Positions 1 through 64,000 of a stretch of 64,000 nucleotides of DNA are shown here, piece by piece. A model generated the notes under the pieces. That model saw only the letters and a list, made by a program, of their open reading frames with translations. It was not told where the DNA came from and ran no database searches. Numbering within the stretch: the first letter of the stretch is position 1; each line of letters begins with the position of its first letter. This DNA comes from Qipengyuania profundimaris (GTDB taxonomy: Bacteria > Pseudomonadota > Alphaproteobacteria > Sphingomonadales > Sphingomonadaceae), in assembly GCF_030717945.1 (NCBI RefSeq), contig NZ_JAVAIM010000001.1, positions 371,131 through 435,130 on the forward strand, in the 5' to 3' direction. Position numbers and translations under genes: made by a program.

Positions 1-1043
1 AGTACGGTGCTGTCGTAGCCGTTGGAGATGCCGACGGTCTGGAGCTTCAAATCGTACTGGTTGGACCAGAACCATGGCACCGCGTTGTAGTCCTGCTTGT
101 CGCCCATGATCGCCTTGGCGGCACAGCTTGCCATGTCGTTGGCATTCTGCACCGATTCCAGCCGCAGCACGGCATTGTCGGCGAAGGGGTTGGCATGGCT
201 GGCGCAGTCGCCGATCGCATAGATATCGTCGAGCGTCGTGCGGCAAAAGCTGTCGATATCCACGCCGTTGCTGCCCGCCGCGCCGGCCGCGATCAGCGGA
301 CCGACGGAGGGAACGATGCCGATGCCGACAAGCACCACGTCGCAGGCGATCCGCTCGCCATCGGCAGTGACGACTTCGCCGGCCTTGCCGTCCTGCACCT
401 CGATCCGCTCGACCGCCGTATCCAGCCGGAGGTCGACGCCCTGGGCGCGGTGATAGTCGGCATAGAAATCCGACAGTTCCGGACCCGCGACGCGCGCCAA
501 TACGCGGTCGAGCATCTCCAGCACGGTGACTTCGCAGCCCAGCTTGCGCAGGACGGCCGCCGCTTCCAGCCCGATATAACCCGCACCGACGATAACAGCG
601 CGTCGCGCCCCACCGTCGATCTCGGCCTTCAGCGCATCGACGTCGCGCCGCGTGCGGACATAATGGATGCCCTCCGCATCGCAGCCGGGGCAAGACAGGC
701 GCCGTGCGTCGCCGCCACCGGCCCAAATCAGCTTGCGGTAGGTTACCGCGCTGTCGTCCGACAGCGAAAGCTCGTGCCGCACCGGGTCGATCTCGTTGAC
801 GTTGTAGCCAAGCCGCAGGTCGATATTCTTTTCGGCCCAGAATTTCTCGGGCCGGATCATGATCCGCTCGAACGGCTTGTCGCCGGCGAGATATTCCTTC
901 GACAGCGGCGGGCGCTCGTAGGGTGGATTACGGTCGCGGCTGACCATGAGGATGCTGTCCTCATGGCCGTTCTGGCGCAAGGCGATCGCGGCCTGGGCAC
1001 CGCCGTGCCCCGAACCCACTATGACGACGTCGTAATGCTCCAT
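1..1043 (-). CDS. FAD-dependent ferredoxin/rubredoxin-type reductase (C-terminus beyond window)
   Basis: The reading frame starts at the ATG at 1043 and runs off the left edge without a stop, so about 347 residues are visible. The N-terminus has an FAD dinucleotide-binding loop ([11 protein letters not shown]), then RPPLSKEYL, typical of putidaredoxin/rhodocoxin/rubredoxin reductases. A second Rossmann loop ([10 protein letters not shown]) would bind NAD(P)H, and [10 protein letters not shown] is the family's late FAD-contacting motif. The enzyme should pass electrons from NAD(P)H through FAD to a small ferredoxin-like partner. No partner gene is adjacent; a P450 that could use such a chain lies at 26.1 kb, but a link is only inference. 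It lies 57 nt downstream of the glutamate dehydrogenase gene on the same strand. No clear Shine-Dalgarno (SD) is visible. Confidence 0.88.
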
Positions 1044-1100
1044 CGGCGCTGTGGCTGGCGGGAAAACGCCTGCCGGTCAAGCGTAGCGGCGCCGGGGGCG

Positions 1101-4100
1101 CTACCGTCCCAGAAGGTTGCGCGCCATGCTGGCCACTTGTGCGAGCATGGCCGGAGCGACCGGCGACTGCGCCTGCGCGCGGGCGATCATCGTGCGGAAC
1201 CCGCGCACCGCCACATCCTGTTCGTCGGCCCATTTCTCCACCGTGCCGGGCATGTCCTTCTTCGCATCCTTGCGGCGCGAGAGGCGGCGCAGGAGTTCCA
1301 GCCGCATCTGCTGGAAATCGCGGGCGAGGCCCGAAACAAGCAGGCGCTCCCAAACATCCGATGGGCTCATCATCGCAGCGGTCGACTGAGCCCAGTCGAG
1401 GCCGAGACGGCGCCCGATTTCGGTGAAGCCGAGCGTGAGGCCCTTCGGCTCGATACCCGTGTCGCTGGCCAGCTGGGCCAGGCCGACCGACCCGTCGAGG
1501 TCGTAGAGATGGCTCACCCGGGCGGCGAATTTCTCCGGCGCGCCCGCTTCGGTCAATTGCGCCTCGAGGCGCGCGGATTGCTGGCGCGATTCGGCCGACA
1601 GCAACTGGTCGGTCGCTTCTGCAAGCACGCGAACGCCCTTGCCCAGTTCGGCAACGAGTGCGCTCGGATCGACCTTGCCCGACGCGCTGCGCAGCACGTC
1701 GGACATGAGATTGCCGACCGCTGCGGCCAGCCGGTCGAACAGCGTCAAGCGCGCCTGTTCCGACATGTCTGCCACATCGATTTGCGCCCATAATTCCTCG
1801 AGGCCGAACAGCTCCTCGCACGCCACGAACGCCGCGGCGACCTGCGACAGTTCGACGCCCTCTTCCTCGGCCAGTTCGAAGGGATGGATCGTGCCCAGCC
1901 GATTGACGATCTGATTGGCGAGCTTGGTCGCGATGATCTCGCGGCGCAGCCGGTGGCCCGCGATCTGCGCCTTGAACTTCTTTCGCATCGGCTCGGGGAA
2001 GGCTTCGAACAGCGTACTTTCGAGCAGCTTGTCGTCGGGCAGGTCGCTATCCTCGATGGCCGCCTGCAGCACCAATTTGGTGGACGACAGCAGCACGGCG
2101 AGCTCCGGACGGGTCAGTCCCTGCCCGTCGGCCGCGCGGCGAAGCAGCGTCTGGTCGTCGGCCAGCCCTTCGGTTCGCCGGTCGAGATTGCCGCCGGCTT
2201 CCAGCGTTTCGATGATGTGCCGCTGCGATGCCATCGCGCGGTCGCCGCCGATCTCGGCAATCGAAAGCGCGAGCGCCTGGAGGCGATTGTCTTCCAGCAC
2301 GAGGTCGGCGACTTCCTCGGTCATCGATTCGAGCAGTTCGACGCGCTTGGGTTCCGAAAGCTTGCCCGCGCGCTTGGCGGCAGCGAGCGCGATCTTGATA
2401 TTGACCTCGTTGTCCGAGCAATCGACCCCGGCCGAATTATCGATGAAGTCGGTATTGCTGCGCCCGCCGATGTGGGCGAATTCGATTCGTCCCGCCTGCG
2501 TAATGCCGAGGTTCGCGCCCTCGCCGATCACCTTGGCGCGCAGTTCGCGCCCGTCCACGCGCAGCGCATCGTTGGCCGGGTCGCCGACCTGCACGTTGTT
2601 CTCGTGCGCTGCCTTGATGTAGGTGCCGATGCCGCCGAACCAGATCAGGTCGACCGGCGCTTTCAGGATCGCGCTGATCAGGGCCTCGGGCTCGATCTCG
2701 TCCTGTTCGATGTCGAGCTTGGCCTGCATCGTCTTCGACAGCTTGATGGTCTTCGCATCGCGCGGGAACACCCCGCCGCCGCGCGAGATCAGGTCGCTGT
2801 CGTAATCCTCCCAGCTCGATCGCGGCAGGTCGAACAGGCGCTTCCTCTCCTTCCAGCTTTTCGCCGGATCGGGATCGGGATCGAGAAAAATGTGCCGGTG
2901 GTCGAAGGCAGCCACCAGCTTGATCGCCTTGGACAGCAGCATGCCGTTGCCGAACACATCGCCCGACATGTCACCGCAGCCGACGACCTCGATGGGGTCG
3001 CTCTGCACGTCGACACCCATTTCGAGGAAATGCCGCTGGACCGATACCCAGGCGCCGCGGGCGGTGATGCCCATGGCCTTGTGGTCGTAGCCCTTGGAGC
3101 CGCCGCTGGCGAAGGCATCGTCGAGCCAGAAATCCCGGCTTTCCGCGATGGCATTTGCTACGTCGGAGAAGGTGGCCGTGCCCTTGTCGGCAGCGACCAC
3201 GAAATACGGGTCCTCGCCATCGGTGATGACGACGTCTTCTGGATGCACGACCTTGTCGTTGACGATATTGTCGGTGACCGACAGCAGCGTGCGGATGAAA
3301 ATCTCGTAGCTGGTGCGCCCTTCCAGCGCCCAGCCCTCGCGGTCGATGGCAGGGTTGGGCAGCTGCTTGGGATAGAAACCGCCTTTCGCGCCGGTCGGCA
3401 CGATCACCGCGTTCTTCACGCGCTGCGCCTTCATCAGGCCGAGGATTTCGGTGCGGAAGTCGTCGCGCCGGTCGGACCAGCGCAGGCCGCCGCGCGCCAC
3501 CGGGCCGGCGCGCAAATGAATGCCTTCGATGCGGCGCGAATAGACGAAGATCTCGCGATAGGGGATAGGCTTGGGCAGGCCCGGCACGCGGGCACTGTCG
3601 ATCTTGAAGCCGAGCGCCTCGCCTGCCGCCGGAGCGAAAGCATTGGTCCGCAGGATCGCGTCGATCAGCGAATTGTAGAGCCGAAGCAGGCGGTCGTCGT
3701 TGATCGCCTTTACCTTGGACAGGCCGCGCTTGATCGCGGCGCGTGCATCCTCGATCGCCTGTTCGCGGCCGCTGCCGAAATCGGGATCGTGCCGAGCGGT
3801 GAACAGCGCCACCAGAGCGCGAGTCACATCGGGTGCGGCGGCCAGCGCATCGACCACCGTGTAGATGGTGAAGCCCATGCCGACCTGCCGCAGATAGCGA
3901 TAGAAGGCGCGCAGCCAGTTGGCCTCGCGCGCGGACAGGCCGGCTTCGGGCACAAGCCGGTTGAAGACGTCGTTCTCCGCCTCGCCATTGAGCACTGCTG
4001 CGATCGCTTCCTCGATCGCGTCGGCGCGTTCGACCAGCGCGGCCGGATCGCCGCCCGGCTTCAGCTCCAGCCGGAAGTCGTGGATCGTGCCGAGCCGCCC

Positions 4101-5807
4101 GTCGTCGAGCACGGTCGGCATTTCCGACTGCACGTGAAACCCGAAGTTTTCCAGCGCGGGTACGCCCTCGGACAACGGCAGGCTGCCTTCGGACTGATAG
4201 AGCTTCAGGCGCAGGCAGGTTTCGGCTTCCCGCTCGCACTGATACATGCGCGCACCGCGGGCGATCTCTTCGCTTTCGGCGCTGGCGCCAAGCCGGTGCA
4301 GCCGCACGATATCGAGCGCGGCTTCCTGCGGCCCGAACCGGCCGCGGAAGGCAGTCGGGAAACTTTCGGCAAAGCGCATGGCCAGCGCGGCGGCACGCGG
4401 CGGTTCCTCGGTCTGGCCGAGTTCCGCCTCGACCGCTTCGCTCCAGCCGCGCAGCAATGTCTGCAGGCGCTCCTCAAGGGTCACTTCATCGGGTGCGCCG
4501 GAGCCGTCGCGGATGTCGAGGACGAAGCGCAGCGTAGCGACATTGCCGCCTTCGACCTCGAGGCTCCAATCGAGCAGGCGCGCAGCGGCGGTGTCTTCCA
4601 GCAGGGCCTGGATCTCTAGCCTGACCTGCGTCGCCAGCATGTCGCGCGGCAGCCAGACGAAGGCGAAGAGGTGGCGCGCCAGCGGGGCCTCCACCAGTGC
4701 CAGACGCGGGCGGGGGCGGTCGACCAGGCTCATCATGGTCGTCGCGACGCGATCGACGTCCTCTTCCTGAAAACCGATCATCAGGTCGTGGGGCAGCGTG
4801 GTCAGCGCATGCACCAGCGCCTTGCCCGCATGGCCGCCCTCGTCGAAGCCATAGCGATCGTAGAGCCGCTGCAGCTGCTCGCGCAGGCGCGGGACGGCGC
4901 GGGGCGGGGCAGCGAGGGCGGCGCTGGTCCATACCCCTGCATGGAGCGAAAGCGCCACCAGCTTGCCACCTTCCCGCAGCGGCACGATCAGCACGTCCAG
5001 CGGGACCCGCCGGTGGACCCTGCTCAAATGATTGGCCTTGATGACCAGCGGCACGCGGGTGTTCTTTGTGTCGTCGAACCACGCGAAGGCGCGGTCGAAA
5101 GACGCTTCGGCGAGCAATTGTTCGGTGCTTGTGCGGCAGATGCCCAGCGGATCGTCCTGCGTGCCGTCGCGGTGGCGGGTCACGTGGCCGAGCTGCGTCA
5201 GCATGCCCGAATTGAGCCATTCGAGCAGCGCCGCCCCCTCTTCATCGACATCGGCGATGCGATTGGCATCGGCGGCCATGGCGGCTTGCAGTTTCGGCCA
5301 GTCTTTCACAGCGGCGCGAACGTCCTTCAGCGTCTCGACGATGCTATCCTCGAGCTGGCGGCGCGTCTTCGCATCGACCCGCGCGGTTTCGAGGTAGATC
5401 ATCGATTCCCAATAGGCATCCTCCGGATCGCCCTCGGGGATGGCTTTGAGCACGCAATCCTTCTTGCGCTCCACCGGGACGACCGGGTGGACGAGATGGT
5501 CGATCGAGAGGCCGAGCGCCGCAATCGCCGCAGCCAGCGAATCGACGAGGAAGGGCATGTCGTCATTGACGATGGCGATGCGCGTGAAGCGGCGGTCTTC
5601 GGTCGCGCTTTCGACATGGATGGCAGGCTCGCCGAATTCGCGCTGATAGGCCGTTTCGCCGAGGAAACGCGCGGCCTCGTCCATCTTCGCGTCGGTAATC
5701 GGCGTATCGCCGCGCAGCAGCGACTGGCGCATGCGCTCCACCAGCTCGGCGTGCAGTTTCTTGGACAATGTGCCGGATTTCGCTTTGGCGGCGCTCTTCG
5801 AACCCAT
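1101..5807 (-). CDS. NAD-specific glutamate dehydrogenase, large (GDH-180 type)
   Basis: A single 1568-residue protein, the usual length of the bacterial large NAD-GDH family (about 1600). It oxidatively deaminates glutamate to 2-oxoglutarate and ammonium, so it is the catabolic counterpart of the glutamate synthase at 49–55 kb. The N-terminal half is the long ACT-like regulatory region of the family. The catalytic core includes VPTGAKGGFYPKQLPNP near residue 800 and GGIGTYIKAAHENN further on, with the glycine-rich and lysine motifs of GDHs. The start ATG is preceded by GAGAGG. It stands alone, with 152 nt upstream in which I see no strong promoter. The family is commonly controlled allosterically, consistent with the ACT-like part; nothing in the sequence shows how it is regulated here. 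Confidence 0.95.
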   Translation of the reverse strand: MGSKSAAKAKSGTLSKKLHAELVERMRQSLLRGDTPITDAKMDEAARFLGETAYQREFGEPAIHVESATEDRRFTRIAIVNDDMPFLVDSLAAAIAALGLSIDHLVHPVVPVERKKDCVLKAIPEGDPEDAYWESMIYLETARVDAKTRRQLEDSIVETLKDVRAAVKDWPKLQAAMAADANRIADVDEEGAALLEWLNSGMLTQLGHVTRHRDGTQDDPLGICRTSTEQLLAEASFDRAFAWFDDTKNTRVPLVIKANHLSRVHRRVPLDVLIVPLREGGKLVALSLHAGVWTSAALAAPPRAVPRLREQLQRLYDRYGFDEGGHAGKALVHALTTLPHDLMIGFQEEDVDRVATTMMSLVDRPRPRLALVEAPLARHLFAFVWLPRDMLATQVRLEIQALLEDTAAARLLDWSLEVEGGNVATLRFVLDIRDGSGAPDEVTLEERLQTLLRGWSEAVEAELGQTEEPPRAAALAMRFAESFPTAFRGRFGPQEAALDIVRLHRLGASAESEEIARGARMYQCEREAETCLRLKLYQSEGSLPLSEGVPALENFGFHVQSEMPTVLDDGRLGTIHDFRLELKPGGDPAALVERADAIEEAIAAVLNGEAENDVFNRLVPEAGLSAREANWLRAFYRYLRQVGMGFTIYTVVDALAAAPDVTRALVALFTARHDPDFGSGREQAIEDARAAIKRGLSKVKAINDDRLLRLYNSLIDAILRTNAFAPAAGEALGFKIDSARVPGLPKPIPYREIFVYSRRIEGIHLRAGPVARGGLRWSDRRDDFRTEILGLMKAQRVKNAVIVPTGAKGGFYPKQLPNPAIDREGWALEGRTSYEIFIRTLLSVTDNIVNDKVVHPEDVVITDGEDPYFVVAADKGTATFSDVANAIAESRDFWLDDAFASGGSKGYDHKAMGITARGAWVSVQRHFLEMGVDVQSDPIEVVGCGDMSGDVFGNGMLLSKAIKLVAAFDHRHIFLDPDPDPAKSWKERKRLFDLPRSSWEDYDSDLISRGGGVFPRDAKTIKLSKTMQAKLDIEQDEIEPEALISAILKAPVDLIWFGGIGTYIKAAHENNVQVGDPANDALRVDGRELRAKVIGEGANLGITQAGRIEFAHIGGRSNTDFIDNSAGVDCSDNEVNIKIALAAAKRAGKLSEPKRVELLESMTEEVADLVLEDNRLQALALSIAEIGGDRAMASQRHIIETLEAGGNLDRRTEGLADDQTLLRRAADGQGLTRPELAVLLSSTKLVLQAAIEDSDLPDDKLLESTLFEAFPEPMRKKFKAQIAGHRLRREIIATKLANQIVNRLGTIHPFELAEEEGVELSQVAAAFVACEELFGLEELWAQIDVADMSEQARLTLFDRLAAAVGNLMSDVLRSASGKVDPSALVAELGKGVRVLAEATDQLLSAESRQQSARLEAQLTEAGAPEKFAARVSHLYDLDGSVGLAQLASDTGIEPKGLTLGFTEIGRRLGLDWAQSTAAMMSPSDVWERLLVSGLARDFQQMRLELLRRLSRRKDAKKDMPGTVEKWADEQDVAVRGFRTMIARAQAQSPVAPAMLAQVASMARNLLGR

Positions 5808-5959
5808 GGGGACCTCTCGCAGGATCGCGTAGTATCGTTACTTCGCCGCGCAATTTTCGACTCATGCGGCGAAGATGTCAGAGGCCGCGCCTAGGCCCCT
5901 TGTCGGCGCGTCGCAAGGTGGCACATGCGCAGACGTGCATTCCTATGCGGAACGGCGGG

Positions 5960-6952
5960 TTACGCTACGGCGCGTAAGGGCTGGAGCGCGTCCATCGCGA
6001 GTTCGAGCGACCGGATGCGCGCCGCAGGGTCATAAGTGCTGCCGCCGAAAACGATCTCGTCCGCACCGGTACGCGCGACGAAGCTCTCGACCGTGTCGCG
6101 GGCCATTGCGGGCGTGCCGATCGCGCTCGCCTGGCCGATGTGGGCGAGCATGGCCTGCGCCTGAGGGGGGAGGCTATCGCGGAAGTTCTCGCGCGGCGGG
6201 GGCAGCTTTCCGGGCCGCCCGGTGCGCAGCGCGACGAAGGCCTGCAACTGCGAGCTGGCGAGATATTCGGCTTCGGCCTCACTGTCGGCGACGAACAGGT
6301 TCATCGCCGCCATGACATGCGGCTTCTCGCAAGCCTCGGATGGCTGGAAATCGCGGCGATATAGTTCAAGCGCGGCATCGAGGTGATCGGGCGCAAAATG
6401 GCTGGCGAAGGCGTAGGGCAGGCCGAGTTTCGCGGCCAGCTGCGCGCCGAACAGGCTCGATCCGAGCATCCAGAATTCGGGCTCTGCGCCGCGTCCGGGT
6501 GTGGGGTGGATCGCCCCTTCGCCCTTCATCAGCGCCATCAACTCGACGACGTCCTGCGGGAACATCTCGGCGGCGCGGTGCAGGTCCTTGCGCAGCGCCC
6601 GCTGCAATTCCGGTCCCGCCCCCGGTGCGCGACCAAGGCCCAGGTCGATGCGGCCGGGAAACAGCGCGTCGAGCGTGCCGAATTGCTCGGCGATCTGGAA
6701 CGGCGTGTGGTTCGGCAGCATGATGCCGCCCGATCCGATGCGGATGGTGCTGGTGGCATTGCCGATATGCGCGAGCACGACCGAGGTCGCACCGCCGGCA
6801 ATGCCTTCCATCGCGTGATGCTCGGCAACCCAGAAGCGTTTGCAGCCCGCGGCCTCGGCAGCTTTCGCAAGGTCGGTCGCGGCGGTGAGCGCATCGCCGA
6901 CGCTGCCGCCTTCGCGAACGGGGACGAGGTCGAGGACGGAAAAATCGGTCAT
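5960..6952 (-). CDS. LLM-class flavin-dependent oxidoreductase (MsnO8-like)
   Basis: A 330-residue luciferase-like monooxygenase. It opens with SVLDLVPVREGG and continues with FWVAEHHAMEGIAG, ATSTIRIGSGGIMLPNHTPF and GRIDLGLGRAPG, the hallmark order of the MsnO8 branch of bacterial-luciferase-fold enzymes, which use reduced FMN and oxygen. Length is normal for the family. The substrate cannot be told from sequence; many members are uncharacterised. Its ATG overlaps the TGA of the upstream TPR gene (ATGA, 4 bases), so translation is probably coupled within a hydrolase–TPR–LLM operon. The FMN would have to be reduced by a separate reductase, and none is adjacent. Confidence 0.9.
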   Translation of the reverse strand: MTDFSVLDLVPVREGGSVGDALTAATDLAKAAEAAGCKRFWVAEHHAMEGIAGGATSVVLAHIGNATSTIRIGSGGIMLPNHTPFQIAEQFGTLDALFPGRIDLGLGRAPGAGPELQRALRKDLHRAAEMFPQDVVELMALMKGEGAIHPTPGRGAEPEFWMLGSSLFGAQLAAKLGLPYAFASHFAPDHLDAALELYRRDFQPSEACEKPHVMAAMNLFVADSEAEAEYLASSQLQAFVALRTGRPGKLPPPRENFRDSLPPQAQAMLAHIGQASAIGTPAMARDTVESFVARTGADEIVFGGSTYDPAARIRSLELAMDALQPLRAVA

Positions 6953-7788
6953 TGGGCAAGTTGCTCCAGATAGGCGCGGGCGCGGTCGGCTTCTGTGCTT
7001 TCGGGTGCGACCAGCAGGACCGATTCGAAGCTGCGCCGCGCGTCGTCGTCGCGGCCGGACAGGGCGGCGATCACGCCGGCCTCAAGCCCGATCACCGGGT
7101 TGCGCGGATCGATTTCGGCAGCACGCTCGATCTGCAGCTGCGCCTCGCCCAGCCGATCAAGGCGGCGGGAAAGAGTTGCGGACAGCAACCATGCGCGCGC
7201 ATTGGCCGGGTCCTCTGCGCGGGCCGAGGCGAGCGCCTCTGCCGCATCCTCCTGACGACCCGCCGCCACGAGCGCACGGGCGCGGTCGACATGGAGACTC
7301 GCTGCGAGAGCGCCGTCGCCCGCTGCCGTCGCATGGGTGATGGCCTGCGCGAACAGCGGCTCGGCAGTGGCGGGCTTGTCGTCGGCTAGCGCGGCATTGC
7401 CGGCCATCGCCCCCAGCCGGGCACGGTAGGCGGGCAGGGTATCCGGCGCTTCGGCACTGGCAGTCTCGAAGATCGTGCGCGCCTCTTCGTATCGCTCCAG
7501 TCTCACCAGCCCCAGCCCGAGACAATGGGCCGACTGCGCCAGTTCGAGATCGCTTTCCACCTGCACGCGCCAGGCCTGCGCGAAATCGAGCGCCTCTTCC
7601 GGCTCGCCGGTCGTCAGCGCCAGGCACCGCGAGAGATATTCGCTGCGCGGGGACGGCGTCGTTTCGATAATATCGGCAGTCTCGCGCTGCGGGCGATTCG
7701 CCAGCTCATCGGGCACGTCGGGAATCGCGCCGACGGATGGATTGGGGCCGACCTGCATGATCAGCAGGGCAAGGGCGGACATGAACAC
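6949..7788 (-). CDS. Tetratricopeptide-repeat protein, probably exported
   Basis: 279 residues. The first 20 or so are hydrophobic (MSALALLIMQVG), suggesting a short signal or anchor. The rest is alpha-helical with TPR spacing: paired helices such as CLGLGLVRLERYEEARTIFE and repeated A/L patterns to the end. TPR domains bind partner proteins; none is evident. The start is ambiguous. GTG at 7788 is 8 nt from a GGAG and directly follows the TGA of the upstream hydrolase, while an in-frame ATG lies at 7782. I chose the GTG because of SD spacing. Its 3' end overlaps the LLM oxidoreductase start. Confidence 0.8.
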   Translation of the reverse strand: MFMSALALLIMQVGPNPSVGAIPDVPDELANRPQRETADIIETTPSPRSEYLSRCLALTTGEPEEALDFAQAWRVQVESDLELAQSAHCLGLGLVRLERYEEARTIFETASAEAPDTLPAYRARLGAMAGNAALADDKPATAEPLFAQAITHATAAGDGALAASLHVDRARALVAAGRQEDAAEALASARAEDPANARAWLLSATLSRRLDRLGEAQLQIERAAEIDPRNPVIGLEAGVIAALSGRDDDARRSFESVLLVAPESTEADRARAYLEQLAQ

Positions 7789-8529
7789 TCAGACGTCTCC
7801 GGACAAAGATTCGACCGTGCGCAGCAGCAGGGCGATATCCTGCTCGCGCGACAGCCGGTGATCGCCGTCCTTAACCAGCAGCAAGTGTACCGCGTCCGAA
7901 CGCAGCGCTTCGGCCAGCTTCATGCTGATCTGCCACGGCACGTCGGCATCGCGCTGGCCGTGGAGCAGGCGCACCGGCGCATCGATCGCGATTTCGCCGT
8001 CGAGCAGGCGCTGCTCTTGCCCGTCGGCGAAGAAGCCCGGATGCATCGGCGTGGGCTCGGGGCCATAGGGATTGGGATCGTAGACCGTCTCGCCTGCGCG
8101 TAATTTCGCCTTGTCCTCGTCGGAGCGACCCCATTCGGTGAAGTCGGGCGCGGAAGCGATGCCGACCAGTCCGGCTAACCGCTCGCCCAGTGCGATGGCG
8201 ACCAGCAACATCAGCCAGCCGCCCATGGACGAGCCGATCACGATCACGCGGCCCTCGACATGCGCATCGATCAGCGCGAGCACTTCTTCGGCCCAGCGCG
8301 ACAGCGTGCCGTCGGCGAAGTCGCCCCCGCTCGACCCGCAACCCGAATAATCGAGCAACAGGCAGCCCTGCCCGCGCGCCTTCGCCCAGGCGACCAGCGC
8401 AGTCGCCTTGCCGCCATCCATGTCGGACATGTAGCCGGGCAGGAAAACGAGCGTCGGACCCGCGCCCGGCGAATGGCGGAAGGCGATGCGTCGACCGTCG
8501 GGCATGGTATGGAATTGCGTGTCGCTCAT
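7789..8529 (-). CDS. Alpha/beta hydrolase
   Basis: 246 residues with a clear alpha/beta-hydrolase layout: LVFLPGYMSDMDGGKA after the first strands, LLLDYSGCGSSGG as the oxyanion-side loop, nucleophile elbow GSSMGG with Ser101, a late Asp in LHGQRDADVPW and the His in KDGDHRL. The arrangement resembles small cytosolic serine esterases/thioesterases (ABHD10-like). The substrate is unknown. It is the first gene of a tightly packed minus-strand operon with the TPR and LLM genes: its TGA abuts the GTG of the TPR gene. Confidence 0.88.
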   Translation of the reverse strand: MSDTQFHTMPDGRRIAFRHSPGAGPTLVFLPGYMSDMDGGKATALVAWAKARGQGCLLLDYSGCGSSGGDFADGTLSRWAEEVLALIDAHVEGRVIVIGSSMGGWLMLLVAIALGERLAGLVGIASAPDFTEWGRSDEDKAKLRAGETVYDPNPYGPEPTPMHPGFFADGQEQRLLDGEIAIDAPVRLLHGQRDADVPWQISMKLAEALRSDAVHLLLVKDGDHRLSREQDIALLLRTVESLSGDV

Positions 8530-8586
8530 GGCGTCAAGATGTCGAACCTCGGGGGCGCGAATGCAACCCCGGCTCCGGGCGAAGCG

Positions 8587-9663
8587 TCAGAAGAAGTCGA
8601 ACTCCTCGACGTCGGGATCGTCCTCGCACATCGACTGGAGCGCGGCGAATTCCCGTTCCGAGAGGACCGGCGGATAGTCCGCGCCTTCCTTCGCCGCGTT
8701 CTTGTAAGCCCGCGCTCGCTCGCCCGCCGCAGGATGGCTCGCCAGCCACCCCGTCATCGCATTGCTCTCGCCATCGTCGCCATATTCCTCGGCCATGCGC
8801 TCGAAAAAACCCGCTGCGCCCAGCGGCGAAACATCGCTTTCGGCGAGGCGCGCGCGGGCATAGTCGTCCGCCTCCCTCTCGGCATCGCGCGAATAGCCCA
8901 TGGAGGCGACGCCAAAGACCGTGTCGCCGACGCCCGAGTTTGCGCCCGCCAGCAGCACCGACATGCCAAACTGGCGCAGCAGCGCGGTCATCACATGCCG
9001 CTCCCGCACATGGCCGACCTCGTGGGCGAGCACACCGGCGAGCTCTTCCGGGCTTTCGGCCTGCTGGATGAGGCCGTCGAACAGCAGCACCTGCCCGCCG
9101 GGCAGCGCCACCGCATTGACCATGTCGATATTGGCAACGTCCGCATTCACCTGCGTCGTCGCCGGATCGACCTCGTCGAGCAGCTTGGCAAGGGCTGCGT
9201 CGCCTTCGGGCGTGCTGCACAGCCGGCCGCCGAAATCGCCGATCATCGCCTGGCCCAGATTGCGCTCCCAGCTTTCGGGCACGCGCGGGCCGAGCCATTC
9301 GGGCGCGGTCATGAAGAGCGCCACGGCGACCGCGCTGGCCGCGGCGAAAATCACCGCCGCCTTGCCAAGGCCCAGCCGGTCGATCCACGCGCCGTATTCG
9401 CTTTTCTCAGGCAAATGCCGTGCCAGCCCCGGCGGCATGTCGGCGGGCAGGGTCAGGCGGAAATCGGTCTCGCTCTCGCGGCGATAGAAGACATGCTCCC
9501 CCCGCGCCTCGCCGAAGCGCAGGTCGTCCAGCGGCACGGCAAGCTGGCTGGTCGGCGCATCGAGCAGCAATTGCCCCCCGCCGTCCCAGCGCGCATGGCC
9601 TTCGTGCCGGACGGCCGAGTGTCCGTCGTACCAGCTGGCCGGGACCTGGAAGCTGTCGTCCAT
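8587..9663 (-). CDS. M48-family membrane zinc metallopeptidase
   Basis: 358 residues from the ATG at 9663, which lies 4 nt after the stop of the DUF898 gene; a longer frame upstream is open but would overlap that gene. The zinc motif HEVGH is at about residues 214–218 (VLAHEVGHVRERHVM), and the third-ligand glutamate is probably in YSRDAEREADDYA. A membrane span lies near residues 115–135 (AAVIFAAASAVAVALFM). An N-terminal region of about 100 residues precedes it, as in the peptidase partners often found with YjgN-like proteins. The catalytic domain is probably periplasmic; proteolysis of envelope proteins is the family role. The C-terminus is acidic (EDDPDVEEFDFF). Confidence 0.88.
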   Translation of the reverse strand: MDDSFQVPASWYDGHSAVRHEGHARWDGGGQLLLDAPTSQLAVPLDDLRFGEARGEHVFYRRESETDFRLTLPADMPPGLARHLPEKSEYGAWIDRLGLGKAAVIFAAASAVAVALFMTAPEWLGPRVPESWERNLGQAMIGDFGGRLCSTPEGDAALAKLLDEVDPATTQVNADVANIDMVNAVALPGGQVLLFDGLIQQAESPEELAGVLAHEVGHVRERHVMTALLRQFGMSVLLAGANSGVGDTVFGVASMGYSRDAEREADDYARARLAESDVSPLGAAGFFERMAEEYGDDGESNAMTGWLASHPAAGERARAYKNAAKEGADYPPVLSEREFAALQSMCEDDPDVEEFDFF

Positions 9664-9667
9664 CGGC

Positions 9668-10759
9668 TCAGATCGCGCCCATGTCGAAAGCGTCGAGAAG
9701 GCCCTCGCCATGGCGCGCGGTCTTGGTGGTCGACTGCGTCAGTTCGTCGAGCAGGATTTCCCCGCTCGCCTCCAAGTGAGTGATGAAGAACTTCCAGTGC
9801 CGATAGGACAGGAAGATAAGGCCGATCCCGAACGTGAAGACTACCAGCAGCACATCGCCGACCAGCAGCTTGAACCACTCCAGCGTCGAAGCCTCGAAGC
9901 TGAAATCGAGATCCTTCCACCGCGTCGCGCCAACCACTTCGCGATAGAACTTGGCGTAGAAAGCCACCGCAATCAGGCCGAGGCCGAGATAGAAGAACAG
10001 GACGAGGCCAAAAATCCCAAGCACACCGCCGAAAGCTGCGCCATCCTCGCCGCCTATTCCATAGCCTGCAAGCATGCCCATCCCCGCCATGAACAGGGCT
10101 CCGAAGAACATTATAAACGGGGCAAGATAGAACAGCAGGAACCGGACAAACACGCCGCCCGCCTCGGCATTGGCTTCGAAGCGATAGGGGCCGAAGCTCA
10201 TCTTGCTCCAGCGCTCGTTCCACAGGCTGGTCATCGACCAGGGGATCAGCAGGCCGAGCGGGAGCCAGCCGACGATCGTCTTCCACATATAAGACAGGCC
10301 GAACACGAAACCGGGATTGTCGCTCCCCCCGCGGATGCCACGCCAGCGCGTGCGCGACAGGCGATAGCGCAGGGCGCGAAAGCGCGCGACGCCCATCAGG
10401 TAGAAGATCGCGACGAATGCCAGCACGCCCAGGGCCGCGCCGATCTCTTCATAACCGCGCGCGATCAGCGCCTGCGCGCCGAAGGAGATGATGAAATAGG
10501 GCAGTCCGAACAGGACCAGCACGATCAGGAAGCCGAAGAACAGCTCCTTGCCCGTTCCGGCCCATTCGAGATGCTCGTCGACGAAGCGGCTGCGCGACCA
10601 CAGATATTGCCGTTCGCGGGTAGTGGCCCAGAAGCGGTAGATTCCCAGCGTGACGATGGTCAGCAGCAGATTGGTGAAGGCGATCGGTGCGAATTCGCGC
10701 CAGTTGCCTTCGAACACGAAAGCGCTTTCGCCGCCCTCGCCATCGTATTTACCGTGCAT
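9668..10759 (-). CDS. YjgN/DUF898 family multi-span membrane protein
   Basis: 363 residues with repeated modules of a membrane span followed by an aromatic/basic patch, for example LGIYRFWATTRERQYLWSR near residue 40 and later WSKMSFGPYRFEANAEAGG. This is the signature of DUF898 (YjgN family), whose function is not established. There are about seven hydrophobic segments. It is followed 4 nt later by the M48 peptidase gene, so the two are almost certainly co-transcribed and perhaps act as a unit at the inner membrane. It is separated from the upstream XRE operon by a strong terminator at 10768–10812. Confidence 0.88.
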   Translation of the reverse strand: MHGKYDGEGGESAFVFEGNWREFAPIAFTNLLLTIVTLGIYRFWATTRERQYLWSRSRFVDEHLEWAGTGKELFFGFLIVLVLFGLPYFIISFGAQALIARGYEEIGAALGVLAFVAIFYLMGVARFRALRYRLSRTRWRGIRGGSDNPGFVFGLSYMWKTIVGWLPLGLLIPWSMTSLWNERWSKMSFGPYRFEANAEAGGVFVRFLLFYLAPFIMFFGALFMAGMGMLAGYGIGGEDGAAFGGVLGIFGLVLFFYLGLGLIAVAFYAKFYREVVGATRWKDLDFSFEASTLEWFKLLVGDVLLVVFTFGIGLIFLSYRHWKFFITHLEASGEILLDELTQSTTKTARHGEGLLDAFDMGAI

Positions 10760-10767
10760 GATGCAGT

Positions 10768-10812
10768 AAAACCCCTTCGATCCCGTCGCCGGATGCTCGG
10801 GGATCGAAGGGG
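10768..10812 (-). terminator. Rho-independent terminator of the XRE operon
   Basis: A 13-bp perfect stem (CCCCTTCGATCCC at 10772–10784 with GGGATCGAAGGGG at 10800–10812) encloses a 15-nt loop. Read on the minus strand, the stem ends in TTTT. It lies between the XRE regulator stop and the DUF898 start, so it ends the regulator operon and insulates the protease pair. Confidence 0.78.
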
Positions 10813-10834
10813 CTGTGTCAATCAGAGCGAGCGA

Positions 10835-11029
10835 CTATTCGTCGCGCTGGAAGATCTCCTCGATCGCCAGCTCGAAGACTTCGGCGATCCGGAAAGCCAG
10901 CGGCAGCGACGGGTCGTAACGCCCGGTCTCGATCGCGTTTACGCTCTGGCGGCTCACCTCGAGAAGGTCGGCAAGCTGCTGCTGGCTCCAGTCGCGTTCG
11001 GCGCGCAGCACCTTGAGGCGGTTCTTCAT
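10835..11029 (-). CDS. Small XRE-family helix-turn-helix regulator
   Basis: 64 residues, essentially one Cro/C1-type HTH: MKNRLKVLRAERDWSQQQLA, then recognition helix SRQSVNAIETGRYDPS, and LAFRIAEVFELAIEEIFQ. This is the compact class (about 65–70 residues) usually encoded next to a small membrane protein whose expression or activity it is linked to. Its ATG overlaps the TGA of the upstream membrane-protein gene (ATGA), so the two are translationally coupled. It is the last gene of a three-gene operon and may act on the promoter region at 11823–11875. Confidence 0.92.
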   Translation of the reverse strand: MKNRLKVLRAERDWSQQQLADLLEVSRQSVNAIETGRYDPSLPLAFRIAEVFELAIEEIFQRDE

Positions 11030-11643
11030 AGCGCGCCCCAGGTGCCGTAGCTGATGCGGTTGGCAATCGCTCCGACGAACTGGCCGAAGAACCATGCGAC
11101 CGCCCACCAATAGGCGTCGAGGTGGATGACGACGCCAGTCGATTCGAGGAACCCCCACAGCGTGGCGGCGGCAAGTGCGAAGCCGGTGGCGATCAGCGAC
11201 TGGCGTACGATCAGCATGCGCAGAAACTCGTCCTGCTCCTCGACGATCAGCCGGCCAATCGCCCAGAACACCCCGATGATGGCGAAGGCGGGTAGCAGCG
11301 CCAGCGCCACGCGAGCGGCGGTCGACGGATCGCCATCGCTCAGCAACGAGACCTGCAACGCGATGGCAACCAGATAGGCGCTGCTGAACACCATCACCCG
11401 CTTGATATAGCGTTGCTGTGCCTCGCCCTTGGCGCTGCAGGGCCCGCGATTGTTCGCGGCCCGGTTGGCCGCGCGCATCGTCTGGAAGAACAGCGCTGCC
11501 GGAACGATCAGGAGGATCATGGCCGTGGTCGAGTTGATGGCATCGCTCAGCGCCAACCCCATCGCTGCGCCGAAGCTGGCGAAGGTCAGTCCGGCCCATA
11601 CGGGCACCGAGCTGCGGAGCGCGTTTTCGCTGCTATCGGTCAC
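11026..11643 (-). CDS. Multi-span membrane protein paired with XRE regulator
   Basis: 205 residues from a GTG at 11643 that overlaps the TGA of the preceding small gene as GTGA. A longer open frame to 11673 exists but would overlap that gene more. Six or so hydrophobic stretches are visible (VWAGLTFASFGAAMGLAL, AMILLIVPAALFFQTM, FSSAYLVAIALQVSLL, VALALLPAFAIIGVFWAIG, SLIATGFALAAATLWGFLE, WWAVAWFFGQFVGAIA). I do not recognise a named family with confidence. Pairing with a small XRE regulator resembles two-gene membrane/regulator modules known in many bacteria. Function unknown. Confidence 0.75.
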   Translation of the reverse strand: MTDSSENALRSSVPVWAGLTFASFGAAMGLALSDAINSTTAMILLIVPAALFFQTMRAANRAANNRGPCSAKGEAQQRYIKRVMVFSSAYLVAIALQVSLLSDGDPSTAARVALALLPAFAIIGVFWAIGRLIVEEQDEFLRMLIVRQSLIATGFALAAATLWGFLESTGVVIHLDAYWWAVAWFFGQFVGAIANRISYGTWGAL

Positions 11644-11822
11644 GAAAAGACGCCCTTGAGCGACGCGCAGCATTTGCCCGGCCGGATCGTCGCGATCGCC
11701 AGTGCCGGGAAGACAATCAGCATCGGTTCACCGACCGCGGCGTCAATTGCGCCCAGAGACACGCCGAGCGCGGTCAGCAGCATGGCAATGGCGAAGCCAC
11801 TGGAAAGGATTGTACGGTTCAT
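11640..11822 (-). CDS. Small membrane protein, first gene of XRE operon
   Basis: 60 residues with two hydrophobic segments (ILSSGFAIAMLLTALGVSLGA and PMLIVFPALAIATI) and a short basic, Cys-containing tail (RPGKCCASLKG). The start is well supported: AAGGAG lies 8 nt upstream of the ATG. Its stop overlaps the GTG of the next gene by four bases. No family is recognised. Confidence 0.7.
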   Translation of the reverse strand: MNRTILSSGFAIAMLLTALGVSLGAIDAAVGEPMLIVFPALAIATIRPGKCCASLKGVFS

Positions 11823-11843
11823 TGGTCAAGCTCCTTTGCTATG

Positions 11844-11855
11844 GTGTAAAGTGTA
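11844..11855. promoter_or_regulatory. Direct repeat GTGTA-AA-GTGTA upstream of XRE operon
   Basis: Two GTGTA units with a 7-nt period lie about 20 nt upstream of the small membrane-protein ATG, in the divergent region shared with phoD. On the minus strand the element reads TACACTTTACAC and would sit around the core promoter of the operon, with ATGACA as a possible -35 just upstream. Placement suits an autoregulatory operator for the XRE protein, but this is inference. Confidence 0.35.
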
Positions 11856-11983
11856 TTTGTCATAGGAGGCGGGTTATGTCAAGCACACTTTCCAATATGG
11901 AGCGCGACCTTTCCAGCAGTGTCGAAAGACTTGTCATGCAGGGGTCATCCGGCGCAGGCAGCAGAATGAGTGAGGAGAAACAA

Positions 11984-13645
11984 ATGATCGCCACCGAACC
12001 GCCTGCTGCCGCGAAGCTGCCGTCGCTCGATCGCCGGAGCGTGATCAAGGGTGGAGTGCTCGGCGCAGGCCTCGCCGGGATGCCGCTGGCCGCGCAGGTG
12101 CCCGTACGCGGCTTCACGCATGGGGTCGCAAGCGGCGAGCCTGCGGCGAATGGCGTGTTGGTGTGGACTCGGTTCGTGGCTAATCAGGACACGCCGCTGA
12201 CCTATGAGCTGTCGGAAAGCGCCGATTTCGGCAGTATCGCTGCGGGCGGCACGGTCACGGCCAGCGCGGATAACGACTGGTGCTGCAAGGCGACCGCGCG
12301 CGGCCTTGCCCCGGCACGCTTCTATTACTTCCGCTTCGTCGCGCCCGACGGTTCGATGTCCGATGTCGGCCGCACGAAGACACTGCCCGAAGGCCCGACC
12401 GAGCGGTTCCGCATGGCGGTGTTCTCCTGCTCCAACATCGCCTTCGGCTGGTTCAACGCCTATGCCCATGCCGCCGATGCGAACGCCTTCGACTGCACGC
12501 TGCATTTGGGCGATTATTTCTATGAATACGGGCCCGGCACCTACCCCTCCGCCGACGAGGCCTTGTCCGGCCGTACGCTGTTCCCGGCGAAGGAGATCGT
12601 CAGTCTCGACGAATACCGCCGCCGCTATGCGCTCTATCGCAGCGACCCGGATCTGCGCCGCCTCCACCAGATGTATCCGATGATCAGCGGCTGGGACGAT
12701 CACGAGAGCGCGAACGATTCGTGGGAAGGCGGCGCCCAGAACCACCAGCCCGATAGCGAGGGCGAATGGTCGGTCCGCAAGGCGGCGGCGATCAAGGCCT
12801 ATCGCGAGTGGATGCCCGTCTCCGACGAGCCTTGGGCGGCTTACGAAATCGGCGATCTCGCCACGCTGTTCCGCCTGGAAACGCGACTAACCGCGCGGGC
12901 GGAGCAGTTTTCCTATGGCGATATCCTGACCGGCCAGACCTCGGCCGACGAGGCGATGACTGCGCTGACCGCCTTCCGCGAGGGCGACTATCGCGATGCC
13001 TCGCGCGAATTGCTCGGGGCGCGGCAGCAGGCGTGGCTCGCCGATGGCATGCGGCGCTCCGCCGGGGCAGGCAAGCCGTGGCAGGTGCTGGTGCAGCAGG
13101 TGCTGATGGGCAACCTCTCCACCGCCCCGGGTCTGACCGAGGGCCTGCCGGGCGATCTTCCCGACTTCATTCGCCAGCGCATCCTGGCAGGCGCGATGGC
13201 CGGGCGGGCGGAACTGCCGCTCAATATGGACGCATGGGACGGCTATCCCGCCGCGCGCGAGCGATTGTTGAAATCCGCGCTCAATGCGAATGCGAACCTG
13301 ATCAGTCTTGCTGGCGACACGCACAATGCCTGGGCCTTCGATCTCGATCACGCCGGGCAGCCGGTCGGCGTTGAGTTCGGCGTGCAGGGCGTCACGTCGC
13401 CGGGGCTCGAAAGCTATCTGTCGTTCATTCCGAAAGACCGGCTGGAGCGCGCGATCGTCGACCACAATCCGCAGCTTCAATGGATGGATTCGGCGCGCCG
13501 CGGCTATATGGCGGTAGAGCTCACGCCCGGCAGCGCGTCGAGCGAGTTCCGCTTCCTCTCCAGCGTGCGCGAGAAGGGCGCGGGCGTCTCCGCAACCCAC
13601 CGCATGACCACGTTGGCGGGCAACCGCAAGCTGCAAGCGACTTGA
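11984..13645 (+). CDS. phoD: Tat-exported PhoD-type alkaline phosphatase
   Basis: 553 residues from the ATG at 11984, preceded by GAGGAG at good spacing. The N-terminus is a twin-arginine signal (LDRRSVIKGGVLGAGLAG, Arg17–Arg18). PhoD hallmarks follow: FTHGVASGEPAANGVLVWTR, LGDYFYEYG, MISGWDDHESANDSW and SLAGDTHNAW, which supply metal ligands. It should hydrolyse phosphomonoesters or diesters in the periplasm under metal cofactor. An in-frame ATG at 11876 has an even better SD (AGGAGG, 6 nt away); it would add 36 residues and push the Tat motif to residues 53–54. No Pho box is obvious in the 160-nt upstream region. Confidence 0.9.
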   Translation: MIATEPPAAAKLPSLDRRSVIKGGVLGAGLAGMPLAAQVPVRGFTHGVASGEPAANGVLVWTRFVANQDTPLTYELSESADFGSIAAGGTVTASADNDWCCKATARGLAPARFYYFRFVAPDGSMSDVGRTKTLPEGPTERFRMAVFSCSNIAFGWFNAYAHAADANAFDCTLHLGDYFYEYGPGTYPSADEALSGRTLFPAKEIVSLDEYRRRYALYRSDPDLRRLHQMYPMISGWDDHESANDSWEGGAQNHQPDSEGEWSVRKAAAIKAYREWMPVSDEPWAAYEIGDLATLFRLETRLTARAEQFSYGDILTGQTSADEAMTALTAFREGDYRDASRELLGARQQAWLADGMRRSAGAGKPWQVLVQQVLMGNLSTAPGLTEGLPGDLPDFIRQRILAGAMAGRAELPLNMDAWDGYPAARERLLKSALNANANLISLAGDTHNAWAFDLDHAGQPVGVEFGVQGVTSPGLESYLSFIPKDRLERAIVDHNPQLQWMDSARRGYMAVELTPGSASSEFRFLSSVREKGAGVSATHRMTTLAGNRKLQAT

Positions 13646-13678
13646 GAAGCGCAGGCACCCGCGCTATCTGTCCGGCCA
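13642..13678 (+). promoter_or_regulatory. Candidate promoter of the thrS leader transcript
   Basis: TTGAGA at 13642–13647 and TATCTG at 13665–13670 are separated by exactly 17 nt. The expected transcription start, 7–8 nt past the -10, falls at about 13677–13678, which is the A of the leader-peptide ATG. That would make the leader mRNA leaderless. The -35 overlaps the phoD stop codon. The -10 is weak (3 of 6 consensus bases). Confidence 0.5.
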
Positions 13679-13749
13679 TGACGCAACTGCGCTTCACCAC
13701 CACGACTACCACAACCCCGGGTCTCCGGGGGCGGATGGTCGCGGCCTAA
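13678..13749 (+). CDS. Threonine-rich leader peptide upstream of thrS
   Basis: 23 codons, [20 protein letters not shown] plus VAA and a TAA stop. Eight of the residues are Thr, seven in an unbroken run at codons 7–13 that uses all four Thr codons (ACC four times, ACG, ACT, ACA once each). It is followed at once by a hairpin starting at 13715 and by alternative hairpins ahead of thrS. A run of codons for the amino acid charged by the downstream synthetase is the signature of ribosome-mediated attenuation. There is no SD; the predicted promoter would start the RNA at the AUG itself. The first five codons differ from those of thrS at only two or three bases, possibly by chance. The run of one amino acid and its place argue strongly against a random short frame. 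Confidence 0.8.
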
Positions 13750-13820
13750 CCGCAGCCACCGCCGCCCGGTTTCGGGTGGCGCGGCGTTCCTCTCGAAACC
13801 GGAAATAACGCAAACGCCGC
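13715..13820 (+). promoter_or_regulatory. Attenuator-like RNA between leader peptide and thrS
   Basis: Pairings found by hand: segment 1:2, CCCCGG 13715–13720 with CCGGGG 13725–13730 (loop GTCT); segment 2:3, GGGCGG 13729–13734 with CCGCCC 13762–13767; segment 3:4, GCCGCCCG 13761–13768 with CGGGTGGC 13773–13780 (one G·U, loop GTTT). A ribosome stalled on the Thr run would cover segment 1, freeing 2 to pair with 3 and preventing 3:4. Two more perfect stems compete or stack: CCGGTTTCG 13766–13774 with CGAAACCGG 13794–13802, and GCGGCGTT 13781–13788 with AACGCCGC 13813–13820. No long T tract follows 3:4 (only TTCCTCTC), so termination strength is uncertain. Confidence 0.65.
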
Positions 13821-13873
13821 TTCAATGGCGCGCGCGCCTGTGTCATGGCGCGCCAAACGACGGACGAGATACG

Positions 13874-15895
13874 ATGACGGAACTGCTCAAGATCAGCCTG
13901 CCCGACGGTTCGGTGCGCGAAATGGAACCCGGCAGCACGCCCGGCGATGTCGCCGCCGCGATCGGACCCGGCCTTGCCAAGGCCGCCATTGCCGCGCGCG
14001 TGGACGGCGAACTGCGCGACATCAACCGCCCGTTCGAGGGCGATGCCGAACTCGCACTGGTCACGAGCCGCGACGAGGAAGACGCGCTCGAGTTGGCGCG
14101 GCACGATTTCGCGCACGTCCTCGCCGAAGCGGTCCAGTCGCTCTATCCCGGCACGCAGATCACCTTCGGCCCCGCGACGGACGACGGCTTCTATTACGAT
14201 GTGAAGGCACCCGCCGATCGCGAGCCGTTCAGCATGGACGATCTCCCCGATATCGAAGAGGAGATGCGCCGCATCATCAAGGCCGATAAGCCGCTGCGCC
14301 GCGAAGTCTGGAGCCGCCAGCAGCTGATCGACAAGTGGGAAGCCGAAGGCGAGGTCTTCAAGGCCGAATGGGCCAAGGAACTGCCCGAGAACGAGGAGCT
14401 GACGGTCTACTGGTCGGGTGAGGACTGGCTCGACATGTGCCGCGGTCCGCATCTCGCCAGCACGGGCAAGCTCGATCCGCAGGCCTTCAAGCTCACGCGC
14501 GTTGCCGGGGCCTACTGGCGCGGCGATCAGAATAATCCGCAGCTCACGCGCATCTACGGCACCGGCTGGCTCAACAAGAAGCAGCTCAACGCCCACCTCA
14601 CGCGTCTGGAGGAAGCCGCCAAACGCGACCACCGCAAGCTGGGCCGCGAGATGGATCTCTTCCATTTGCAGGAAGAGGCGCACGGCAGCGTCTTCTGGCA
14701 TCCCAAGGGCTATCGCATCTGGCGCGAGCTGGAGGCTTATATGCGCCGCAAGATGGACAAGGCCGGCTATCGCGAGATCAAGACGCCGCAGCTGATGGAC
14801 GTGCGCCAGTGGGAGCAGTCCGGCCACTGGGGCAAATATGCCGAGAACATGTTCGCCGTGCCCGACATGGTCCCGGAGGTAGAGGAGCTCGGAGACGGAC
14901 CGGCAAACCCCAGCGTCGCGCCCGATGCGGACTGGATGGCGATCAAGCCGATGAACTGCCCGGCGCATGTGCTGGTATTCAAGCAGGGCATCACCTCCTA
15001 TCGCGACCTGCCAATTCGGCTGGGCGAAATGGGCTGCTGCCACCGCAACGAACCGCATGGCGCGCTTCACGGGCTGATGCGCGTGCGCCAGTTCACGCAG
15101 GACGATGCGCATATTTTTTGCACGGAAGATCAGGTGGTCGAGGAGGTGAAGGCCTTCATCGAGCTAGCCGACCAGGTCTATCGCGACTTCGGTTTCACCT
15201 ACGACGTCAAGCTCGCCCTGCGCCCCGAAAAGCGATTCGGTTCGGACGAGGACTGGGACAAGGCGGAGCAGGAATTGCGCGATGCCGTCGCGGTCAGCGA
15301 CATGCAGGGCGAAGGTGACGGCAAGCTGGAAGAACTGCCCGGCGAAGGCGCCTTCTATGCGCCCAAGCTCGAATGGCACCTAACCGATGCGATCGGCCGT
15401 ACCTGGCAGGTCGGCACGATCCAGGGCGACCGCGTGCTGCCCGACCGCCTCGATGCGAGCTATGTCGGCGAGGATGGCGAGAAGCACCGCCCTGTCATGC
15501 TCCACCGCGCGATCTTCGGCAGCTACGAACGCTTCATCGGCATCCTGATCGAGCATTTCGCAGGACGTCTTCCGGTCTGGCTCGCGCCCGTACAGGCGGT
15601 GGTCGCGACCATCGTCTCCGACTCCGACGATTATGCGAAGGAAGCGGTCGCCAAGCTGGAAGCCGCGGGCATCCGCGTCGAGAGCGATCTTCGCAACGAG
15701 AAGATCAACTACAAGGTGCGCGAACACAGCCACGCCAAGGTCCCGCACCTGCTGGTGGTCGGCAATCGCGAGGCCGAGGAAGGCACCGTCGCCATTCGCA
15801 CGTTGGGCGAGAAGGAGCAGCGCGTGATGAGCCTCGACGAGGCGATCGCGATGCTCAAGGCCGAAGCGACGCCGCCCGACCTGCGCGAGGGCTAG
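13874..15895 (+). CDS. thrS: Threonyl-tRNA synthetase
   Basis: 673 residues, full length for bacterial ThrRS. Order of domains: TGS domain (about 1–63), editing/SAD domain with HDFAHVLAE (His77, His81), class-II catalytic core with [11 protein letters not shown] (zinc Cys near residue 362), motif 2 region [28 protein letters not shown], and a C-terminal anticodon-binding domain ([13 protein letters not shown] onward). It charges tRNA-Thr in the cytoplasm. A 124-nt untranslated stretch separates it from a Thr-rich leader peptide, so expression is probably tuned to Thr-tRNA supply by attenuation. The SD is weak (GACGAG). A TauE-type permease follows 7 nt later. Confidence 0.97.
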
Positions 15896-15902
15896 GCCGC
15901 CG

Positions 15903-16649
15903 ATGGACCTGCTTGCGGGCTACGGCACGGCGGCCATCGTCGCCGCGCTGGTTGCCGCTTTCGGCTCGGCCTTCGTGCGCGGGCTGACCGGGTTCGGCAT
16001 GGCGATCCTGATCGTGCCGATCCTCGCGCTGGCACTGACGCCGGTGGATGCAGTGCTCCTGACGAACTTCCTTTCGGTCTTCATCGGCCTCTCGGAAATC
16101 CGCCGCCTGCTGCGCGATGCCGAGCGCTCTGCCTGGGCGATCATCGGGCTGGTTGCGCTGACGACGCCTGTTGGGCTGTTCCTACTCGGCGCGACCACGC
16201 CGGACATCGCCCGCGTGGTCATCGCCTTCATCGCCCTGTCGGCCTTCGTCGCCATCCTCCTGCCACGCCGGGGCGCTCTGGAGCATCATCCGGCGACAAC
16301 CGGCGGGGTGGGGATATTGAGCGGGCTGATGACCGGCTATGCCGGCATGCCCGGCCCGCCGGTCGTGCCCTATTACGTGGGGCGCGATATCCCGCGCGCA
16401 GTGGCGAAAGCCTCCATGTTGCTGATTTTTACCTGCGCCTCGTCCGCTGGGCTGGTGAGCGGCGCGGCGCTGGGCATGCTCGACTGGGCGCTCGCGCTGC
16501 TTGCGGCTCTGCTGTTCCCGGCCGTGCTCGCGGGCAATTGGCTGGGCAACAGGGTGTCGGGCCGGATCGAGGACCGCACCTGGCGCATTTGCGTGGGCGC
16601 GGTGCTAGGCGGGGCGGCGCTCGCCGCGCTGTGGAAGGCGTTCGGCTGA
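15903..16649 (+). CDS. TauE/SafE-family sulfite/anion exporter-like permease
   Basis: 248 residues, almost wholly hydrophobic with about eight membrane spans. The first half-repeat has GSAFVRGLTGFGMAILIVPILAL and the second GGVGILSGLMTGYAGMPGPPVVPYYVG, the paired motifs of the TauE/SafE (DUF81) family. Members move organosulfonates, sulfite or other anions across the inner membrane; the substrate here is unknown. The ATG lies 7 nt after the thrS stop, so it is likely co-transcribed, though no functional tie is evident. Confidence 0.85.
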   Translation: MDLLAGYGTAAIVAALVAAFGSAFVRGLTGFGMAILIVPILALALTPVDAVLLTNFLSVFIGLSEIRRLLRDAERSAWAIIGLVALTTPVGLFLLGATTPDIARVVIAFIALSAFVAILLPRRGALEHHPATTGGVGILSGLMTGYAGMPGPPVVPYYVGRDIPRAVAKASMLLIFTCASSAGLVSGAALGMLDWALALLAALLFPAVLAGNWLGNRVSGRIEDRTWRICVGAVLGGAALAALWKAFG

Positions 16650-16658
16650 TTTAGCGTG

Positions 16659-16787
16659 TCAGAAAGGCAGGACCGGCCCGGCAAGGGCCAGTGCGAGGCC
16701 GCATCCGCTCACGATCAGTGCGCGCGCCATGTCGGTCGCCGAGATCGGGGCGACATGCGTACGGGCGAGAGCGATAGCCTTGGCCAT
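16659..16787 (-). CDS. Small putative membrane peptide (42 aa)
   Basis: A short frame starting MAKAIALARTHVAP and ending in a hydrophobic segment ARALIVSGCGLALALAGPVL. It fills most of the interval between the permease (convergent, ending 16649) and the agmatine deiminase stop at 16822. The pattern looks like a single-span membrane protein, but the SD is poor and the frame stays open upstream into the antisense of the next gene's frame. Coding is plausible, not proven. Confidence 0.4.
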   Translation of the reverse strand: MAKAIALARTHVAPISATDMARALIVSGCGLALALAGPVLPF

Positions 16788-16821
16788 GCCGCCATTGTCG
16801 CGGGCAAATCCTAACGAAGCG

Positions 16822-17814
16822 TTAAAATATGGCTCTCGCCGCGGGCATTTGCTGGCTGGCGCAATGGAAACCTCCGCCTCCGGCAAGCACGGCATCGGCG
16901 GGAAGGCCGATTGTCGCGCGGTCGGGGAAGAGTTCGGCGATGGCCGCCACCCCGTCCTCGTCATGCGGGCTACCGAAGGTCGGAACGACGACCAAATGGC
17001 TGGTGATCGCGAAATTGGCGTAGCTGGCGGGCTCGACATGATCGCCGCTGGTAACGAGGCCGGGCGAGGGAATCTCGGCGACCGCCACCCCGGCGTCCTG
17101 TGCGCGCCGATTGGCGTCGGCGTAAATCGCGGCATTGGGATCGTCGTTGCCGGTCGCGCGCGGCAGGCACAATGTGTTGCGGCCGACGAAGCGCGCGAGA
17201 TTGTCGACATGCCCGTCGGTATGATCGTTGATCAGCCCGTCGCCGAGCCAGAGCACGCGTTCGAAGCCGAGATCGCGCTGCAGCCGCGCCTCGATGTCTT
17301 CGCGCGAGAGCTGCGGATTGCGATTGGGGTTGAGCAGGCATTGCTCGGTCGTGACGACGAGGCCCGCGCCATCGCCATCGATCGCGCCGCCTTCGAGGAT
17401 CCAGTCCGACACCTCGAGCGGCAGGCCTGCATCCTCCGCCAGTTCCGCGCCGACGGTCTGGTCGCCTTCCATCAGGAACTTGCCACCCCAGCCGTTGAAG
17501 CCGAAGCGCCGTGCCATGCGCTTGCCCTCGCGGTCGGCCAGCACCAGCGGCCCGGTATCCCGCAGCCAGACGTCGCCATAGGTGCGGCGCTCGAGCCTGA
17601 CCGATCCGGTGACCAATTGCCGCGCCCGCGCCTCGTTCGCCCCATCGCGGACCAGCAGGCGAACCTCCTGCCCGCTTTCGGCTACTGCATTGGCGAATGC
17701 CGCGATCTGCTCCTGCGAACGCGGCAGGACTTCGGGCCATTCATCGGCATTGTGCGGGAAGCCGATCCACAGCCAGTCCTGCGGCGCCCATTCGGGCGGC
17801 ATGGTGTAAGGCAT
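16822..17814 (-). CDS. aguA: Agmatine deiminase
   Basis: 330 residues of the peptidylarginine-deiminase-like family. It opens MPYTMPPEWAPQDWLWIGFP, with the W-x-P-H-like region (FPHNADEWP), VWLRDTGPLVL and RRFGFNGWGGKF as guanidino-group-binding strands, LEGGAIDGDG, and the catalytic end motif GGGGFHCASQQMP with the nucleophilic Cys at residue 318. It converts agmatine to N-carbamoylputrescine and ammonia, a route to putrescine. The partner N-carbamoylputrescine amidase is not in the window. It lies 27 nt downstream of the M28 peptidase gene, probably in one transcript. Confidence 0.92.
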   Translation of the reverse strand: MPYTMPPEWAPQDWLWIGFPHNADEWPEVLPRSQEQIAAFANAVAESGQEVRLLVRDGANEARARQLVTGSVRLERRTYGDVWLRDTGPLVLADREGKRMARRFGFNGWGGKFLMEGDQTVGAELAEDAGLPLEVSDWILEGGAIDGDGAGLVVTTEQCLLNPNRNPQLSREDIEARLQRDLGFERVLWLGDGLINDHTDGHVDNLARFVGRNTLCLPRATGNDDPNAAIYADANRRAQDAGVAVAEIPSPGLVTSGDHVEPASYANFAITSHLVVVPTFGSPHDEDGVAAIAELFPDRATIGLPADAVLAGGGGFHCASQQMPAARAIF

Positions 17815-17841
17815 GGATCGGTTCTTTCGCTTAAAGGGCGA

Positions 17842-19545
17842 TTACGACCCGCAAGGCCCGTCCGCGCAATCGGCATCGCGCGTGGCCTTGAACTCGTCGC
17901 CCGGGTTCCAGTTGGGCCAGCTGTCGCTTTCCGCCAGCATGCGCCCGATGCGGTAGAACAGTTCGAGATCGCTCATCACTCCGGACCAGTCCCAGTCCGG
18001 GTTATATTCGTCCTTCGGCCCGTGATAGCGGTTCTCGGTATAATCGCGCGCGACCTCTGCCCCGGCGATCGTGCCGCCTGCCACCAGGTCCTCTCCGCCG
18101 TCGATATACAGCATCGGCACGCCGCGCTTGGCGAAGGCGAAATGGTCGGAGCGGTAGTAATAGCCTGCTTCCGGCTTCGGATTGGGCGTCGCCACCCGGC
18201 CTTCGGACTCCAGCGCCGCGTTCATGAACAGGTCGAGTTCCGATTTGCCCGGACCGACGACGGTCACGTCCCTGGCCGGGCCGGCAACCTGGAAGGCGTC
18301 CATGTTGATGCCGCCGACCGTCTGGTCGAGCGGGAAGACCGGATTGGCGGCGTAATAATCCGCGCCGAGCAGACCCGATTCCTCGGCCGTTACGGCGAGG
18401 AAGACGAGGCTGCGGTCTGCCGCGCCTGCCTTTGCATGCGCTTCGGCCAGTGCGACCAGTGCGGCCGTGCCGGTCGCATTGTCGACCGCGCCGTTGCAGA
18501 TGTCGTCGCCATCGGGCGCGGGCTTGCAGCGGCCGAGATGGTCCCAGTGGGCGGTGTGCATCACATATTCGTCCGGCCGCTCGCTACCCGGCAGCATGCC
18601 GATCACGTTACGCGACTGGAAAGTGCGGATATCGTTTTCGAAGCTGGTCGAGGCGGTCAGGCCGAGCGGCACGGCCTGGAAGCCCTTCTGTTTGGCTGCT
18701 GCGGAGAGCTGCGCGAGGTTCTGGCCTGCCGCCTGCATGATCCGTTCGGCGACGCTCTTCTGCACCCAGCCGTTCATCTTGGTCATCATCGGCGCATTCG
18801 CACCGCGCGCGGCATAGGCCTGCGGACCGCTCCAGCTGCTTTCGACGACGTTCCAGCCATAGGAGGCAGGCGCCGTATCGTGGATGATGATCGCGCCCGC
18901 CGCGCCCTGGCGGCCGGCCTCTTCGTATTTATAGGTCCAGCGCCCGTAATAGGTCATGGCCTTGCCGCCGAACGGTCCTTCCAGCGTCTGCGCGCCGAAA
19001 TCGGGATCGTTGACGAGGATGACCGCCGTCTTGCCGCGCATGTCGAGCCCGGCATAATCGTTCCAGCCCTTTTCGGGCGCATTGATGCCGTAGCCGACGA
19101 ACACCAGCTCGCTGTTTTCGAGCGAGGTCGCCGCGTCTTCGCGATAGGAGACGCCGACCCAGTCGTCGCCGAAGTCGAGGCTCATCGGTCCGCCGCTGCC
19201 GCCTGCGATGGTGAGCGGGGCGAAGTCCTTGCCGGTGATTTCCACCAGCGGCACGTTCTGCACCCAGCTGCCGTTATTGCCCGGGGTCAGGCCGGCGCGC
19301 GTGAATTGCTCGATCAGATAGGCGACGGTCTTTTCCTCGCCCGCCGTGCCGGGCGCGCGACCTTCGAACTCGTCGGAAGAAAGCCGCTCGGTCACGGTCT
19401 TCATCGTCTGCTCGGACAATGTGCCTTCGGCGACCTCCGGTACGTCGATGCCGGTCGGGGCGGCGCTCATGTCGCCAGCCGGTTCCATGGTCGTGCAGGC
19501 GGACAGCAACAGCGCTGTCGTGGCGGCAAGGGTCAGGCGTTTCAT
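17842..19545 (-). CDS. M28-family zinc peptidase, lipoprotein
   Basis: 567 residues from the ATG at 19545, chosen because GAGAGG lies 9 nt upstream and a lipoprotein signal follows immediately (TLAATTALLLSACTT, lipid-modified Cys). A PA-like insert (roughly residues 130–290, GSWVQNVPLVEITG to SYGWNVVESSWSGP) precedes the peptidase domain. Zinc-binding motifs: MHTAHWDHLGRC, GAVDNATGTAALVALAEA, AVTAEESGLLGADYYA, and HFAFAKRGVPMLYIDGG. Aminopeptidase or carboxypeptidase activity on exported peptides is likely; the true substrate is unknown. It is divergent from glnE (106 nt). Confidence 0.92.
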   Translation of the reverse strand: MKRLTLAATTALLLSACTTMEPAGDMSAAPTGIDVPEVAEGTLSEQTMKTVTERLSSDEFEGRAPGTAGEEKTVAYLIEQFTRAGLTPGNNGSWVQNVPLVEITGKDFAPLTIAGGSGGPMSLDFGDDWVGVSYREDAATSLENSELVFVGYGINAPEKGWNDYAGLDMRGKTAVILVNDPDFGAQTLEGPFGGKAMTYYGRWTYKYEEAGRQGAAGAIIIHDTAPASYGWNVVESSWSGPQAYAARGANAPMMTKMNGWVQKSVAERIMQAAGQNLAQLSAAAKQKGFQAVPLGLTASTSFENDIRTFQSRNVIGMLPGSERPDEYVMHTAHWDHLGRCKPAPDGDDICNGAVDNATGTAALVALAEAHAKAGAADRSLVFLAVTAEESGLLGADYYAANPVFPLDQTVGGINMDAFQVAGPARDVTVVGPGKSELDLFMNAALESEGRVATPNPKPEAGYYYRSDHFAFAKRGVPMLYIDGGEDLVAGGTIAGAEVARDYTENRYHGPKDEYNPDWDWSGVMSDLELFYRIGRMLAESDSWPNWNPGDEFKATRDADCADGPCGS

Positions 19546-19651
19546 CGTTGCGAACCTCTCTCTCGTGTCCCGTTCTCGGCCGCGCTTCTTGCAGCATGGC
19601 GGCGCGAGGGCAAGCTTGCGCGTGCGGCGCAGTGGCGGCAGGGAAGCGGCG

Positions 19652-22333
19652 ATGGCTGCCGACTGGACCTCCGCTCTCGATCGGGCGCACACTCACGCGC
19701 CGTTTCTGGCGCGCGCGCTGGAGAAGCGCGAGGATCTGGCTGCGATGCTGGAGCAGGGGCGCGGCGAGGATGCGCTGCTGGCGGCGAAGAGGACGCGCGA
19801 AAGTGACGTCGCGGCGGCGCTGCGCAGCGAACGCCTCGGCCTCGCGCTGGTGCTGGCGGTGGGCGATCTCGCCGGGGCGTTCGACCTCGACAAGGTCATG
19901 CGCGAACTGTCGACCTTCGCCGACCGGGCGCTGCATGCCGCCATCGGCGCAGCGATAACGCGGCGGGTGGAGGATGCCCGCAACGAAGGCATGATCGGCC
20001 TCGCGCTGGGCAAGCATGGCGCGGGCGAACTCAACTATTCCTCCGATATCGATCCGATCCTGCTGTTCGATCCCGAAACCCTGCCCCGCCGCGAGCGCGA
20101 CGAGCCGGGGGAGGCGGCGCAGCGCTATGCCCGCGAAGTCGTCCGCCTGCTCTCCGAAGTGACGCCGCTGGGCTATGTCTTCCGCGTCGACCTGCGGCTG
20201 CGTCCGCAATCCGAAGTCAGCCCGCTGGCGCTGCCGCTCAATGCCGCCACGGCGCATTACGAGAGCTCTGCGCTGGCGTGGGAGCGGGCGGCTTTCATTC
20301 GTGCGCGCGCCTGTGCGGGCGATATTGCAGCGGGCGAGGCCTTCCTCGACCATATCCGCCCTTTCGTGTGGCGACGCAGCCTCGATTTCGGAGCAATCGA
20401 CGAGATCCGTCGCCTGACGCGCCGCATCCGGGAGCAGCAGAGCGGGCCGCAACAGCCCGGGCCGGGCTACAATCTCAAGCTCGGGCGGGGTGGCATCCGC
20501 GAGATCGAGTTCTTCGCCCAGACCCACCAGCTCATTCATGGCGGGCGCGATCCATCGCTGCGCGTGCGGGGAACGCGCGCCGCGCTCGACGCGCTGGCGG
20601 CAAGCGGGCGCATAGCGGAAGAAGACGCGCTTGTGCTGGGCGAGGGTTACGACACCCTGCGCACCATCGAGCACCGATTGCAGATGGTGCGGGACCAGCA
20701 GACGCACTCGCTCCCGTCCGGCGAGGCGCTGGACAATGTCGCGCGGCTGCACGGGCTGGATGACGGCGCGGCGCTTGTCGCGCTGCTGAATGACGTCACG
20801 GCGCCGGTGGGCGAGCGGTTCGATGCCCTGCTCGACGAAGATCGCGTGTCGGTGCCGGGGCATGCCTTGCACGTGGCGGGCACAGACGCCGCTGCGGCTC
20901 CGGTGCCGCAGGAGATCGTCGCCCGCGTGGCTGAATGGAGCGACGGGCGCTATCCGCCCCTGCGCAGCCCGGCGGCGCTGGCGGCCTTCGATGCGATCCG
21001 GCCTGACCTGCTCCAATCCGTCGCGGCGTCGGCCGATCCGGAGCGGACCATGGCGCGCTGGGAGACCCTGCTGGGCCGGCTGCCGAGCGCGATCAACCTG
21101 TTCCGCCTGCTAGAGGCGCGCCCCGGCCTGTTCGACCTGCTGGCAAAATGCCTCACCCTCGCCCCGCCGCTGGCCGACGAATTGTCGCGGCGGCCGGATT
21201 TGCTCGACGCGCTGATTGATCGAACCGCGCTCGATCTGCCCGGCGATGTGGCCGCATTGGTATCGGCGATGGCACAGCGCGAGCGGGGGGACGATTACGA
21301 GGACCGGCTCGATCGCATCCGCATCGTCACGGGCGAATCGCGGTTCGGGCTCGGGGTCCAGCTGATCGAAGGCGCGCGCGATCCGATCGCCGTTGCCGAA
21401 GCGCTTTCGCGAACGGCGGAGGCGGCCCTGCAGGTCGCGGTGGCAGCGGCGGAGGACGAATTCGCCGCCAAGCATGGGCGGATCGAGGGCAGCGAACTCG
21501 TCATCGTGGGCTTGGGCCGCCTGGGTGGTGGCTTGCTCACTCATGCCTCCGATCTCGACATTATCTACCTCTTCACCGGATCGCACGACGCCGAATCCGA
21601 TGGCGAGCGCCCGCTCGGTGCGACGCTCTATTTCAATCGCTTCGCCCAGAGGGTGACTGCCGCCCTCAGTGTCCCGACCGCGCAGGGCGCGCTCTACGAA
21701 GTCGACACCCGCCTCCGACCGCAGGGGGCGCAAGGCCCGCTCGCCGTCAGCGTCGACAGTTTCGCACGTTACCAGCGCGAGGATGCGTGGACGTGGGAGC
21801 ACATGGCGCTGGAGCGGGCGCGGGTGCTGGTGGGCAGCGAGGCGGCGCGCGATCAGGTGCAGTCCGTCGTGACGTCGATCCTCGAGATGGAGCGGGACGC
21901 GGAGCAGCTGCGCAAGGACGTTCTCAAAATGCGTGGCGAGATGGCGCGGCATAAGGAAGCACGTGGGCCACTCGACGCCAAGCTGTTGCGTGGCGGCCTG
22001 GTGGACATCGAGTTCCTCGTCCACTTCCTTCAGCTCGAGCACCGCAGCGCGCTGACGCCGCGTCTGGGCGATGCAATCGCCGCATTGGCCGTAGAGGGCC
22101 TGCTGCCCGATACGATCGCTCCGGCGCATGACTTGATGACGCGCCTGCTGGTCGGTACGCGCCTGCTGGCACCCGATCTTGCGCGCCCCAACGATGCCGC
22201 GGCGGCAATCCTGGCGCGGCAGAGCGGGTGCGAGGATTTTGATGGCCTCACCGGCCGCTTCGCGCAGGCACGGCGTGACGTCGCGGCAGCGTGGGGCGAG
22301 ATATTCGGCGAAACACTGGAGATGGATGAATGA
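19652..22333 (+). CDS. glnE: Glutamine synthetase adenylyltransferase/deadenylylase
   Basis: 893 residues from the ATG at 19652 with AGGGAA upstream. Two nucleotidyltransferase halves are visible: the first with GKHGAGELNYSSDIDP near residue 125, the second with GLGRLGGGLLTHASDLDI near residue 620–630, each followed by helical domains (KLGRGGIREIEFFAQ; KLLRGGLVDIEFLVH). The enzyme adenylylates glutamine synthetase to switch it off when nitrogen is ample, and reverses this, in response to PII. It leads a coupled operon with bcp and a DUF455 protein. Length is a little short of the enterobacterial enzyme, as common in alphaproteobacteria. Confidence 0.95.
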   Translation: MAADWTSALDRAHTHAPFLARALEKREDLAAMLEQGRGEDALLAAKRTRESDVAAALRSERLGLALVLAVGDLAGAFDLDKVMRELSTFADRALHAAIGAAITRRVEDARNEGMIGLALGKHGAGELNYSSDIDPILLFDPETLPRRERDEPGEAAQRYAREVVRLLSEVTPLGYVFRVDLRLRPQSEVSPLALPLNAATAHYESSALAWERAAFIRARACAGDIAAGEAFLDHIRPFVWRRSLDFGAIDEIRRLTRRIREQQSGPQQPGPGYNLKLGRGGIREIEFFAQTHQLIHGGRDPSLRVRGTRAALDALAASGRIAEEDALVLGEGYDTLRTIEHRLQMVRDQQTHSLPSGEALDNVARLHGLDDGAALVALLNDVTAPVGERFDALLDEDRVSVPGHALHVAGTDAAAAPVPQEIVARVAEWSDGRYPPLRSPAALAAFDAIRPDLLQSVAASADPERTMARWETLLGRLPSAINLFRLLEARPGLFDLLAKCLTLAPPLADELSRRPDLLDALIDRTALDLPGDVAALVSAMAQRERGDDYEDRLDRIRIVTGESRFGLGVQLIEGARDPIAVAEALSRTAEAALQVAVAAAEDEFAAKHGRIEGSELVIVGLGRLGGGLLTHASDLDIIYLFTGSHDAESDGERPLGATLYFNRFAQRVTAALSVPTAQGALYEVDTRLRPQGAQGPLAVSVDSFARYQREDAWTWEHMALERARVLVGSEAARDQVQSVVTSILEMERDAEQLRKDVLKMRGEMARHKEARGPLDAKLLRGGLVDIEFLVHFLQLEHRSALTPRLGDAIAALAVEGLLPDTIAPAHDLMTRLLVGTRLLAPDLARPNDAAAAILARQSGCEDFDGLTGRFAQARRDVAAAWGEIFGETLEMDE

Positions 22334-22803
22334 GCACACCCCCCGGCGAAGGCGATCCGATGCCCGATGTCGCGATGGAAACCCCCGATGGCGGCACGGT
22401 GCGCCCGTCCGATTTCAAGGGGAAGAAGGCGGTGATCTTCTTCTACCCCAAGGACAACACCCCCGGCTGCACGACCGAGGCGAAGGATTTCACTGCGCTC
22501 AAGCCTGAATTCGACAAGGCGGGCGTAGCCCTGCTCGGCGTCAGCAAGGATTCGCCCAAGAAGCACCAGAACTTCATCGCTAAGCATGATCTCACGGTCG
22601 ATCTTGCGACCGATGCGGAAGAGGGCGGGCTGTCCGACGCGCTCGGCGTGTGGGCGGAGAAGAAAATGTACGGGAAGACCTTCATGGGCATGGTCCGCTC
22701 GACCTATTTGCTGGGCGAAGACGGCAGGATCGCCCGCATCTGGCCGAAGGTTAAGGTCAAGGGCCATGCCGAAGACGTGCTGGAGGCCGCGCGCGCCCTC
22801 TGA
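22330..22803 (+). CDS. bcp: Thioredoxin-dependent thiol peroxidase, BCP type
   Basis: 157 residues of the peroxiredoxin Q/BCP family. The peroxidatic cysteine is Cys47 in FFYPKDNTPGCTTEAKDF. No other cysteine occurs in the protein, so it should work as a 1-Cys enzyme whose sulfenic acid is resolved by an external thiol, rather than through the Cys five residues later found in many BCPs. It reduces peroxides in the cytoplasm. The ATG overlaps the glnE TGA (ATGA), and its own TGA overlaps the next ATG, so the three genes are translationally linked. Confidence 0.93.
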   Translation: MSTPPGEGDPMPDVAMETPDGGTVRPSDFKGKKAVIFFYPKDNTPGCTTEAKDFTALKPEFDKAGVALLGVSKDSPKKHQNFIAKHDLTVDLATDAEEGGLSDALGVWAEKKMYGKTFMGMVRSTYLLGEDGRIARIWPKVKVKGHAEDVLEAARAL

Positions 22804-23675
22804 TGGCCATGACGCTGACGTCCCCGCGCCAGACTGTGGCTGCCGCAATCCGTGCGGCGTTGCTGACAGCGGACCCGACGGCGAAGGTCTTCGCCGCGCG
22901 GCAGGTGGCGCGCGACTGGCGGTTGGGCCGGCTCGATTTCGCCTTCGACGTCGCCATGCCCGACCGGCCCGCCTGGCCGGAAAGCCTCGAACTCCTTCCG
23001 CCGCGCGACATGCCCAAGCGCGGCAAGATGGGTTCGCAGCGCAACCGCATCGCGCTGTGGCATTCGCTCGCGCATATCGAATTCGTTGCCATCGACCTTG
23101 CGCTCGATATGGCGGGCCGCTTCGGCGAATCTATGGGTGAGGGCTTCGTGTCCGACTTCCTGTCGGTAGCCTCGGACGAGGCGATGCATTTCGCCCTGCT
23201 TGCGCGAAAGCTGGAGACGCTCGGTTCGGCTTACGGCGCGCTGCCCGCTCACGATGGCTTGTGGAGCGCAGCGCAGGACACGGCGCATGACGTGGCGGCG
23301 CGGCTCGCGATCGTGCCGATGGTGCTGGAGGCACGCGGCCTCGATGTAACGCCCGCCACGCTGGAGCGCGTACGCGCGCAGGGCGACGGAAACGGCGCGA
23401 AAATCCTGCAGCGAATCCTTGACGACGAGATTCGCCACGTGGGCATCGGGTCAAGGCACTTCCACGAGCTGTGCGCCAAGCGCGACGAAAGGCCGCCCGA
23501 AACGTGGCAAAATCTTGTCCGAGTTCACTTTTCAGGGGGTCTGAAGCCGCCGTTCAACGACTCGGCGCGTTTGGCAGGCGGCCTACCGCTGGAGTTCTAC
23601 GGGCCTATTGCCTCGTTAACTTCTTCGCCGTTACCCAATACTCACGAGACGCCGGGGGGTTCCGGCAGTGACTGA
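22803..23675 (+). CDS. DUF455 ferritin-like protein
   Basis: 290 residues. The core has the Glu/His pattern of ferritin-like di-iron proteins: LAHIEFVAIDLALDMAG, SVASDEAMHFALLARKL, and ILQRILDDEIRHVGIGSRHF. This is the DUF455 family, for which no settled function is known to me. The tail after about residue 255 (GGLPLEFYGPIASL onward) is Ser/Thr/Pro-rich. The start ATG shares one base with the bcp stop (TGATG). Linkage to a peroxidase suggests an oxidative or redox role, by context only. Confidence 0.88.
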   Translation: MAMTLTSPRQTVAAAIRAALLTADPTAKVFAARQVARDWRLGRLDFAFDVAMPDRPAWPESLELLPPRDMPKRGKMGSQRNRIALWHSLAHIEFVAIDLALDMAGRFGESMGEGFVSDFLSVASDEAMHFALLARKLETLGSAYGALPAHDGLWSAAQDTAHDVAARLAIVPMVLEARGLDVTPATLERVRAQGDGNGAKILQRILDDEIRHVGIGSRHFHELCAKRDERPPETWQNLVRVHFSGGLKPPFNDSARLAGGLPLEFYGPIASLTSSPLPNTHETPGGSGSD

Positions 23676-23754
23676 AAAAAGGTGACGGGGCGTCAGGGAC
23701 GTCGCTTCGATCATCTCGGGAAAAGGCGCCCCGAGGCGTCGGACGGGTTTAGCA

Positions 23755-24435
23755 ATGGCTACGAAGCGCACCACGCTCGCACTGGCGATCATGTCTGCAG
23801 GACTTACGATCGCCGCCGCACCGGCACATGCCGGCGAAACGAACACCGCCGCCGCAGTTGGCGCCATCGACATGTCGAAGGTTTCCGGCGTTACCGAGAA
23901 GGGTGACGACGCGCAGTTCCAGCAGTTGTTCGCCAAGTGGGAAGAACTGGATCGCCCCGCACCGGCGCAGGCCGTGGTTTCCGTGCCGAGCCGTATGCCG
24001 CTCGACGATACCCGCCTGACCAGCGATTACGGCATGCGCACCCATCCGGTGCTCGGCGGCCGTCGCTCGCACAATGGCGTCGATCTCGCCGCGCCGACCG
24101 GCACGCCGATCTACGCCACTGCCGACGGCTACGTCAGCAAGGCCGAGTGGTTCTCCAGCTACGGCAAGTACGTCTCGATCGAACATGGCGCAGACCTGCA
24201 GACGCGCTTCGCCCACATGTCGGATATCGCCGTTACTTCGGGGACGCGCGTCAAGAAGGGCCAGCTGATCGGTTACGTCGGTTCGACCGGCCGCTCGACT
24301 GGCCCGCACCTGCATTATGAAGTCCGCATCGCCGGCAAGCCGGTCAATCCGGTTCCCTACATGGTCGAATCGGAAGCGCAGCGCGCCTATGCCCTTGCTA
24401 TGGGTGAAGGCGGCCAGGGCGGCGGCGACGAATAA
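23755..24435 (+). CDS. M23-family peptidoglycan endopeptidase, secreted
   Basis: 226 residues. A Sec signal (TLALAIMSAGLTIAAAPAHAG) is followed by a linker and a LytM domain: YGMRTHPVLGGRRSHNGVDL carries the first His and Asp ligands, HGADLQTRFAHMS a middle His, and STGPHLHYEVRIAGKPVNP the H-x-H motif. It should cut peptide cross-links of peptidoglycan in the periplasm; all expected ligands are present so it is probably active. The SD is weak (GGACGGG, about 7 nt). A hairpin CTCGGG/CCCGAG (23715–23735) lies 19 nt before the ATG. A strong terminator follows. Confidence 0.92.
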   Translation: MATKRTTLALAIMSAGLTIAAAPAHAGETNTAAAVGAIDMSKVSGVTEKGDDAQFQQLFAKWEELDRPAPAQAVVSVPSRMPLDDTRLTSDYGMRTHPVLGGRRSHNGVDLAAPTGTPIYATADGYVSKAEWFSSYGKYVSIEHGADLQTRFAHMSDIAVTSGTRVKKGQLIGYVGSTGRSTGPHLHYEVRIAGKPVNPVPYMVESEAQRAYALAMGEGGQGGGDE

Positions 24436-24459
24436 GGCAAACGCCTTTCGGGATTGATG

Positions 24460-24493
24460 AAAAGGGGCTGCGGAGCGATCCGCGGCCCCTTTT
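24460..24493 (+). terminator. Rho-independent terminator after M23 peptidase
   Basis: Stem AAAAGGGGC-TGCGGA with TCCGCG-GCCCCTTTT (15 bp with one G·U pair) around the tetraloop GCGA, ending in a T run. It closes the M23 gene transcript. Confidence 0.87.
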
Positions 24494-24603
24494 CTCATGC
24501 GCCCCAATTTTCCTTGCTCATGCGCGCATGTCGGGTAGGTTTCATCCGGCAACCGGACGAGTCCCGCCGATAGATGCGGACCGACGGAAAAGAGAGGAAG
24601 CCC

Positions 24604-26151
24604 ATGCACCCGATCGTTCACGCGCAGGCGCGCCCCGACCATCCCGCCCTCATCATGGCCTCGAGCGGAGAGACCGTCACATACGGTGAGCTCGATGCCT
24701 ATGCCAACCGCTTCGCCCAGCTGATGCGCGCGCGCGGATTGGGCCGCGGCGATCACGTCGCGATCCTGATGGAGAACAGCCCGCATTATCTGCAAATGGT
24801 CTGGGGCGCGCAGCGCAGCGGCATTATGATGGTGCCGATCTCCACCCGCCTGACTGCGCCGGAGATCTGCTACATCCTGCAGGACAGCGATACGAAGCTG
24901 CTGCTCACTTCGACCTATTTCGACGACGTGCTGGGCGACATCCGCGGCGAGTGCCCGGATATACCCATGCTGATTGCTGGCGGGGAGGGCGACGAGAGCC
25001 TGGAGGATGCGCTCGCAGCCCAGCCCGCAGAGCCGATCGCGGACCAGTTGCCCGGGCAGTACATGCTCTATTCCAGCGGCACGACCGGGCGGCCAAAGGG
25101 CGTGCGCCCCGCTCCGCCGGCGGATGACGACATCCAGGCCGTGAACCCGCTGGTCGGCCTGGCAGTGATGGGCGCAGGCATGCCGGCCGACGGCTCGATG
25201 GTCTATCTGTCGCCCGCGCCGCTCTATCACGCCGCCCCGCTCGGCTGGTGCACGACCGCGCATCGTCTTGGCGGCACGGTCGTGGTGATGGAGAAATTCG
25301 ATCCCGAAAGCGCGCTGGCGACCATCGAGAAATACAAAGTGACCGACAGCCAGTGGGTGCCGACGCATTTCGTCCGCATGCTCAAGCTCGAACCGGAACA
25401 GCGCGAGGGCTACGATCTGTCGAGCCACCAGCGCGCGCTCCACGCCGCCGCGCCCTGCCCCGTGCCGATCAAGCGCGAGATGATCGAATGGTGGGGGCCG
25501 ATCATCAACGAATATTACGCCGGGTCCGAAGGTATCGGCATGACTCTGATCAAGGCGGAAGACTGGCTCGACCATCCCGGCAGCGTCGGCAAGGCGATCC
25601 ACGGCACGCTGCATGTCTGCGACGAGAATGGCGAGGAAGTGCCTGCCGGGCACGACGGGCTTCTCTACTTCGAAAACGACCTCATCCCGACCTATCACAA
25701 CGACCCGGAAAAAACGCGCGAGGCGATGCATCCCAAGGGCTGGATGACGCTTGGCGATATCGGCCACGTGGACGAAGACGGCTATCTCTACCTCACCGAC
25801 CGCAAGAGCCACATGATCATCAGCGGCGGGGTGAACATCTACCCGCAGGAGATCGAGAACCTGCTCGTCACCCATGACAAGGTGATGGACGCTGCCGTGA
25901 TCGGTGCGCCCTGCCCCGATTTCGGCGAGAAGGTCGTCGCCGTGGTGCAGCCGATGGATATGGGCGAGGCCGGGGACGGGCTCGAGGCGGAACTGCGCGA
26001 TTTCCTCGCGCCCAGCCTCGCCAAGATCAAGATGCCCAAGCTGTTCGACTTCCGGCCCGACCTGCCGCGCGAGGCGAACGGCAAGCTCTACAAGCGCGAG
26101 CTGCGCGACGAGTATTTGGCGATGGCCGAAGAACAGACGGAGCAGGCATGA
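24604..26151 (+). CDS. Acyl-CoA synthetase (AMP-forming)
   Basis: 515 residues from the ATG at 24604, with GAGAGGAAG before it; a few in-frame upstream codons lack support. ANL-superfamily motifs: P-loop YSSGTTGRPKGVRP, NEYYAGSEGIG, and the hinge/lysine region LTDRKSHMIISGGVNIYPQE with a C-terminal lysine in ANGKLYKRELRDEY. It activates a carboxylic acid to acyl-CoA through an acyl-AMP. Chain length or ring specificity cannot be told. It overlaps the P450 start by four bases, so a hydroxylation–CoA-activation pathway for a lipid-like substrate is likely. Confidence 0.92.
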   Translation: MHPIVHAQARPDHPALIMASSGETVTYGELDAYANRFAQLMRARGLGRGDHVAILMENSPHYLQMVWGAQRSGIMMVPISTRLTAPEICYILQDSDTKLLLTSTYFDDVLGDIRGECPDIPMLIAGGEGDESLEDALAAQPAEPIADQLPGQYMLYSSGTTGRPKGVRPAPPADDDIQAVNPLVGLAVMGAGMPADGSMVYLSPAPLYHAAPLGWCTTAHRLGGTVVVMEKFDPESALATIEKYKVTDSQWVPTHFVRMLKLEPEQREGYDLSSHQRALHAAAPCPVPIKREMIEWWGPIINEYYAGSEGIGMTLIKAEDWLDHPGSVGKAIHGTLHVCDENGEEVPAGHDGLLYFENDLIPTYHNDPEKTREAMHPKGWMTLGDIGHVDEDGYLYLTDRKSHMIISGGVNIYPQEIENLLVTHDKVMDAAVIGAPCPDFGEKVVAVVQPMDMGEAGDGLEAELRDFLAPSLAKIKMPKLFDFRPDLPREANGKLYKRELRDEYLAMAEEQTEQA

Positions 26152-27452
26152 TGGCGACCAGGGACCGGCCCACGCTCGACCCGGCGACTGCACGGACGGT
26201 CATCGATCCGGCCAGCTATGCCGCATGGGATCCGCTGCTCGATACGTTCGACCGCCTGCGGGAGGAAACGCCGGTCGCCTGGGTCGAATCGCAGAACGAC
26301 CATGCCCATCCGCCCTTCTGGCTGGTCACGCGGTATGATGACGTCATGCGCATGTCGAAGGACAATGCGACCTTCCTCAACAATCCGCATACGGTGGTCT
26401 TCAGCCTGACCGAGGGGATCGAATTCGCCAAGGCGATGACCGGCGGTAGCGAGCATCTCGTCGCCAGCCTCGTCACCTTCGACGGCGATACGCACCGAAA
26501 ATATCGCAAGCTGACGCAGGACTGGTTCATGCCCAAGAATCTGCGCACCGTCGAAGATGAGATCCGCGGAATTGCGCAGGATGCAGTCGATCGGTTGATT
26601 GCGGCAGGTCCGGAAGCCGATTTCTGCAAGCTCGTCAGCGCGCCCTATCCGCTGCACGTCGTCATGCAGATCATGGGCGTGCCCGAGGAGGACGAGCCGC
26701 GCATGCTGATGCTGACCCAGCAATTGTTCGGCGGGCAGGACGACGATCTCAACCAGTCGGGCATCAAGGACCTGCCGCCCGAGGCTGTCACCCAGCTGGT
26801 GGCCGGAGCCGTCGCGGATTTCGAAGCCTATTTCGCCAAGTTGACCGCGGAAAGGCGCGCCAATCCGACCGACGATGTCGCCAGCACGATCGCCAATGCG
26901 GTGATCGACGGGGAACCGCTCAACGATCGCGACATGATGGGCTATTACATCATCCTCGCCGCTGCCGGGCACGACACCACCAGCGCCAGCACGGCGGGCG
27001 CCATGCTCGCATTGGCGCAGGACCCCGAGCAATGGGCGCGGGTCAAGGCCGACCGCTCGCTCCTCGGCGGGATCGTCGAGGAAGCCATCCGCTGGACTAC
27101 TCCGGTGCAGCATTTCATGCGCACGGCGGCGGAAGACACCGAAGTTGGCGGGCAGGCGATCGCCAAGGGCGACTGGCTGATGATGAACTATGTCGCCGCC
27201 AACCACGATCCCAGCGTGTTCGATGACCCGCGCAAGTTCGATGCGGCGCGAAGCCCCAATCGCCACCTCGCCTTCGGGGCGGGCGCGCACCAATGCCTCG
27301 GCCTGCATCTCGCACGGCTGGAGATGCGCATCCTGTTCGAAACCCTGCTCGACCGGATCGACAGCATCGAACTGGCAGGCGAACCGGCGCGGTCGAAATC
27401 AACCTTCGTCGGCGGTTTGAAGACGCTGCCGCTGCGCTTCACCGCCGCCTGA
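26148..27452 (+). CDS. Cytochrome P450
   Basis: 434 residues, soluble bacterial type. I-helix AAAGHDTTSAS near residue 270, E-x-x-R in VEEAIRW near 311, a W-x-x-x-R-like region following, and the heme loop HLAFGAGAHQCLGLHLAR with the axial Cys at residue 383. It hydroxylates an organic substrate using electrons from a ferredoxin/reductase. No ferredoxin is adjacent; the truncated reductase at 1–1043 is a possible but unproven donor. The ATG overlaps the upstream acyl-CoA synthetase stop (ATGATG; a second ATG is 3 nt later), so the two are coupled. Confidence 0.93.
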   Translation: MMATRDRPTLDPATARTVIDPASYAAWDPLLDTFDRLREETPVAWVESQNDHAHPPFWLVTRYDDVMRMSKDNATFLNNPHTVVFSLTEGIEFAKAMTGGSEHLVASLVTFDGDTHRKYRKLTQDWFMPKNLRTVEDEIRGIAQDAVDRLIAAGPEADFCKLVSAPYPLHVVMQIMGVPEEDEPRMLMLTQQLFGGQDDDLNQSGIKDLPPEAVTQLVAGAVADFEAYFAKLTAERRANPTDDVASTIANAVIDGEPLNDRDMMGYYIILAAAGHDTTSASTAGAMLALAQDPEQWARVKADRSLLGGIVEEAIRWTTPVQHFMRTAAEDTEVGGQAIAKGDWLMMNYVAANHDPSVFDDPRKFDAARSPNRHLAFGAGAHQCLGLHLARLEMRILFETLLDRIDSIELAGEPARSKSTFVGGLKTLPLRFTAA

Positions 27453-27553
27453 AGTCCCGAGGCTCGCGGCGGCGTCGCGGTCCAAGTCGCGCCACACCTC
27501 GCGCCCAGTAATCGCGGCGAAAATCGTACGCGTGAGTTCCGATTCTCCTCGCC

Positions 27554-27567
27554 AATTCGCGCGAATT
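27554..27567. promoter_or_regulatory. Perfect 14-bp palindrome upstream of yqiJ-like gene
   Basis: AATTCGCGCGAATT, a perfect palindrome, lies 93 nt before the ATG of the YqiJ-like gene in a 207-nt region after the P450. It is placed like a dimer-binding operator. No regulator is adjacent. Confidence 0.35.
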
Positions 27568-27659
27568 CTGCTAAGTGTTCCACATGATTAAAACAGTAGG
27601 ACGACGCGCTTTCGGCCCGGTCGGAGATGGATAGTCCTGCGCATCTGGAAGGGGGTCAC

Positions 27660-28298
27660 ATGACATTGCTCGAACCGCACAACCTGCCCTTTGCGGCGGC
27701 GTTGGTGGTGATGCTCGTCCTGGCCGTCGTCCAGCTGATCGGTGTCGCGGATTTCGGCGATGCGGATCTCGATTCGGGCGGCGACGCCGACGGCATGCCG
27801 GACGCCAGCATGTTCGACGGGCTGCTGACGCTGCTCGGCATCGGGCGCGTGCCGCTGACCATTTGGCTGGCGCTGTTCCTGTTCCTGTTCGCCGGCATCG
27901 GCCTGTCGATCCAGGAGCTTGCGCAAAGCCTCACCGGCAGCCCGCTCTACAGCTGGCTCGCGGCCCTTTTCGCCGGGGCGGCAGCCCTCCCCGTGACGGG
28001 CGTCTTCGCGCGGCCGCTGGGGCATGTCATGCCCAAGGATCACACGACGGCCGTCAGCACCGAAAGCCTGATCGGTCGCCGGGCGACGATCACCGATGGC
28101 GTGGCGCGGGTTAATTCGCCCGCTCGCGCCAAGGTGAAGGACATTCACGGGCAGACCCATCACGTAATGGTGGAACCGCATGAGGCAGCGTCCGAAATCC
28201 ACGCGGGAGACGAGGTGCTGCTCGTCCGCCGCGAGGGCAACCAGTTCTATGCGACCGCGCTTGCCGAGCGCCGCCTGTCGCCAACACACAGTTCGTAA
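27660..28298 (+). CDS. YqiJ-like inner-membrane OB-fold protein
   Basis: 212 residues from the ATG at 27660, chosen for its SD (AAGGGGG); an upstream in-frame ATG at 27627 lacks one. Three membrane spans (FAAALVVMLVLAVVQLIG, LTIWLALFLFLFAGIGLSI, SWLAALFAGAAALPVTGVFA) precede a soluble C-terminal OB-like domain (RRATITDGVARVNSPARAKV, GDEVLLVRREGNQFYAT). This matches the YqiJ/NfeD-like partner commonly encoded beside flotillin YqiK. It is 12 nt ahead of the flotillin gene and surely co-transcribed. Confidence 0.85.
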   Translation: MTLLEPHNLPFAAALVVMLVLAVVQLIGVADFGDADLDSGGDADGMPDASMFDGLLTLLGIGRVPLTIWLALFLFLFAGIGLSIQELAQSLTGSPLYSWLAALFAGAAALPVTGVFARPLGHVMPKDHTTAVSTESLIGRRATITDGVARVNSPARAKVKDIHGQTHHVMVEPHEAASEIHAGDEVLLVRREGNQFYATALAERRLSPTHSS

Positions 28299-28310
28299 GA
28301 AGGAGGGGTA

Positions 28311-30071
28311 ATGGACAATCTGTTTGGAACATCGCTGGTCATGATCGGAGGTGCCACTCTACTCGGCATCATCATCATCACCTTCCTGCTGAAGATGTAC
28401 CGCCGTGCGTCGAAGGAAATCGCCTTCGTGCGGACCGGTGTCGGCGGCGAGAAGGTCGTGATGAACGGCGGCGCGCTGGTGCTGCCGGTGTTCCATGAGA
28501 CCATGCCGGTGAACATGAACACGCTGGTACTCTCGGTCGTCCGCCGCGACGGCGAGGCGCTCATCACGCTCGACCGCCTGCGGATCGACGTGAAGGCGGA
28601 ATTCTACGTCCGCGTGAAGCCCGATAGCGAAGCGATCGCCATGGCGGCGCAGACGCTCGGCCAGCGCACGATGCAGCCGGAAATGCTCAAGGACCTGGTC
28701 GAGGGCAAGTTCGTCGACGCGCTGCGCTCGGTCGCGGCGGGCATGACCATGAACGAGCTGCACGAACAGCGTGCCGACTTCGTGCAAAAGGTGCAGCAGG
28801 TGTCGTCCAACGACCTTGCCATGAACGGGCTGGAGCTGGAGTCGGTCTCGTTGACCGGGCTCGACCAGACGAGCATCGAGCACTTCAACGCCAACAATGC
28901 CTTCGACGCCGAAGGCCTGACCAAGCTGACCGAGCAGATCGAGGCGCGCAAAAAGCTGCGCAACGACATCGAGCAGGACACGCGCGTGCAGATGGAGGCC
29001 AAGAACCTCGAAGCCGATGCGCGCAGCTTCCAGATCAGCCGCGACACCGAGTATGCACGGCTGGAGCAGGAGCGCGAGGTCGAGGTCCGGCGTGCCGCGC
29101 AGAGCTCGGAGATCGCCCGCGAACAGGCCGAGCGGACCCGCGAAGCCGATGCTGCGCGGATCGAGGCCAAGAAGCAGGTCGATGCCCAGCAGATCGAGGC
29201 GGACCGGCTCGTCGAAGAGGCCCGGATCGACCAGCAGCGCGCCCTCGAAATCGCGCGGCAGGAACAGCAGATCGCGGTGCAAAACAAGTCTCGCGAGGAA
29301 AGCCAGGCCAAGGCCGAAGCCGACGAGGCCCGTGCCAAGGCCGTCGCAGCCGAAGAACAGGTCGCGACCAGCCGGGAGACCGAGATCGCCGAGCGTCAGA
29401 AGCGGATCGAACTGATCGAAGCCTCCAAGCAGGCGGAGCGCGATGCGATCAGCGTCCGCGTCGAAGCCGAGGCGGAAAAGGACGCCGCGACCAACCGCGC
29501 CGAAGCACTGCGGCTGGAAGCGCAGGGCGAGGCCGAGGCCGAGAAGCTGCGGGCCGAAGCCGCCCGCGTGCGCTTCGAAGTCGAGGCCGCCGGTCAGCGG
29601 GCGATCAACGAGGCGGCGAACATCCTGTCGTCCGACCAGATCAGCCTGCAGACCAAGCTGGCCCTGCTCAAGGTCATGCCCGACTTGGTGCGCGAGAGCG
29701 CCAAGCCGATGGAAGCGATCGAGAGCATCAAGATCGTCCAGGTCGACGGCCTCACCAATGGCGGCGGAAAGTCGTCGGGCGGTGCAGGCGGATCGGGCGG
29801 CGGTTCCGGCAACCTCGCGACCGATGCGGTCAGCGCCGCGCTGGCCTACCGTGCGCAGGCTCCGGTGCTCGACGGGCTGATGAAGGAGCTGGGGCTGGAC
29901 GGCTCCTCGCTCGACGGGCTGGTGAAGGGCCCGGCGCAGGCCGAGGCTCCCAAAGAGACCCCGCGCCTGGCCGAAGTGCTCGACGACATTGCCGAGCAGG
30001 TCGAAGAGGTCGAAACGAAAGCCGAGAAGCCCGCCAAGACGAATGGCGAAGGCGACGCATCCAAAGCCTGA
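28311..30071 (+). CDS. yqiK: Flotillin-family SPFH protein (YqiK-like)
   Basis: 586 residues. A strong SD (GGAGGGG) precedes the ATG. An N-terminal membrane span (TSLVMIGGATLLGIIIITFLL) is followed by an SPFH domain (about 30–190: FVRTGVGGEKVVMNGG, NTLVLSVVRRDGEALITLD), then a very long Glu/Ala/Arg-rich coiled coil (about 210–440), and a Gly/Ser-rich linker (GGGKSSGGAGGSGG) before a short acidic tail. Flotillins form large membrane-associated oligomers that organise membrane microdomains. With the YqiJ-like partner it forms the known YqiJ–YqiK pair. A terminator follows. Confidence 0.93.
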   Translation: MDNLFGTSLVMIGGATLLGIIIITFLLKMYRRASKEIAFVRTGVGGEKVVMNGGALVLPVFHETMPVNMNTLVLSVVRRDGEALITLDRLRIDVKAEFYVRVKPDSEAIAMAAQTLGQRTMQPEMLKDLVEGKFVDALRSVAAGMTMNELHEQRADFVQKVQQVSSNDLAMNGLELESVSLTGLDQTSIEHFNANNAFDAEGLTKLTEQIEARKKLRNDIEQDTRVQMEAKNLEADARSFQISRDTEYARLEQEREVEVRRAAQSSEIAREQAERTREADAARIEAKKQVDAQQIEADRLVEEARIDQQRALEIARQEQQIAVQNKSREESQAKAEADEARAKAVAAEEQVATSRETEIAERQKRIELIEASKQAERDAISVRVEAEAEKDAATNRAEALRLEAQGEAEAEKLRAEAARVRFEVEAAGQRAINEAANILSSDQISLQTKLALLKVMPDLVRESAKPMEAIESIKIVQVDGLTNGGGKSSGGAGGSGGGSGNLATDAVSAALAYRAQAPVLDGLMKELGLDGSSLDGLVKGPAQAEAPKETPRLAEVLDDIAEQVEEVETKAEKPAKTNGEGDASKA

Positions 30072-30089
30072 TTAAGGGATCTCAACGGG

Positions 30090-30118
30090 AAAGGGGGCGC
30101 CACGGCGTCCCCTTTTTT
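30090..30118 (+). terminator. Rho-independent terminator after flotillin gene
   Basis: Stem AAAGGGG-GCGC with GCGT-CCCCTTT (one G·U) around loop CACG, ending in six T residues. It isolates the YqiJ–flotillin operon from the ATP-grasp gene. Confidence 0.86.
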
Positions 30119-30149
30119 GCATTCTCGGCCAACACCCCGAGTGCAACAG

Positions 30150-30175
30150 TTCCATAACCCGAGCAATTTATGGAA
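30150..30175. promoter_or_regulatory. 8-bp inverted repeat before ATP-grasp gene
   Basis: TTCCATAA (30150–30157) and TTATGGAA (30168–30175), perfect arms with a 10-nt spacer, lie just upstream of the SD at about 30183. It could be an operator or an mRNA hairpin. The surrounding DNA is A+T-richer than the window. Confidence 0.4.
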
Positions 30176-30194
30176 AAAGTGGAAAGGGGTCGAA

Positions 30195-31016
30195 ATGCAT
30201 TGGATAATCAATGAAGGCTTGAGGCGGGAACCCAGCTTCCCGATACTTCTGGATCATCTGGAATTGCGTGCAATTCCCTACACACTGGTGAGAAAGCCGC
30301 CGGAAGTCGGCTATCTGATCGCGATGCACGACGATCTGGACGAGACCGGACAGCACAAGCCGATCATGCTTGATCCCATCGAAGGACCCGTTTTCGTTCT
30401 CGGGACGACGTCCATGCGGGCGGTTAGCGACGCGCATGGCTGGCAACCTGGCTTCATCGACGCACCCTCGCAGGAGGAATGTATCGATAACTGGGGCGAG
30501 CACATGCTGAATGCCGGAGCTCGTTTCGGTAAACTCGGAACGATCGAACCGCCCGCCTGCGACGAATTCTTCATCCGGCCCGATCAGGCGGGCAAGGCGT
30601 TCTCAGGAACGGTGCTCAAGACGGACGATTTTGAGAACTGGCGGCGGGATATCCTCGACGATCCGGGGCGATCGAAGGCGACAACCGAAACCGCCGTCAT
30701 TGCAGCTCCGGCCATCCCCATCTGGTCAGAATACCGCTGCATAATAGTCGATGGTCGGTTCGTGACGGGGTCGCGATACAGGACAGGCAAAACCTGGGCG
30801 GAATCTCCCGAGGTCGGTAACCGGATCGTCCGATTCGTCGAGGAACGGGTCGCAGAATGGCAGCCCCGCCGTGCGATCTGCATCGACGTCGCCGATACAC
30901 CGGCCGGCCTCAAGATCATCGAGACCAATTCGGTTTCCTCGGCCGGCTTCTACGCGAACGACATGCGGCTGTTCGCGGATGCTGTCGACATGATCGGCAA
31001 ATCAGGGAGTGCTTAA
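30195..31016 (+). CDS. ATP-grasp domain protein (DUF4343-like), possibly acquired
   Basis: 273 residues from the ATG at 30195 with AAGGGG 7–8 nt upstream. The C-terminal half fits an ATP-grasp core: FFIRPDQAGKAFSGTVL, WSEYRCIIVDGRFVTGSRYR, and RAICIDVADTPAGLKIIETN with the metal-binding Glu/Asn at the end, followed by SVSSAGFYANDMRLFADAV. It is similar to DUF4343 proteins, a group of unknown substrate. ATP-grasp enzymes join a carboxylate to an amine or thiol through acyl phosphate. G+C is near 50–58% in the lines I counted, below the neighbourhood, and it stands alone between a terminator and convergent galU. This hints at transfer; no partner genes are present. Confidence 0.8.
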   Translation: MHWIINEGLRREPSFPILLDHLELRAIPYTLVRKPPEVGYLIAMHDDLDETGQHKPIMLDPIEGPVFVLGTTSMRAVSDAHGWQPGFIDAPSQEECIDNWGEHMLNAGARFGKLGTIEPPACDEFFIRPDQAGKAFSGTVLKTDDFENWRRDILDDPGRSKATTETAVIAAPAIPIWSEYRCIIVDGRFVTGSRYRTGKTWAESPEVGNRIVRFVEERVAEWQPRRAICIDVADTPAGLKIIETNSVSSAGFYANDMRLFADAVDMIGKSGSA

Positions 31017-31018
31017 CT

Positions 31019-31924
31019 CTACTCCGCCAGCAACCGCTCCGCCATCTCGCGGACCTCTTCGCCCATGTCCTCCCGCTCCAGCGCCAGCGCCAGCGTCGCC
31101 TCGACGAAGCCGGTCTTGCTGCCGCAGTCGAAGCGGCGGCCGGCAAAGGTCACCGCGTGGAAGGCCTGATTGCCGATCATCCGGGCCATCGCATCGGTCA
31201 GCTGGATCTCCCCGCCCGCGCCCTTTTCCTGGTCTTCCAGCACACGCATGACTTCGGGCTGGAGAATGTAGCGGCCGGAGATGATCTTGTTCGACGGGGC
31301 ATCCGCGACCGGCGGCTTTTCCACCAGGCCGGTAACCTCGGTCAGTGTGTCCGACTTGGTTTCGCCCGGCGCGATCACGCCATAGCTGGAAACCTCGTCC
31401 TGCGGCACTTCGAGCACCGAGATCAGATTGCCGCCGACTTCGTTGTAGGCGTCGACCATCTGTTTCATGCAGCCGGTCCCGCCGCCCTTCTGCGCGACCA
31501 TCAGCTCGTCGGGCAGAAGAATGGCGAAGGGCTCGTCGCCGACGATGGCGCGGGCGCACCAGATCGCGTGGCCGAGGCCCAGCGGCACCTGCTGGCGCAC
31601 GGTGATGATATCGCCCGGCGTGGCTCGTGTCGGGTCCAGCACGGTCATGTCCTTGCCGCGCTCTTCCAACGTCGACTCGAGCTCGTAGGCGACGTCGAAA
31701 TGTTCGACGATCGCGGTCTTGCCGCGGCCGGTAACGAAGATGATCTGTTCGATCCCCGCCTCGCGCGCCTCGTCCACCGCATACTGGATCAGCGGGCGAT
31801 CGACGATGGGCAGCAGTTCTTTCGGGATGGCCTTGGTCGCGGGAAGGAAGCGAGTGCCCAAGCCGGCGACGGGAAACACCGCCTTCCTGATGGGTTTATG
31901 CTGCGAAGTTTCGTGGTGGGTCAT
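31019..31924 (-). CDS. galU: UTP–glucose-1-phosphate uridylyltransferase
   Basis: 301 residues from the ATG at 31924 (an upstream TTG-initiated frame adds 12 residues). Nucleotide-binding loop FPVAGLGTRFLPATKAIPKE is at the N-terminus, with LLPIVDRPLIQYAVDEA, LGLGHAIWCARAIVGDEPF and GRYILQPEVMRVLE following, all typical of GalU. It makes UDP-glucose for surface polysaccharide and glycolipid synthesis. Its stop is 2 nt from the convergent ATP-grasp stop, with no terminator visible between them. It is divergent from murA. Confidence 0.95.
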   Translation of the reverse strand: MTHHETSQHKPIRKAVFPVAGLGTRFLPATKAIPKELLPIVDRPLIQYAVDEAREAGIEQIIFVTGRGKTAIVEHFDVAYELESTLEERGKDMTVLDPTRATPGDIITVRQQVPLGLGHAIWCARAIVGDEPFAILLPDELMVAQKGGGTGCMKQMVDAYNEVGGNLISVLEVPQDEVSSYGVIAPGETKSDTLTEVTGLVEKPPVADAPSNKIISGRYILQPEVMRVLEDQEKGAGGEIQLTDAMARMIGNQAFHAVTFAGRRFDCGSKTGFVEATLALALEREDMGEEVREMAERLLAE

Positions 31925-31999
31925 GGGCGAGGGCGTAGGTCCGCTATCGAAGGGGGTCAATTGCCATAGGTTAAGCGCGCGGCCAGCTGGATGCTTTTT

Positions 32000-32015
32000 G
32001 TAACACCGGTGTGAC
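32000..32015. promoter_or_regulatory. Near-palindrome between galU and murA
   Basis: GTAACACCGGTGTGAC has a perfect ACACCGGTGT core and one mismatch in the outer arms. It sits in the 127-nt divergent region, 37 nt before the murA start, as an operator might. No known regulator site is identified. Confidence 0.28.
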
Positions 32016-32051
32016 GCTTGCCAGCGGCGCGCGTGCGACTAAGGAGACGGC

Positions 32052-33335
32052 ATGGACAAACTGATCGTACGCGGCGGCAATCGCCTTTCCGGGACCATTC
32101 CCATTTCGGGCGCGAAAAACGCCGCGCTCACGCTGATACCCTGTGCGCTGTTGACCGAAGAGGCGGTGACCCTGCGCAACCTGCCGCGGCTGGCGGATAT
32201 CGATGGCTTCCAGCATCTGATGACGCAATTCGGCGTCAGCCACACGATTCCGGGCAAGCGGCCGGAGGAATTCGGACGGAACGTCACGCTTGAAGCCATG
32301 CGCATCACCAGCTCGGTCGCGCCTTACGATCTGGTGCGCAAGATGCGCGCCTCGATTCTCGTGCTCGGCCCACTGCTGGCGCGCACCGGCGAGGCGACGG
32401 TTTCGCTGCCGGGCGGCTGCGCCATCGGCAACCGGCCGATCGACCTGCACCTGAAGGCGCTGGAGGCGTTCGGTGCGCAGATCGAACTGGCGCAGGGCTA
32501 TGTGAAGGCCAGTGCGCCCGACGGCGGCCTGCCGGGCGGGGATTTCGATTTTCCCGTGGTGTCGGTCGGCGCGACCGAGAATGCGGTGATGGCCGCGGTG
32601 CTGTGCAATGGTACCAGCGTGCTGCGCAATGCCGCGCGCGAGCCGGAAATCGTGGACTTGTGCAATCTGCTCACCGGCATGGGCGCGGAGATCGAGGGTG
32701 TGGGTACGTCCGAACTGACGATCCACGGGGTGAAGAAGCTCCACGGGGCGACCTATCGCGTGATGCCCGATCGGATCGAAGCCGGGTCCTACGCCTGCGC
32801 CGCCGCAATAACGGGCGGCGAGGTGATGCTGCAAGGCGCGGATGCGGGGGACATGGGCTCTACGCTGCATGCCCTGCGTAACATCGGCGTCGAGGTCGAA
32901 ACCGAAAAGGACGGCGTGAAAATAGCCGCCAACGGACCGCTGAAGGCATACAATCTGACGACGGCCCCTTTCCCGGGCCTTGCGACCGACATGCAGGCGC
33001 AATTGATGAGCCTGCTGTGCAAGGCCGAAGGCACCAGCGTGCTCAAGGAAACGATCTTCGAAAATCGCTTCATGCATGTGCCCGAACTGGCACGGATGGG
33101 CGCAGATATCGAAACCGAAGGACGCACCGCGATCGTGCGCGGCCCATGCGAGCTGACCGGGGCGGAAGTCATGGCGACAGACTTGCGCGCTTCGATGAGC
33201 CTGGTGATCGCCGGGCTGGCAGCACAAGGAGAGACGACCGTCCGTCGCCTCTACCACCTCGACCGCGGTTACGAGCGGCTGGAGGAGAAACTTCAGCTGG
33301 TCGGCGCTGATATCGAACGTGTGGGCGACGACTGA
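32052..33335 (+). CDS. murA: UDP-N-acetylglucosamine 1-carboxyvinyltransferase
   Basis: 427 residues, full length. AAGGAG lies 6 nt before the ATG. Key motifs: [15 protein letters not shown] at the start, catalytic Cys123 in [40 protein letters not shown], and [20 protein letters not shown] near the second domain. It adds enolpyruvate from PEP to UDP-GlcNAc, the first committed step of peptidoglycan synthesis. The catalytic Cys is present, so fosfomycin sensitivity of this target is expected from the family. Confidence 0.97.
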
Positions 33336-33405
33336 GCACTGTGTCAGGACCTTTCCCGCCGCGCACTCGTTGCTTTGGGGTAACCCAATTCAAGGAGTCG
33401 TAATC

Positions 33406-33630
33406 ATGTTGCTCAAGCTTCTCGCCCTCGGCGGTCTCGGATACGCCGGATATCGCTATTACGAAAAGAACCGTGTCGACGAAAACGGCGTTGCCTTTGC
33501 CGGCGGTGAACCGGAAGGCAAGTTCCGCAATGCAGGCGCAGCCTCGACTGCGTCGCACGACCGGATGAGCTCGACCGACGAAGCGCTCGACGAGACCTAT
33601 CCGGCGAGCGACGCTACCGCGAAATACTGA
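33406..33630 (+). CDS. Small membrane protein with DETYPASD tail motif
   Basis: 74 residues from the ATG at 33406, which has AAGGAG 8 nt upstream. One membrane span (LLKLLALGGLGYAGYRYY) precedes a polar tail ending SSTDEALDETYPASDATAKY. The D-E-A-L-D-E-x-[YF]-P-A-S-D element recurs in many small alphaproteobacterial proteins of unknown function. A strong terminator follows, so it is a monocistronic, probably well expressed gene. Confidence 0.8.
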   Translation: MLLKLLALGGLGYAGYRYYEKNRVDENGVAFAGGEPEGKFRNAGAASTASHDRMSSTDEALDETYPASDATAKY

Positions 33631-33651
33631 CGCGGCGTAATCATTTTCCGG

Positions 33652-33921
33652 CTAGTTGCCGGACGGAAGAGCGGCTGGAGCGATCCAGCCGCTTTTTTCG
33701 TGGGTGACCAGCCAGATCCGGATCGCCCCCGCGAGACCTGGCGGGTTTTCAGCCTGGATACGCTCGGCATCGATTTCTGCGACCAGCGCGTTGATGGACT
33801 GTGCGCGGGCATAAGCCGCCTTGCCGAGCATTTCCCAGAACAGCGGCTCGAGACTGATCGAGGTGCGATGTCCGGCGATCCGGACGGAATACTTCTTGGG
33901 TGGATGGTAGGGGGGAATCAT
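33652..33921 (-). CDS. Ribbon-helix-helix (RHH_4-type) DNA-binding protein
   Basis: 89 residues from the ATG at 33921 with GGGAGG just upstream; a longer open frame to 34152 is antisense to the LuxR-type gene and unsupported. The core (KKYSVRIAGHRTSISLEPLF, then WEMLGKAAYARAQSINALVAE) is the RHH_4 fold: a beta strand plus two helices that bind DNA as a dimer. Such proteins are common stand-alone regulators in alphaproteobacteria. The last codons (SGWIAPAA) lie inside the terminator hairpin of the convergent 74-aa gene. Confidence 0.85.
   Translation of the reverse strand: MIPPYHPPKKYSVRIAGHRTSISLEPLFWEMLGKAAYARAQSINALVAEIDAERIQAENPPGLAGAIRIWLVTHEKSGWIAPAALPSGN
33668..33698 (+). terminator. 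Terminator of 74-aa gene, inside the RHH gene 3' end
   Basis: A perfect 10-bp stem (AGCGGCTGGA 33670–33679, TCCAGCCGCT 33684–33693) with loop GCGA is followed by TTTTTT. It serves the plus-strand gene but encodes the tail of the minus-strand RHH gene, whose own transcript will carry the complementary hairpin. Confidence 0.87.
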
Positions 33922-34006
33922 CGCCCTCCCTCTACAAACCACCGGACCCCGCGCCCACGAATTTTTTGGGGTGGCTGGCCAGAGGTGGCAATCGTAGGTC
34001 TGGGGC

Positions 34007-34762
34007 ATGGAGCAGGCGCTGGATGAGCTGACCGACAAAGAAAAGCAGACGCTGCGCCTGATCGTGCGCGGGCACGACGCAAAGAGCATGGCGGCAGAGC
34101 TCGACCTGTCGGTGCACACGATCAACGAACGCCTGCGCGTGGCGCGCCGCAAGCTGGGCGTGACGAGCAGCCGCGAGGCGGCGCGGCTGCTGTTCGAGAG
34201 CGAGGGCGGGGGCTACGAAAGTTTTGCGGACAAGGATTTGGGGGATGCCGGGCGTGGGGGAAAACCCGATTTCGGTGATGTGCCCGAAACCCGTCAGTCA
34301 GGCAGGTGGGCAAACGGGCGCGGCGTCGCCCTGGTAATTGGAGGTTTTGCCATGTCCATCTTTGCTGCAATACTACTGCTTGGTACCCCGCTCGCGAATG
34401 GCGAGGCCGGTTCGGCGGACACCGACTTGCAGGCTCGAGATACTGCAATCGAGGCCGCAGCACGCGATTGGCTTGCCTTGGTCGATGCGCGCGACTGGAA
34501 AGCAAGCTACGCCGAGACCGCCGCTTCTTTTCGGAACGCGAACACGCTCGAGCTATGGAGCGAAACGGCGAATCAGGTTCAGGGAAATCTCGGTGCTACC
34601 AAGTCGCGGCAGTTTCTCGGCGTCGACGATGTGCCTTCGCCGCAAGGAATCGTAATTGTCAGATTTCGCACAGACTACGCAAATAGTCCCGGCATGACGG
34701 AGACAGTGTCGATGGTGTCCGAGGATGGCGTTTGGAAAGTTGCCGGCATCTATGTGACGTGA
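34007..34762 (+). CDS. Membrane-anchored LuxR-type HTH protein with DUF4019-like domain
   Basis: 251 residues in three parts. Residues 5–60 are a LuxR-type HTH (LTDKEKQTLRLIVRGHDAKS, VHTINERLRVARRKLGVTSS). Residues 107–126 are a single membrane span (VALVIGGFAMSIFAAILLLG). Residues 135–251 form a DUF4019-like domain (AARDWLALVDARDWKASYAE onward), probably periplasmic. There is no receiver or autoinducer domain. Topology suggests a one-component regulator that senses outside and binds DNA inside, like ToxR-type proteins. The C-terminal part has lower G+C than neighbours. Function of DUF4019 is not known to me. Confidence 0.83.
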   Translation: MEQALDELTDKEKQTLRLIVRGHDAKSMAAELDLSVHTINERLRVARRKLGVTSSREAARLLFESEGGGYESFADKDLGDAGRGGKPDFGDVPETRQSGRWANGRGVALVIGGFAMSIFAAILLLGTPLANGEAGSADTDLQARDTAIEAAARDWLALVDARDWKASYAETAASFRNANTLELWSETANQVQGNLGATKSRQFLGVDDVPSPQGIVIVRFRTDYANSPGMTETVSMVSEDGVWKVAGIYVT

Positions 34763-34770
34763 AGCACGTG

Positions 34771-34804
34771 CAGGGAGCGCCGCACCAAGGGTGCACGCGC
34801 CCTG
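34771..34804. terminator. Imperfect hairpin between convergent genes
   Basis: GCACC pairs with GGTGC and GCGC with GCGC, extended by GGG/CCC with small bulges, filling the 48-nt gap between the DUF4019 gene and phbB. No T tract follows on either side, so it may be a bidirectional but weak terminator. Confidence 0.35.
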
Positions 34805-34810
34805 TTGCGA

Positions 34811-35536
34811 TCAATACATGTGCTGGCCGCCATTGATGCTCATGGTCGAGCCGGTCACGAATTCGGCATGTTCGGAGCACAGGAAGCTCACCCCGCGCGC
34901 GATTTCGCTGGCCTGGCCGAGGCGGCCGACGGGGATCTTGGCGACTATCTTTTCCAGCACCGGCTCGGGCACGGCGGCCACCATGTCGGTGTCGATATAA
35001 CCCGGAGCGATGGCATTCACCGTAATGCCGAAGCGCGCGCCTTCCTGGGCCAAGGCCTTGGTAAAGCCGTGGATCCCGGACTTGGCAGCGGCATAATTGA
35101 CCTGGCCGTATTGCCCTGCCTGCCCGTTGATCGATCCGATGTTGACGATCCGGCCCCAGCCGCGCTCCTTCATCCCCGCGAAAGTCGCCTTGGCCATGTT
35201 AAAGCAGCCACCGAGATTGGTGCGCATGACCGCGTCCCAATCCTCGTAGCTCATCTTGAGAAGCGTGCCGTCGCGTGTGATGCCGGCATTATTGACGACG
35301 ATTTCGATCGGTCCGTGCTTTTCCTCGACGGTCTTGCACGCGGCTTGCACGGCCTCGTAATCGCCGACATCGAACTTGACCGTCGGGATGCCGGTGTCGT
35401 CGGTGAACTTCTTCGCCGCGTCGTCATTGCCAGCATAATTGGCGACGACGGTGCAGCCGCGCTCGTCGCGTAGCCGTTCGCAGATCGCGCGACCGATTCC
35501 GCGCGTTCCTCCGGTTACGATAGCAACACGTCCCAT
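34811..35536 (-). CDS. phbB: Acetoacetyl-CoA reductase
   Basis: 241 residues from the ATG at 35536, with GGGAG 10 nt before it; length is exactly that of PhbB. NAD(P)-binding TGGTRGIGRAICERL, VVNNAGITRDGTLLKMSYED, catalytic Ser in VNIGSINGQAGQYGQ and YAAAKSG with the Tyr/Lys pair, plus APGYIDTDMV. It reduces acetoacetyl-CoA to (R)-3-hydroxybutyryl-CoA for polyhydroxybutyrate. The depolymerase fragment at 63.9 kb supports PHB metabolism in the organism; no synthase (phaC) is in the window. Confidence 0.94.
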   Translation of the reverse strand: MGRVAIVTGGTRGIGRAICERLRDERGCTVVANYAGNDDAAKKFTDDTGIPTVKFDVGDYEAVQAACKTVEEKHGPIEIVVNNAGITRDGTLLKMSYEDWDAVMRTNLGGCFNMAKATFAGMKERGWGRIVNIGSINGQAGQYGQVNYAAAKSGIHGFTKALAQEGARFGITVNAIAPGYIDTDMVAAVPEPVLEKIVAKIPVGRLGQASEIARGVSFLCSEHAEFVTGSTMSINGGQHMY

Positions 35537-35668
35537 ATTTCGCTCTCCCAAGCTTTCCGTAGCGTTTGCGAACGGTCTTGGCAGAGAATCGAAAGCACGC
35601 AAAGCCATTCGGCAGCGCGGGGGCTCCGAACAATCGTATTCAATCTGTTACGGAGGGCTAAAGCCCGA

Positions 35669-36427
35669 TCAGAAGCGCAGCTGCGTTCCGACGTAGACGG
35701 CCTGGTCGTCCTCGACCCCATCGGTCAGCGGCGAGAGGCGATTGCGATCCTGCGACAGGCGGACGCCTGCGGTCACGTTGAGATTGCCCTTCACGCGATA
35801 CGAACCCTGCAGATCGACGCTCTGTTCGCCGAGGCCTTCCAGAGTGCGGGGCGAGCGTCCAGCCTTGCTGTCGCTCTCGATCGCGAGGCGCGATCCGAAG
35901 CGGCTGGGCTTGCCGGAGGTTTCTTCCGCCGGGCGATAGGTCGACAGGTCGGGCATCGACAGGTCACGCACGCCAGTTGGCAGCGTCGCAGTCTTCTCCG
36001 GCTGGGCGAAGCCCTGATAACCGCGGGCGATGCCCAGATTGTAGCGAGTCGGCGCGATTTCGAGCGCGCGTTCACGGCCTTGCTCTGCACCGACGGAGGT
36101 GGGTGCGGTGCGGAAGGAAATCGCCCGCGCCGTCGCATCGTCGACCCGCACCGCCACGGTGACCGTGCGCTCGGCCTGGCGCTGGATCTTGGTGGCGGGA
36201 GTGAAGCGCAGGCCATCCTCGCCGATGATCGCGGCCACTTGGCGAGCCAGCTGCGGATCGATATTGGCGGGGGTGAAAGGCAGCGACACGATGTCGGCCG
36301 CTTCGATTGCGCTATTACCTGTGCCGACCGCAAGGCCCGCGCCCGGAATGGCCAGTGCAAGCCCGGCAGCGGCCAACGCCACGGGGATCGCCCGCCTTGC
36401 GCTGATGCTGTTGACCTTGCGTCCCAT
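35669..36427 (-). CDS. Exported protein of unknown function, possible outer-membrane end
   Basis: 252 residues. A Sec signal (ARRAIPVALAAAGLALAIPGAG) precedes a soluble region with EAADIVSLPFTPANIDPQLA and TVAVRVDDATARAISFRTAP. The C-terminus has alternating polar/hydrophobic strands (VDLQGSYRVKGNLNVTAGVR; QAVYVGTQLRF) and ends in Phe, like outer-membrane beta strands, although too few strands are seen for a full barrel. I do not recognise the family. It is divergent from the DUF3576–leuS operon. Confidence 0.65.
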   Translation of the reverse strand: MGRKVNSISARRAIPVALAAAGLALAIPGAGLAVGTGNSAIEAADIVSLPFTPANIDPQLARQVAAIIGEDGLRFTPATKIQRQAERTVTVAVRVDDATARAISFRTAPTSVGAEQGRERALEIAPTRYNLGIARGYQGFAQPEKTATLPTGVRDLSMPDLSTYRPAEETSGKPSRFGSRLAIESDSKAGRSPRTLEGLGEQSVDLQGSYRVKGNLNVTAGVRLSQDRNRLSPLTDGVEDDQAVYVGTQLRF

Positions 36428-36774
36428 TATCCGTTCACTCTTCCCTGTCGGCGACCATCAGAAACATCGGAATTTATCGAACAGGGCCTGAATGCACCCT
36501 GACGCGACTCGTTCCGCAGTCGTTATCGTTTCGACAACCTATGGACGCTTTGCACGCATGGCCAGCTTTTCCACAGGGCCCGCCTTTCGATTGCGAGAAA
36601 GTGTTGCGCTTTGCCCACAAAGGCTTCGGCGGCCTGGAAATTCAGGACGCATTCACGGCTGCCCGTGGCAGAACGGTGCGGGCGGTTGGGAAAACTTGCC
36701 CGCGCCTTCTCAGGCTTTATAGAGCCGGAAAGATCATCGCCGTGGAAAAGCGGCTGGAAATGCTAAGGATGAAC
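36428..36774. other. 347-nt divergent intergenic region
   Basis: It lies between the exported unknown protein and the DUF3576–leuS operon. I see no convincing small gene. It holds a candidate promoter for the operon at 36696–36723 and one isolated DnaA-box-like TTTTCCACA at 36567. A frame open from 36541 runs into the DUF3576 gene but lacks an SD and a sensible N-terminus. Confidence 0.5.
36696..36723 (+). promoter_or_regulatory. Candidate promoter of DUF3576–leuS–lptE–holA operon
   Basis: TTGCCC (36696–36701) and TATAGA (36718–36723) with a 16-nt spacer. A start near 36730 would give a 5' leader of about 45 nt before the DUF3576 gene. Confidence 0.4.
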
Positions 36775-37221
36775 ATGAGCGCTTTCGCCAATCTCCCCCG
36801 CCCTGCCACCCTCGCCATGGCGCTGGCCGCCAGCGCCACCCTCGCAGCGTGCGGCGGTGGCGAGCGGCCCGAGGCCGATCTGGCCGCCTCGCAGGTCACG
36901 ACGATCGGCGTGAATTCCTATCTCTGGCGCGCTTCGCTCGAAGCGGTCAGCTTCGCCCCGCTGCTGCAGGCGGATAGCAATGGTGGTGTGATCGTGACCG
37001 ACTGGTACGCCAATCCCAGCAATCCGGGCGAGCGCGTGAAGGTGACGATTACGATCCTCGACCAGGATTTGCGCGCCGATGCGCTGCGTGTTGCCGCCAG
37101 CCGCCAAGTTGCGCAGGGCGGTGGCTGGGTCGATGCACCGGTGCAGGCGGCGACCGTGCAGAAGCTGGAAGACATCATCCTGACCAAGGCGCGCGAATTG
37201 CGCCGCCAGGCCGTCAGCTAA
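36775..37221 (+). CDS. DUF3576 lipoprotein
   Basis: 148 residues from the ATG at 36775 (AAGG 6 nt upstream; in-frame ATGs at 36760 and 36769 are alternatives). A lipoprotein signal TLAMALAASATLAACGGG ends at the lipid Cys. The rest (GVNSYLWRASLEAVSFAPLL, ADSNGGVIVTDWYANPSNPG, ERVKVTITILDQDLRADALR) is the DUF3576 fold, of unknown function, found beside leuS and lptE in alphaproteobacteria. That context hints at an envelope role linked to lipopolysaccharide assembly. Confidence 0.88.
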   Translation: MSAFANLPRPATLAMALAASATLAACGGGERPEADLAASQVTTIGVNSYLWRASLEAVSFAPLLQADSNGGVIVTDWYANPSNPGERVKVTITILDQDLRADALRVAASRQVAQGGGWVDAPVQAATVQKLEDIILTKARELRRQAVS

Positions 37222-37262
37222 ACCGCCTTTAAATCACGCGCAAAACGGGTAAGGCCGCTCGC

Positions 37263-39779
37263 ATGAGCAGCGATACCCGTTTCGATCCCGCCAGCGCCGA
37301 TGCGCGCTGGCAAAATGCGTGGGAGGAGGCGGAGACCTTCCGCGCCGACAGCGATTCTCCCAAGCCCAAGAGCTACGTGCTGGAGATGTTTCCCTATCCC
37401 TCGGGGCGCATCCATATCGGCCACGTGCGCAATTACACGATGGGCGACGTGCTGGCGCGCTACAAGAAGGCGACCGGGCACGAGGTGCTGCACCCTATGG
37501 GTTGGGACGCCTTCGGCATGCCGGCGGAAAACGCCGCGATGGAGAAGGGCGTGCATCCGGGCGGCTGGACCCGCGACAATATCGAGCACATGAAGGCGCA
37601 GCTTAAGCGCCTCGGCTTCGCGCTCGACTGGAGCCGCGAGCTGGCGACCTGCGAGCCGGACTATTACGGCCACGAGCAGGCGCTGTTCATCGATTTATAC
37701 GAAGCGGGCCTCGTTTACCGCAAGGAGAGCGAGGTCAACTGGGACCCGGTCGACATGACCGTGCTCGCCAACGAGCAGGTGATCGACGGCAAGGGCTGGC
37801 GCAGCGGCGCGGAGGTCGAGAAGCGCAAGCTTAACCAGTGGTTCCTCAAGATCACCGACTTCGCCGAAGAATTGCTGGAGGGTCTCGGGAGCCTCGAGAA
37901 CTGGCCCGACAAGGTCCGGCTGATGCAGGAAAACTGGATCGGCAAGTCGAAGGGGCTCGAATTCAGCTTCGACCTCTCGAATGGCGAGAAGCTGCCGGTC
38001 TACACCACGCGCCCAGACACGATTTTCGGCGCGAGCTTCGTCGCGGTCGCCGCCGACCATCCGGTGGCGCAAGCGATCGACAGCGAGGAAGCGCGTGATT
38101 TCATCGCGCTGTGCAAGCGCGGCGGCACGACGGCTGCCGAACTCGAAACCGCCGAAAAGCTTGGCTTCGACACCGGCATCACCGCCAAGCACCCCTTCAC
38201 CGGCGCGGATTTGCAGGTCTACATCGCGAACTTCGTGCTGATGGATTACGGCACCGGTGCCATCATGGCGGTGCCCGGTCACGATCAGCGCGACTTCGAA
38301 TTCGCGACCAAATACGGCCTGCCCATACCGCGCGTCGTTGCCCCGAGCGTCAAGGAGGCTGGCAACTCTTTCGACGGCGAGGCGGAGGCGGGTGAGGGTG
38401 TGATCGTCAATTCGGATTTCCTCGACGGCATGAGCGTTGAAGACGCCAAGCGCGAGGTCATCCGCCGCGTCGAGGAGCAGGGCCGGGGGACAGGCAAGAC
38501 CGTCTGGCGCCTGCGCGACTGGGGCGTTTCGCGTCAGCGATACTGGGGCACGCCCATTCCCTTCATCCACTGCGATGCCTGCGGCGTCGTGCCTGCGCCC
38601 AAGGACAGCCTGCCGATCACCTTGCCCGAGGACGTCGACTTCCAGACGCCCGGCAATCCACTCGTCCGCCACGATACGTGGAAGCATGTCGACTGCCCCA
38701 AGTGCGGCGGCAAGGCGGAACGCGAGACCGACACGCTCGACACCTTCGTAGACTCGAGCTGGTATTTCCTGCGCTTCGCGAGCCAGCCCGCGGACAAGCC
38801 GTTCGATGCGGAAGAAGTCGCCAAGTGGCTGCCGGTCGAGCAGTATATCGGCGGCATCGAGCACGCGATCCTGCACCTGCTCTACGCCCGCTTCTGGACC
38901 CGCGCGCTGGCGCATATGGGGCAGATCGAAGTAAAGGAGCCGTTCGCCTCGCTGTTCACGCAAGGCATGGTCACGCACGAGACCTACAGCCGGAAAGAAG
39001 GTGGCAAGACCGTCTATTACGCACCCGACGAGATCAGTCGCGAGGCCGATCGCGCGCTGCTGACCGCCGATGGCGGCGAGGTCGAGATCGGCCGCGTCAT
39101 CAAGATGTCGAAGTCGAAGAAGAACGTCGTCGACCCCGACACGATCATCGACAGCTACGGCGCAGACGCGGTGCGCTGGTTCATGCTCTCCGACAGCCCG
39201 CCCGAGCGCGACCTCCCGTGGTCGGAAGCCGGTATCGAGGGATGCAGCCGCTTCGTCCACCGTCTGTGGCGGCTGTTCTTGGCATTTGATGAGACGGCCG
39301 GAGGTGAAGACAAAGCGCTTGATCGCAAGACGCACCAAACTGTCGCAGCGGTGGCGGAAGACATCGAATCACTCGGATTTAACAAAGCCGTTGCGCGCAT
39401 CTACGAACTGACCGGAGCGGTGGAGAAGGCAGATCCATCATTCAGCCGCTCAGTAGCCATTCGTACGCTCATGCAAATCGTCGCGCCGATGATGCCGCAT
39501 CTTGCAGAAGAAGCGTGGACCTCGATTGGTGAAGGTTCCTTGATTGCAAACGCAGGCTGGCCCGAGGTCGATCCGGCGCTGCTGGTCGAAGATGAAGTGA
39601 CCATCGCGGTCCAGCACAAGGGCAAGCTGCGCGATACGCTCACCGCTCCGAAAGGCGCGGCCAAGGAGGATCTCGAAGCGATGGCGCTCGCCAGCGAGAA
39701 AGTGCAGCGCTCGATTGACGGGGCCGAGATTCGGAAGGTCATTGTCGTGCCCGACAGATTGGTGAATATCGTCACGTGA
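37263..39779 (+). CDS. leuS: Leucyl-tRNA synthetase
   Basis: 838 residues, complete class-I enzyme. HIGH at residues 51–54 ([18 protein letters not shown]), a CP1 editing domain around 220–420 ([39 protein letters not shown]), zinc-like [18 protein letters not shown], and KMSKS near residue 615 ([16 protein letters not shown]), followed by the anticodon domain. The stretch 39310–39550, within the C-terminal helical domain, drops to roughly 52–58% G+C by hand count against about 64% nearby. It is followed by lptE with a one-base overlap (TGATG). Confidence 0.97.
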
Positions 39780-40267
39780 TGCGCGCCTTTTTTGTCTCCC
39801 TTTCCGCCCTGTTGCTGACCGCCTGCGGCCTCTCGCCGATGTATGCGGGCGGCGGCGATGGCGTAGTGGCGCGCGGACTGGCCGCGGTCGATGTCGCGCC
39901 GATCGAGGGGCAGGCCGGCTGGCTGGTCCGCAATGCGCTGAACGACCGGCTCGGCGCGGCAGGCGCGGCCAGCCCCCAATATCGCCTCGACGTCCGACTC
40001 GACGACCAGCTCGAAGGGCTCGCGATCCTGCGCGACGACACCGTCAGCCGTGAGAGGCGCACCCTGCGCGCGCGCTACCAGCTGATCGACCTCGCCAACG
40101 GAGAGATCGTGCTGGATGCGACTGCCGGATCGGATGCCGGGATCGATGTCGTCTCCAGCGAATACGCCACCATCGCCGCCGAGCAGACCGCGCTCGAGAA
40201 CCTCGCCGAGGATGTGGCGCAGCGGATCGTCACGCGCGTGGCGCTGACGTTGCGCGGGGAATCGTGA
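39779..40267 (+). CDS. lptE: LPS-assembly lipoprotein LptE
   Basis: 162 residues. The ATG at 39779 shares its A with the leuS stop; a GTG one codon earlier is possible. Lipoprotein signal FFVSLSALLLTACGLSPMYA places the lipid on the Cys, and the body (LVRNALNDRLGAAGAASPQY, RARYQLIDLANGEIVLDATA) matches LptE, which plugs the LptD barrel in the outer membrane. The gene order leuS–lptE–holA is the standard one. It overlaps holA by GTGA. Confidence 0.9.
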   Translation: MRAFFVSLSALLLTACGLSPMYAGGGDGVVARGLAAVDVAPIEGQAGWLVRNALNDRLGAAGAASPQYRLDVRLDDQLEGLAILRDDTVSRERRTLRARYQLIDLANGEIVLDATAGSDAGIDVVSSEYATIAAEQTALENLAEDVAQRIVTRVALTLRGES

Positions 40268-41310
40268 AGCTCACCAGTAAGGACTTCGCCGCCAAGGGCC
40301 GCAATGCGGCGCAGGATTGCGGCGTGTTCTTCTTCTGCGGCCAGGACGAAGCCGGGGCGAGCGCGGCGGCCAGCGACCTCGCCAGCTGGCTTCCCGAACC
40401 GGGCGAACGCGTGGAGATGAGCGGCGCCGACCTGCGCGGCGATCCTGCCCGGTTAGGCGATGAAGCCCGCTCCACCTCACTGTTCGGCGACAAGCGCCAC
40501 ATTTGGGTCAGGGCAAGCGGCGACGAGGCGCATGATGCGCTCAAGACGCTCCTTGAGACCGGCGACATGGGCGCGGGCGAGGCGTGCCCGGTGATCGTCG
40601 TCGCCACCTCCGCCACCGACAAATCGCGCACCGCCAAGCTGCTGGAAAAGCGCAAGGATGCGGTCGTGGCATTGTTCTATCCGCCCGACCTGCGCTCGGT
40701 TTCGCAGAGCGTGCGCGCGATGGGCGATGCAGCGGGCGTGCGGCTTGGCGGTGATCTTGCGGAGCGCGTGGCGCGCGGGGCCAATCTCGATGTGCGGCTG
40801 GCGCAAAGCGAAGTGACCAAGCTCGCCACCTATCTCGACGCCAGCCCGCAAAGCCCGAAACCCGCGACCGCCGAAGACCTCGACGCGGTCGGCGCGGTGA
40901 GCGAAGAGGATGGCTTCATGCCGCTCGTGAATGCGGTGATGGGCGGGCAGAGCGCGAAGGTCGCCCCGGAGATCGCGCGGATGAAGCAGCTTGGCCTCAA
41001 CCCTGTGGGGGTGCTGCTGGCGTTCGAGCGGCGCGCGGCGCAACTGGCGCGGATCGCGGCGGCGCTGGGATCGCGTGGTTATGGCGATCTCGACAAGGGC
41101 GAGAAGGCGCGGCTGGGTATCTTCTGGAAGGAGGATCGCGAGATCGGTCAACAGGTCTCGCGCTGGCGCGGCAAGGGGCGGCTCGACCGGCTGACCCATG
41201 GGCTTACCAAGATGCATCGCGATTTGCTGACCAACAGCCAAGCTGCCGAACTTTTGCTGGCGCAGGGCCTCACCAATATCGCCCAGCTGGCAGGCGCCGG
41301 GCGGCGCTAG
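40264..41310 (+). CDS. holA: DNA polymerase III delta subunit
   Basis: 348 residues starting at GTG 40264, overlapping the lptE stop. An N-terminal AAA+-like fold without a working P-loop (FFFCGQDEAGASAAASDLAS) is followed by VVATSATDKSRTAKLLEKRK and the C-terminal clamp-loader collar (LTKMHRDLLTNSQAAELLLA). HolA opens the sliding clamp in the clamp-loader complex. It ends the leuS operon; its last four bases overlap the end of the 40-codon minus-strand ORF. Confidence 0.93.
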   Translation: MKLTSKDFAAKGRNAAQDCGVFFFCGQDEAGASAAASDLASWLPEPGERVEMSGADLRGDPARLGDEARSTSLFGDKRHIWVRASGDEAHDALKTLLETGDMGAGEACPVIVVATSATDKSRTAKLLEKRKDAVVALFYPPDLRSVSQSVRAMGDAAGVRLGGDLAERVARGANLDVRLAQSEVTKLATYLDASPQSPKPATAEDLDAVGAVSEEDGFMPLVNAVMGGQSAKVAPEIARMKQLGLNPVGVLLAFERRAAQLARIAAALGSRGYGDLDKGEKARLGIFWKEDREIGQQVSRWRGKGRLDRLTHGLTKMHRDLLTNSQAAELLLAQGLTNIAQLAGAGRR

Positions 41311-41429
41311 GCGCGAAGCCAGTCGTCGAGCGCCTTATAGCCGTATATCGCAAGACGGGGCCACTGCCGTAAATGCGACCGTCGGCCACCAAGCTTGGCC
41401 AGCTTCGGGTTTATCGGCAGCCCCTCCAT
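41307..41429 (-). CDS. Putative 40-aa basic protein downstream of lptA
   Basis: A short frame, MEGLPINPKLAKLGGRRSHL then RQWPRLAIYGYKALDDWLRA, followed by TAG. It begins 10 nt after the lptA stop with GAGG 8 nt before the ATG, so spacing fits a third gene of the lptC–lptA operon. Composition (Trp, Tyr, Arg clusters; no rare runs) looks protein-like, and it fills nearly all of the lptA–holA gap. I recognise no family. It is short enough that chance cannot be excluded. Confidence 0.5.
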   Translation of the reverse strand: MEGLPINPKLAKLGGRRSHLRQWPRLAIYGYKALDDWLRA

Positions 41430-41439
41430 GGGCCGTGCC

Positions 41440-41994
41440 TCAGTTTTCGGGAACGGAGAAGGTCCCGGTCACGCGGCCACCCGAAGTTGTTGAGCTCTGC
41501 CCGGTGACGGAAGACGAGCCGCTCGCGCTGCCGTCCACGCTGGAGACGCCGCTCGCAAGATCGATCACCAGCCGTCCGCCGTTCAGCGTGTCCCCGCCGC
41601 GATTGAGGCGGACGTTGCCGGCCATGGTGATGATCCGCCGGTTGAAGTCGTAGACCGCCGTGTCGCCGCGCGCGCGCTCGTTGCCGCGCTGCACGTCGAC
41701 GCCGCCGGTGGCCATGATCCGCTGGATTTGGAGGCTGCCCGCGTCCGAATAATTGACGATGGTGCGACCGGCGGTGAGCGACAGACCGGCCTGCGTGATG
41801 CGGACGCTACCTGACAGCACCACGCGGTTCTGCCGGTCCTGCAGTTCGATCCGGTCGGCGGCGTAGGAAACGGGCGCGTTGGAATTGTGCCCAGCGATCG
41901 CCTGCGCCTGCAATTGCATCCCGCCGACGGCAGCAAGCGTGGCCACGAAACCGGCGATGCCCCAGCGGGCCATGGTGGGAACGAGCTTGGTCAT
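41440..41994 (-). CDS. lptA: LPS transport periplasmic protein LptA
   Basis: 184 residues from the ATG at 41994 (GAGG 9 nt upstream, inside the lptC end; further starts at 42003 or TTG 42009 are possible). A signal sequence (WGIAGFVATLAAVGGMQLQAQA) precedes the OstA jellyroll: YAADRIELQDRQNRVVLSGS, AGLSLTAGRTIVNYSDAG, ERARGDTAVYDFNRRIITMA. LptA forms the periplasmic bridge that carries lipopolysaccharide to the outer membrane. The C-terminus is Ser/Gly-rich. lptB does not follow, unlike in many relatives. Confidence 0.9.
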   Translation of the reverse strand: MTKLVPTMARWGIAGFVATLAAVGGMQLQAQAIAGHNSNAPVSYAADRIELQDRQNRVVLSGSVRITQAGLSLTAGRTIVNYSDAGSLQIQRIMATGGVDVQRGNERARGDTAVYDFNRRIITMAGNVRLNRGGDTLNGGRLVIDLASGVSSVDGSASGSSSVTGQSSTTSGGRVTGTFSVPEN

Positions 41995-42005
41995 CTCAGG
42001 CATCC

Positions 42006-42677
42006 TCAATTCGGCATTCTCAGCTTGCCGGGCACCATGCGCAAGCGCGCATTGCCGGACAGGGAAATGGTACGCGCTTCGAGATCTGCATCGAAGCGAT
42101 TGCCGCTGAACGTCCCTGCAGGAATTGCTCCCTCGACACCGCCTTCGCCGGTTACGGTCTTCTCCGCAAGGTTCACCGACACGCCGCGCGCCACCATGCG
42201 ATAGCCATCGGCAGCCACCATCAGCAGCGGGCCGTTCACCGACACGATCTGATCGTCGAGTTCATATTGGCCACCATTGGCAGAAACGCGCGCAGGCCCG
42301 TCGTTCAGCAGCAATCGGGCGACCAGATCGTTCATCCGCACGATGCCTTCCGCGCTCGATCGCTGCACCGCCTCGCCTGCCGTAAGCGAGAACGGTCGTC
42401 CGTCGTCGTCCTCGCCGCGATAGAGCGCATTATCGACCCGCAAGCGCTCGTCGATTACCGCGACCTTGTCCCGGTCGAGCAGGAAGCTGATCTCGCCGCG
42501 CGGGCTGAGCGGCGTGATGACCATGAAGGCTGCAAGGACACCCACCGCCATCGGCAGCGCCTTGGCGAGGAATCCAACGAGCTTGTCGTGCGACCCGCCC
42601 GGTTCGGCCCAGTCCTGCCGCCGGCCCCGCAGCGCCTTCGCATCGTCCGTTTCGATCCTGCGTTGCCGGAACACCAT
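42006..42677 (-). CDS. lptC: LPS export protein LptC
   Basis: 223 residues. A basic cytoplasmic N-terminus and one membrane span (LAKALPMAVGVLAAFMVITP) lead into the periplasmic beta-jellyroll (LRVDNALYRGEDDDGRPFSL, VSANGGQYELDDQIVSVNGP). LptC links the inner-membrane LptB2FG transporter to LptA. It is upstream of lptA and slightly overlaps its alternative starts. The RNase D-like gene lies 24 nt upstream on the same strand, so the three probably form one transcript. Confidence 0.88.
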   Translation of the reverse strand: MVFRQRRIETDDAKALRGRRQDWAEPGGSHDKLVGFLAKALPMAVGVLAAFMVITPLSPRGEISFLLDRDKVAVIDERLRVDNALYRGEDDDGRPFSLTAGEAVQRSSAEGIVRMNDLVARLLLNDGPARVSANGGQYELDDQIVSVNGPLLMVAADGYRMVARGVSVNLAEKTVTGEGGVEGAIPAGTFSGNRFDADLEARTISLSGNARLRMVPGKLRMPN

Positions 42678-42701
42678 GGCGCGGGCTTGCCCTTTCGCTC
42701 C

Positions 42702-43319
42702 TTACGCGTGGCTGAAGATGTCGTGATCCGCCCATCCGGCGATATCGAGCCGGGCGCGAGTGGGCAGGAAGTCGAAACAGGCCTGCGCCATTTCCATTCG
42801 GCCTTCGCGTTCGAGCCGCCGATTCAATTCCTCGCGCATACGATGGAGGAAGCGAACGTCGCTCGCCGCATATTCGCGCTGCGCCTCGTTGATGTCCGGA
42901 CCGCCCCAGTCGGAGCTTTGCTGGACCTTCGACATGCTTTCGCCGAGCAGTTCGTCGACGAGATTCTTGAGCCCGTGCCGATCGGTATAGGTGCGCACCA
43001 GCTTGCTGGCGATCTTGGTGCAATAGCAGGGCGCGGCCATCACGCCGAGGTAATGCTCGATCGCCGCGAGGTCGAAGCGCGCGAAATGGTAGAGCTTGAG
43101 GCGGTTCTGATCGCCCAGCACCGCCTTGAGATTGGGCGCATCGTAATTGCTCTCCGGCCCGAAGCGGACGAGATGCTCGTCCCCCTGGCCATCGCTGATC
43201 TGGACCAGGCACAGCCGGTCGCGCTTGGTAATCAGCCCCATCGTTTCGGTATCGACGGCCACCGGGCCATCGGCGAGCACGCCTGCGGGGAGGTCTTCTT
43301 CGTGGAAATGCACTGCCAT
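42702..43319 (-). CDS. RNase D-like 3'-5' exonuclease (DEDDy)
   Basis: 205 residues, only the exonuclease domain without the HRDC domains of full RNase D. Metal ligands: Asp23 and Glu25 in VAVDTETMGLITKRD, Asp in LYHFARFDLAAIEHYLG, and the Tyr/Asp of REYAASDVRFLHRM (DEDDy type). It probably trims RNA 3' ends. Such short forms precede lptC in sphingomonads and relatives. The ATG lacks a clear SD. Confidence 0.9.
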   Translation of the reverse strand: MAVHFHEEDLPAGVLADGPVAVDTETMGLITKRDRLCLVQISDGQGDEHLVRFGPESNYDAPNLKAVLGDQNRLKLYHFARFDLAAIEHYLGVMAAPCYCTKIASKLVRTYTDRHGLKNLVDELLGESMSKVQQSSDWGGPDINEAQREYAASDVRFLHRMREELNRRLEREGRMEMAQACFDFLPTRARLDIAGWADHDIFSHA

Positions 43320-43462
43320 GGGCGGGAGCCTTAGGCCGATTGGGGATTGCTGGGAAGGGGTGCTGGTTCATCGGTTCGCCTGTCTCTATCCCTTTCGCTT
43401 GAGAGCGAAGTGGCGGGGCGGCAACGTCCACGTCTCGCTGCTTCGCTCGATCCCGCAGGACG

Positions 43463-44149
43463 ATGGCCTTGGCAGAAACCATACCCGACAGTTGGAAACC
43501 GGTGCTCGACCCGGTCCTCGATAGCGAGGAGGCGCGGCGGCTCGGGGGCTGGCTGCGCGCCGAGGAAGACGCCGGCAAGACGATCTATCCCGCACGCGGT
43601 TGTCGTCTCAGGGCACTGGAACTCACTCCGCTCGAAGCGGTCAAGGTCGTCATTCTCGGGCAGGACCCCTACCACGGTCCGGGGCAGGCGATGGGCCTGT
43701 GCTTCGCCGTGCCGGAAGGCGTGAAAGTCCCACCGAGCCTCGTGAATATCTACAAGGAACTGGAAAGCGATCTCGGCATTCCGCGCCCCACACACGGCGA
43801 TCTCTCGGCCTGGGCACGGCAAGGCGTGCTGCTGCTCAACAATGCGCTGACGGTCGAGGCGGGGCAGGCGGGCAGCCATGCCGGGCGCGGGTGGGACGCC
43901 ATCACCGATGCCTGCGTTGCAGCAGTCGCGGCGCGCCCGACCCCGAGCGTCTTCATCCTCTGGGGTAGCCACGCGCAGGCCAAGGCCAAGCGCATTCCCG
44001 GCCTGCGCGATGGGAGGAACCTTGTGATCGAAAGCCCGCACCCCAGCCCGCTATCCGCCCATCGCGGGTTCTTTGGGTCGAAGCCCTTCAGCCGGACCAA
44101 TGCGTTTCTCGCTGCCAACGGGCGGCAAGCTATCGACTGGGCTTTGTGA
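43463..44149 (+). CDS. ung: Uracil-DNA glycosylase, family 1
   Basis: 228 residues. The water-activating motif VVILGQDPYHGPGQAMGL has Asp68, and LLLNNALTVEAGQAGSH and SPHPSPLSAHRGFFGSKPFS (His of the minor-groove loop) complete the family-1 set. It removes uracil from DNA to start base-excision repair. It stands alone, 143 nt after the divergent RNase D start; nothing notable is seen in that gap. Confidence 0.95.
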   Translation: MALAETIPDSWKPVLDPVLDSEEARRLGGWLRAEEDAGKTIYPARGCRLRALELTPLEAVKVVILGQDPYHGPGQAMGLCFAVPEGVKVPPSLVNIYKELESDLGIPRPTHGDLSAWARQGVLLLNNALTVEAGQAGSHAGRGWDAITDACVAAVAARPTPSVFILWGSHAQAKAKRIPGLRDGRNLVIESPHPSPLSAHRGFFGSKPFSRTNAFLAANGRQAIDWAL

Positions 44150-44195
44150 GCGGGCAAAGCCCCGTGCAGTATCCGGCCACTTGTGGCGCTGGCGA

Positions 44196-44666
44196 TCAAA
44201 CCGGAACCGCAGTCTCGTATTTGATCCGTGAATAGACAACATTCGACGTACAGCGCCGCACCGAGGGATCGGCCAGTATTTCCGCGTTGATCCAGTCCTC
44301 GAAGCTTTGCATGTCCGGCATGACCACATGTAGGATCAGGTCGGCCTCGCCGGTCACGCTGTAGCATTGGGTTACCGCGTCGGCGTTTCTCATCCGGCGC
44401 TTGAAGCGGTCGTAGCCATCGCTGTGCTCTTCCAGCATGAAGACCGAAACGATGATTTCGATACCGAGCTTCGCGGGATCGACGATCGCGACTTCCTTCC
44501 GGATCACGCCCTCTGCCCGCAGCCGCGCAAGCCGTCGGCGCAGGCTGGACACGGACATTCCCGCTGCCTGGGCGATGTCCTCCGGCGGTCGCCGCAGGTC
44601 GGTCTGCACTTCGCGAAGAATGCGCTTGTCTGCGGCATCGAGAGGGCTTTGGCCGATTTCGCTCAT
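44196..44666 (-). CDS. Lrp/AsnC-family transcriptional regulator
   Basis: 156 residues. An N-terminal winged HTH (LDAADKRILREVQTDLRRPP, AAGMSVSSLRRRLARLRAEG) is followed by the RAM ligand domain (IIVSVFMLEEHSDGYDRFKR, YSVTGEADLILHVVMPDMQS). Such proteins sense amino acids and oligomerise on DNA. It is divergent from the beta-propeller gene (117 nt apart), but I can make out no clear operator there. Target unknown. Confidence 0.93.
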   Translation of the reverse strand: MSEIGQSPLDAADKRILREVQTDLRRPPEDIAQAAGMSVSSLRRRLARLRAEGVIRKEVAIVDPAKLGIEIIVSVFMLEEHSDGYDRFKRRMRNADAVTQCYSVTGEADLILHVVMPDMQSFEDWINAEILADPSVRRCTSNVVYSRIKYETAVPV

Positions 44667-44783
44667 CTTGAACGCAATCCTGAACTAAAACGATCGCCAT
44701 GCAAGTCCTATCGGGCGCTACCACGCTTGAAGGCGCAGTACATCGGTACGACCAGACCGGACACTTCCAGCAAGGATTATCCT

Positions 44784-45842
44784 ATGCTTGACGCCCTCAT
44801 CGTATTTTTCACCAGCCTCTTCGGTGTCCCGACCGACGAGGTTCCTCGCGAAAGTGCCGAACCGCCGACCGCCTTCGAACAGCCTCGGCTCTTTGCTCCC
44901 GAGGCGCTCGGGCAAGAGGGCCGCGCGACCCTGTCACCGGGGTTCAGCCCGGATGGCCGGACGATCTATTTCGCCCAGGCCGATTGCCGCCTCATCCCCG
45001 ACTGCCCGCAATTGCTCATGCGGGCCCGCCGAACACCGACGGGGTGGAGTGCGGCGGAGCGTGTCGACTTGCCGAAGCCTGGCCGAGTGGACTATCCGAG
45101 CGTTACGCCCGACGGCGAAAGATTGCTGTTTTCGTGGTCGCCGTCTCGCCCGCGGCATCGGGGCGAGAATGTCGATAACGACTTCGATCTTTTCAGCCTC
45201 GATCTTACAGAGCCCGACGCACAGCCGGTCCCGATCGACGAGCCCGACATCAATCGCATCCGCGGCGGCAAGGTCCGCACATTGCGCTTCGTGAACAACG
45301 AAACCGCGCCGAGTCTGACCACGGAGGGAGACCTCTATTTCTGGACCGAGCGGACCGATGGCGTTGGCTTGCGAGACGTCTATGTCGCCAAGAGCGACGG
45401 CGCGGGCGGTTACCGCAAGGCGCAGCCGCTGCCTGCCCCGATCAACTCCATCGGCGAAGACGACGGCATGTGGGTGCGACCCGACGGTCGGCTGATGCTG
45501 ATGTCCTATGCCGATCGTGGCGGCGAAGGCGGATCGGACGTGTTCGTTTCGGTTCGGTTGCCGAGCGGCTGGTCCGACCCCGAACCGCTCGGTCCGGCGG
45601 TCAATTCTCGCCACGCCGATTTCGCGGCCCGGGTGACGCCGGACGGCGAGTACATCGTGTTCACCAGCAGCCGGCCACAGCGCGGCGAAGCGGCAGGCCT
45701 TTACCAGATCTGGTACATGCCGGTCGCCGAGGTGCCCGTGCTGCAGCGCGCGTGGAAAGCGGCCAAGCCTAATGTATCAGAAAATCGAATAACCCCCGTC
45801 GATTACCACCGAATCGCCGGTGTGGAACTTGCTGGCATCTGA
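44784..45842 (+). CDS. PD40/TolB-like beta-propeller protein
   Basis: 352 residues from the ATG at 44784 with AAGGA 8 nt upstream. Repeats of the WD40-like PD40 type recur: LSPGFSPDGRTIYFAQAD, VDYPSVTPDGERLLFSW, DGMWVRPDGRLMLMSYADR, FAARVTPDGEYIVFTSSRP. The short N-terminal hydrophobic segment (DALIVFFTSLFGV) could be a weak signal. Such propellers bind proteins or ligands in the periplasm. Its last 66 bases overlap the convergent SDR gene (45777–45842). Confidence 0.85.
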   Translation: MLDALIVFFTSLFGVPTDEVPRESAEPPTAFEQPRLFAPEALGQEGRATLSPGFSPDGRTIYFAQADCRLIPDCPQLLMRARRTPTGWSAAERVDLPKPGRVDYPSVTPDGERLLFSWSPSRPRHRGENVDNDFDLFSLDLTEPDAQPVPIDEPDINRIRGGKVRTLRFVNNETAPSLTTEGDLYFWTERTDGVGLRDVYVAKSDGAGGYRKAQPLPAPINSIGEDDGMWVRPDGRLMLMSYADRGGEGGSDVFVSVRLPSGWSDPEPLGPAVNSRHADFAARVTPDGEYIVFTSSRPQRGEAAGLYQIWYMPVAEVPVLQRAWKAAKPNVSENRITPVDYHRIAGVELAGI

Positions 45843-46556
45843 GGCGAAATAGACGGCGATGCCGGCGAAATCCTCGCCCTCGCCCCAGCGGCGCATAGGG
45901 ACGCGGCCGATGGCCTTTTCGTTGAAAGCGTCCCAGTTTTGCAGGCGCTCGGTCATTTCGGTGGCGATCCAGCCGGGCAGTACCGCATTGGCGCGAATGC
46001 CGTGGCGGGCGAGCTCTACCGCCGTACCGCGCACCATCGCCAGCACCCCGGCCTTGGTCGCGGCATAGGCCTGGTTCTGCGGAGCGCCGTGAATGGCGGA
46101 CACGCTGGAGGTGACCAGCAGAGATCCGCCCTTGTCGCCACTCTCAGCGCGCTCGACCATGTGCTTCGATGCTTCGCGGAACGTCCAAAAAACTGCGTCG
46201 AGATTGACCGTAGTAACCTTGCGCCACTGCTCGGTGGTCTGCTCGGTGAGCGGGGCACCGCCGCCCACCCCGGCATTGGCGATGCAGGTGTCGATCCGGC
46301 CAAGGCGCGAAAGGCTTTCCGCCATGGCATCGACCACCGCCTGCTCGTCGGCGACATCGACCTCCAGCGCCTCGACGCGCGTGCCATGCGCTTTCAGCCG
46401 ATCCAGAGCGGAAGCGTTCTTGGACGCGTTGCGGCCCCAGATGGCGACATCCGCCCCGGCCGCGGCGAGCCCTTCGGCCATACCAAGGCCGATGCCGCCA
46501 TTGCCGCCGGTCACCACGGCCACCTTGCCGGTGAGGTCGAAGGGTTGGAATGCCAT
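45777..46556 (-). CDS. SDR-family oxidoreductase
   Basis: 259 residues from the ATG at 46556 (GGAG 9 nt upstream). NAD(P) motif VAVVTGGNGGIGLGMAEGLA, NAG in CIANAGVGGGAPL, catalytic Ser in LVTSSVSAIHGAPQ and Tyr/Lys in NQAYAATKAG. Probably a dehydrogenase of a secondary alcohol or keto compound; the substrate is unknown. The C-terminal FHTGDSVVIDGGYSIF is typical. It overlaps the convergent propeller gene and is divergent from the crotonase (89 nt). Confidence 0.92.
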   Translation of the reverse strand: MAFQPFDLTGKVAVVTGGNGGIGLGMAEGLAAAGADVAIWGRNASKNASALDRLKAHGTRVEALEVDVADEQAVVDAMAESLSRLGRIDTCIANAGVGGGAPLTEQTTEQWRKVTTVNLDAVFWTFREASKHMVERAESGDKGGSLLVTSSVSAIHGAPQNQAYAATKAGVLAMVRGTAVELARHGIRANAVLPGWIATEMTERLQNWDAFNEKAIGRVPMRRWGEGEDFAGIAVYFASDASKFHTGDSVVIDGGYSIF

Positions 46557-46645
46557 CTGCGCGTCTCCTCTCGTTTCTCTCGCGCGCACTCAACGCGAGT
46601 GACGGGCCGATTGCAAGCTGCAACCTATCCGCTAGTCTGCACGGC

Positions 46646-47428
46646 ATGACCGATCTCATCCTCACCGAAATCGCCGACGGCATCGCGACCGTCACCCTCA
46701 ACCGTCCCGAAGCGATGAATGCGCTGTCGAAGGCGCTGCGCCACCGGCTCTATGAGGTGATGACCGGGCTCGACGCGGACGACGAGGTGCGCGCGGTGAT
46801 CCTGACCGGAGCGGGAGAGCGCGCTTTTACGGCCGGCCTCGACCTCAAGGAACTCGGCAGCGAAGCGGGCGCGCTGGGTGCCGCCAATGCCGAGGGCGCA
46901 GACGAAAACCCGGTCAAGGCGATCGAAGTGTGCCGCAAGCCGGTGATCGGGGCGATCAACGGCGTGGCGATTACCGGCGGCTTCGAGGTCGCGCTCGCCT
47001 GCGACGTGCTGATCGCCAGCACCAATGCGCGGTTCGCCGATACCCATGCGCGAGTCGGCATCGTGCCGGGCTGGGGGTTGTCGCAAAAGCTCAGCCGCAT
47101 GATCGGCATCAGCCGGGCCAAGGAATTGAGCTTCACCGGCAATTTCCTCGACGCCGAAACGGCCGAGCGCTGGGGGCTCGTCAACCGCGTGGTCGCGCCC
47201 GATCAGCTGCTGCCCGAGGCACGCCGCATCGCCGCCGATATGGCGACCATCGATCCCGCCTTCCTCGCGCAATACAAGGCGCTGATCGACGAGGGCTATG
47301 CGGCGAGCTTCGGCGAGGGGCTTGCGATCGAGCACAAGCTGTCTTCCGCAAAGAACAGCGCGGTCAGCCCGGAGGAAGTCGAGGCGCGCCGGACGGCGGT
47401 GCAGGCACGTGGCCGCACCCAAGGCTGA
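46646..47428 (+). CDS. Enoyl-CoA hydratase/isomerase (crotonase) family protein
   Basis: 260 residues. Crotonase-fold markers: VTLNRPEAMNALSKALRHRL, LTGAGERAFTAGLDLKELGS (oxyanion hole), VIGAINGVAITGGFEVALAC, and DTHARVGIVPGWGLSQKLSR. The catalytic Glu equivalents appear as RVGIVPGWG, so activity may be hydratase or isomerase, with a fairly divergent centre. It acts on acyl-CoA substrates in beta-oxidation-like routes. The SD is weak. Confidence 0.88.
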   Translation: MTDLILTEIADGIATVTLNRPEAMNALSKALRHRLYEVMTGLDADDEVRAVILTGAGERAFTAGLDLKELGSEAGALGAANAEGADENPVKAIEVCRKPVIGAINGVAITGGFEVALACDVLIASTNARFADTHARVGIVPGWGLSQKLSRMIGISRAKELSFTGNFLDAETAERWGLVNRVVAPDQLLPEARRIAADMATIDPAFLAQYKALIDEGYAASFGEGLAIEHKLSSAKNSAVSPEEVEARRTAVQARGRTQG

Positions 47429-47498
47429 TGCGCCTGACGCAACAGGCGATGACGGGTAAGCGCTTCGCCTGACATCGGGAAAGGTGTAGGTAGGGGAC

Positions 47499-48497
47499 AT
47501 GGAACGGCAGCTTCCCGCCCGCCTGATCCGCCTCGCGCCGATCGTCCTCCCCCTGCTTGCCATAGCGTTCGCGCGCGCGATGACCTTTACCGATTGGGCG
47601 GCGGCCAATGCCGCGCTCGCCGCGCTGCTGTTCGCCTGGATCGTCGCCGAAAGCCTGCTGCTCGCAACCATCGCGAAGGCCGAGGACCGCAAGCCCGGCC
47701 TGCGCGCGATGCTGGGCGCAGGCGCGGCGGCGAGCGTCGTCGTGCTGGTCGGAGCCGCCGCGCCGGTGCGCGAAGCGATCCACGGCATGCCTCCGCTACT
47801 CGCTGCTGCCGCGCTGACACTGGCACTGTTCGTGGCGTGGAGCGGCGCGCTGATCGTCCACACGCTGTCTGGTGGCGCTTCGGTCGAGGAAGCCGCCGCG
47901 ATCGTCCTGCCGCCCAAGCTCGTCCGCTTCATAAGCGCCGAATCACGCATCATGCGGCTCGCACTATGTGGCTGGTGGCGCGCTCAGGACGTTCCCGCAG
48001 GCGCGCAAGGCTTCTCCTATCACCGCTTCCTGCTGCCGATGATCTATGTGTTCCTCGCGCTGCAGGCGATCGAGCTGGCGATGGTACATTTCCTCCTCAT
48101 GCAGTGGAATGCGACCGTCGCGTGGATCTGGTTCGGCCTCGGCATTGCGGGCGGCTTGTGGATCGTCGGCCTGGCGCAAGGCTTCCGCATCCACCCGGTG
48201 CTGTTGACCGAGCACGGCCTGCGGGTGCGCAGCGGCGCGATGGTGGACCTGCTAGTGCCCTACGATGCGATCGCGTGCATCGTGCCCAGTTTCGGTGCGG
48301 AGCACGTGAAGGCGGCCGACACGTTCGACCACGCGATGCTGTCCTGGCCCAATGCGATGCTTGAGCTGGATCGCGAACTGACAGTGCGCCCGCTACTTGG
48401 CGCGGAGCAGCGGGTCCGCCGGATCGCGCTGCGGATCGATGAGAGCGCCGCATTTCTCGGTGCGCTAGAGGATCGCGTGCCGCAGCTACGCGGCTAG
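47499..48497 (+). CDS. Multi-span membrane protein of unknown function
   Basis: 332 residues with about six membrane spans (RLAPIVLPLLAIAFARAM, AALAALLFAWIVAESLLLA, LLAAAALTLALFVAWSGALI, LLPMIYVFLALQAIELAMV, TVAWIWFGLGIAGGLWIVGL). A cytoplasmic or periplasmic C-terminal domain (LRVRSGAMVDLLVPYDAIAC, VRRIALRIDESAAFLGAL) resembles PH-like domains in arrangement, a guess. No family recognised. Its stop overlaps the convergent ATPase gene by 12 bases. Confidence 0.7.
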   Translation: MERQLPARLIRLAPIVLPLLAIAFARAMTFTDWAAANAALAALLFAWIVAESLLLATIAKAEDRKPGLRAMLGAGAAASVVVLVGAAAPVREAIHGMPPLLAAAALTLALFVAWSGALIVHTLSGGASVEEAAAIVLPPKLVRFISAESRIMRLALCGWWRAQDVPAGAQGFSYHRFLLPMIYVFLALQAIELAMVHFLLMQWNATVAWIWFGLGIAGGLWIVGLAQGFRIHPVLLTEHGLRVRSGAMVDLLVPYDAIACIVPSFGAEHVKAADTFDHAMLSWPNAMLELDRELTVRPLLGAEQRVRRIALRIDESAAFLGALEDRVPQLRG

Positions 48498-48995
48498 GTG
48501 CGCCAGTACGAAATCGGCGCGCTCCTCGACGCTGACGAATGGTAGCTCGACGGGCTTGTAACCGAGCGTGGGAAGCAGCGATGCCAGATGCTTAAATTCG
48601 GCCACGGCTGCTTCGAAGTCGTGTTGGCGCATCGAGTCCTTTGCATAGATTTCGGCCCACGGCGGTGCGAGAAAGACCCCACCTGCATAAGGCCGATCCG
48701 CACCGAGCGCCTCTGCAACCGTCGGCCCTCCGTCCCGCTCCAATCCGGCAAGCGCGTCGATCAGCCCGCGATCGTAGAACACCGGCCGTGTGGCCTCTGC
48801 GTGCCAGCCGAGATCGGCGCGGGCCATGTCGGCGGCGGCGGTAAGAAAACCGCGCAGATGACCCCACGGGGTTACACCCGCCGCTATCAGGCGCCGCCCG
48901 GGTTCGCGCACGACAGTGTGGCCGCGCCGTTCCAGTTCATCGAGCAGCGTCGACTTGCCGCCGCCCGAACAGCCCGTGATAAGGATGTCGGCCAC
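48486..48995 (-). CDS. AAA_28-type P-loop ATPase
   Basis: 169 residues. Walker A GCSGGGKSTLLDELERRG at the N-terminus, then HTVVREPGRRLIAAGV, RPVFYDRGLIDALAG with an aspartate at the strand end, and LGYKPVELPFVSVEERADFV. This matches small AAA_28-type kinases/ATPases of unknown target. It lies 4 nt downstream of gltD on the same strand, so it is probably part of the gltB–gltD transcript. Confidence 0.82.
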   Translation of the reverse strand: MADILITGCSGGGKSTLLDELERRGHTVVREPGRRLIAAGVTPWGHLRGFLTAAADMARADLGWHAEATRPVFYDRGLIDALAGLERDGGPTVAEALGADRPYAGGVFLAPPWAEIYAKDSMRQHDFEAAVAEFKHLASLLPTLGYKPVELPFVSVEERADFVLAHLAA

Positions 48996-48999
48996 GCGC

Positions 49000-55106
<6,107 letters not shown>

Positions 55107-55355
55107 AAGCGAAGCGTCCTCCTCCGTGCCCGCGCATACGCTTCCTCAACGAAGCGAACCGGGGACAGGTTTCCAGGTGCCCAGTCGGCACCGCAAAATT
55201 GCGCGAAGCCTCGTCATGGCGGCGCACTCGCTATTTTGCAACTGCGAAGAGAGAAGCAATATTTCACCCGCACGAAGATTTCCGCACGGTTTGGTGCCAA
55301 TATTACGCCGCGTTCGATGGAAAATTTGTAATCGCGAAGGGTCGCATTGAGCGGT

Positions 55356-56336
55356 TCAGGACCGCTTACTGACCTGCGACAAACGCTCAAGCGCGCTTCT
55401 CAGGCTGGTTTGCGTATCTTCCTTGTCCTCGCCCTCGGCCGATGCCGGAGGGGCCTTGCGGTCGGCTTCGCGACGCAGGAAGGCGATCACCGGGTCGGCA
55501 TCGGGAGCAATCGATTGTGCGTCCCCGTCCTCTGCCTTGCGCTGTGCGGCGAGCGCCCTTTCGAGCCGTCCGGTGAGTTCGGCCAGCGACAGGTCGCCCA
55601 TCGCTTCGCTTCTGGGCAGCGCGGGCTGTGTTTCAGGCTCAACGACTTCGGGCATATCGGCGGTAGTTGCTGCCGGCTCTTCAAGCTCTTCCGAGCCTTG
55701 CTCCGACCCGACGTCGAACCATTCGTTCGTAAGCTCTGGTTCGGCCTCTCGGTCGTGATCTTCGGGTTCGAGATGGCCGGACTCCGCGGCGACCTCCACC
55801 TCTTCGAATTCGGCGTCGACCGGTTCGGTGCTGACGATGGTGTCGCGCTCTATTTCAGGTCCGGTTTCGAGACCGTCTTCGGTCAGATAGTCGCGGGGAT
55901 TGAACATCCGGTGAGGGGCCTCCTCAGGCGCGGACCTCTCTGGTTCTTCGCCGAGATCATCGTCACCCAGCCACACGGCGTCCTCATGCGGTTCGCTGTC
56001 GTCGTGGGCGCTGTTGTCGGGATCAATAGCCGGCGCGGCTAATTCGGTGTCGCTGCGTTCGTCGGAGAGCTTTTTCGCCTTCGCCCCCGAGACGCGCCGG
56101 GCGATTGCGACGCCCACAAGCAGGCCGAGGATGCCCGCCAGAACGCTCAAGACCAGCTTGGCCGAAAGGGCATTGCCGACCAGCGCTTCGATCCCCAACC
56201 AGCTACGCAGGTTCACATGGACCGCATCCGGCATGACGAACAGGCCACCGGCCAGCAGCACAGCGAAATAAAGCCCCACCACCCATGGAAAGGCGGGGTG
56301 GCTGCTGATCGGCATTCTGGTCTCGGTGCCGCTCAT
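55356..56336 (-). CDS. Two-span membrane protein with long acidic tail
   Basis: 326 residues. Two hydrophobic segments (FPWVVGLYFAVLLAGGLFVM; SAKLVLSVLAGILGLLVGVA) are followed by a basic stop (RRVSGAKAKKL) and about 210 residues very rich in Glu, Asp, Pro and Ser (EPHEDAVWLGDDDLGEEPER, DVGSEQGSEELEEP). The tail is probably disordered, ending in a short coiled segment LAELTGRLERALAAQRKAED. No family recognised. It begins 9 nt after the exosortase-associated glycosyltransferase on the same strand, so it is likely co-expressed. Confidence 0.65.
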   Translation of the reverse strand: MSGTETRMPISSHPAFPWVVGLYFAVLLAGGLFVMPDAVHVNLRSWLGIEALVGNALSAKLVLSVLAGILGLLVGVAIARRVSGAKAKKLSDERSDTELAAPAIDPDNSAHDDSEPHEDAVWLGDDDLGEEPERSAPEEAPHRMFNPRDYLTEDGLETGPEIERDTIVSTEPVDAEFEEVEVAAESGHLEPEDHDREAEPELTNEWFDVGSEQGSEELEEPAATTADMPEVVEPETQPALPRSEAMGDLSLAELTGRLERALAAQRKAEDGDAQSIAPDADPVIAFLRREADRKAPPASAEGEDKEDTQTSLRSALERLSQVSKRS

Positions 56337-56345
56337 CTCTCGTCG

Positions 56346-57593
56346 TTATTCCTTCGCATGGTGCGCGCAAGCGTTTCGGCTCGCCTGATCGGCCTTCGCG
56401 TCTAGCAGTTTTTGGTAAACGCCGAGATAACGATCCACGTTCCGCGCCCAGTCGTGGTTCTGGGCCACATGGCTGCGCGCTGCTTCGCGCATGGCAGGCC
56501 AGCCGGTTTTCGCCTCCACCAGCCCGCCGAGCGAGTTGGCGAGTGCGCTGGGGTCGTCGGGCGGGAAAAGCATGCCGGTCTCGCCGTCCGCGATCAGCTC
56601 GCGATGGCCGCCGACATCGCTCGCCGCCACGATCCGGCCCTGCGCCATCGCCTCGAGCGGCTTGAGCGGGGTGACCAGTTCGGTCAGCCGCGACCGTTTG
56701 CGCGGATAGGCGAGGATATCGATCAGCGAATAATAGCGCTCGACCTCGCCATGCGGGACTCGGCCAGTGAATACTATCGCGTCTGCCGCCCGTGATGCCG
56801 CCGCCTGCGCGCGCAGGGCGTCGCCCATCGGCCCGCCGCCGATCAGCAGCAGCTGGGCTTGCGGATGGTGCTCGCGCAGCAGCGGGAGCGCGGCGATAAG
56901 GTCGTCGAGCCCCTCGTAATCGTAGAAGCTGCCGACGAAGCCGATCACCGGACCGTTGCCGATTCCGATTTCGGTAGCCAGCGCCTCGTCGCGCGGCACC
57001 GGCTCGCCGAACAGCGTCAGGTCCACACCATTGGGCGAGAGCCCGATGCTAGCGCCGTCGTGCCCTCGGGCGACGAGATCGTCGCGCAGGCCCTTGGCGA
57101 TGGTGAAGACCGCATCCGCGCCGCGTACCACCCGATCCTCCAGCCAGCGCGTCAGCCGGTATTTGAGCGATCCTTCCCGGCCCGTGCCATTGCCGACCGC
57201 CGCATCCTCCCAGAAGGCGCGGATTTCATAGACTAGCGGTAGGCCGAGGTGCCTTGCCGCGCGCATCCCCGCCATGCCGCACAGGGCGGGCGAGTGGGCG
57301 TGGATTACGTCCGGCTGCCACTCGGCGGCGAGCGCATCGATCGCCTCTCGTAGCGCATCGATCTCACGCCATTCGCGAAGGCCGGGAAGGCCGGAGGCGC
57401 TTCCGGAAGTACGATGAAAAGTCAGACCCTCTGCCTGCTCAATCGCAGGCCCCTCGGCGAAGTGCCGCTGCCCGGTGATGCCACGCACTTCCAGCCCGGC
57501 CGCCGCCTGCGCCTTCATGATCGCGCGGGTGCGGAAGGTGTAGCCCGAATGCAGCGGCAGCGAATGGTCGAGGATGTGCAGGACGCGTGTCAT
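56346..57593 (-). CDS. Exosortase A system-associated glycosyltransferase (GT4-like)
   Basis: 415 residues from the ATG at 57593; the longer upstream frame is unsupported. The opening RVLHILDHSLPLHSGYTFRT is the signature of the PEP-CTERM/exosortase-A-associated glycosyltransferase family (TIGR04063-like). The GT4 C-terminal domain follows with VIGFVGSFYDYEGLDDLI, AQLLLIGGGPMGDALR, and RLTELVTPLKPLEAMAQGR. It should add sugar to an exopolysaccharide or to exported PEP-CTERM proteins. No exosortase (xrtA) lies in the window. It is divergent from the O-ligase genes (54 nt). Confidence 0.85.
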   Translation of the reverse strand: MTRVLHILDHSLPLHSGYTFRTRAIMKAQAAAGLEVRGITGQRHFAEGPAIEQAEGLTFHRTSGSASGLPGLREWREIDALREAIDALAAEWQPDVIHAHSPALCGMAGMRAARHLGLPLVYEIRAFWEDAAVGNGTGREGSLKYRLTRWLEDRVVRGADAVFTIAKGLRDDLVARGHDGASIGLSPNGVDLTLFGEPVPRDEALATEIGIGNGPVIGFVGSFYDYEGLDDLIAALPLLREHHPQAQLLLIGGGPMGDALRAQAAASRAADAIVFTGRVPHGEVERYYSLIDILAYPRKRSRLTELVTPLKPLEAMAQGRIVAASDVGGHRELIADGETGMLFPPDDPSALANSLGGLVEAKTGWPAMREAARSHVAQNHDWARNVDRYLGVYQKLLDAKADQASRNACAHHAKE

Positions 57594-57647
57594 TTGTATC
57601 GGCTTGTGACACAACAGGCTTAAGAGCGCGTCAACCGTAAGCTGGTA

Positions 57648-57866
57648 GTGGCCGCGCAAAGGACGGACAGCAGCTTGATCGACTACATCGCCCTCGGATT
57701 GACGCATGCGCTCATCATGCTGGCGCTGCTCCGCGTGCTTGTGCGGCCCGATCTCGACCGCGAGGACCCGCTGGCGGACGAGCCGGAGACTATCCCCGCG
57801 CCGCCGCCCTCGCCGCGCGACAAGCGGCGGGCGCGCCAGGCCGGAAAGCGAAGCGGCGGTGCTTGA
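57648..57866 (+). CDS. Small single-span membrane protein before O-ligase
   Basis: 72 residues starting with GTG at 57648 (a TTG at 57675 is an alternative). One span (IDYIALGLTHALIMLALLRV) is followed by an acidic, then Pro-rich, then strongly basic tail (PPPSPRDKRRARQAGKRSGG). It overlaps the O-ligase start by 8 bases, so it is tightly coupled. No family recognised; the start codon and SD are weak. Confidence 0.55.
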   Translation: MAAQRTDSSLIDYIALGLTHALIMLALLRVLVRPDLDREDPLADEPETIPAPPPSPRDKRRARQAGKRSGGA

Positions 57867-59241
57867 TATCGCGCTGTTCCTGACGGTGGCGATAATGCTC
57901 GCCTTGGGAATCAGGCGGCCCTTCATCTGGGTGCTCGCCTATCTCTATATCGATATTCTCGCCCCGCAGAAGATGAGCTGGTCGCTGCTCCAGTCGCTGC
58001 CGATTTCGCTGATCGCCTTCCTGCTCGCCTTCGCCGGGTGGATGATCGGCGATACCAAGGCGAACACGCAGTTCACTGTGCGACAAGGCATCCTGCTGGC
58101 GCTGCTCGGCTGGTGTTTCATGACGCTGCAATGGGCCGATTTCCCGGATTCGGCGCAGGCCAAGTGGGACTGGGTGTGGAAGGCGCTGGTATTCGGCATC
58201 TTCCTGCCGGTCACACTGATCACGCGGCTGCGGATTGAGGTGGCGACCCTGGTCATGGTGCTGACGGCAGGCGCGATTATCATTTCCGCCGGCATGAAGA
58301 CCGTGCTCGGAGGCGGAGGCTATGGCGACCTTTACCTGTTCGTGAACGACAATTCGAACATGTACGAAAGCTCGACCCTGGCCACGGTGGCCATCGCGAT
58401 CATCCCGATCATCCTGTGGCTGGCGAAGCACTCGACGATCTATCCGCCCGACTGGCGCGTGAAGACCTTTGCCGCCCTGCTGATCTTCGCCTGTCTGACG
58501 ATCCCCGTAGGGACCGAAGCGCGCACGGGCCTCGTCTGCATCGCCGTGCTGGGCGTGCTTATGCTGCGCGACGTGAAGAAACGCATGCTTTACCTCACCG
58601 GGGCGGCAGTGTTGGGGCTTGCCGCGTTGCCGTTCCTCCCGGCGAGCTATTACGAGCGCATGTCGACTCTGGGCTCGGTCCAGCAGGACCAGTCGGCTTC
58701 CACACGCATGCAGGTCTGGGGCTGGACGCTCGACTATGTTTCTGAGCGGCCGCTGGGTGGCGGCTTCGACGCTTATCGCGGCAATAGCTTCACTTACAAC
58801 CTGCCGGTGGTCGAGACCGACGGCACTACGACCTCGGTCGAGTACAAGGAGATCACCGACGGCGGGCGGGCCTATCACAGCTCGATCTTCGAAATGCTCG
58901 GCGAACAGGGCTGGCCGGGCCTCTTCCTGTGGTTGGCCTTGCACGCCATCGGACTGTGGCAGATGGAAAAGATCCGCAAGCGCTGGCGCGAACGCAAAGC
59001 GGTGGGCGAGCAGTGGCAGGCCCCACTCGCCAGCGCATTGCAGTTCGCGCAGATCGTCTACCTTGTCGGCGCGACCTTCCAGGGTATCGCCTTCCAGCCT
59101 TTCGTCCTGATGCTGGTCGGCCTGCAGATCGGCCTGTGGACCTATTGCAAGAAGCGCGAGTCGGCCAAGGTCGAGCTCGCCCGCAAGGCCGCGCGCGACG
59201 CCCGCCGCGCGGCTGCCTCGGCCAATCCCGCGATGCCGTAA
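57859..59241 (+). CDS. Putative O-glycosylation ligase, exosortase A-associated
   Basis: 460 residues from GTG at 57859, chosen because the family starts with a hydrophobic stretch like LDIALFLTVAIMLALGIRRP and the adjacent upstream frame belongs to the small gene. About ten membrane spans occur, with YESSTLATVAIAIIPIILWL and the Wzy/O-antigen-ligase-like periplasmic loop MQVWGWTLDYVSERPLGGGF. This is the TIGR03097-type ligase that travels with exosortase A and may attach glycan to exported proteins or polymerise polysaccharide. The C-terminus is Ala/Arg/Lys-rich and cytoplasmic. Confidence 0.86.
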   Translation: MLDIALFLTVAIMLALGIRRPFIWVLAYLYIDILAPQKMSWSLLQSLPISLIAFLLAFAGWMIGDTKANTQFTVRQGILLALLGWCFMTLQWADFPDSAQAKWDWVWKALVFGIFLPVTLITRLRIEVATLVMVLTAGAIIISAGMKTVLGGGGYGDLYLFVNDNSNMYESSTLATVAIAIIPIILWLAKHSTIYPPDWRVKTFAALLIFACLTIPVGTEARTGLVCIAVLGVLMLRDVKKRMLYLTGAAVLGLAALPFLPASYYERMSTLGSVQQDQSASTRMQVWGWTLDYVSERPLGGGFDAYRGNSFTYNLPVVETDGTTTSVEYKEITDGGRAYHSSIFEMLGEQGWPGLFLWLALHAIGLWQMEKIRKRWRERKAVGEQWQAPLASALQFAQIVYLVGATFQGIAFQPFVLMLVGLQIGLWTYCKKRESAKVELARKAARDARRAAASANPAMP

Positions 59242-59352
59242 GGGCAGCATCGGCGCGGTTGCGCCGGTCCTGTCCATGCGCCATGAGTCGCGCCGCATGC
59301 GCGGCTGCGGAGTCGCGCAAACCCTAGGATTTCGCGAAGAGGAGACGCGTCT

Positions 59353-59802
59353 ATGAGCCCGCAGGAACTGGCAGAGAAAGTCGGCGAGAATATCGGCACC
59401 AGCGAATGGGTCGAGATGAGCCAGGAACGCATCAACCAGTTCGCCGATGCGACCGGCGATCACCAGTTCATCCATATCGATGAGGAAAAGGCCAAGATGA
59501 CGCCGTTCGGCGGCACCATCGCGCACGGCTTCCTGACCCTGTCGATGATCCCCTATCTCGGCGCGAATTCGGACATGCCGAAGATCGACGGCGTGAAGAT
59601 GGGCGTGAACTACGGCGGCAACAAGACGCGCTTCATCAGCCCCGTTCGCAGCGGCAAGCGCATCCGCGGCCACTGGAAGCTGGTCGAAATGATCGAGAAG
59701 CGCCCCGGCCAGTGGCAGCAGACCAGCGAGATCACGATGGAGATCGAAGGCGAGGACAAGCCCGCCCTGATCACCGAATGGATCACCCAGCTTTTCGTCT
59801 GA
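59353..59802 (+). CDS. MaoC-family hot-dog dehydratase
   Basis: 149 residues. The hydratase motif FADATGDHQFIHID provides Asp36 and His41, and PFGGTIAHGFLTLSMIPYL is the family's central helix region. It is like NodN/PhaJ-type R-specific enoyl-CoA hydratases, which interconvert enoyl-CoA and (R)-3-hydroxyacyl-CoA. It is the first gene of a thiolase–CMD–SDR run and may supply monomers for PHA or for a CoA-linked degradation route. Confidence 0.87.
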   Translation: MSPQELAEKVGENIGTSEWVEMSQERINQFADATGDHQFIHIDEEKAKMTPFGGTIAHGFLTLSMIPYLGANSDMPKIDGVKMGVNYGGNKTRFISPVRSGKRIRGHWKLVEMIEKRPGQWQQTSEITMEIEGEDKPALITEWITQLFV

Positions 59803-59857
59803 TTTCCCCTCCTCCCCAAGAGGCATCGGACCCCAATAGCAATTCAAGGAAATACCC

Positions 59858-61036
59858 ATGCGTGACGCAGTCATCGTCTCCACCGCCCGCACCGCCATCG
59901 GCCGCGCCTACAAGGGCGGGTTCAACGACACCAAGGGCCCGACGCTCGGCTCCTACTCCCTGAAGCCCGCGATCGAACGCGCCGGTATCGAAGCCGGCGA
60001 AGTCGACGACGTGCTGTGGGGCGCAGCGCTCCAGCAGGGCACGCAGGCCGGCAACCTCGCCCGCCAGGTCGCGCTTCGCGCCGGCTGCCCGATCGGCACC
60101 AGCGGTATGACCATCGACCGCCAGTGCTCGTCCGGCCTGATGAGCATTGCCACGGCGGCGAAGCAGATCATTACCGACCGCATGGACGTGGTCGCGGCAG
60201 GCGGTCAGGAAAGCATTTCGCTGGTCCAGACCAAGGAAATGCGCGTGATGCCGGATCCCGAGCTGATCGCGATGCACGGTGCCATCTACATGCCGATGCT
60301 GCAGACCGCAGAGACGGTCGCCCAGCGCTATGGCATTTCGCGCGACGCGCAGGACGAATACGCCCTCCAGAGCCAGCAGCGTACTGCCAAGGCTCAGGAA
60401 GAAGGCCGCTTCGACGACGAGATCGTGCCCGTCAGCACCACCCACAAGGTGCAGGACAAGGAAACCGGCGAGATTTCGGACGTCGACATCACCATTACCA
60501 AGGACGAGGGCAACCGCCCCTCGACTACGCTGGAAGGCCTGCAGGGCCTGAAGCCGGTGATGGGCGAGGGCACCACGATCACCGCCGGCAACGCTTCGCA
60601 GCTGTCGGACGGTTCGTCGGCCTCGATCCTGATGGAAGCCAAGGTTGCCGAACAAAAGGGTCTCGAGCCGCTCGGTCGTTATGTCGGCATGGCGGTCGCC
60701 GGGACCGAGCCCGACGAGATGGGCATCGGCCCGATCTTCGCGATCCCCAAACTGCTCAAGCGCTTCGACCTTAGCGTCGACGACATCGGCATCTGGGAGC
60801 TGAACGAAGCCTTCGCGGTGCAGGTGCTCTACTGCCGCGACAAGCTCGGCATCGACAACGACAAGCTCAACGTCAGCGGCGGCTCGATCTCGATCGGCCA
60901 CCCCTACGGCATGACCGGCGCACGCTGCACCGGCCACGTCCTGCTCGAAGGCAAGCGTCGTGGTGCCAAGTACGGCGTCGTCACCATGTGCGTCGGCGGC
61001 GGCATGGGCGCAGCAGGGCTGTTCGAGATCTTCTGA
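59858..61036 (+). CDS. Thiolase family protein (acetyl-CoA acyltransferase)
   Basis: 392 residues, normal length. Active-site Cys90 in [19 protein letters not shown], the substrate loop [54 protein letters not shown] with the catalytic His, and the terminal [18 protein letters not shown] with the second Cys. It catalyses thiolytic cleavage of 3-ketoacyl-CoA or the reverse. Biosynthetic and degradative roles cannot be separated from sequence. Its stop shares a base with the next ATG. Confidence 0.93.
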
Positions 61037-61605
61037 TGCGTATCGGCTCACCCCGCATCGCCCCGGTCGATGCGGGGCAGGCCGATGCAGACCAGAAGGA
61101 ATTGCTGGAGTCGCTCGCCAGTGGCGGGCGACCTTCCCTCAACGTCTTCAAGACCTTTGCCCGCTTTCCCGACGCGGCGCGGGCTTTCCTCGCGTGGGGC
61201 GGCTACATCCTTTCTCCGCGCAACGCTCTCGACGCGCGGCGACGGGAACTCGTGATCCTGCGGACCGGCTTCAATTGCCGGAGCGGATATGAATGGACGC
61301 AGCACGTCCCCATCGGCCAACGCGCCGGTCTGACCGACGAGGAAATCGCACGAGTCAAGACAGGCCCCGGCGATCCGGCGTGGGACGCTCTCGATCGTGC
61401 TTCACTGCAAGCGTGCGACGAACTGCACGCAGATCAGTATGTTCAGCCGACGACCTGGTCCGCGCTCGAGCCGCTCGGCGACAAGGGGCGCATGGACCTC
61501 GTGATGACCGTCGGCCAGTATACGCAGGTGTCGATGTTCCTCAACTCGCTGGGCGTGCAGCTGGACGAAGGCCAGACGCTCGATCCCGATCTCGACCACC
61601 GGTGA
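61036..61605 (+). CDS. Carboxymuconolactone decarboxylase-family protein
   Basis: 189 residues from the ATG at 61036 (TGATG overlap with the thiolase). The CMD core is SPRNALDARRRELVILRTGF followed by NCRSGYEWTQHVPIGQRAG. Only one Cys precedes the E-x-x-H site, so the C-x-x-C of AhpD peroxidases is absent. Such members are usually of unknown function or act in ring-cleavage pathways. It overlaps the following SDR by four bases (GTGA). Confidence 0.86.
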   Translation: MRIGSPRIAPVDAGQADADQKELLESLASGGRPSLNVFKTFARFPDAARAFLAWGGYILSPRNALDARRRELVILRTGFNCRSGYEWTQHVPIGQRAGLTDEEIARVKTGPGDPAWDALDRASLQACDELHADQYVQPTTWSALEPLGDKGRMDLVMTVGQYTQVSMFLNSLGVQLDEGQTLDPDLDHR

Positions 61606-62390
61606 CCGGTCGCCTGTCAGGCAAGACGGCAGTCGTCGTCGGGGCGGGGCAGCAGCCCGGCGACACCATGGGCAACGGCCGCGCGATTGCCCTGCGGTTT
61701 GCGCAGGAAGGCGCTAATGTCCTGTGCGTCGATCGCGATGACGAGCGTGCGGAAGCGGTAGCGAACGAGATCGGCGAGGGGGCCTTTGCCCTCGCAGCCG
61801 ATATCGTGACGCAGGCGCCCCTTATCATTGCGCGGGCGCACGACCAGTGGGGCCGCATCGATATCCTCGTCAACAATGTCGGCATCGGCCATCGCAACGA
61901 TGGCCCTGCGCACCGCTGCGACGATGACGCCTTCCACGAGGTCTTCGCTGTCAATTTTACGGGAGCGCGGCGGGTGATTGCCGCAGCGCTTCCGGCGATG
62001 CGCGAAGCCGGTAGGGGCAGTATCGTGAACATCAGTTCTCTGGCATCGACCGCCGGTGCCAATATGATCGCCTACGAAGTGTCCAAAGCTGCGCTCAACC
62101 GGCTGACGATTGCGACTGCTCTGGGTTCGGCAGCAAAAGGGGTGCGCTGCAACGCGATCCTGCCCGGCCTTATCGACACGCCGATGGGGGTCGGCGGCAC
62201 CGCAAGCCGCGACGGCCGCAGCTTGGAGGAACAGCGCGCGGCGAGGGCGGCCATGGTGCCTCTGCGCGGAGCCATGGGGCAAGCACAGGATGTGGCCAAT
62301 GCGGCGCTCTATCTCGCCAGCGACGAGAGTTCATTCGTGACCGGTGTGCTCTTGCCGGTCGACGGCGGTCAGGGCGCGCGCATCGGCTGA
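61602..62390 (+). CDS. SDR-family oxidoreductase
   Basis: 262 residues from the GTG at 61602, overlapping the CMD stop. AVVVGAGQQPGDTMGNGRAI is an unusual cofactor loop, longer than the normal T-G-x-x-x-G-I-G. LVNNVGIGHRNDGP, VNISSLASTAGANMIAYEVS with Tyr/Lys, and VTGVLLPVDGGQGARIG are family features. Substrate unknown; context suggests a hydroxyacyl-CoA or alcohol intermediate of the operon's pathway. Confidence 0.88.
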   Translation: MTGRLSGKTAVVVGAGQQPGDTMGNGRAIALRFAQEGANVLCVDRDDERAEAVANEIGEGAFALAADIVTQAPLIIARAHDQWGRIDILVNNVGIGHRNDGPAHRCDDDAFHEVFAVNFTGARRVIAAALPAMREAGRGSIVNISSLASTAGANMIAYEVSKAALNRLTIATALGSAAKGVRCNAILPGLIDTPMGVGGTASRDGRSLEEQRAARAAMVPLRGAMGQAQDVANAALYLASDESSFVTGVLLPVDGGQGARIG

Positions 62391-62402
62391 GAGACTGCCG
62401 GA

Positions 62403-63161
62403 CTATCTGCGCGCGATACGGCCCGAGCCGTTGCGTTCCTGACGCAGGATGCGCTTCGCCGAACGGTAACGGATTTCGCCCGAGCCGTTGAGTACCGCGT
62501 CGAGTTCCCGCACATCGCCCGCCTCGATCTTGCCCGAGCCGTTCAGCGTCGCGTCCAGCTTGCGCAGCGAGCCCATGCGGATCTCGCCCGAGCCTTCGAT
62601 GTCGGCGTCGACATAGGACAAGCGCGTAGGAGCAAGGTCGATATCGCCGGAGCCAACGATCAGCGCGCGAACGTCGCCCACCTCGCCGCCCAGCTCGATG
62701 TCGCCCGACCCGCCGATCACAAGGTCGATCGCGCGGGCATTCCAGCCTTCCAAACGCACGTCGGCGCTGGCATTGATTGCGACCGCATCGAGGCTCGGCA
62801 CCGTCAGCACCGCGCGGATACCGATACGTGTGCGGAAGCTGCCGGTAGTGTCGAGCGACAACGTCCCGCCCTCGCTGCGGGCGCGGACTAGGCCGATCAG
62901 ATTGTCCTCCGCGGTAATCATTAGCGACCGGGTCGAGCCCTGACGGATCACGACATCGACCGGGCCGTCGATCGCCAAGCGGTCGAAGCTGCCGATGGAG
63001 CGGTTTTCCGTCACGAGCTCACCCGAACCGATGATCAGGTTTTTGCCGTAACCGTAGCTCGAGGCTTTCCAAACGCCCTTGTCGCCCGCTGTCGCTCCTC
63101 CGCAGGCCGCCAGCGCGACAAGTGCGCCGCAGGTCGCGGTCAAAATCTTGAGTTTTGTCAT
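62403..63161 (-). CDS. DUF2807 (head GIN domain) lipoprotein
   Basis: 252 residues from the ATG at 63161 (GGAG 7 nt upstream; the neighbouring ATG at 63164 is 4 nt from it). The lipoprotein signal KILTATCGALVALAACGG is followed by a beta-helix: SFDRLAIDGPVDVVIRQGST then repeated short turns (GSGDIELGGE, GSGDIDLAP, GSGEIRMG, NGSGKIEAG, NGSGEIRYR). This is the DUF2807 right-handed beta-helix. Its function is unknown; some family members are linked to envelope stress or adhesion. It is convergent with the SDR gene and lies behind a palindrome. Confidence 0.9.
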   Translation of the reverse strand: MTKLKILTATCGALVALAACGGATAGDKGVWKASSYGYGKNLIIGSGELVTENRSIGSFDRLAIDGPVDVVIRQGSTRSLMITAEDNLIGLVRARSEGGTLSLDTTGSFRTRIGIRAVLTVPSLDAVAINASADVRLEGWNARAIDLVIGGSGDIELGGEVGDVRALIVGSGDIDLAPTRLSYVDADIEGSGEIRMGSLRKLDATLNGSGKIEAGDVRELDAVLNGSGEIRYRSAKRILRQERNGSGRIARR

Positions 63162-63176
63162 CATCGGTCTCCACAT

Positions 63177-63192
63177 GTTTACAGGTGTAAAC
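63177..63192. promoter_or_regulatory. Perfect palindrome upstream of DUF2807 gene
   Basis: GTTTACA-GG-TGTAAAC, a perfect 7-2-7 palindrome, sits 15 nt before the DUF2807 start, where a TetR- or similar dimer could block transcription. The inner GGTGTAAA also occurs at 11843–11850 before the XRE operon. No regulator gene is adjacent. Confidence 0.45.
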
Positions 63193-63295
63193 GTTAAGGC
63201 GCCGAATGTGCGACAGTCAATCGGCGGATCGGCAATCCGTCGGGCGGTCAATGTCGTTGGACGAAGCGCGCCGTTCAGGCTTATGCTGCCGATCC

Positions 63296-63898
63296 ATGGG
63301 CATCATGGAAATCATCGGCATCGCCGGAAGCGTCAGCCTGCTGGCCGGCTGGCGGCTCTATCTCTGCATCTTCGCCACCGGCCTCGCCATGCGGATGGAC
63401 GTCGTTCCCCTGCCCGAGCATCTTGCGAGCCTTGATGTGCTCGCCAGCCCGTGGGTGATGAGCATCGCCGCGCTGGCTGCAGTGGCGGAGTTCTTCGCCG
63501 ACAAGGTGATGTGGCTCGATTCGATCTGGGATGCGGTGCATACCTTCGTGCGACCCATTGGCGGTGCGCTGTTGGCACTAGCCATCGTCGACCCGTCCGA
63601 TCCGGCAGTTCAGGTCGTCGCGTTCCTGCTCGGCGGCGGTGCCAGCTTTGCTGCGCACGCAGGCAAGGCCGGGGCGCGCGGCGTGGTCAATGCGAGCCCC
63701 GAGCCGGTCAGCAACGTCGCCGTATCGACTGCCGAGGACGTCGCGACAGTGGGCTTGCTCTATCTCGCTTACGAATTTCCGCTGATCGCAGCGGGTATCG
63801 CAGTCGTGCTGCTCGGCCTGACGATCTGGCTTTTGGTGATCGCCCGGCGCATCATCGGCAAGCTGCTCGGGCGCCGCAACGAGCCACCGGTCGCCTGA
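63296..63898 (+). CDS. DUF4126 membrane protein
   Basis: 200 residues from the ATG at 63296 (a second in-frame ATG is 9 nt later). It has several hydrophobic segments (IIGIAGSVSLLAGWRLYLCI, VMSIAALAAVAEFFADKVMW, IGGALLALAIVDPSDPAVQV, AAGIAVVLLGLTIWLLVIA), with AEFFADKVMWLDSIWDAVHT and GGGASFAAHAGKAGARG matching DUF4126. Function unknown. No clear SD; the start is divergent from the DUF2807 gene. Confidence 0.82.
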   Translation: MGIMEIIGIAGSVSLLAGWRLYLCIFATGLAMRMDVVPLPEHLASLDVLASPWVMSIAALAAVAEFFADKVMWLDSIWDAVHTFVRPIGGALLALAIVDPSDPAVQVVAFLLGGGASFAAHAGKAGARGVVNASPEPVSNVAVSTAEDVATVGLLYLAYEFPLIAAGIAVVLLGLTIWLLVIARRIIGKLLGRRNEPPVA

Positions 63899-63903
63899 GC
63901 CGC

Positions 63904-64000
63904 CTAGCCGTGCGCGGCGATGAATTCCTCGACCACCGGGGCGATTTTCGTGCGCCAGCGGCTACCGTTGAAGATGCCGTAGTGGCCTGCGCCTTCCGCC
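63904..64000 (-). CDS. phaZ: Polyhydroxyalkanoate depolymerase, C-terminal end (cut by window)
   Basis: Only the last 32 codons are visible, ending in TAG at 63904. They read AEGAGHYGIFNGSRWRTKIA and then a short helix to the stop. G-x-G-H-Y-G-I-F-N-G-S-R-W is the closing motif of intracellular PHB depolymerases (PHB_depo_C), and its His belongs to the catalytic triad. It hydrolyses stored polyhydroxyalkanoate and so pairs with phbB at 34.8 kb. The start and most of the protein lie beyond the right edge. Confidence 0.8.
   Translation of the reverse strand, partial: AEGAGHYGIFNGSRWRTKIAPVVEEFIAAHG

Follow-up and report, generated by a model that had tools for sequence, protein, structure and literature searches.

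The window analysed here, a stretch of 64,000 nucleotides from Qipengyuania profundimaris, contains the threonyl-tRNA synthetase gene thrS. Upstream of it on the same strand lie a short open reading frame, a series of RNA strands able to pair with one another, and two promoter-like blocks:

13642-13670, + strand: putative promoter P1, with -35 box TTGAGA (13642-13647), a 17-nt spacer and -10 box TATCTG (13665-13670)
13678-13749, + strand: leader peptide open reading frame, 23 aa, with ATG at 13678-13680 and stop codon TAA at 13747-13749
13696-13716, + strand: run of seven consecutive Thr codons, the putative sensor
13716-13720, + strand: strand 1 (CCCGG), pairing with 13725-13729, in registers that by eye are shifted in some relatives
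13725-13729, + strand: strand 2a (CCGGG), the partner of strand 1
13730-13734, + strand: strand 2 (GGCGG, from the codons GGG CGG), pairing with 13759-13763
13759-13763, + strand: strand 3 as partner of strand 2 (CCGCC)
13762-13768, + strand: strand 3 as 5' arm of hairpin 3:4 (CCGCCCG)
13767-13776, + strand: strand 4 as 5' arm of 4:5 (CGGTTTCGGG)
13773-13779, + strand: strand 4 as 3' arm of hairpin 3:4 (CGGGTGG)
13782-13788, + strand: strand 4' (CGGCGTT), pairing with strand 6
13792-13801, + strand: strand 5 (CTCGAAACCG), the partner in 4:5
13813-13819, + strand: strand 6 (AACGCCG), the partner of 4'
13821-13849, + strand: promoter-like block P2 (TTCAAT, 17 nt, CATGGC)
13874-15895, + strand: thrS, threonyl-tRNA synthetase, 673 aa (Pfam TGS, tRNA_SAD, tRNA-synt_2b, HGTP_anticodon)

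The leader frame contains eight Thr codons, seven of them consecutive, and its stop codon lies 124 nt from the thrS ATG (13874). The first-pass annotation had described the 23-codon frame in these terms, and the sequence bears it out. Across the six frames of the window, the only runs of at least seven identical residues are this Thr heptamer and its antisense image. In a scan of the 400 nt 5' of thrS in 95 Sphingomonadaceae loci (23 from the same genus and 72 named), clusters of at least five Thr per eight codons numbered 42 in the sense orientation, none in antisense and none inside thrS; at a threshold of at least four the corresponding numbers were 47, 5 and 2, the sense counts including L019, in which the preceding gene ends in the Thr-rich frame. 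A chance Thr run was ruled out by these control scans of the antisense strand, the interior of thrS and the whole window.

A Thr-rich leader is present in 21 of the 23 same-genus loci, L019 and L021 being without one, and is lacking in 57 of the 80 named loci. Alignment of the thrS upstream regions had been proposed at the outset as a check on the leader, and the retention of the Thr run in these 21 loci, together with the covariation of the stems described below, gave no refutation. To build a covariance model, the 44 leader-positive loci found at first were reduced to 33, among them that of the window, by removing L037, which lacks strands 3-6, nine more with inserts (L002, L004), near-duplicate (L016, L040, L043) or divergent (L009, L036, L082, L093) sequences, and L042, which has a long loop. 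L019 and L090 also reached the Thr threshold, but inspection by eye assigned their Thr codons to other frames, and they were not used. With an E-value limit of 0.001, the model matched 139 of 397 Sphingomonadaceae genomes, once each, some of which (e.g. G000, G144) also belong to the training sample, such that matches and training overlap; the other 258 genomes gave no match to the model. Among the 138 matches fetched, 130 have at least five Thr per eight codons, seven have four and one has three, a count that is not independent because the model itself includes some of the Thr run. In all 138, thrS lies downstream on the same strand, directly in 126 and past one extra gene in 12, so that the gene presumably under control serves the charging of the amino acid that would be sensed. 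In those 12 genomes the first gene past the switch is exonuclease-like, and the model match ends just 5' of its start codon (5 of the 12 were inspected as sequence); the gene is uninformative for the window itself, since none of the 41 nearest genomes has a match to its protein. Judged by comparison across many relatives, the leader is a real feature.

The codons of the leader point to two kinds of selection. All four Thr codons are used across 137 leaders (ACC 490, ACT 214, ACG 190, ACA 43), a pattern in which threonine is conserved as an amino acid. Conversely, the Arg-Gly-Arg that follows the Thr run is encoded by CGG in 89 of 89, GGG in 83 of 89 and CGG in 88 of 89 of the leaders compared, in contrast to thrS of the window, where CGC outnumbers CGG by 43 to 2 and GGC outnumbers GGG by 39 to 2. 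By these counts, CGG GGG CGG is an RNA element, conserved as sequence beyond the tripeptide that it encodes. The peptide has 23 residues in 90 of the 137 leaders. The start-site, codon and spacing-to--10 counts cover 137 of the 138 matches, because L184 has no ATG in range.

The start of the leader is similarly constrained. The TA of the -10 box lies 13 or 12 nt 5' of the leader ATG in 120 of 137 relatives, relative to a background of 5.2%. Where several ATGs were candidates, the one with the best -10 box was chosen; in loci with just one candidate, counted apart, the same spacing is found in 97 of 103. A TTGA/TGAC peak at -36 to -34 marks the -35 region of these leaders, C occupies position -1 of the ATG in 77% of relatives, and a motif resembling a Shine-Dalgarno sequence precedes the ATG in only 3 of 137. 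Because the ATG lies 12-13 nt past the -10 box and a Shine-Dalgarno sequence is almost never present, the leader mRNA is probably leaderless, with its 5' end at or next to the AUG, and P1 would be its promoter. The first-pass annotation had not remarked on this leaderless start.

For the covariation, T-run, folding and spacing counts, 100 of the 138 fetched matches went into the alignment, and three weak rows were dropped before counting. Five helices (1:2, 2:3, 3:4, 4:5 and 4':6) exceed all of 200 column shuffles both in cells paired and in both-side changes, although kinship among the aligned rows inflates every such comparison. In 2:3, 95.1% of cells are paired, with 10 both-side changes against a shuffle maximum of 5; the values are 97.8% and 24 against 15 for 3:4, 91.1% and 43 against 23 for 4:5, and 94.4% and 78 against 32 for 4':6. 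The pairs of 3:4 and 4':6 were in the alignment model, whereas those of 2:3 and 4:5 were not. The 4':6 helix occurs among relatives as GGCGTT/AACGCC, GGTGTC/GACACC and GGCGTC/GACGCC.

The 2:3 stem extends around the stop codon of the leader and overlaps 3:4 at 13762-13763; the two helices, each with comparative support, are thus mutually exclusive. The earlier description had hairpins 1:2, 2:3 and 3:4 excluding one another in the order of the classical attenuators, and this stands for 2:3 against 3:4. A strict exclusion of 2:3 by 1:2 is weak, however, because 1:2, in its five-pair form, shares no base with 2:3 and the predicted minimum-energy fold contains the two helices side by side; by eye, a six-pair register of 1:2 would take up one base of 2:3. 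The same description lacked 4:5 and 4':6, which interleave and could be either alternates or a pseudoknot.

The spacing of these elements is regular. The last Thr lies 10 residues before the stop in 82 of 100 loci. Strand 2 starts 17 nt ahead of the stop codon in 93 of these loci, and the 5' arm of 3:4 lies 11-14 nt past that codon in 89. These distances fit a ribosome stalled on Thr, which would leave strand 2 free, or one at the stop codon, which would cover strand 2 and leave 3:4 free to form. Predicted folding backs such a switch in part only. With the RNA free from strand 1 on, 2:3 is predicted in 63 and 3:4 in 37 of 99 loci, and with only the RNA past a ribosome at the stop codon free, 3:4 is predicted in 78 of 99. 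Yet if the ribosome edge lies immediately beyond strand 1, leaving the RNA free from position 24 on, 3:4 exceeds 2:3 (64 against 51 of 99), and in transcripts extending no further than position 84 it prevails by 94 to 27 of 99. In full-length predicted folds, 4:5 appears in only 12-27 of 99 loci and 1:2 in 22-25 of 100. Since 3:4 often outweighs 2:3, and 4:5 and 1:2 are rare in the folds, energy alone does not enforce the switch.

Between the switch and thrS lies the P2 block, also absent from the first-pass annotation. The pattern TT[ACG][ACT]NN-17-CA[AT][AG][CG], drawn up after the sequences had been inspected, occurs in 61 of 124 thrS upstream regions with a leader and in 12 of 52 without one, against mononucleotide-shuffle means of 1.1 and 0.6, respectively; the count leaves out L192, L247 and 12 loci without thrS in reach, hence 124 of the 138. 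A hairpin around P2 is marginal in 85 loci (-14.8 against -13.9 kcal/mol, with 1 of 300 re-deals as low). P2 presumably functions as a promoter, and a block of this kind would bypass the switch and make its control of thrS partial.

Taken together, conservation, codon-level selection, covariation and ribosome-sized spacing strongly support a leader peptide with Thr codons that is linked to a switching RNA 5' of thrS. From these features we infer promoter activity, translation of the leader, stalling and the direction of control, and it is highly probable that the locus is a ribosome-mediated attenuator that senses tRNA-Thr charging and adjusts thrS. P1 would give rise to an RNA starting at or next to the AUG of the 23-residue leader peptide. 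Under a shortage of Thr-tRNA, the ribosome would stall in the Thr run, and strand 2, remaining free, would form with strand 3 the stem that encloses the stop codon. Strand 4 could then pair with strand 5, and in this 2:3 and 4:5 state RNA polymerase would run on into thrS. With ample Thr-tRNA, a ribosome that has reached the stop codon would cover strand 2 and leave strand 3 free, so that 3:4 and then 4':6 could form and expression from P1 would be cut. The promoter-like block just 5' of thrS probably maintains a basal level.

How expression would be cut is the point at which the locus departs from the classical scheme. An ordinary intrinsic terminator with a U-tract at 3:4 was ruled out, as a run of at least four T within 12 nt after this hairpin was found in none of 100 loci. 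The weak tail that had been noted after 3:4 in the window is therefore family-wide, and of the attenuator as originally proposed the Thr leader coupled to a switch is retained while the intrinsic terminator at 3:4 is not. Such T-runs follow 4:5 in 10 and 4':6 in 2 of 100 loci. The same sensor and switch might instead act through Rho-dependent termination, RNA polymerase pausing or RNase access. The missing T-runs favour an output of this kind, as does the general paucity of such sites: within 60 nt past the model end, runs of at least four T occur at only one of nine RNase P genes from the same genus and at none of its ten tmRNA genes, and positions 1-20000 of the window hold 6 terminator-like sites compared with 12.6 in shuffles. 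Nothing positive points to Rho or a nuclease, however, and the stretches past the helices are slightly richer in T than background (2.9-3.1 against 2.1 per 12 nt). We regard this output, which lies within the attenuator reading, as a contender, its chances falling slightly short of even.

Readings that dispense with attenuation fare less well. The switch might conceal the start site of the downstream gene and so govern its translation, as the position of the model match just 5' of the exonuclease-like start codon in 12 genomes would allow. In 91 other loci, however, 50-99 nt separate strand 6 from thrS, and alifold of this stretch gave no structure in them. Furthermore, the idea that the stretch past strand 6 masks the thrS ribosome-binding site was rejected: the first 16 nt of this stretch pair with the ribosome-binding region more weakly in real sequences (-6.5 kcal/mol) than in re-dealt pairs (-7.5 kcal/mol), and start-site hiding is accordingly improbable. 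More improbable still is a leader RNA or peptide that acts mainly in trans, like Sinorhizobium rnTrpL/peTrpL, with control of thrS a minor matter. Although thrS has a promoter-like block of its own, and the small mRNA is probably leaderless like rnTrpL as described in passages of PMC7298713, a trans-acting RNA would not need thrS next to it on the same strand in 138 of 138 matches. Least credence of all is given to an incidental Thr run beside RNA structures that serve another signal, such as that of a ThrRS-bound operator of the E. coli thrS type or of a T-box. Elsewhere thrS is indeed controlled in these ways, in E. coli and in Firmicutes respectively; here, threonine is kept while its codons vary, and its place is fixed relative to strand 2 and the stop. 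In addition, the whole 64-kb window has no match to an Rfam family at gathering score, and at E up to 1 the region 13600-13900 yielded one unrelated match only (12.9 bits against a cut-off of 70), which ruled out a T-box, including its core and specifier loop, or another Rfam element.

The ribosome-mediated attenuator thus remains the preferred reading. If correct, it concerns about a third of the sampled genomes (139 of 397) of a large environmental family and offers a testable example of attenuation in alphaproteobacteria of high GC content with seemingly few U-tract terminators. The roughly 140 natural variants, among them losses and an inserted gene, could serve to separate sensor, switch and output. 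That the locus represents a distinct architecture, combining a leaderless leader peptide, a choice between {2:3, 4:5} and {3:4, 4':6}, a possible pseudoknot and U-tract-free termination in a clade seemingly sparing of U-tract terminators, is a tentative suggestion, and rather doubtful as a whole.

Among the matches listed, in a search that covered few subscription journals, no publication described a leader peptide of thrS in sphingomonads. Attenuation of amino-acid and aminoacyl-tRNA operons is reportedly treated by Lopatovskaya et al. 2010 (Mol Biol 44:128), cited in PMC4833913, who may include thrS predictions. Firmicute thrS T-boxes and the E. coli thrS operator sense tRNA charging or the ThrRS level. 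Unlike the present locus, they do so by binding uncharged tRNA or ThrRS directly, without a leader peptide. Ribosome-mediated attenuators are familiar from the trp, thr, his, leu and ilv operons of enterobacteria. Such attenuators are the subject of PMC1183508. The thrS leader shares with the enterobacterial attenuators a leader peptide rich in cognate codons, exclusive 2:3 and 3:4 helices and ribosome-sized spacing. It differs in its tRNA synthetase target, the lack of a U-tract, the extra helices 4:5 and 4':6, a 1:2 that does not clearly exclude 2:3, a probably leaderless mRNA and the promoter-like block past the switch.

Two further systems are closer in particular respects. A thrL-thrS leader was proposed for Streptomyces lividans TK24 from RNA-seq of that strain; according to passages of PMC8079986, it too has a Thr-containing leader peptide 5' of thrS, a leaderless mRNA and a hairpin without a uridine-rich sequence, but it belongs to an actinobacterium, and its 18 aa include two Thr in another sequence. 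Similarly, Sinorhizobium meliloti trpLE(G), in passages of PMC7298713 and PMC10117765, is alphaproteobacterial and has a leaderless leader mRNA starting from AUG and a ribosome-dependent attenuator, whereas it responds to Trp, encodes a 14-aa peptide and controls a biosynthetic operon. Should the attenuator reading hold, ribosome-mediated sensing in proteobacteria would join the ThrRS operator, the T-box and the Streptomyces leader as a means of thrS control.

The sequence upstream of thrS (ATG at 13874) bears out the leader peptide proposed in the first-pass annotation, a frame of 23 codons, eight of them for Thr and seven of these consecutive, whose stop lies 124 nt before the gene:

13678-13749, + strand: leader ORF of 23 codons, read from the sequence
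13696-13716, + strand: seven consecutive Thr codons within the leader ORF

Across the six frames of the window, the only runs of seven identical residues are this Thr run and its own antisense image. The nearest named ThrS among the matches listed is from Qipengyuania sp. XHP0207 (96% identity). In the window, the upstream neighbour of thrS is a PhoD-like phosphatase gene (11702-13645) and a TauE/SafE-family gene (15903-16649) begins 7 nt downstream, whereas E. coli thrS is flanked by infC.

The leader is kept in close relatives, a point on which the proposal depended: a Thr-rich frame (at least four Thr in eight codons) precedes thrS in 21 of the 23 loci from this genus, a count that includes the window itself, and is missing from L019 and L021; two further genomes of the genus, G006 and G008, yielded no locus. 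By the same criterion it is found in 23 of 80 named loci, from Parerythrobacter, Erythrobacter, Porphyrobacter, Parapontixanthobacter, Croceicoccus, Pelagerythrobacter, Altererythrobacter, Allopontixanthobacter and Qipengyuania, and from part of Novosphingobium, Blastomonas, Sphingopyxis and Sphingomonas; the 57 loci without it include Sphingobium and most Sphingomonas and Sphingopyxis. In a control scan of 95 regions, at least five Thr in eight codons occurred upstream of thrS in 42, and never antisense or within thrS; with at least four, the counts were 47, 5 and 2, respectively. A covariance model built on an alignment of 33 leaders matched 139 of the 397 genomes searched in the family (from 37 of 96 genera; a single match per genome, E up to 0.001), 67 of 246 genomes in an order sample, every one from the same family (with a second weak match in two, E 0.005 and 0.008), and 5 of 385 in a class sample, where the sole match outside the family was weak (E 0.003); because these large searches apply stricter filters, a non-match is not proof of absence. 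The ThrS N-terminus lies within reach in 126 of 138 fetched matches. In the remaining 12, thrS follows downstream on the same strand after one intervening gene some 165 codons long, placed by coordinates in all 12 and read as sequence in five (L249-L253 from G417, G046, G099, G376 and G355). This gene lies between thrS and strand 6, the last strand of the switch RNA, and its product resembles an Rv2179c-like 3'-5' exonuclease domain, under the Pfam cut-off (E 6.6e-4; 19.9 of 27 bits). Judged by eye, G353 (L192) looks to keep a truncated remnant of it.

Codon use points to two selections within the one frame. The Thr codons of 137 leaders comprise 490 ACC, 214 ACT, 190 ACG and 43 ACA, and of these ACT and ACA are unused in the window's thrS. 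Arg-Gly-Arg, present in 89 of these leaders, is written CGG in 89, GGG in 83 and CGG in 88 of the 89, although the window's thrS strongly favours CGC and GGC. That Thr varies in codon while Arg-Gly-Arg is fixed argues that the Thr run is selected as amino acid and the Arg-Gly-Arg stretch that follows as RNA. ACT stands at a fixed spot of the Thr run in many aligned leader rows examined.

The search for covarying stems upstream of related thrS genes was likewise positive. In an alignment of 100 loci (three weak rows dropped), both the share of cells paired and the number of changes on both sides of a pair exceeded the maximum of 200 column shuffles in all five helices; the changes number 20 against 11 in 1:2 (85.8% of cells paired), 10 against 5 in 2:3 (95.1%), 24 against 15 in 3:4 (97.8%), 43 against 23 in 4:5 (91.1%) and 78 against 32 in 4':6 (94.4%). 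The alignment model held 1:2, 3:4 and 4':6, and the test favours these three; 2:3 and 4:5 were absent from the model. Kinship among rows inflates such tests. In the 33-row alignment, the helices exceed shuffled columns and slid partners in paired cells and covariation score; for 1:2, 3:4 and 4':6 taken together, two measures are weaker, since 16 of 500 shuffles at least equalled the real number of both-side-changed pairs and 409 of 500 did so for further pair types. Helix 3:4 shares bases with both 2:3 and 4:5, so that 2:3 and 3:4, both covarying, are alternatives as originally proposed; 4:5 interleaves with 4':6. In L002 and L004 the 4':6 loop is enlarged between strands 5 and 6 by an insert of about 95 nt, which contains a long palindrome and looks like a small repeat element; strand 6 is retained in both. 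L037 has the leader and is missing strands 3-6.

Ten residues lie between the last Thr and the stop in 82 of 100 loci. Measured from the stop codon, the start of strand 2 is 17 nt ahead in 93 of them and that of the 3:4 arm 11-14 nt beyond in 89. Because a ribosome covers about 12-15 nt on each side, these spacings can be read as ribosome positions: a ribosome at the stop codon would cover strand 2 with strand 3 just freed; stalled in the Thr run, it would leave strand 2 free. Folds were predicted for 99-100 loci, a helix being scored if half its pairs were in the minimum-energy fold. With the RNA free only past a ribosome at the stop, 3:4 forms in 78 loci and 4':6 in 79; without a ribosome, 2:3 forms in 62 and 3:4 in 34. 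The claim that Thr stalling favours 2:3 over 3:4 agrees with the folds of RNA free from strand 1 on (63 against 37), but not with those of RNA free from position 24 (51 against 64). Also counting against the switch model, 3:4 dominates in RNA made only to position 84 (94 against 27), and full-length folds contain 4:5 in only 12-27 loci (pseudoknots disallowed) and 1:2 in 22-25. In RNA that reaches strand 5 but not yet strand 6, 4:5 leads at both ribosome positions (64 and 74). Since the outcome shifts with RNA length and ribosome place, it would matter in what order things happen as the RNA is transcribed.

The poor tail after 3:4, already recognized as a weak point, is general: a T-run of at least four follows within 12 nt in 0 of 100 loci, compared with 10 after 4:5 and 2 after 4':6, and the stretches after the helices are slightly richer in T than background (2.9-3.1 T compared with 2.1). 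In 19 same-genus loci (among L278-L302), such a run lies within 60 nt downstream of the model end, which need not be the transcript end, in 1 of 9 RNase P and 0 of 10 tmRNA genes, and positions 1-20000 of the window hold 6 terminator-like sites, fewer than the 12.6 in shuffles. Given this scarcity, the missing tract is compatible with putative termination at the switch; the clade may end transcripts some other way.

A -10 box places its TA 13 or 12 nt before the leader ATG in 120 of 137 leaders, and in 97 of 103 with a single candidate ATG (5.2% at other anchor points just upstream). TTGA or TGAC of a -35 box peaks at -36 to -34, C directly precedes the ATG in 77%, and 3 of the 137 have a Shine-Dalgarno-like motif. 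The window's putative promoter reads TTGAGA, 17 nt, TATCTG, 7 nt, then the ATG. From this -10 spacing, transcription would start at or beside the AUG. Nearer thrS, the block TT[ACG][ACT]NN-17-CA[AT][AG][CG], a pattern composed after viewing the sequences, occurs in 61 of 124 upstream regions with a leader and in 12 of 52 without, missing from the other 40 (mononucleotide shuffle means 1.1 and 0.6). Boxes resembling it, judged by eye, also lie ahead of thrS where the inserted gene is present, in the gap between the two genes. We read the block as a putative thrS promoter, because its sequence is conserved on either side of a variable centre and boxes like it follow the inserted gene; if it is active, the switch would govern only part of thrS expression. 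L019 (= L254), without a leader, has strand 6 and this block. Base pairing of the switch-to-thrS stretch with the thrS ribosome-binding region was unsupported by a pairing test.

Both the sensor and the RNA switch have good support, and control of thrS by threonine supply is likely, with considerable confidence in sensor, switch and direction taken together. The predicted device works like a ribosome-mediated attenuator, yet is not a plain classical one, because a U-tract terminator was sought and not found. Among the literature matches listed there was no report of a thrS leader in sphingomonads, and Lopatovskaya et al. 2010 could contain predictions. The predicted RNA start resembles that of S. 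meliloti trpL, for which transcription is reported to start at or beside the AUG (PMC7298713, PMC10117765). The closest described case found is thrL-thrS of Streptomyces lividans, which is reported to have a leaderless frame with two Thr and a hairpin without a uridine-rich sequence (PMC8079986).
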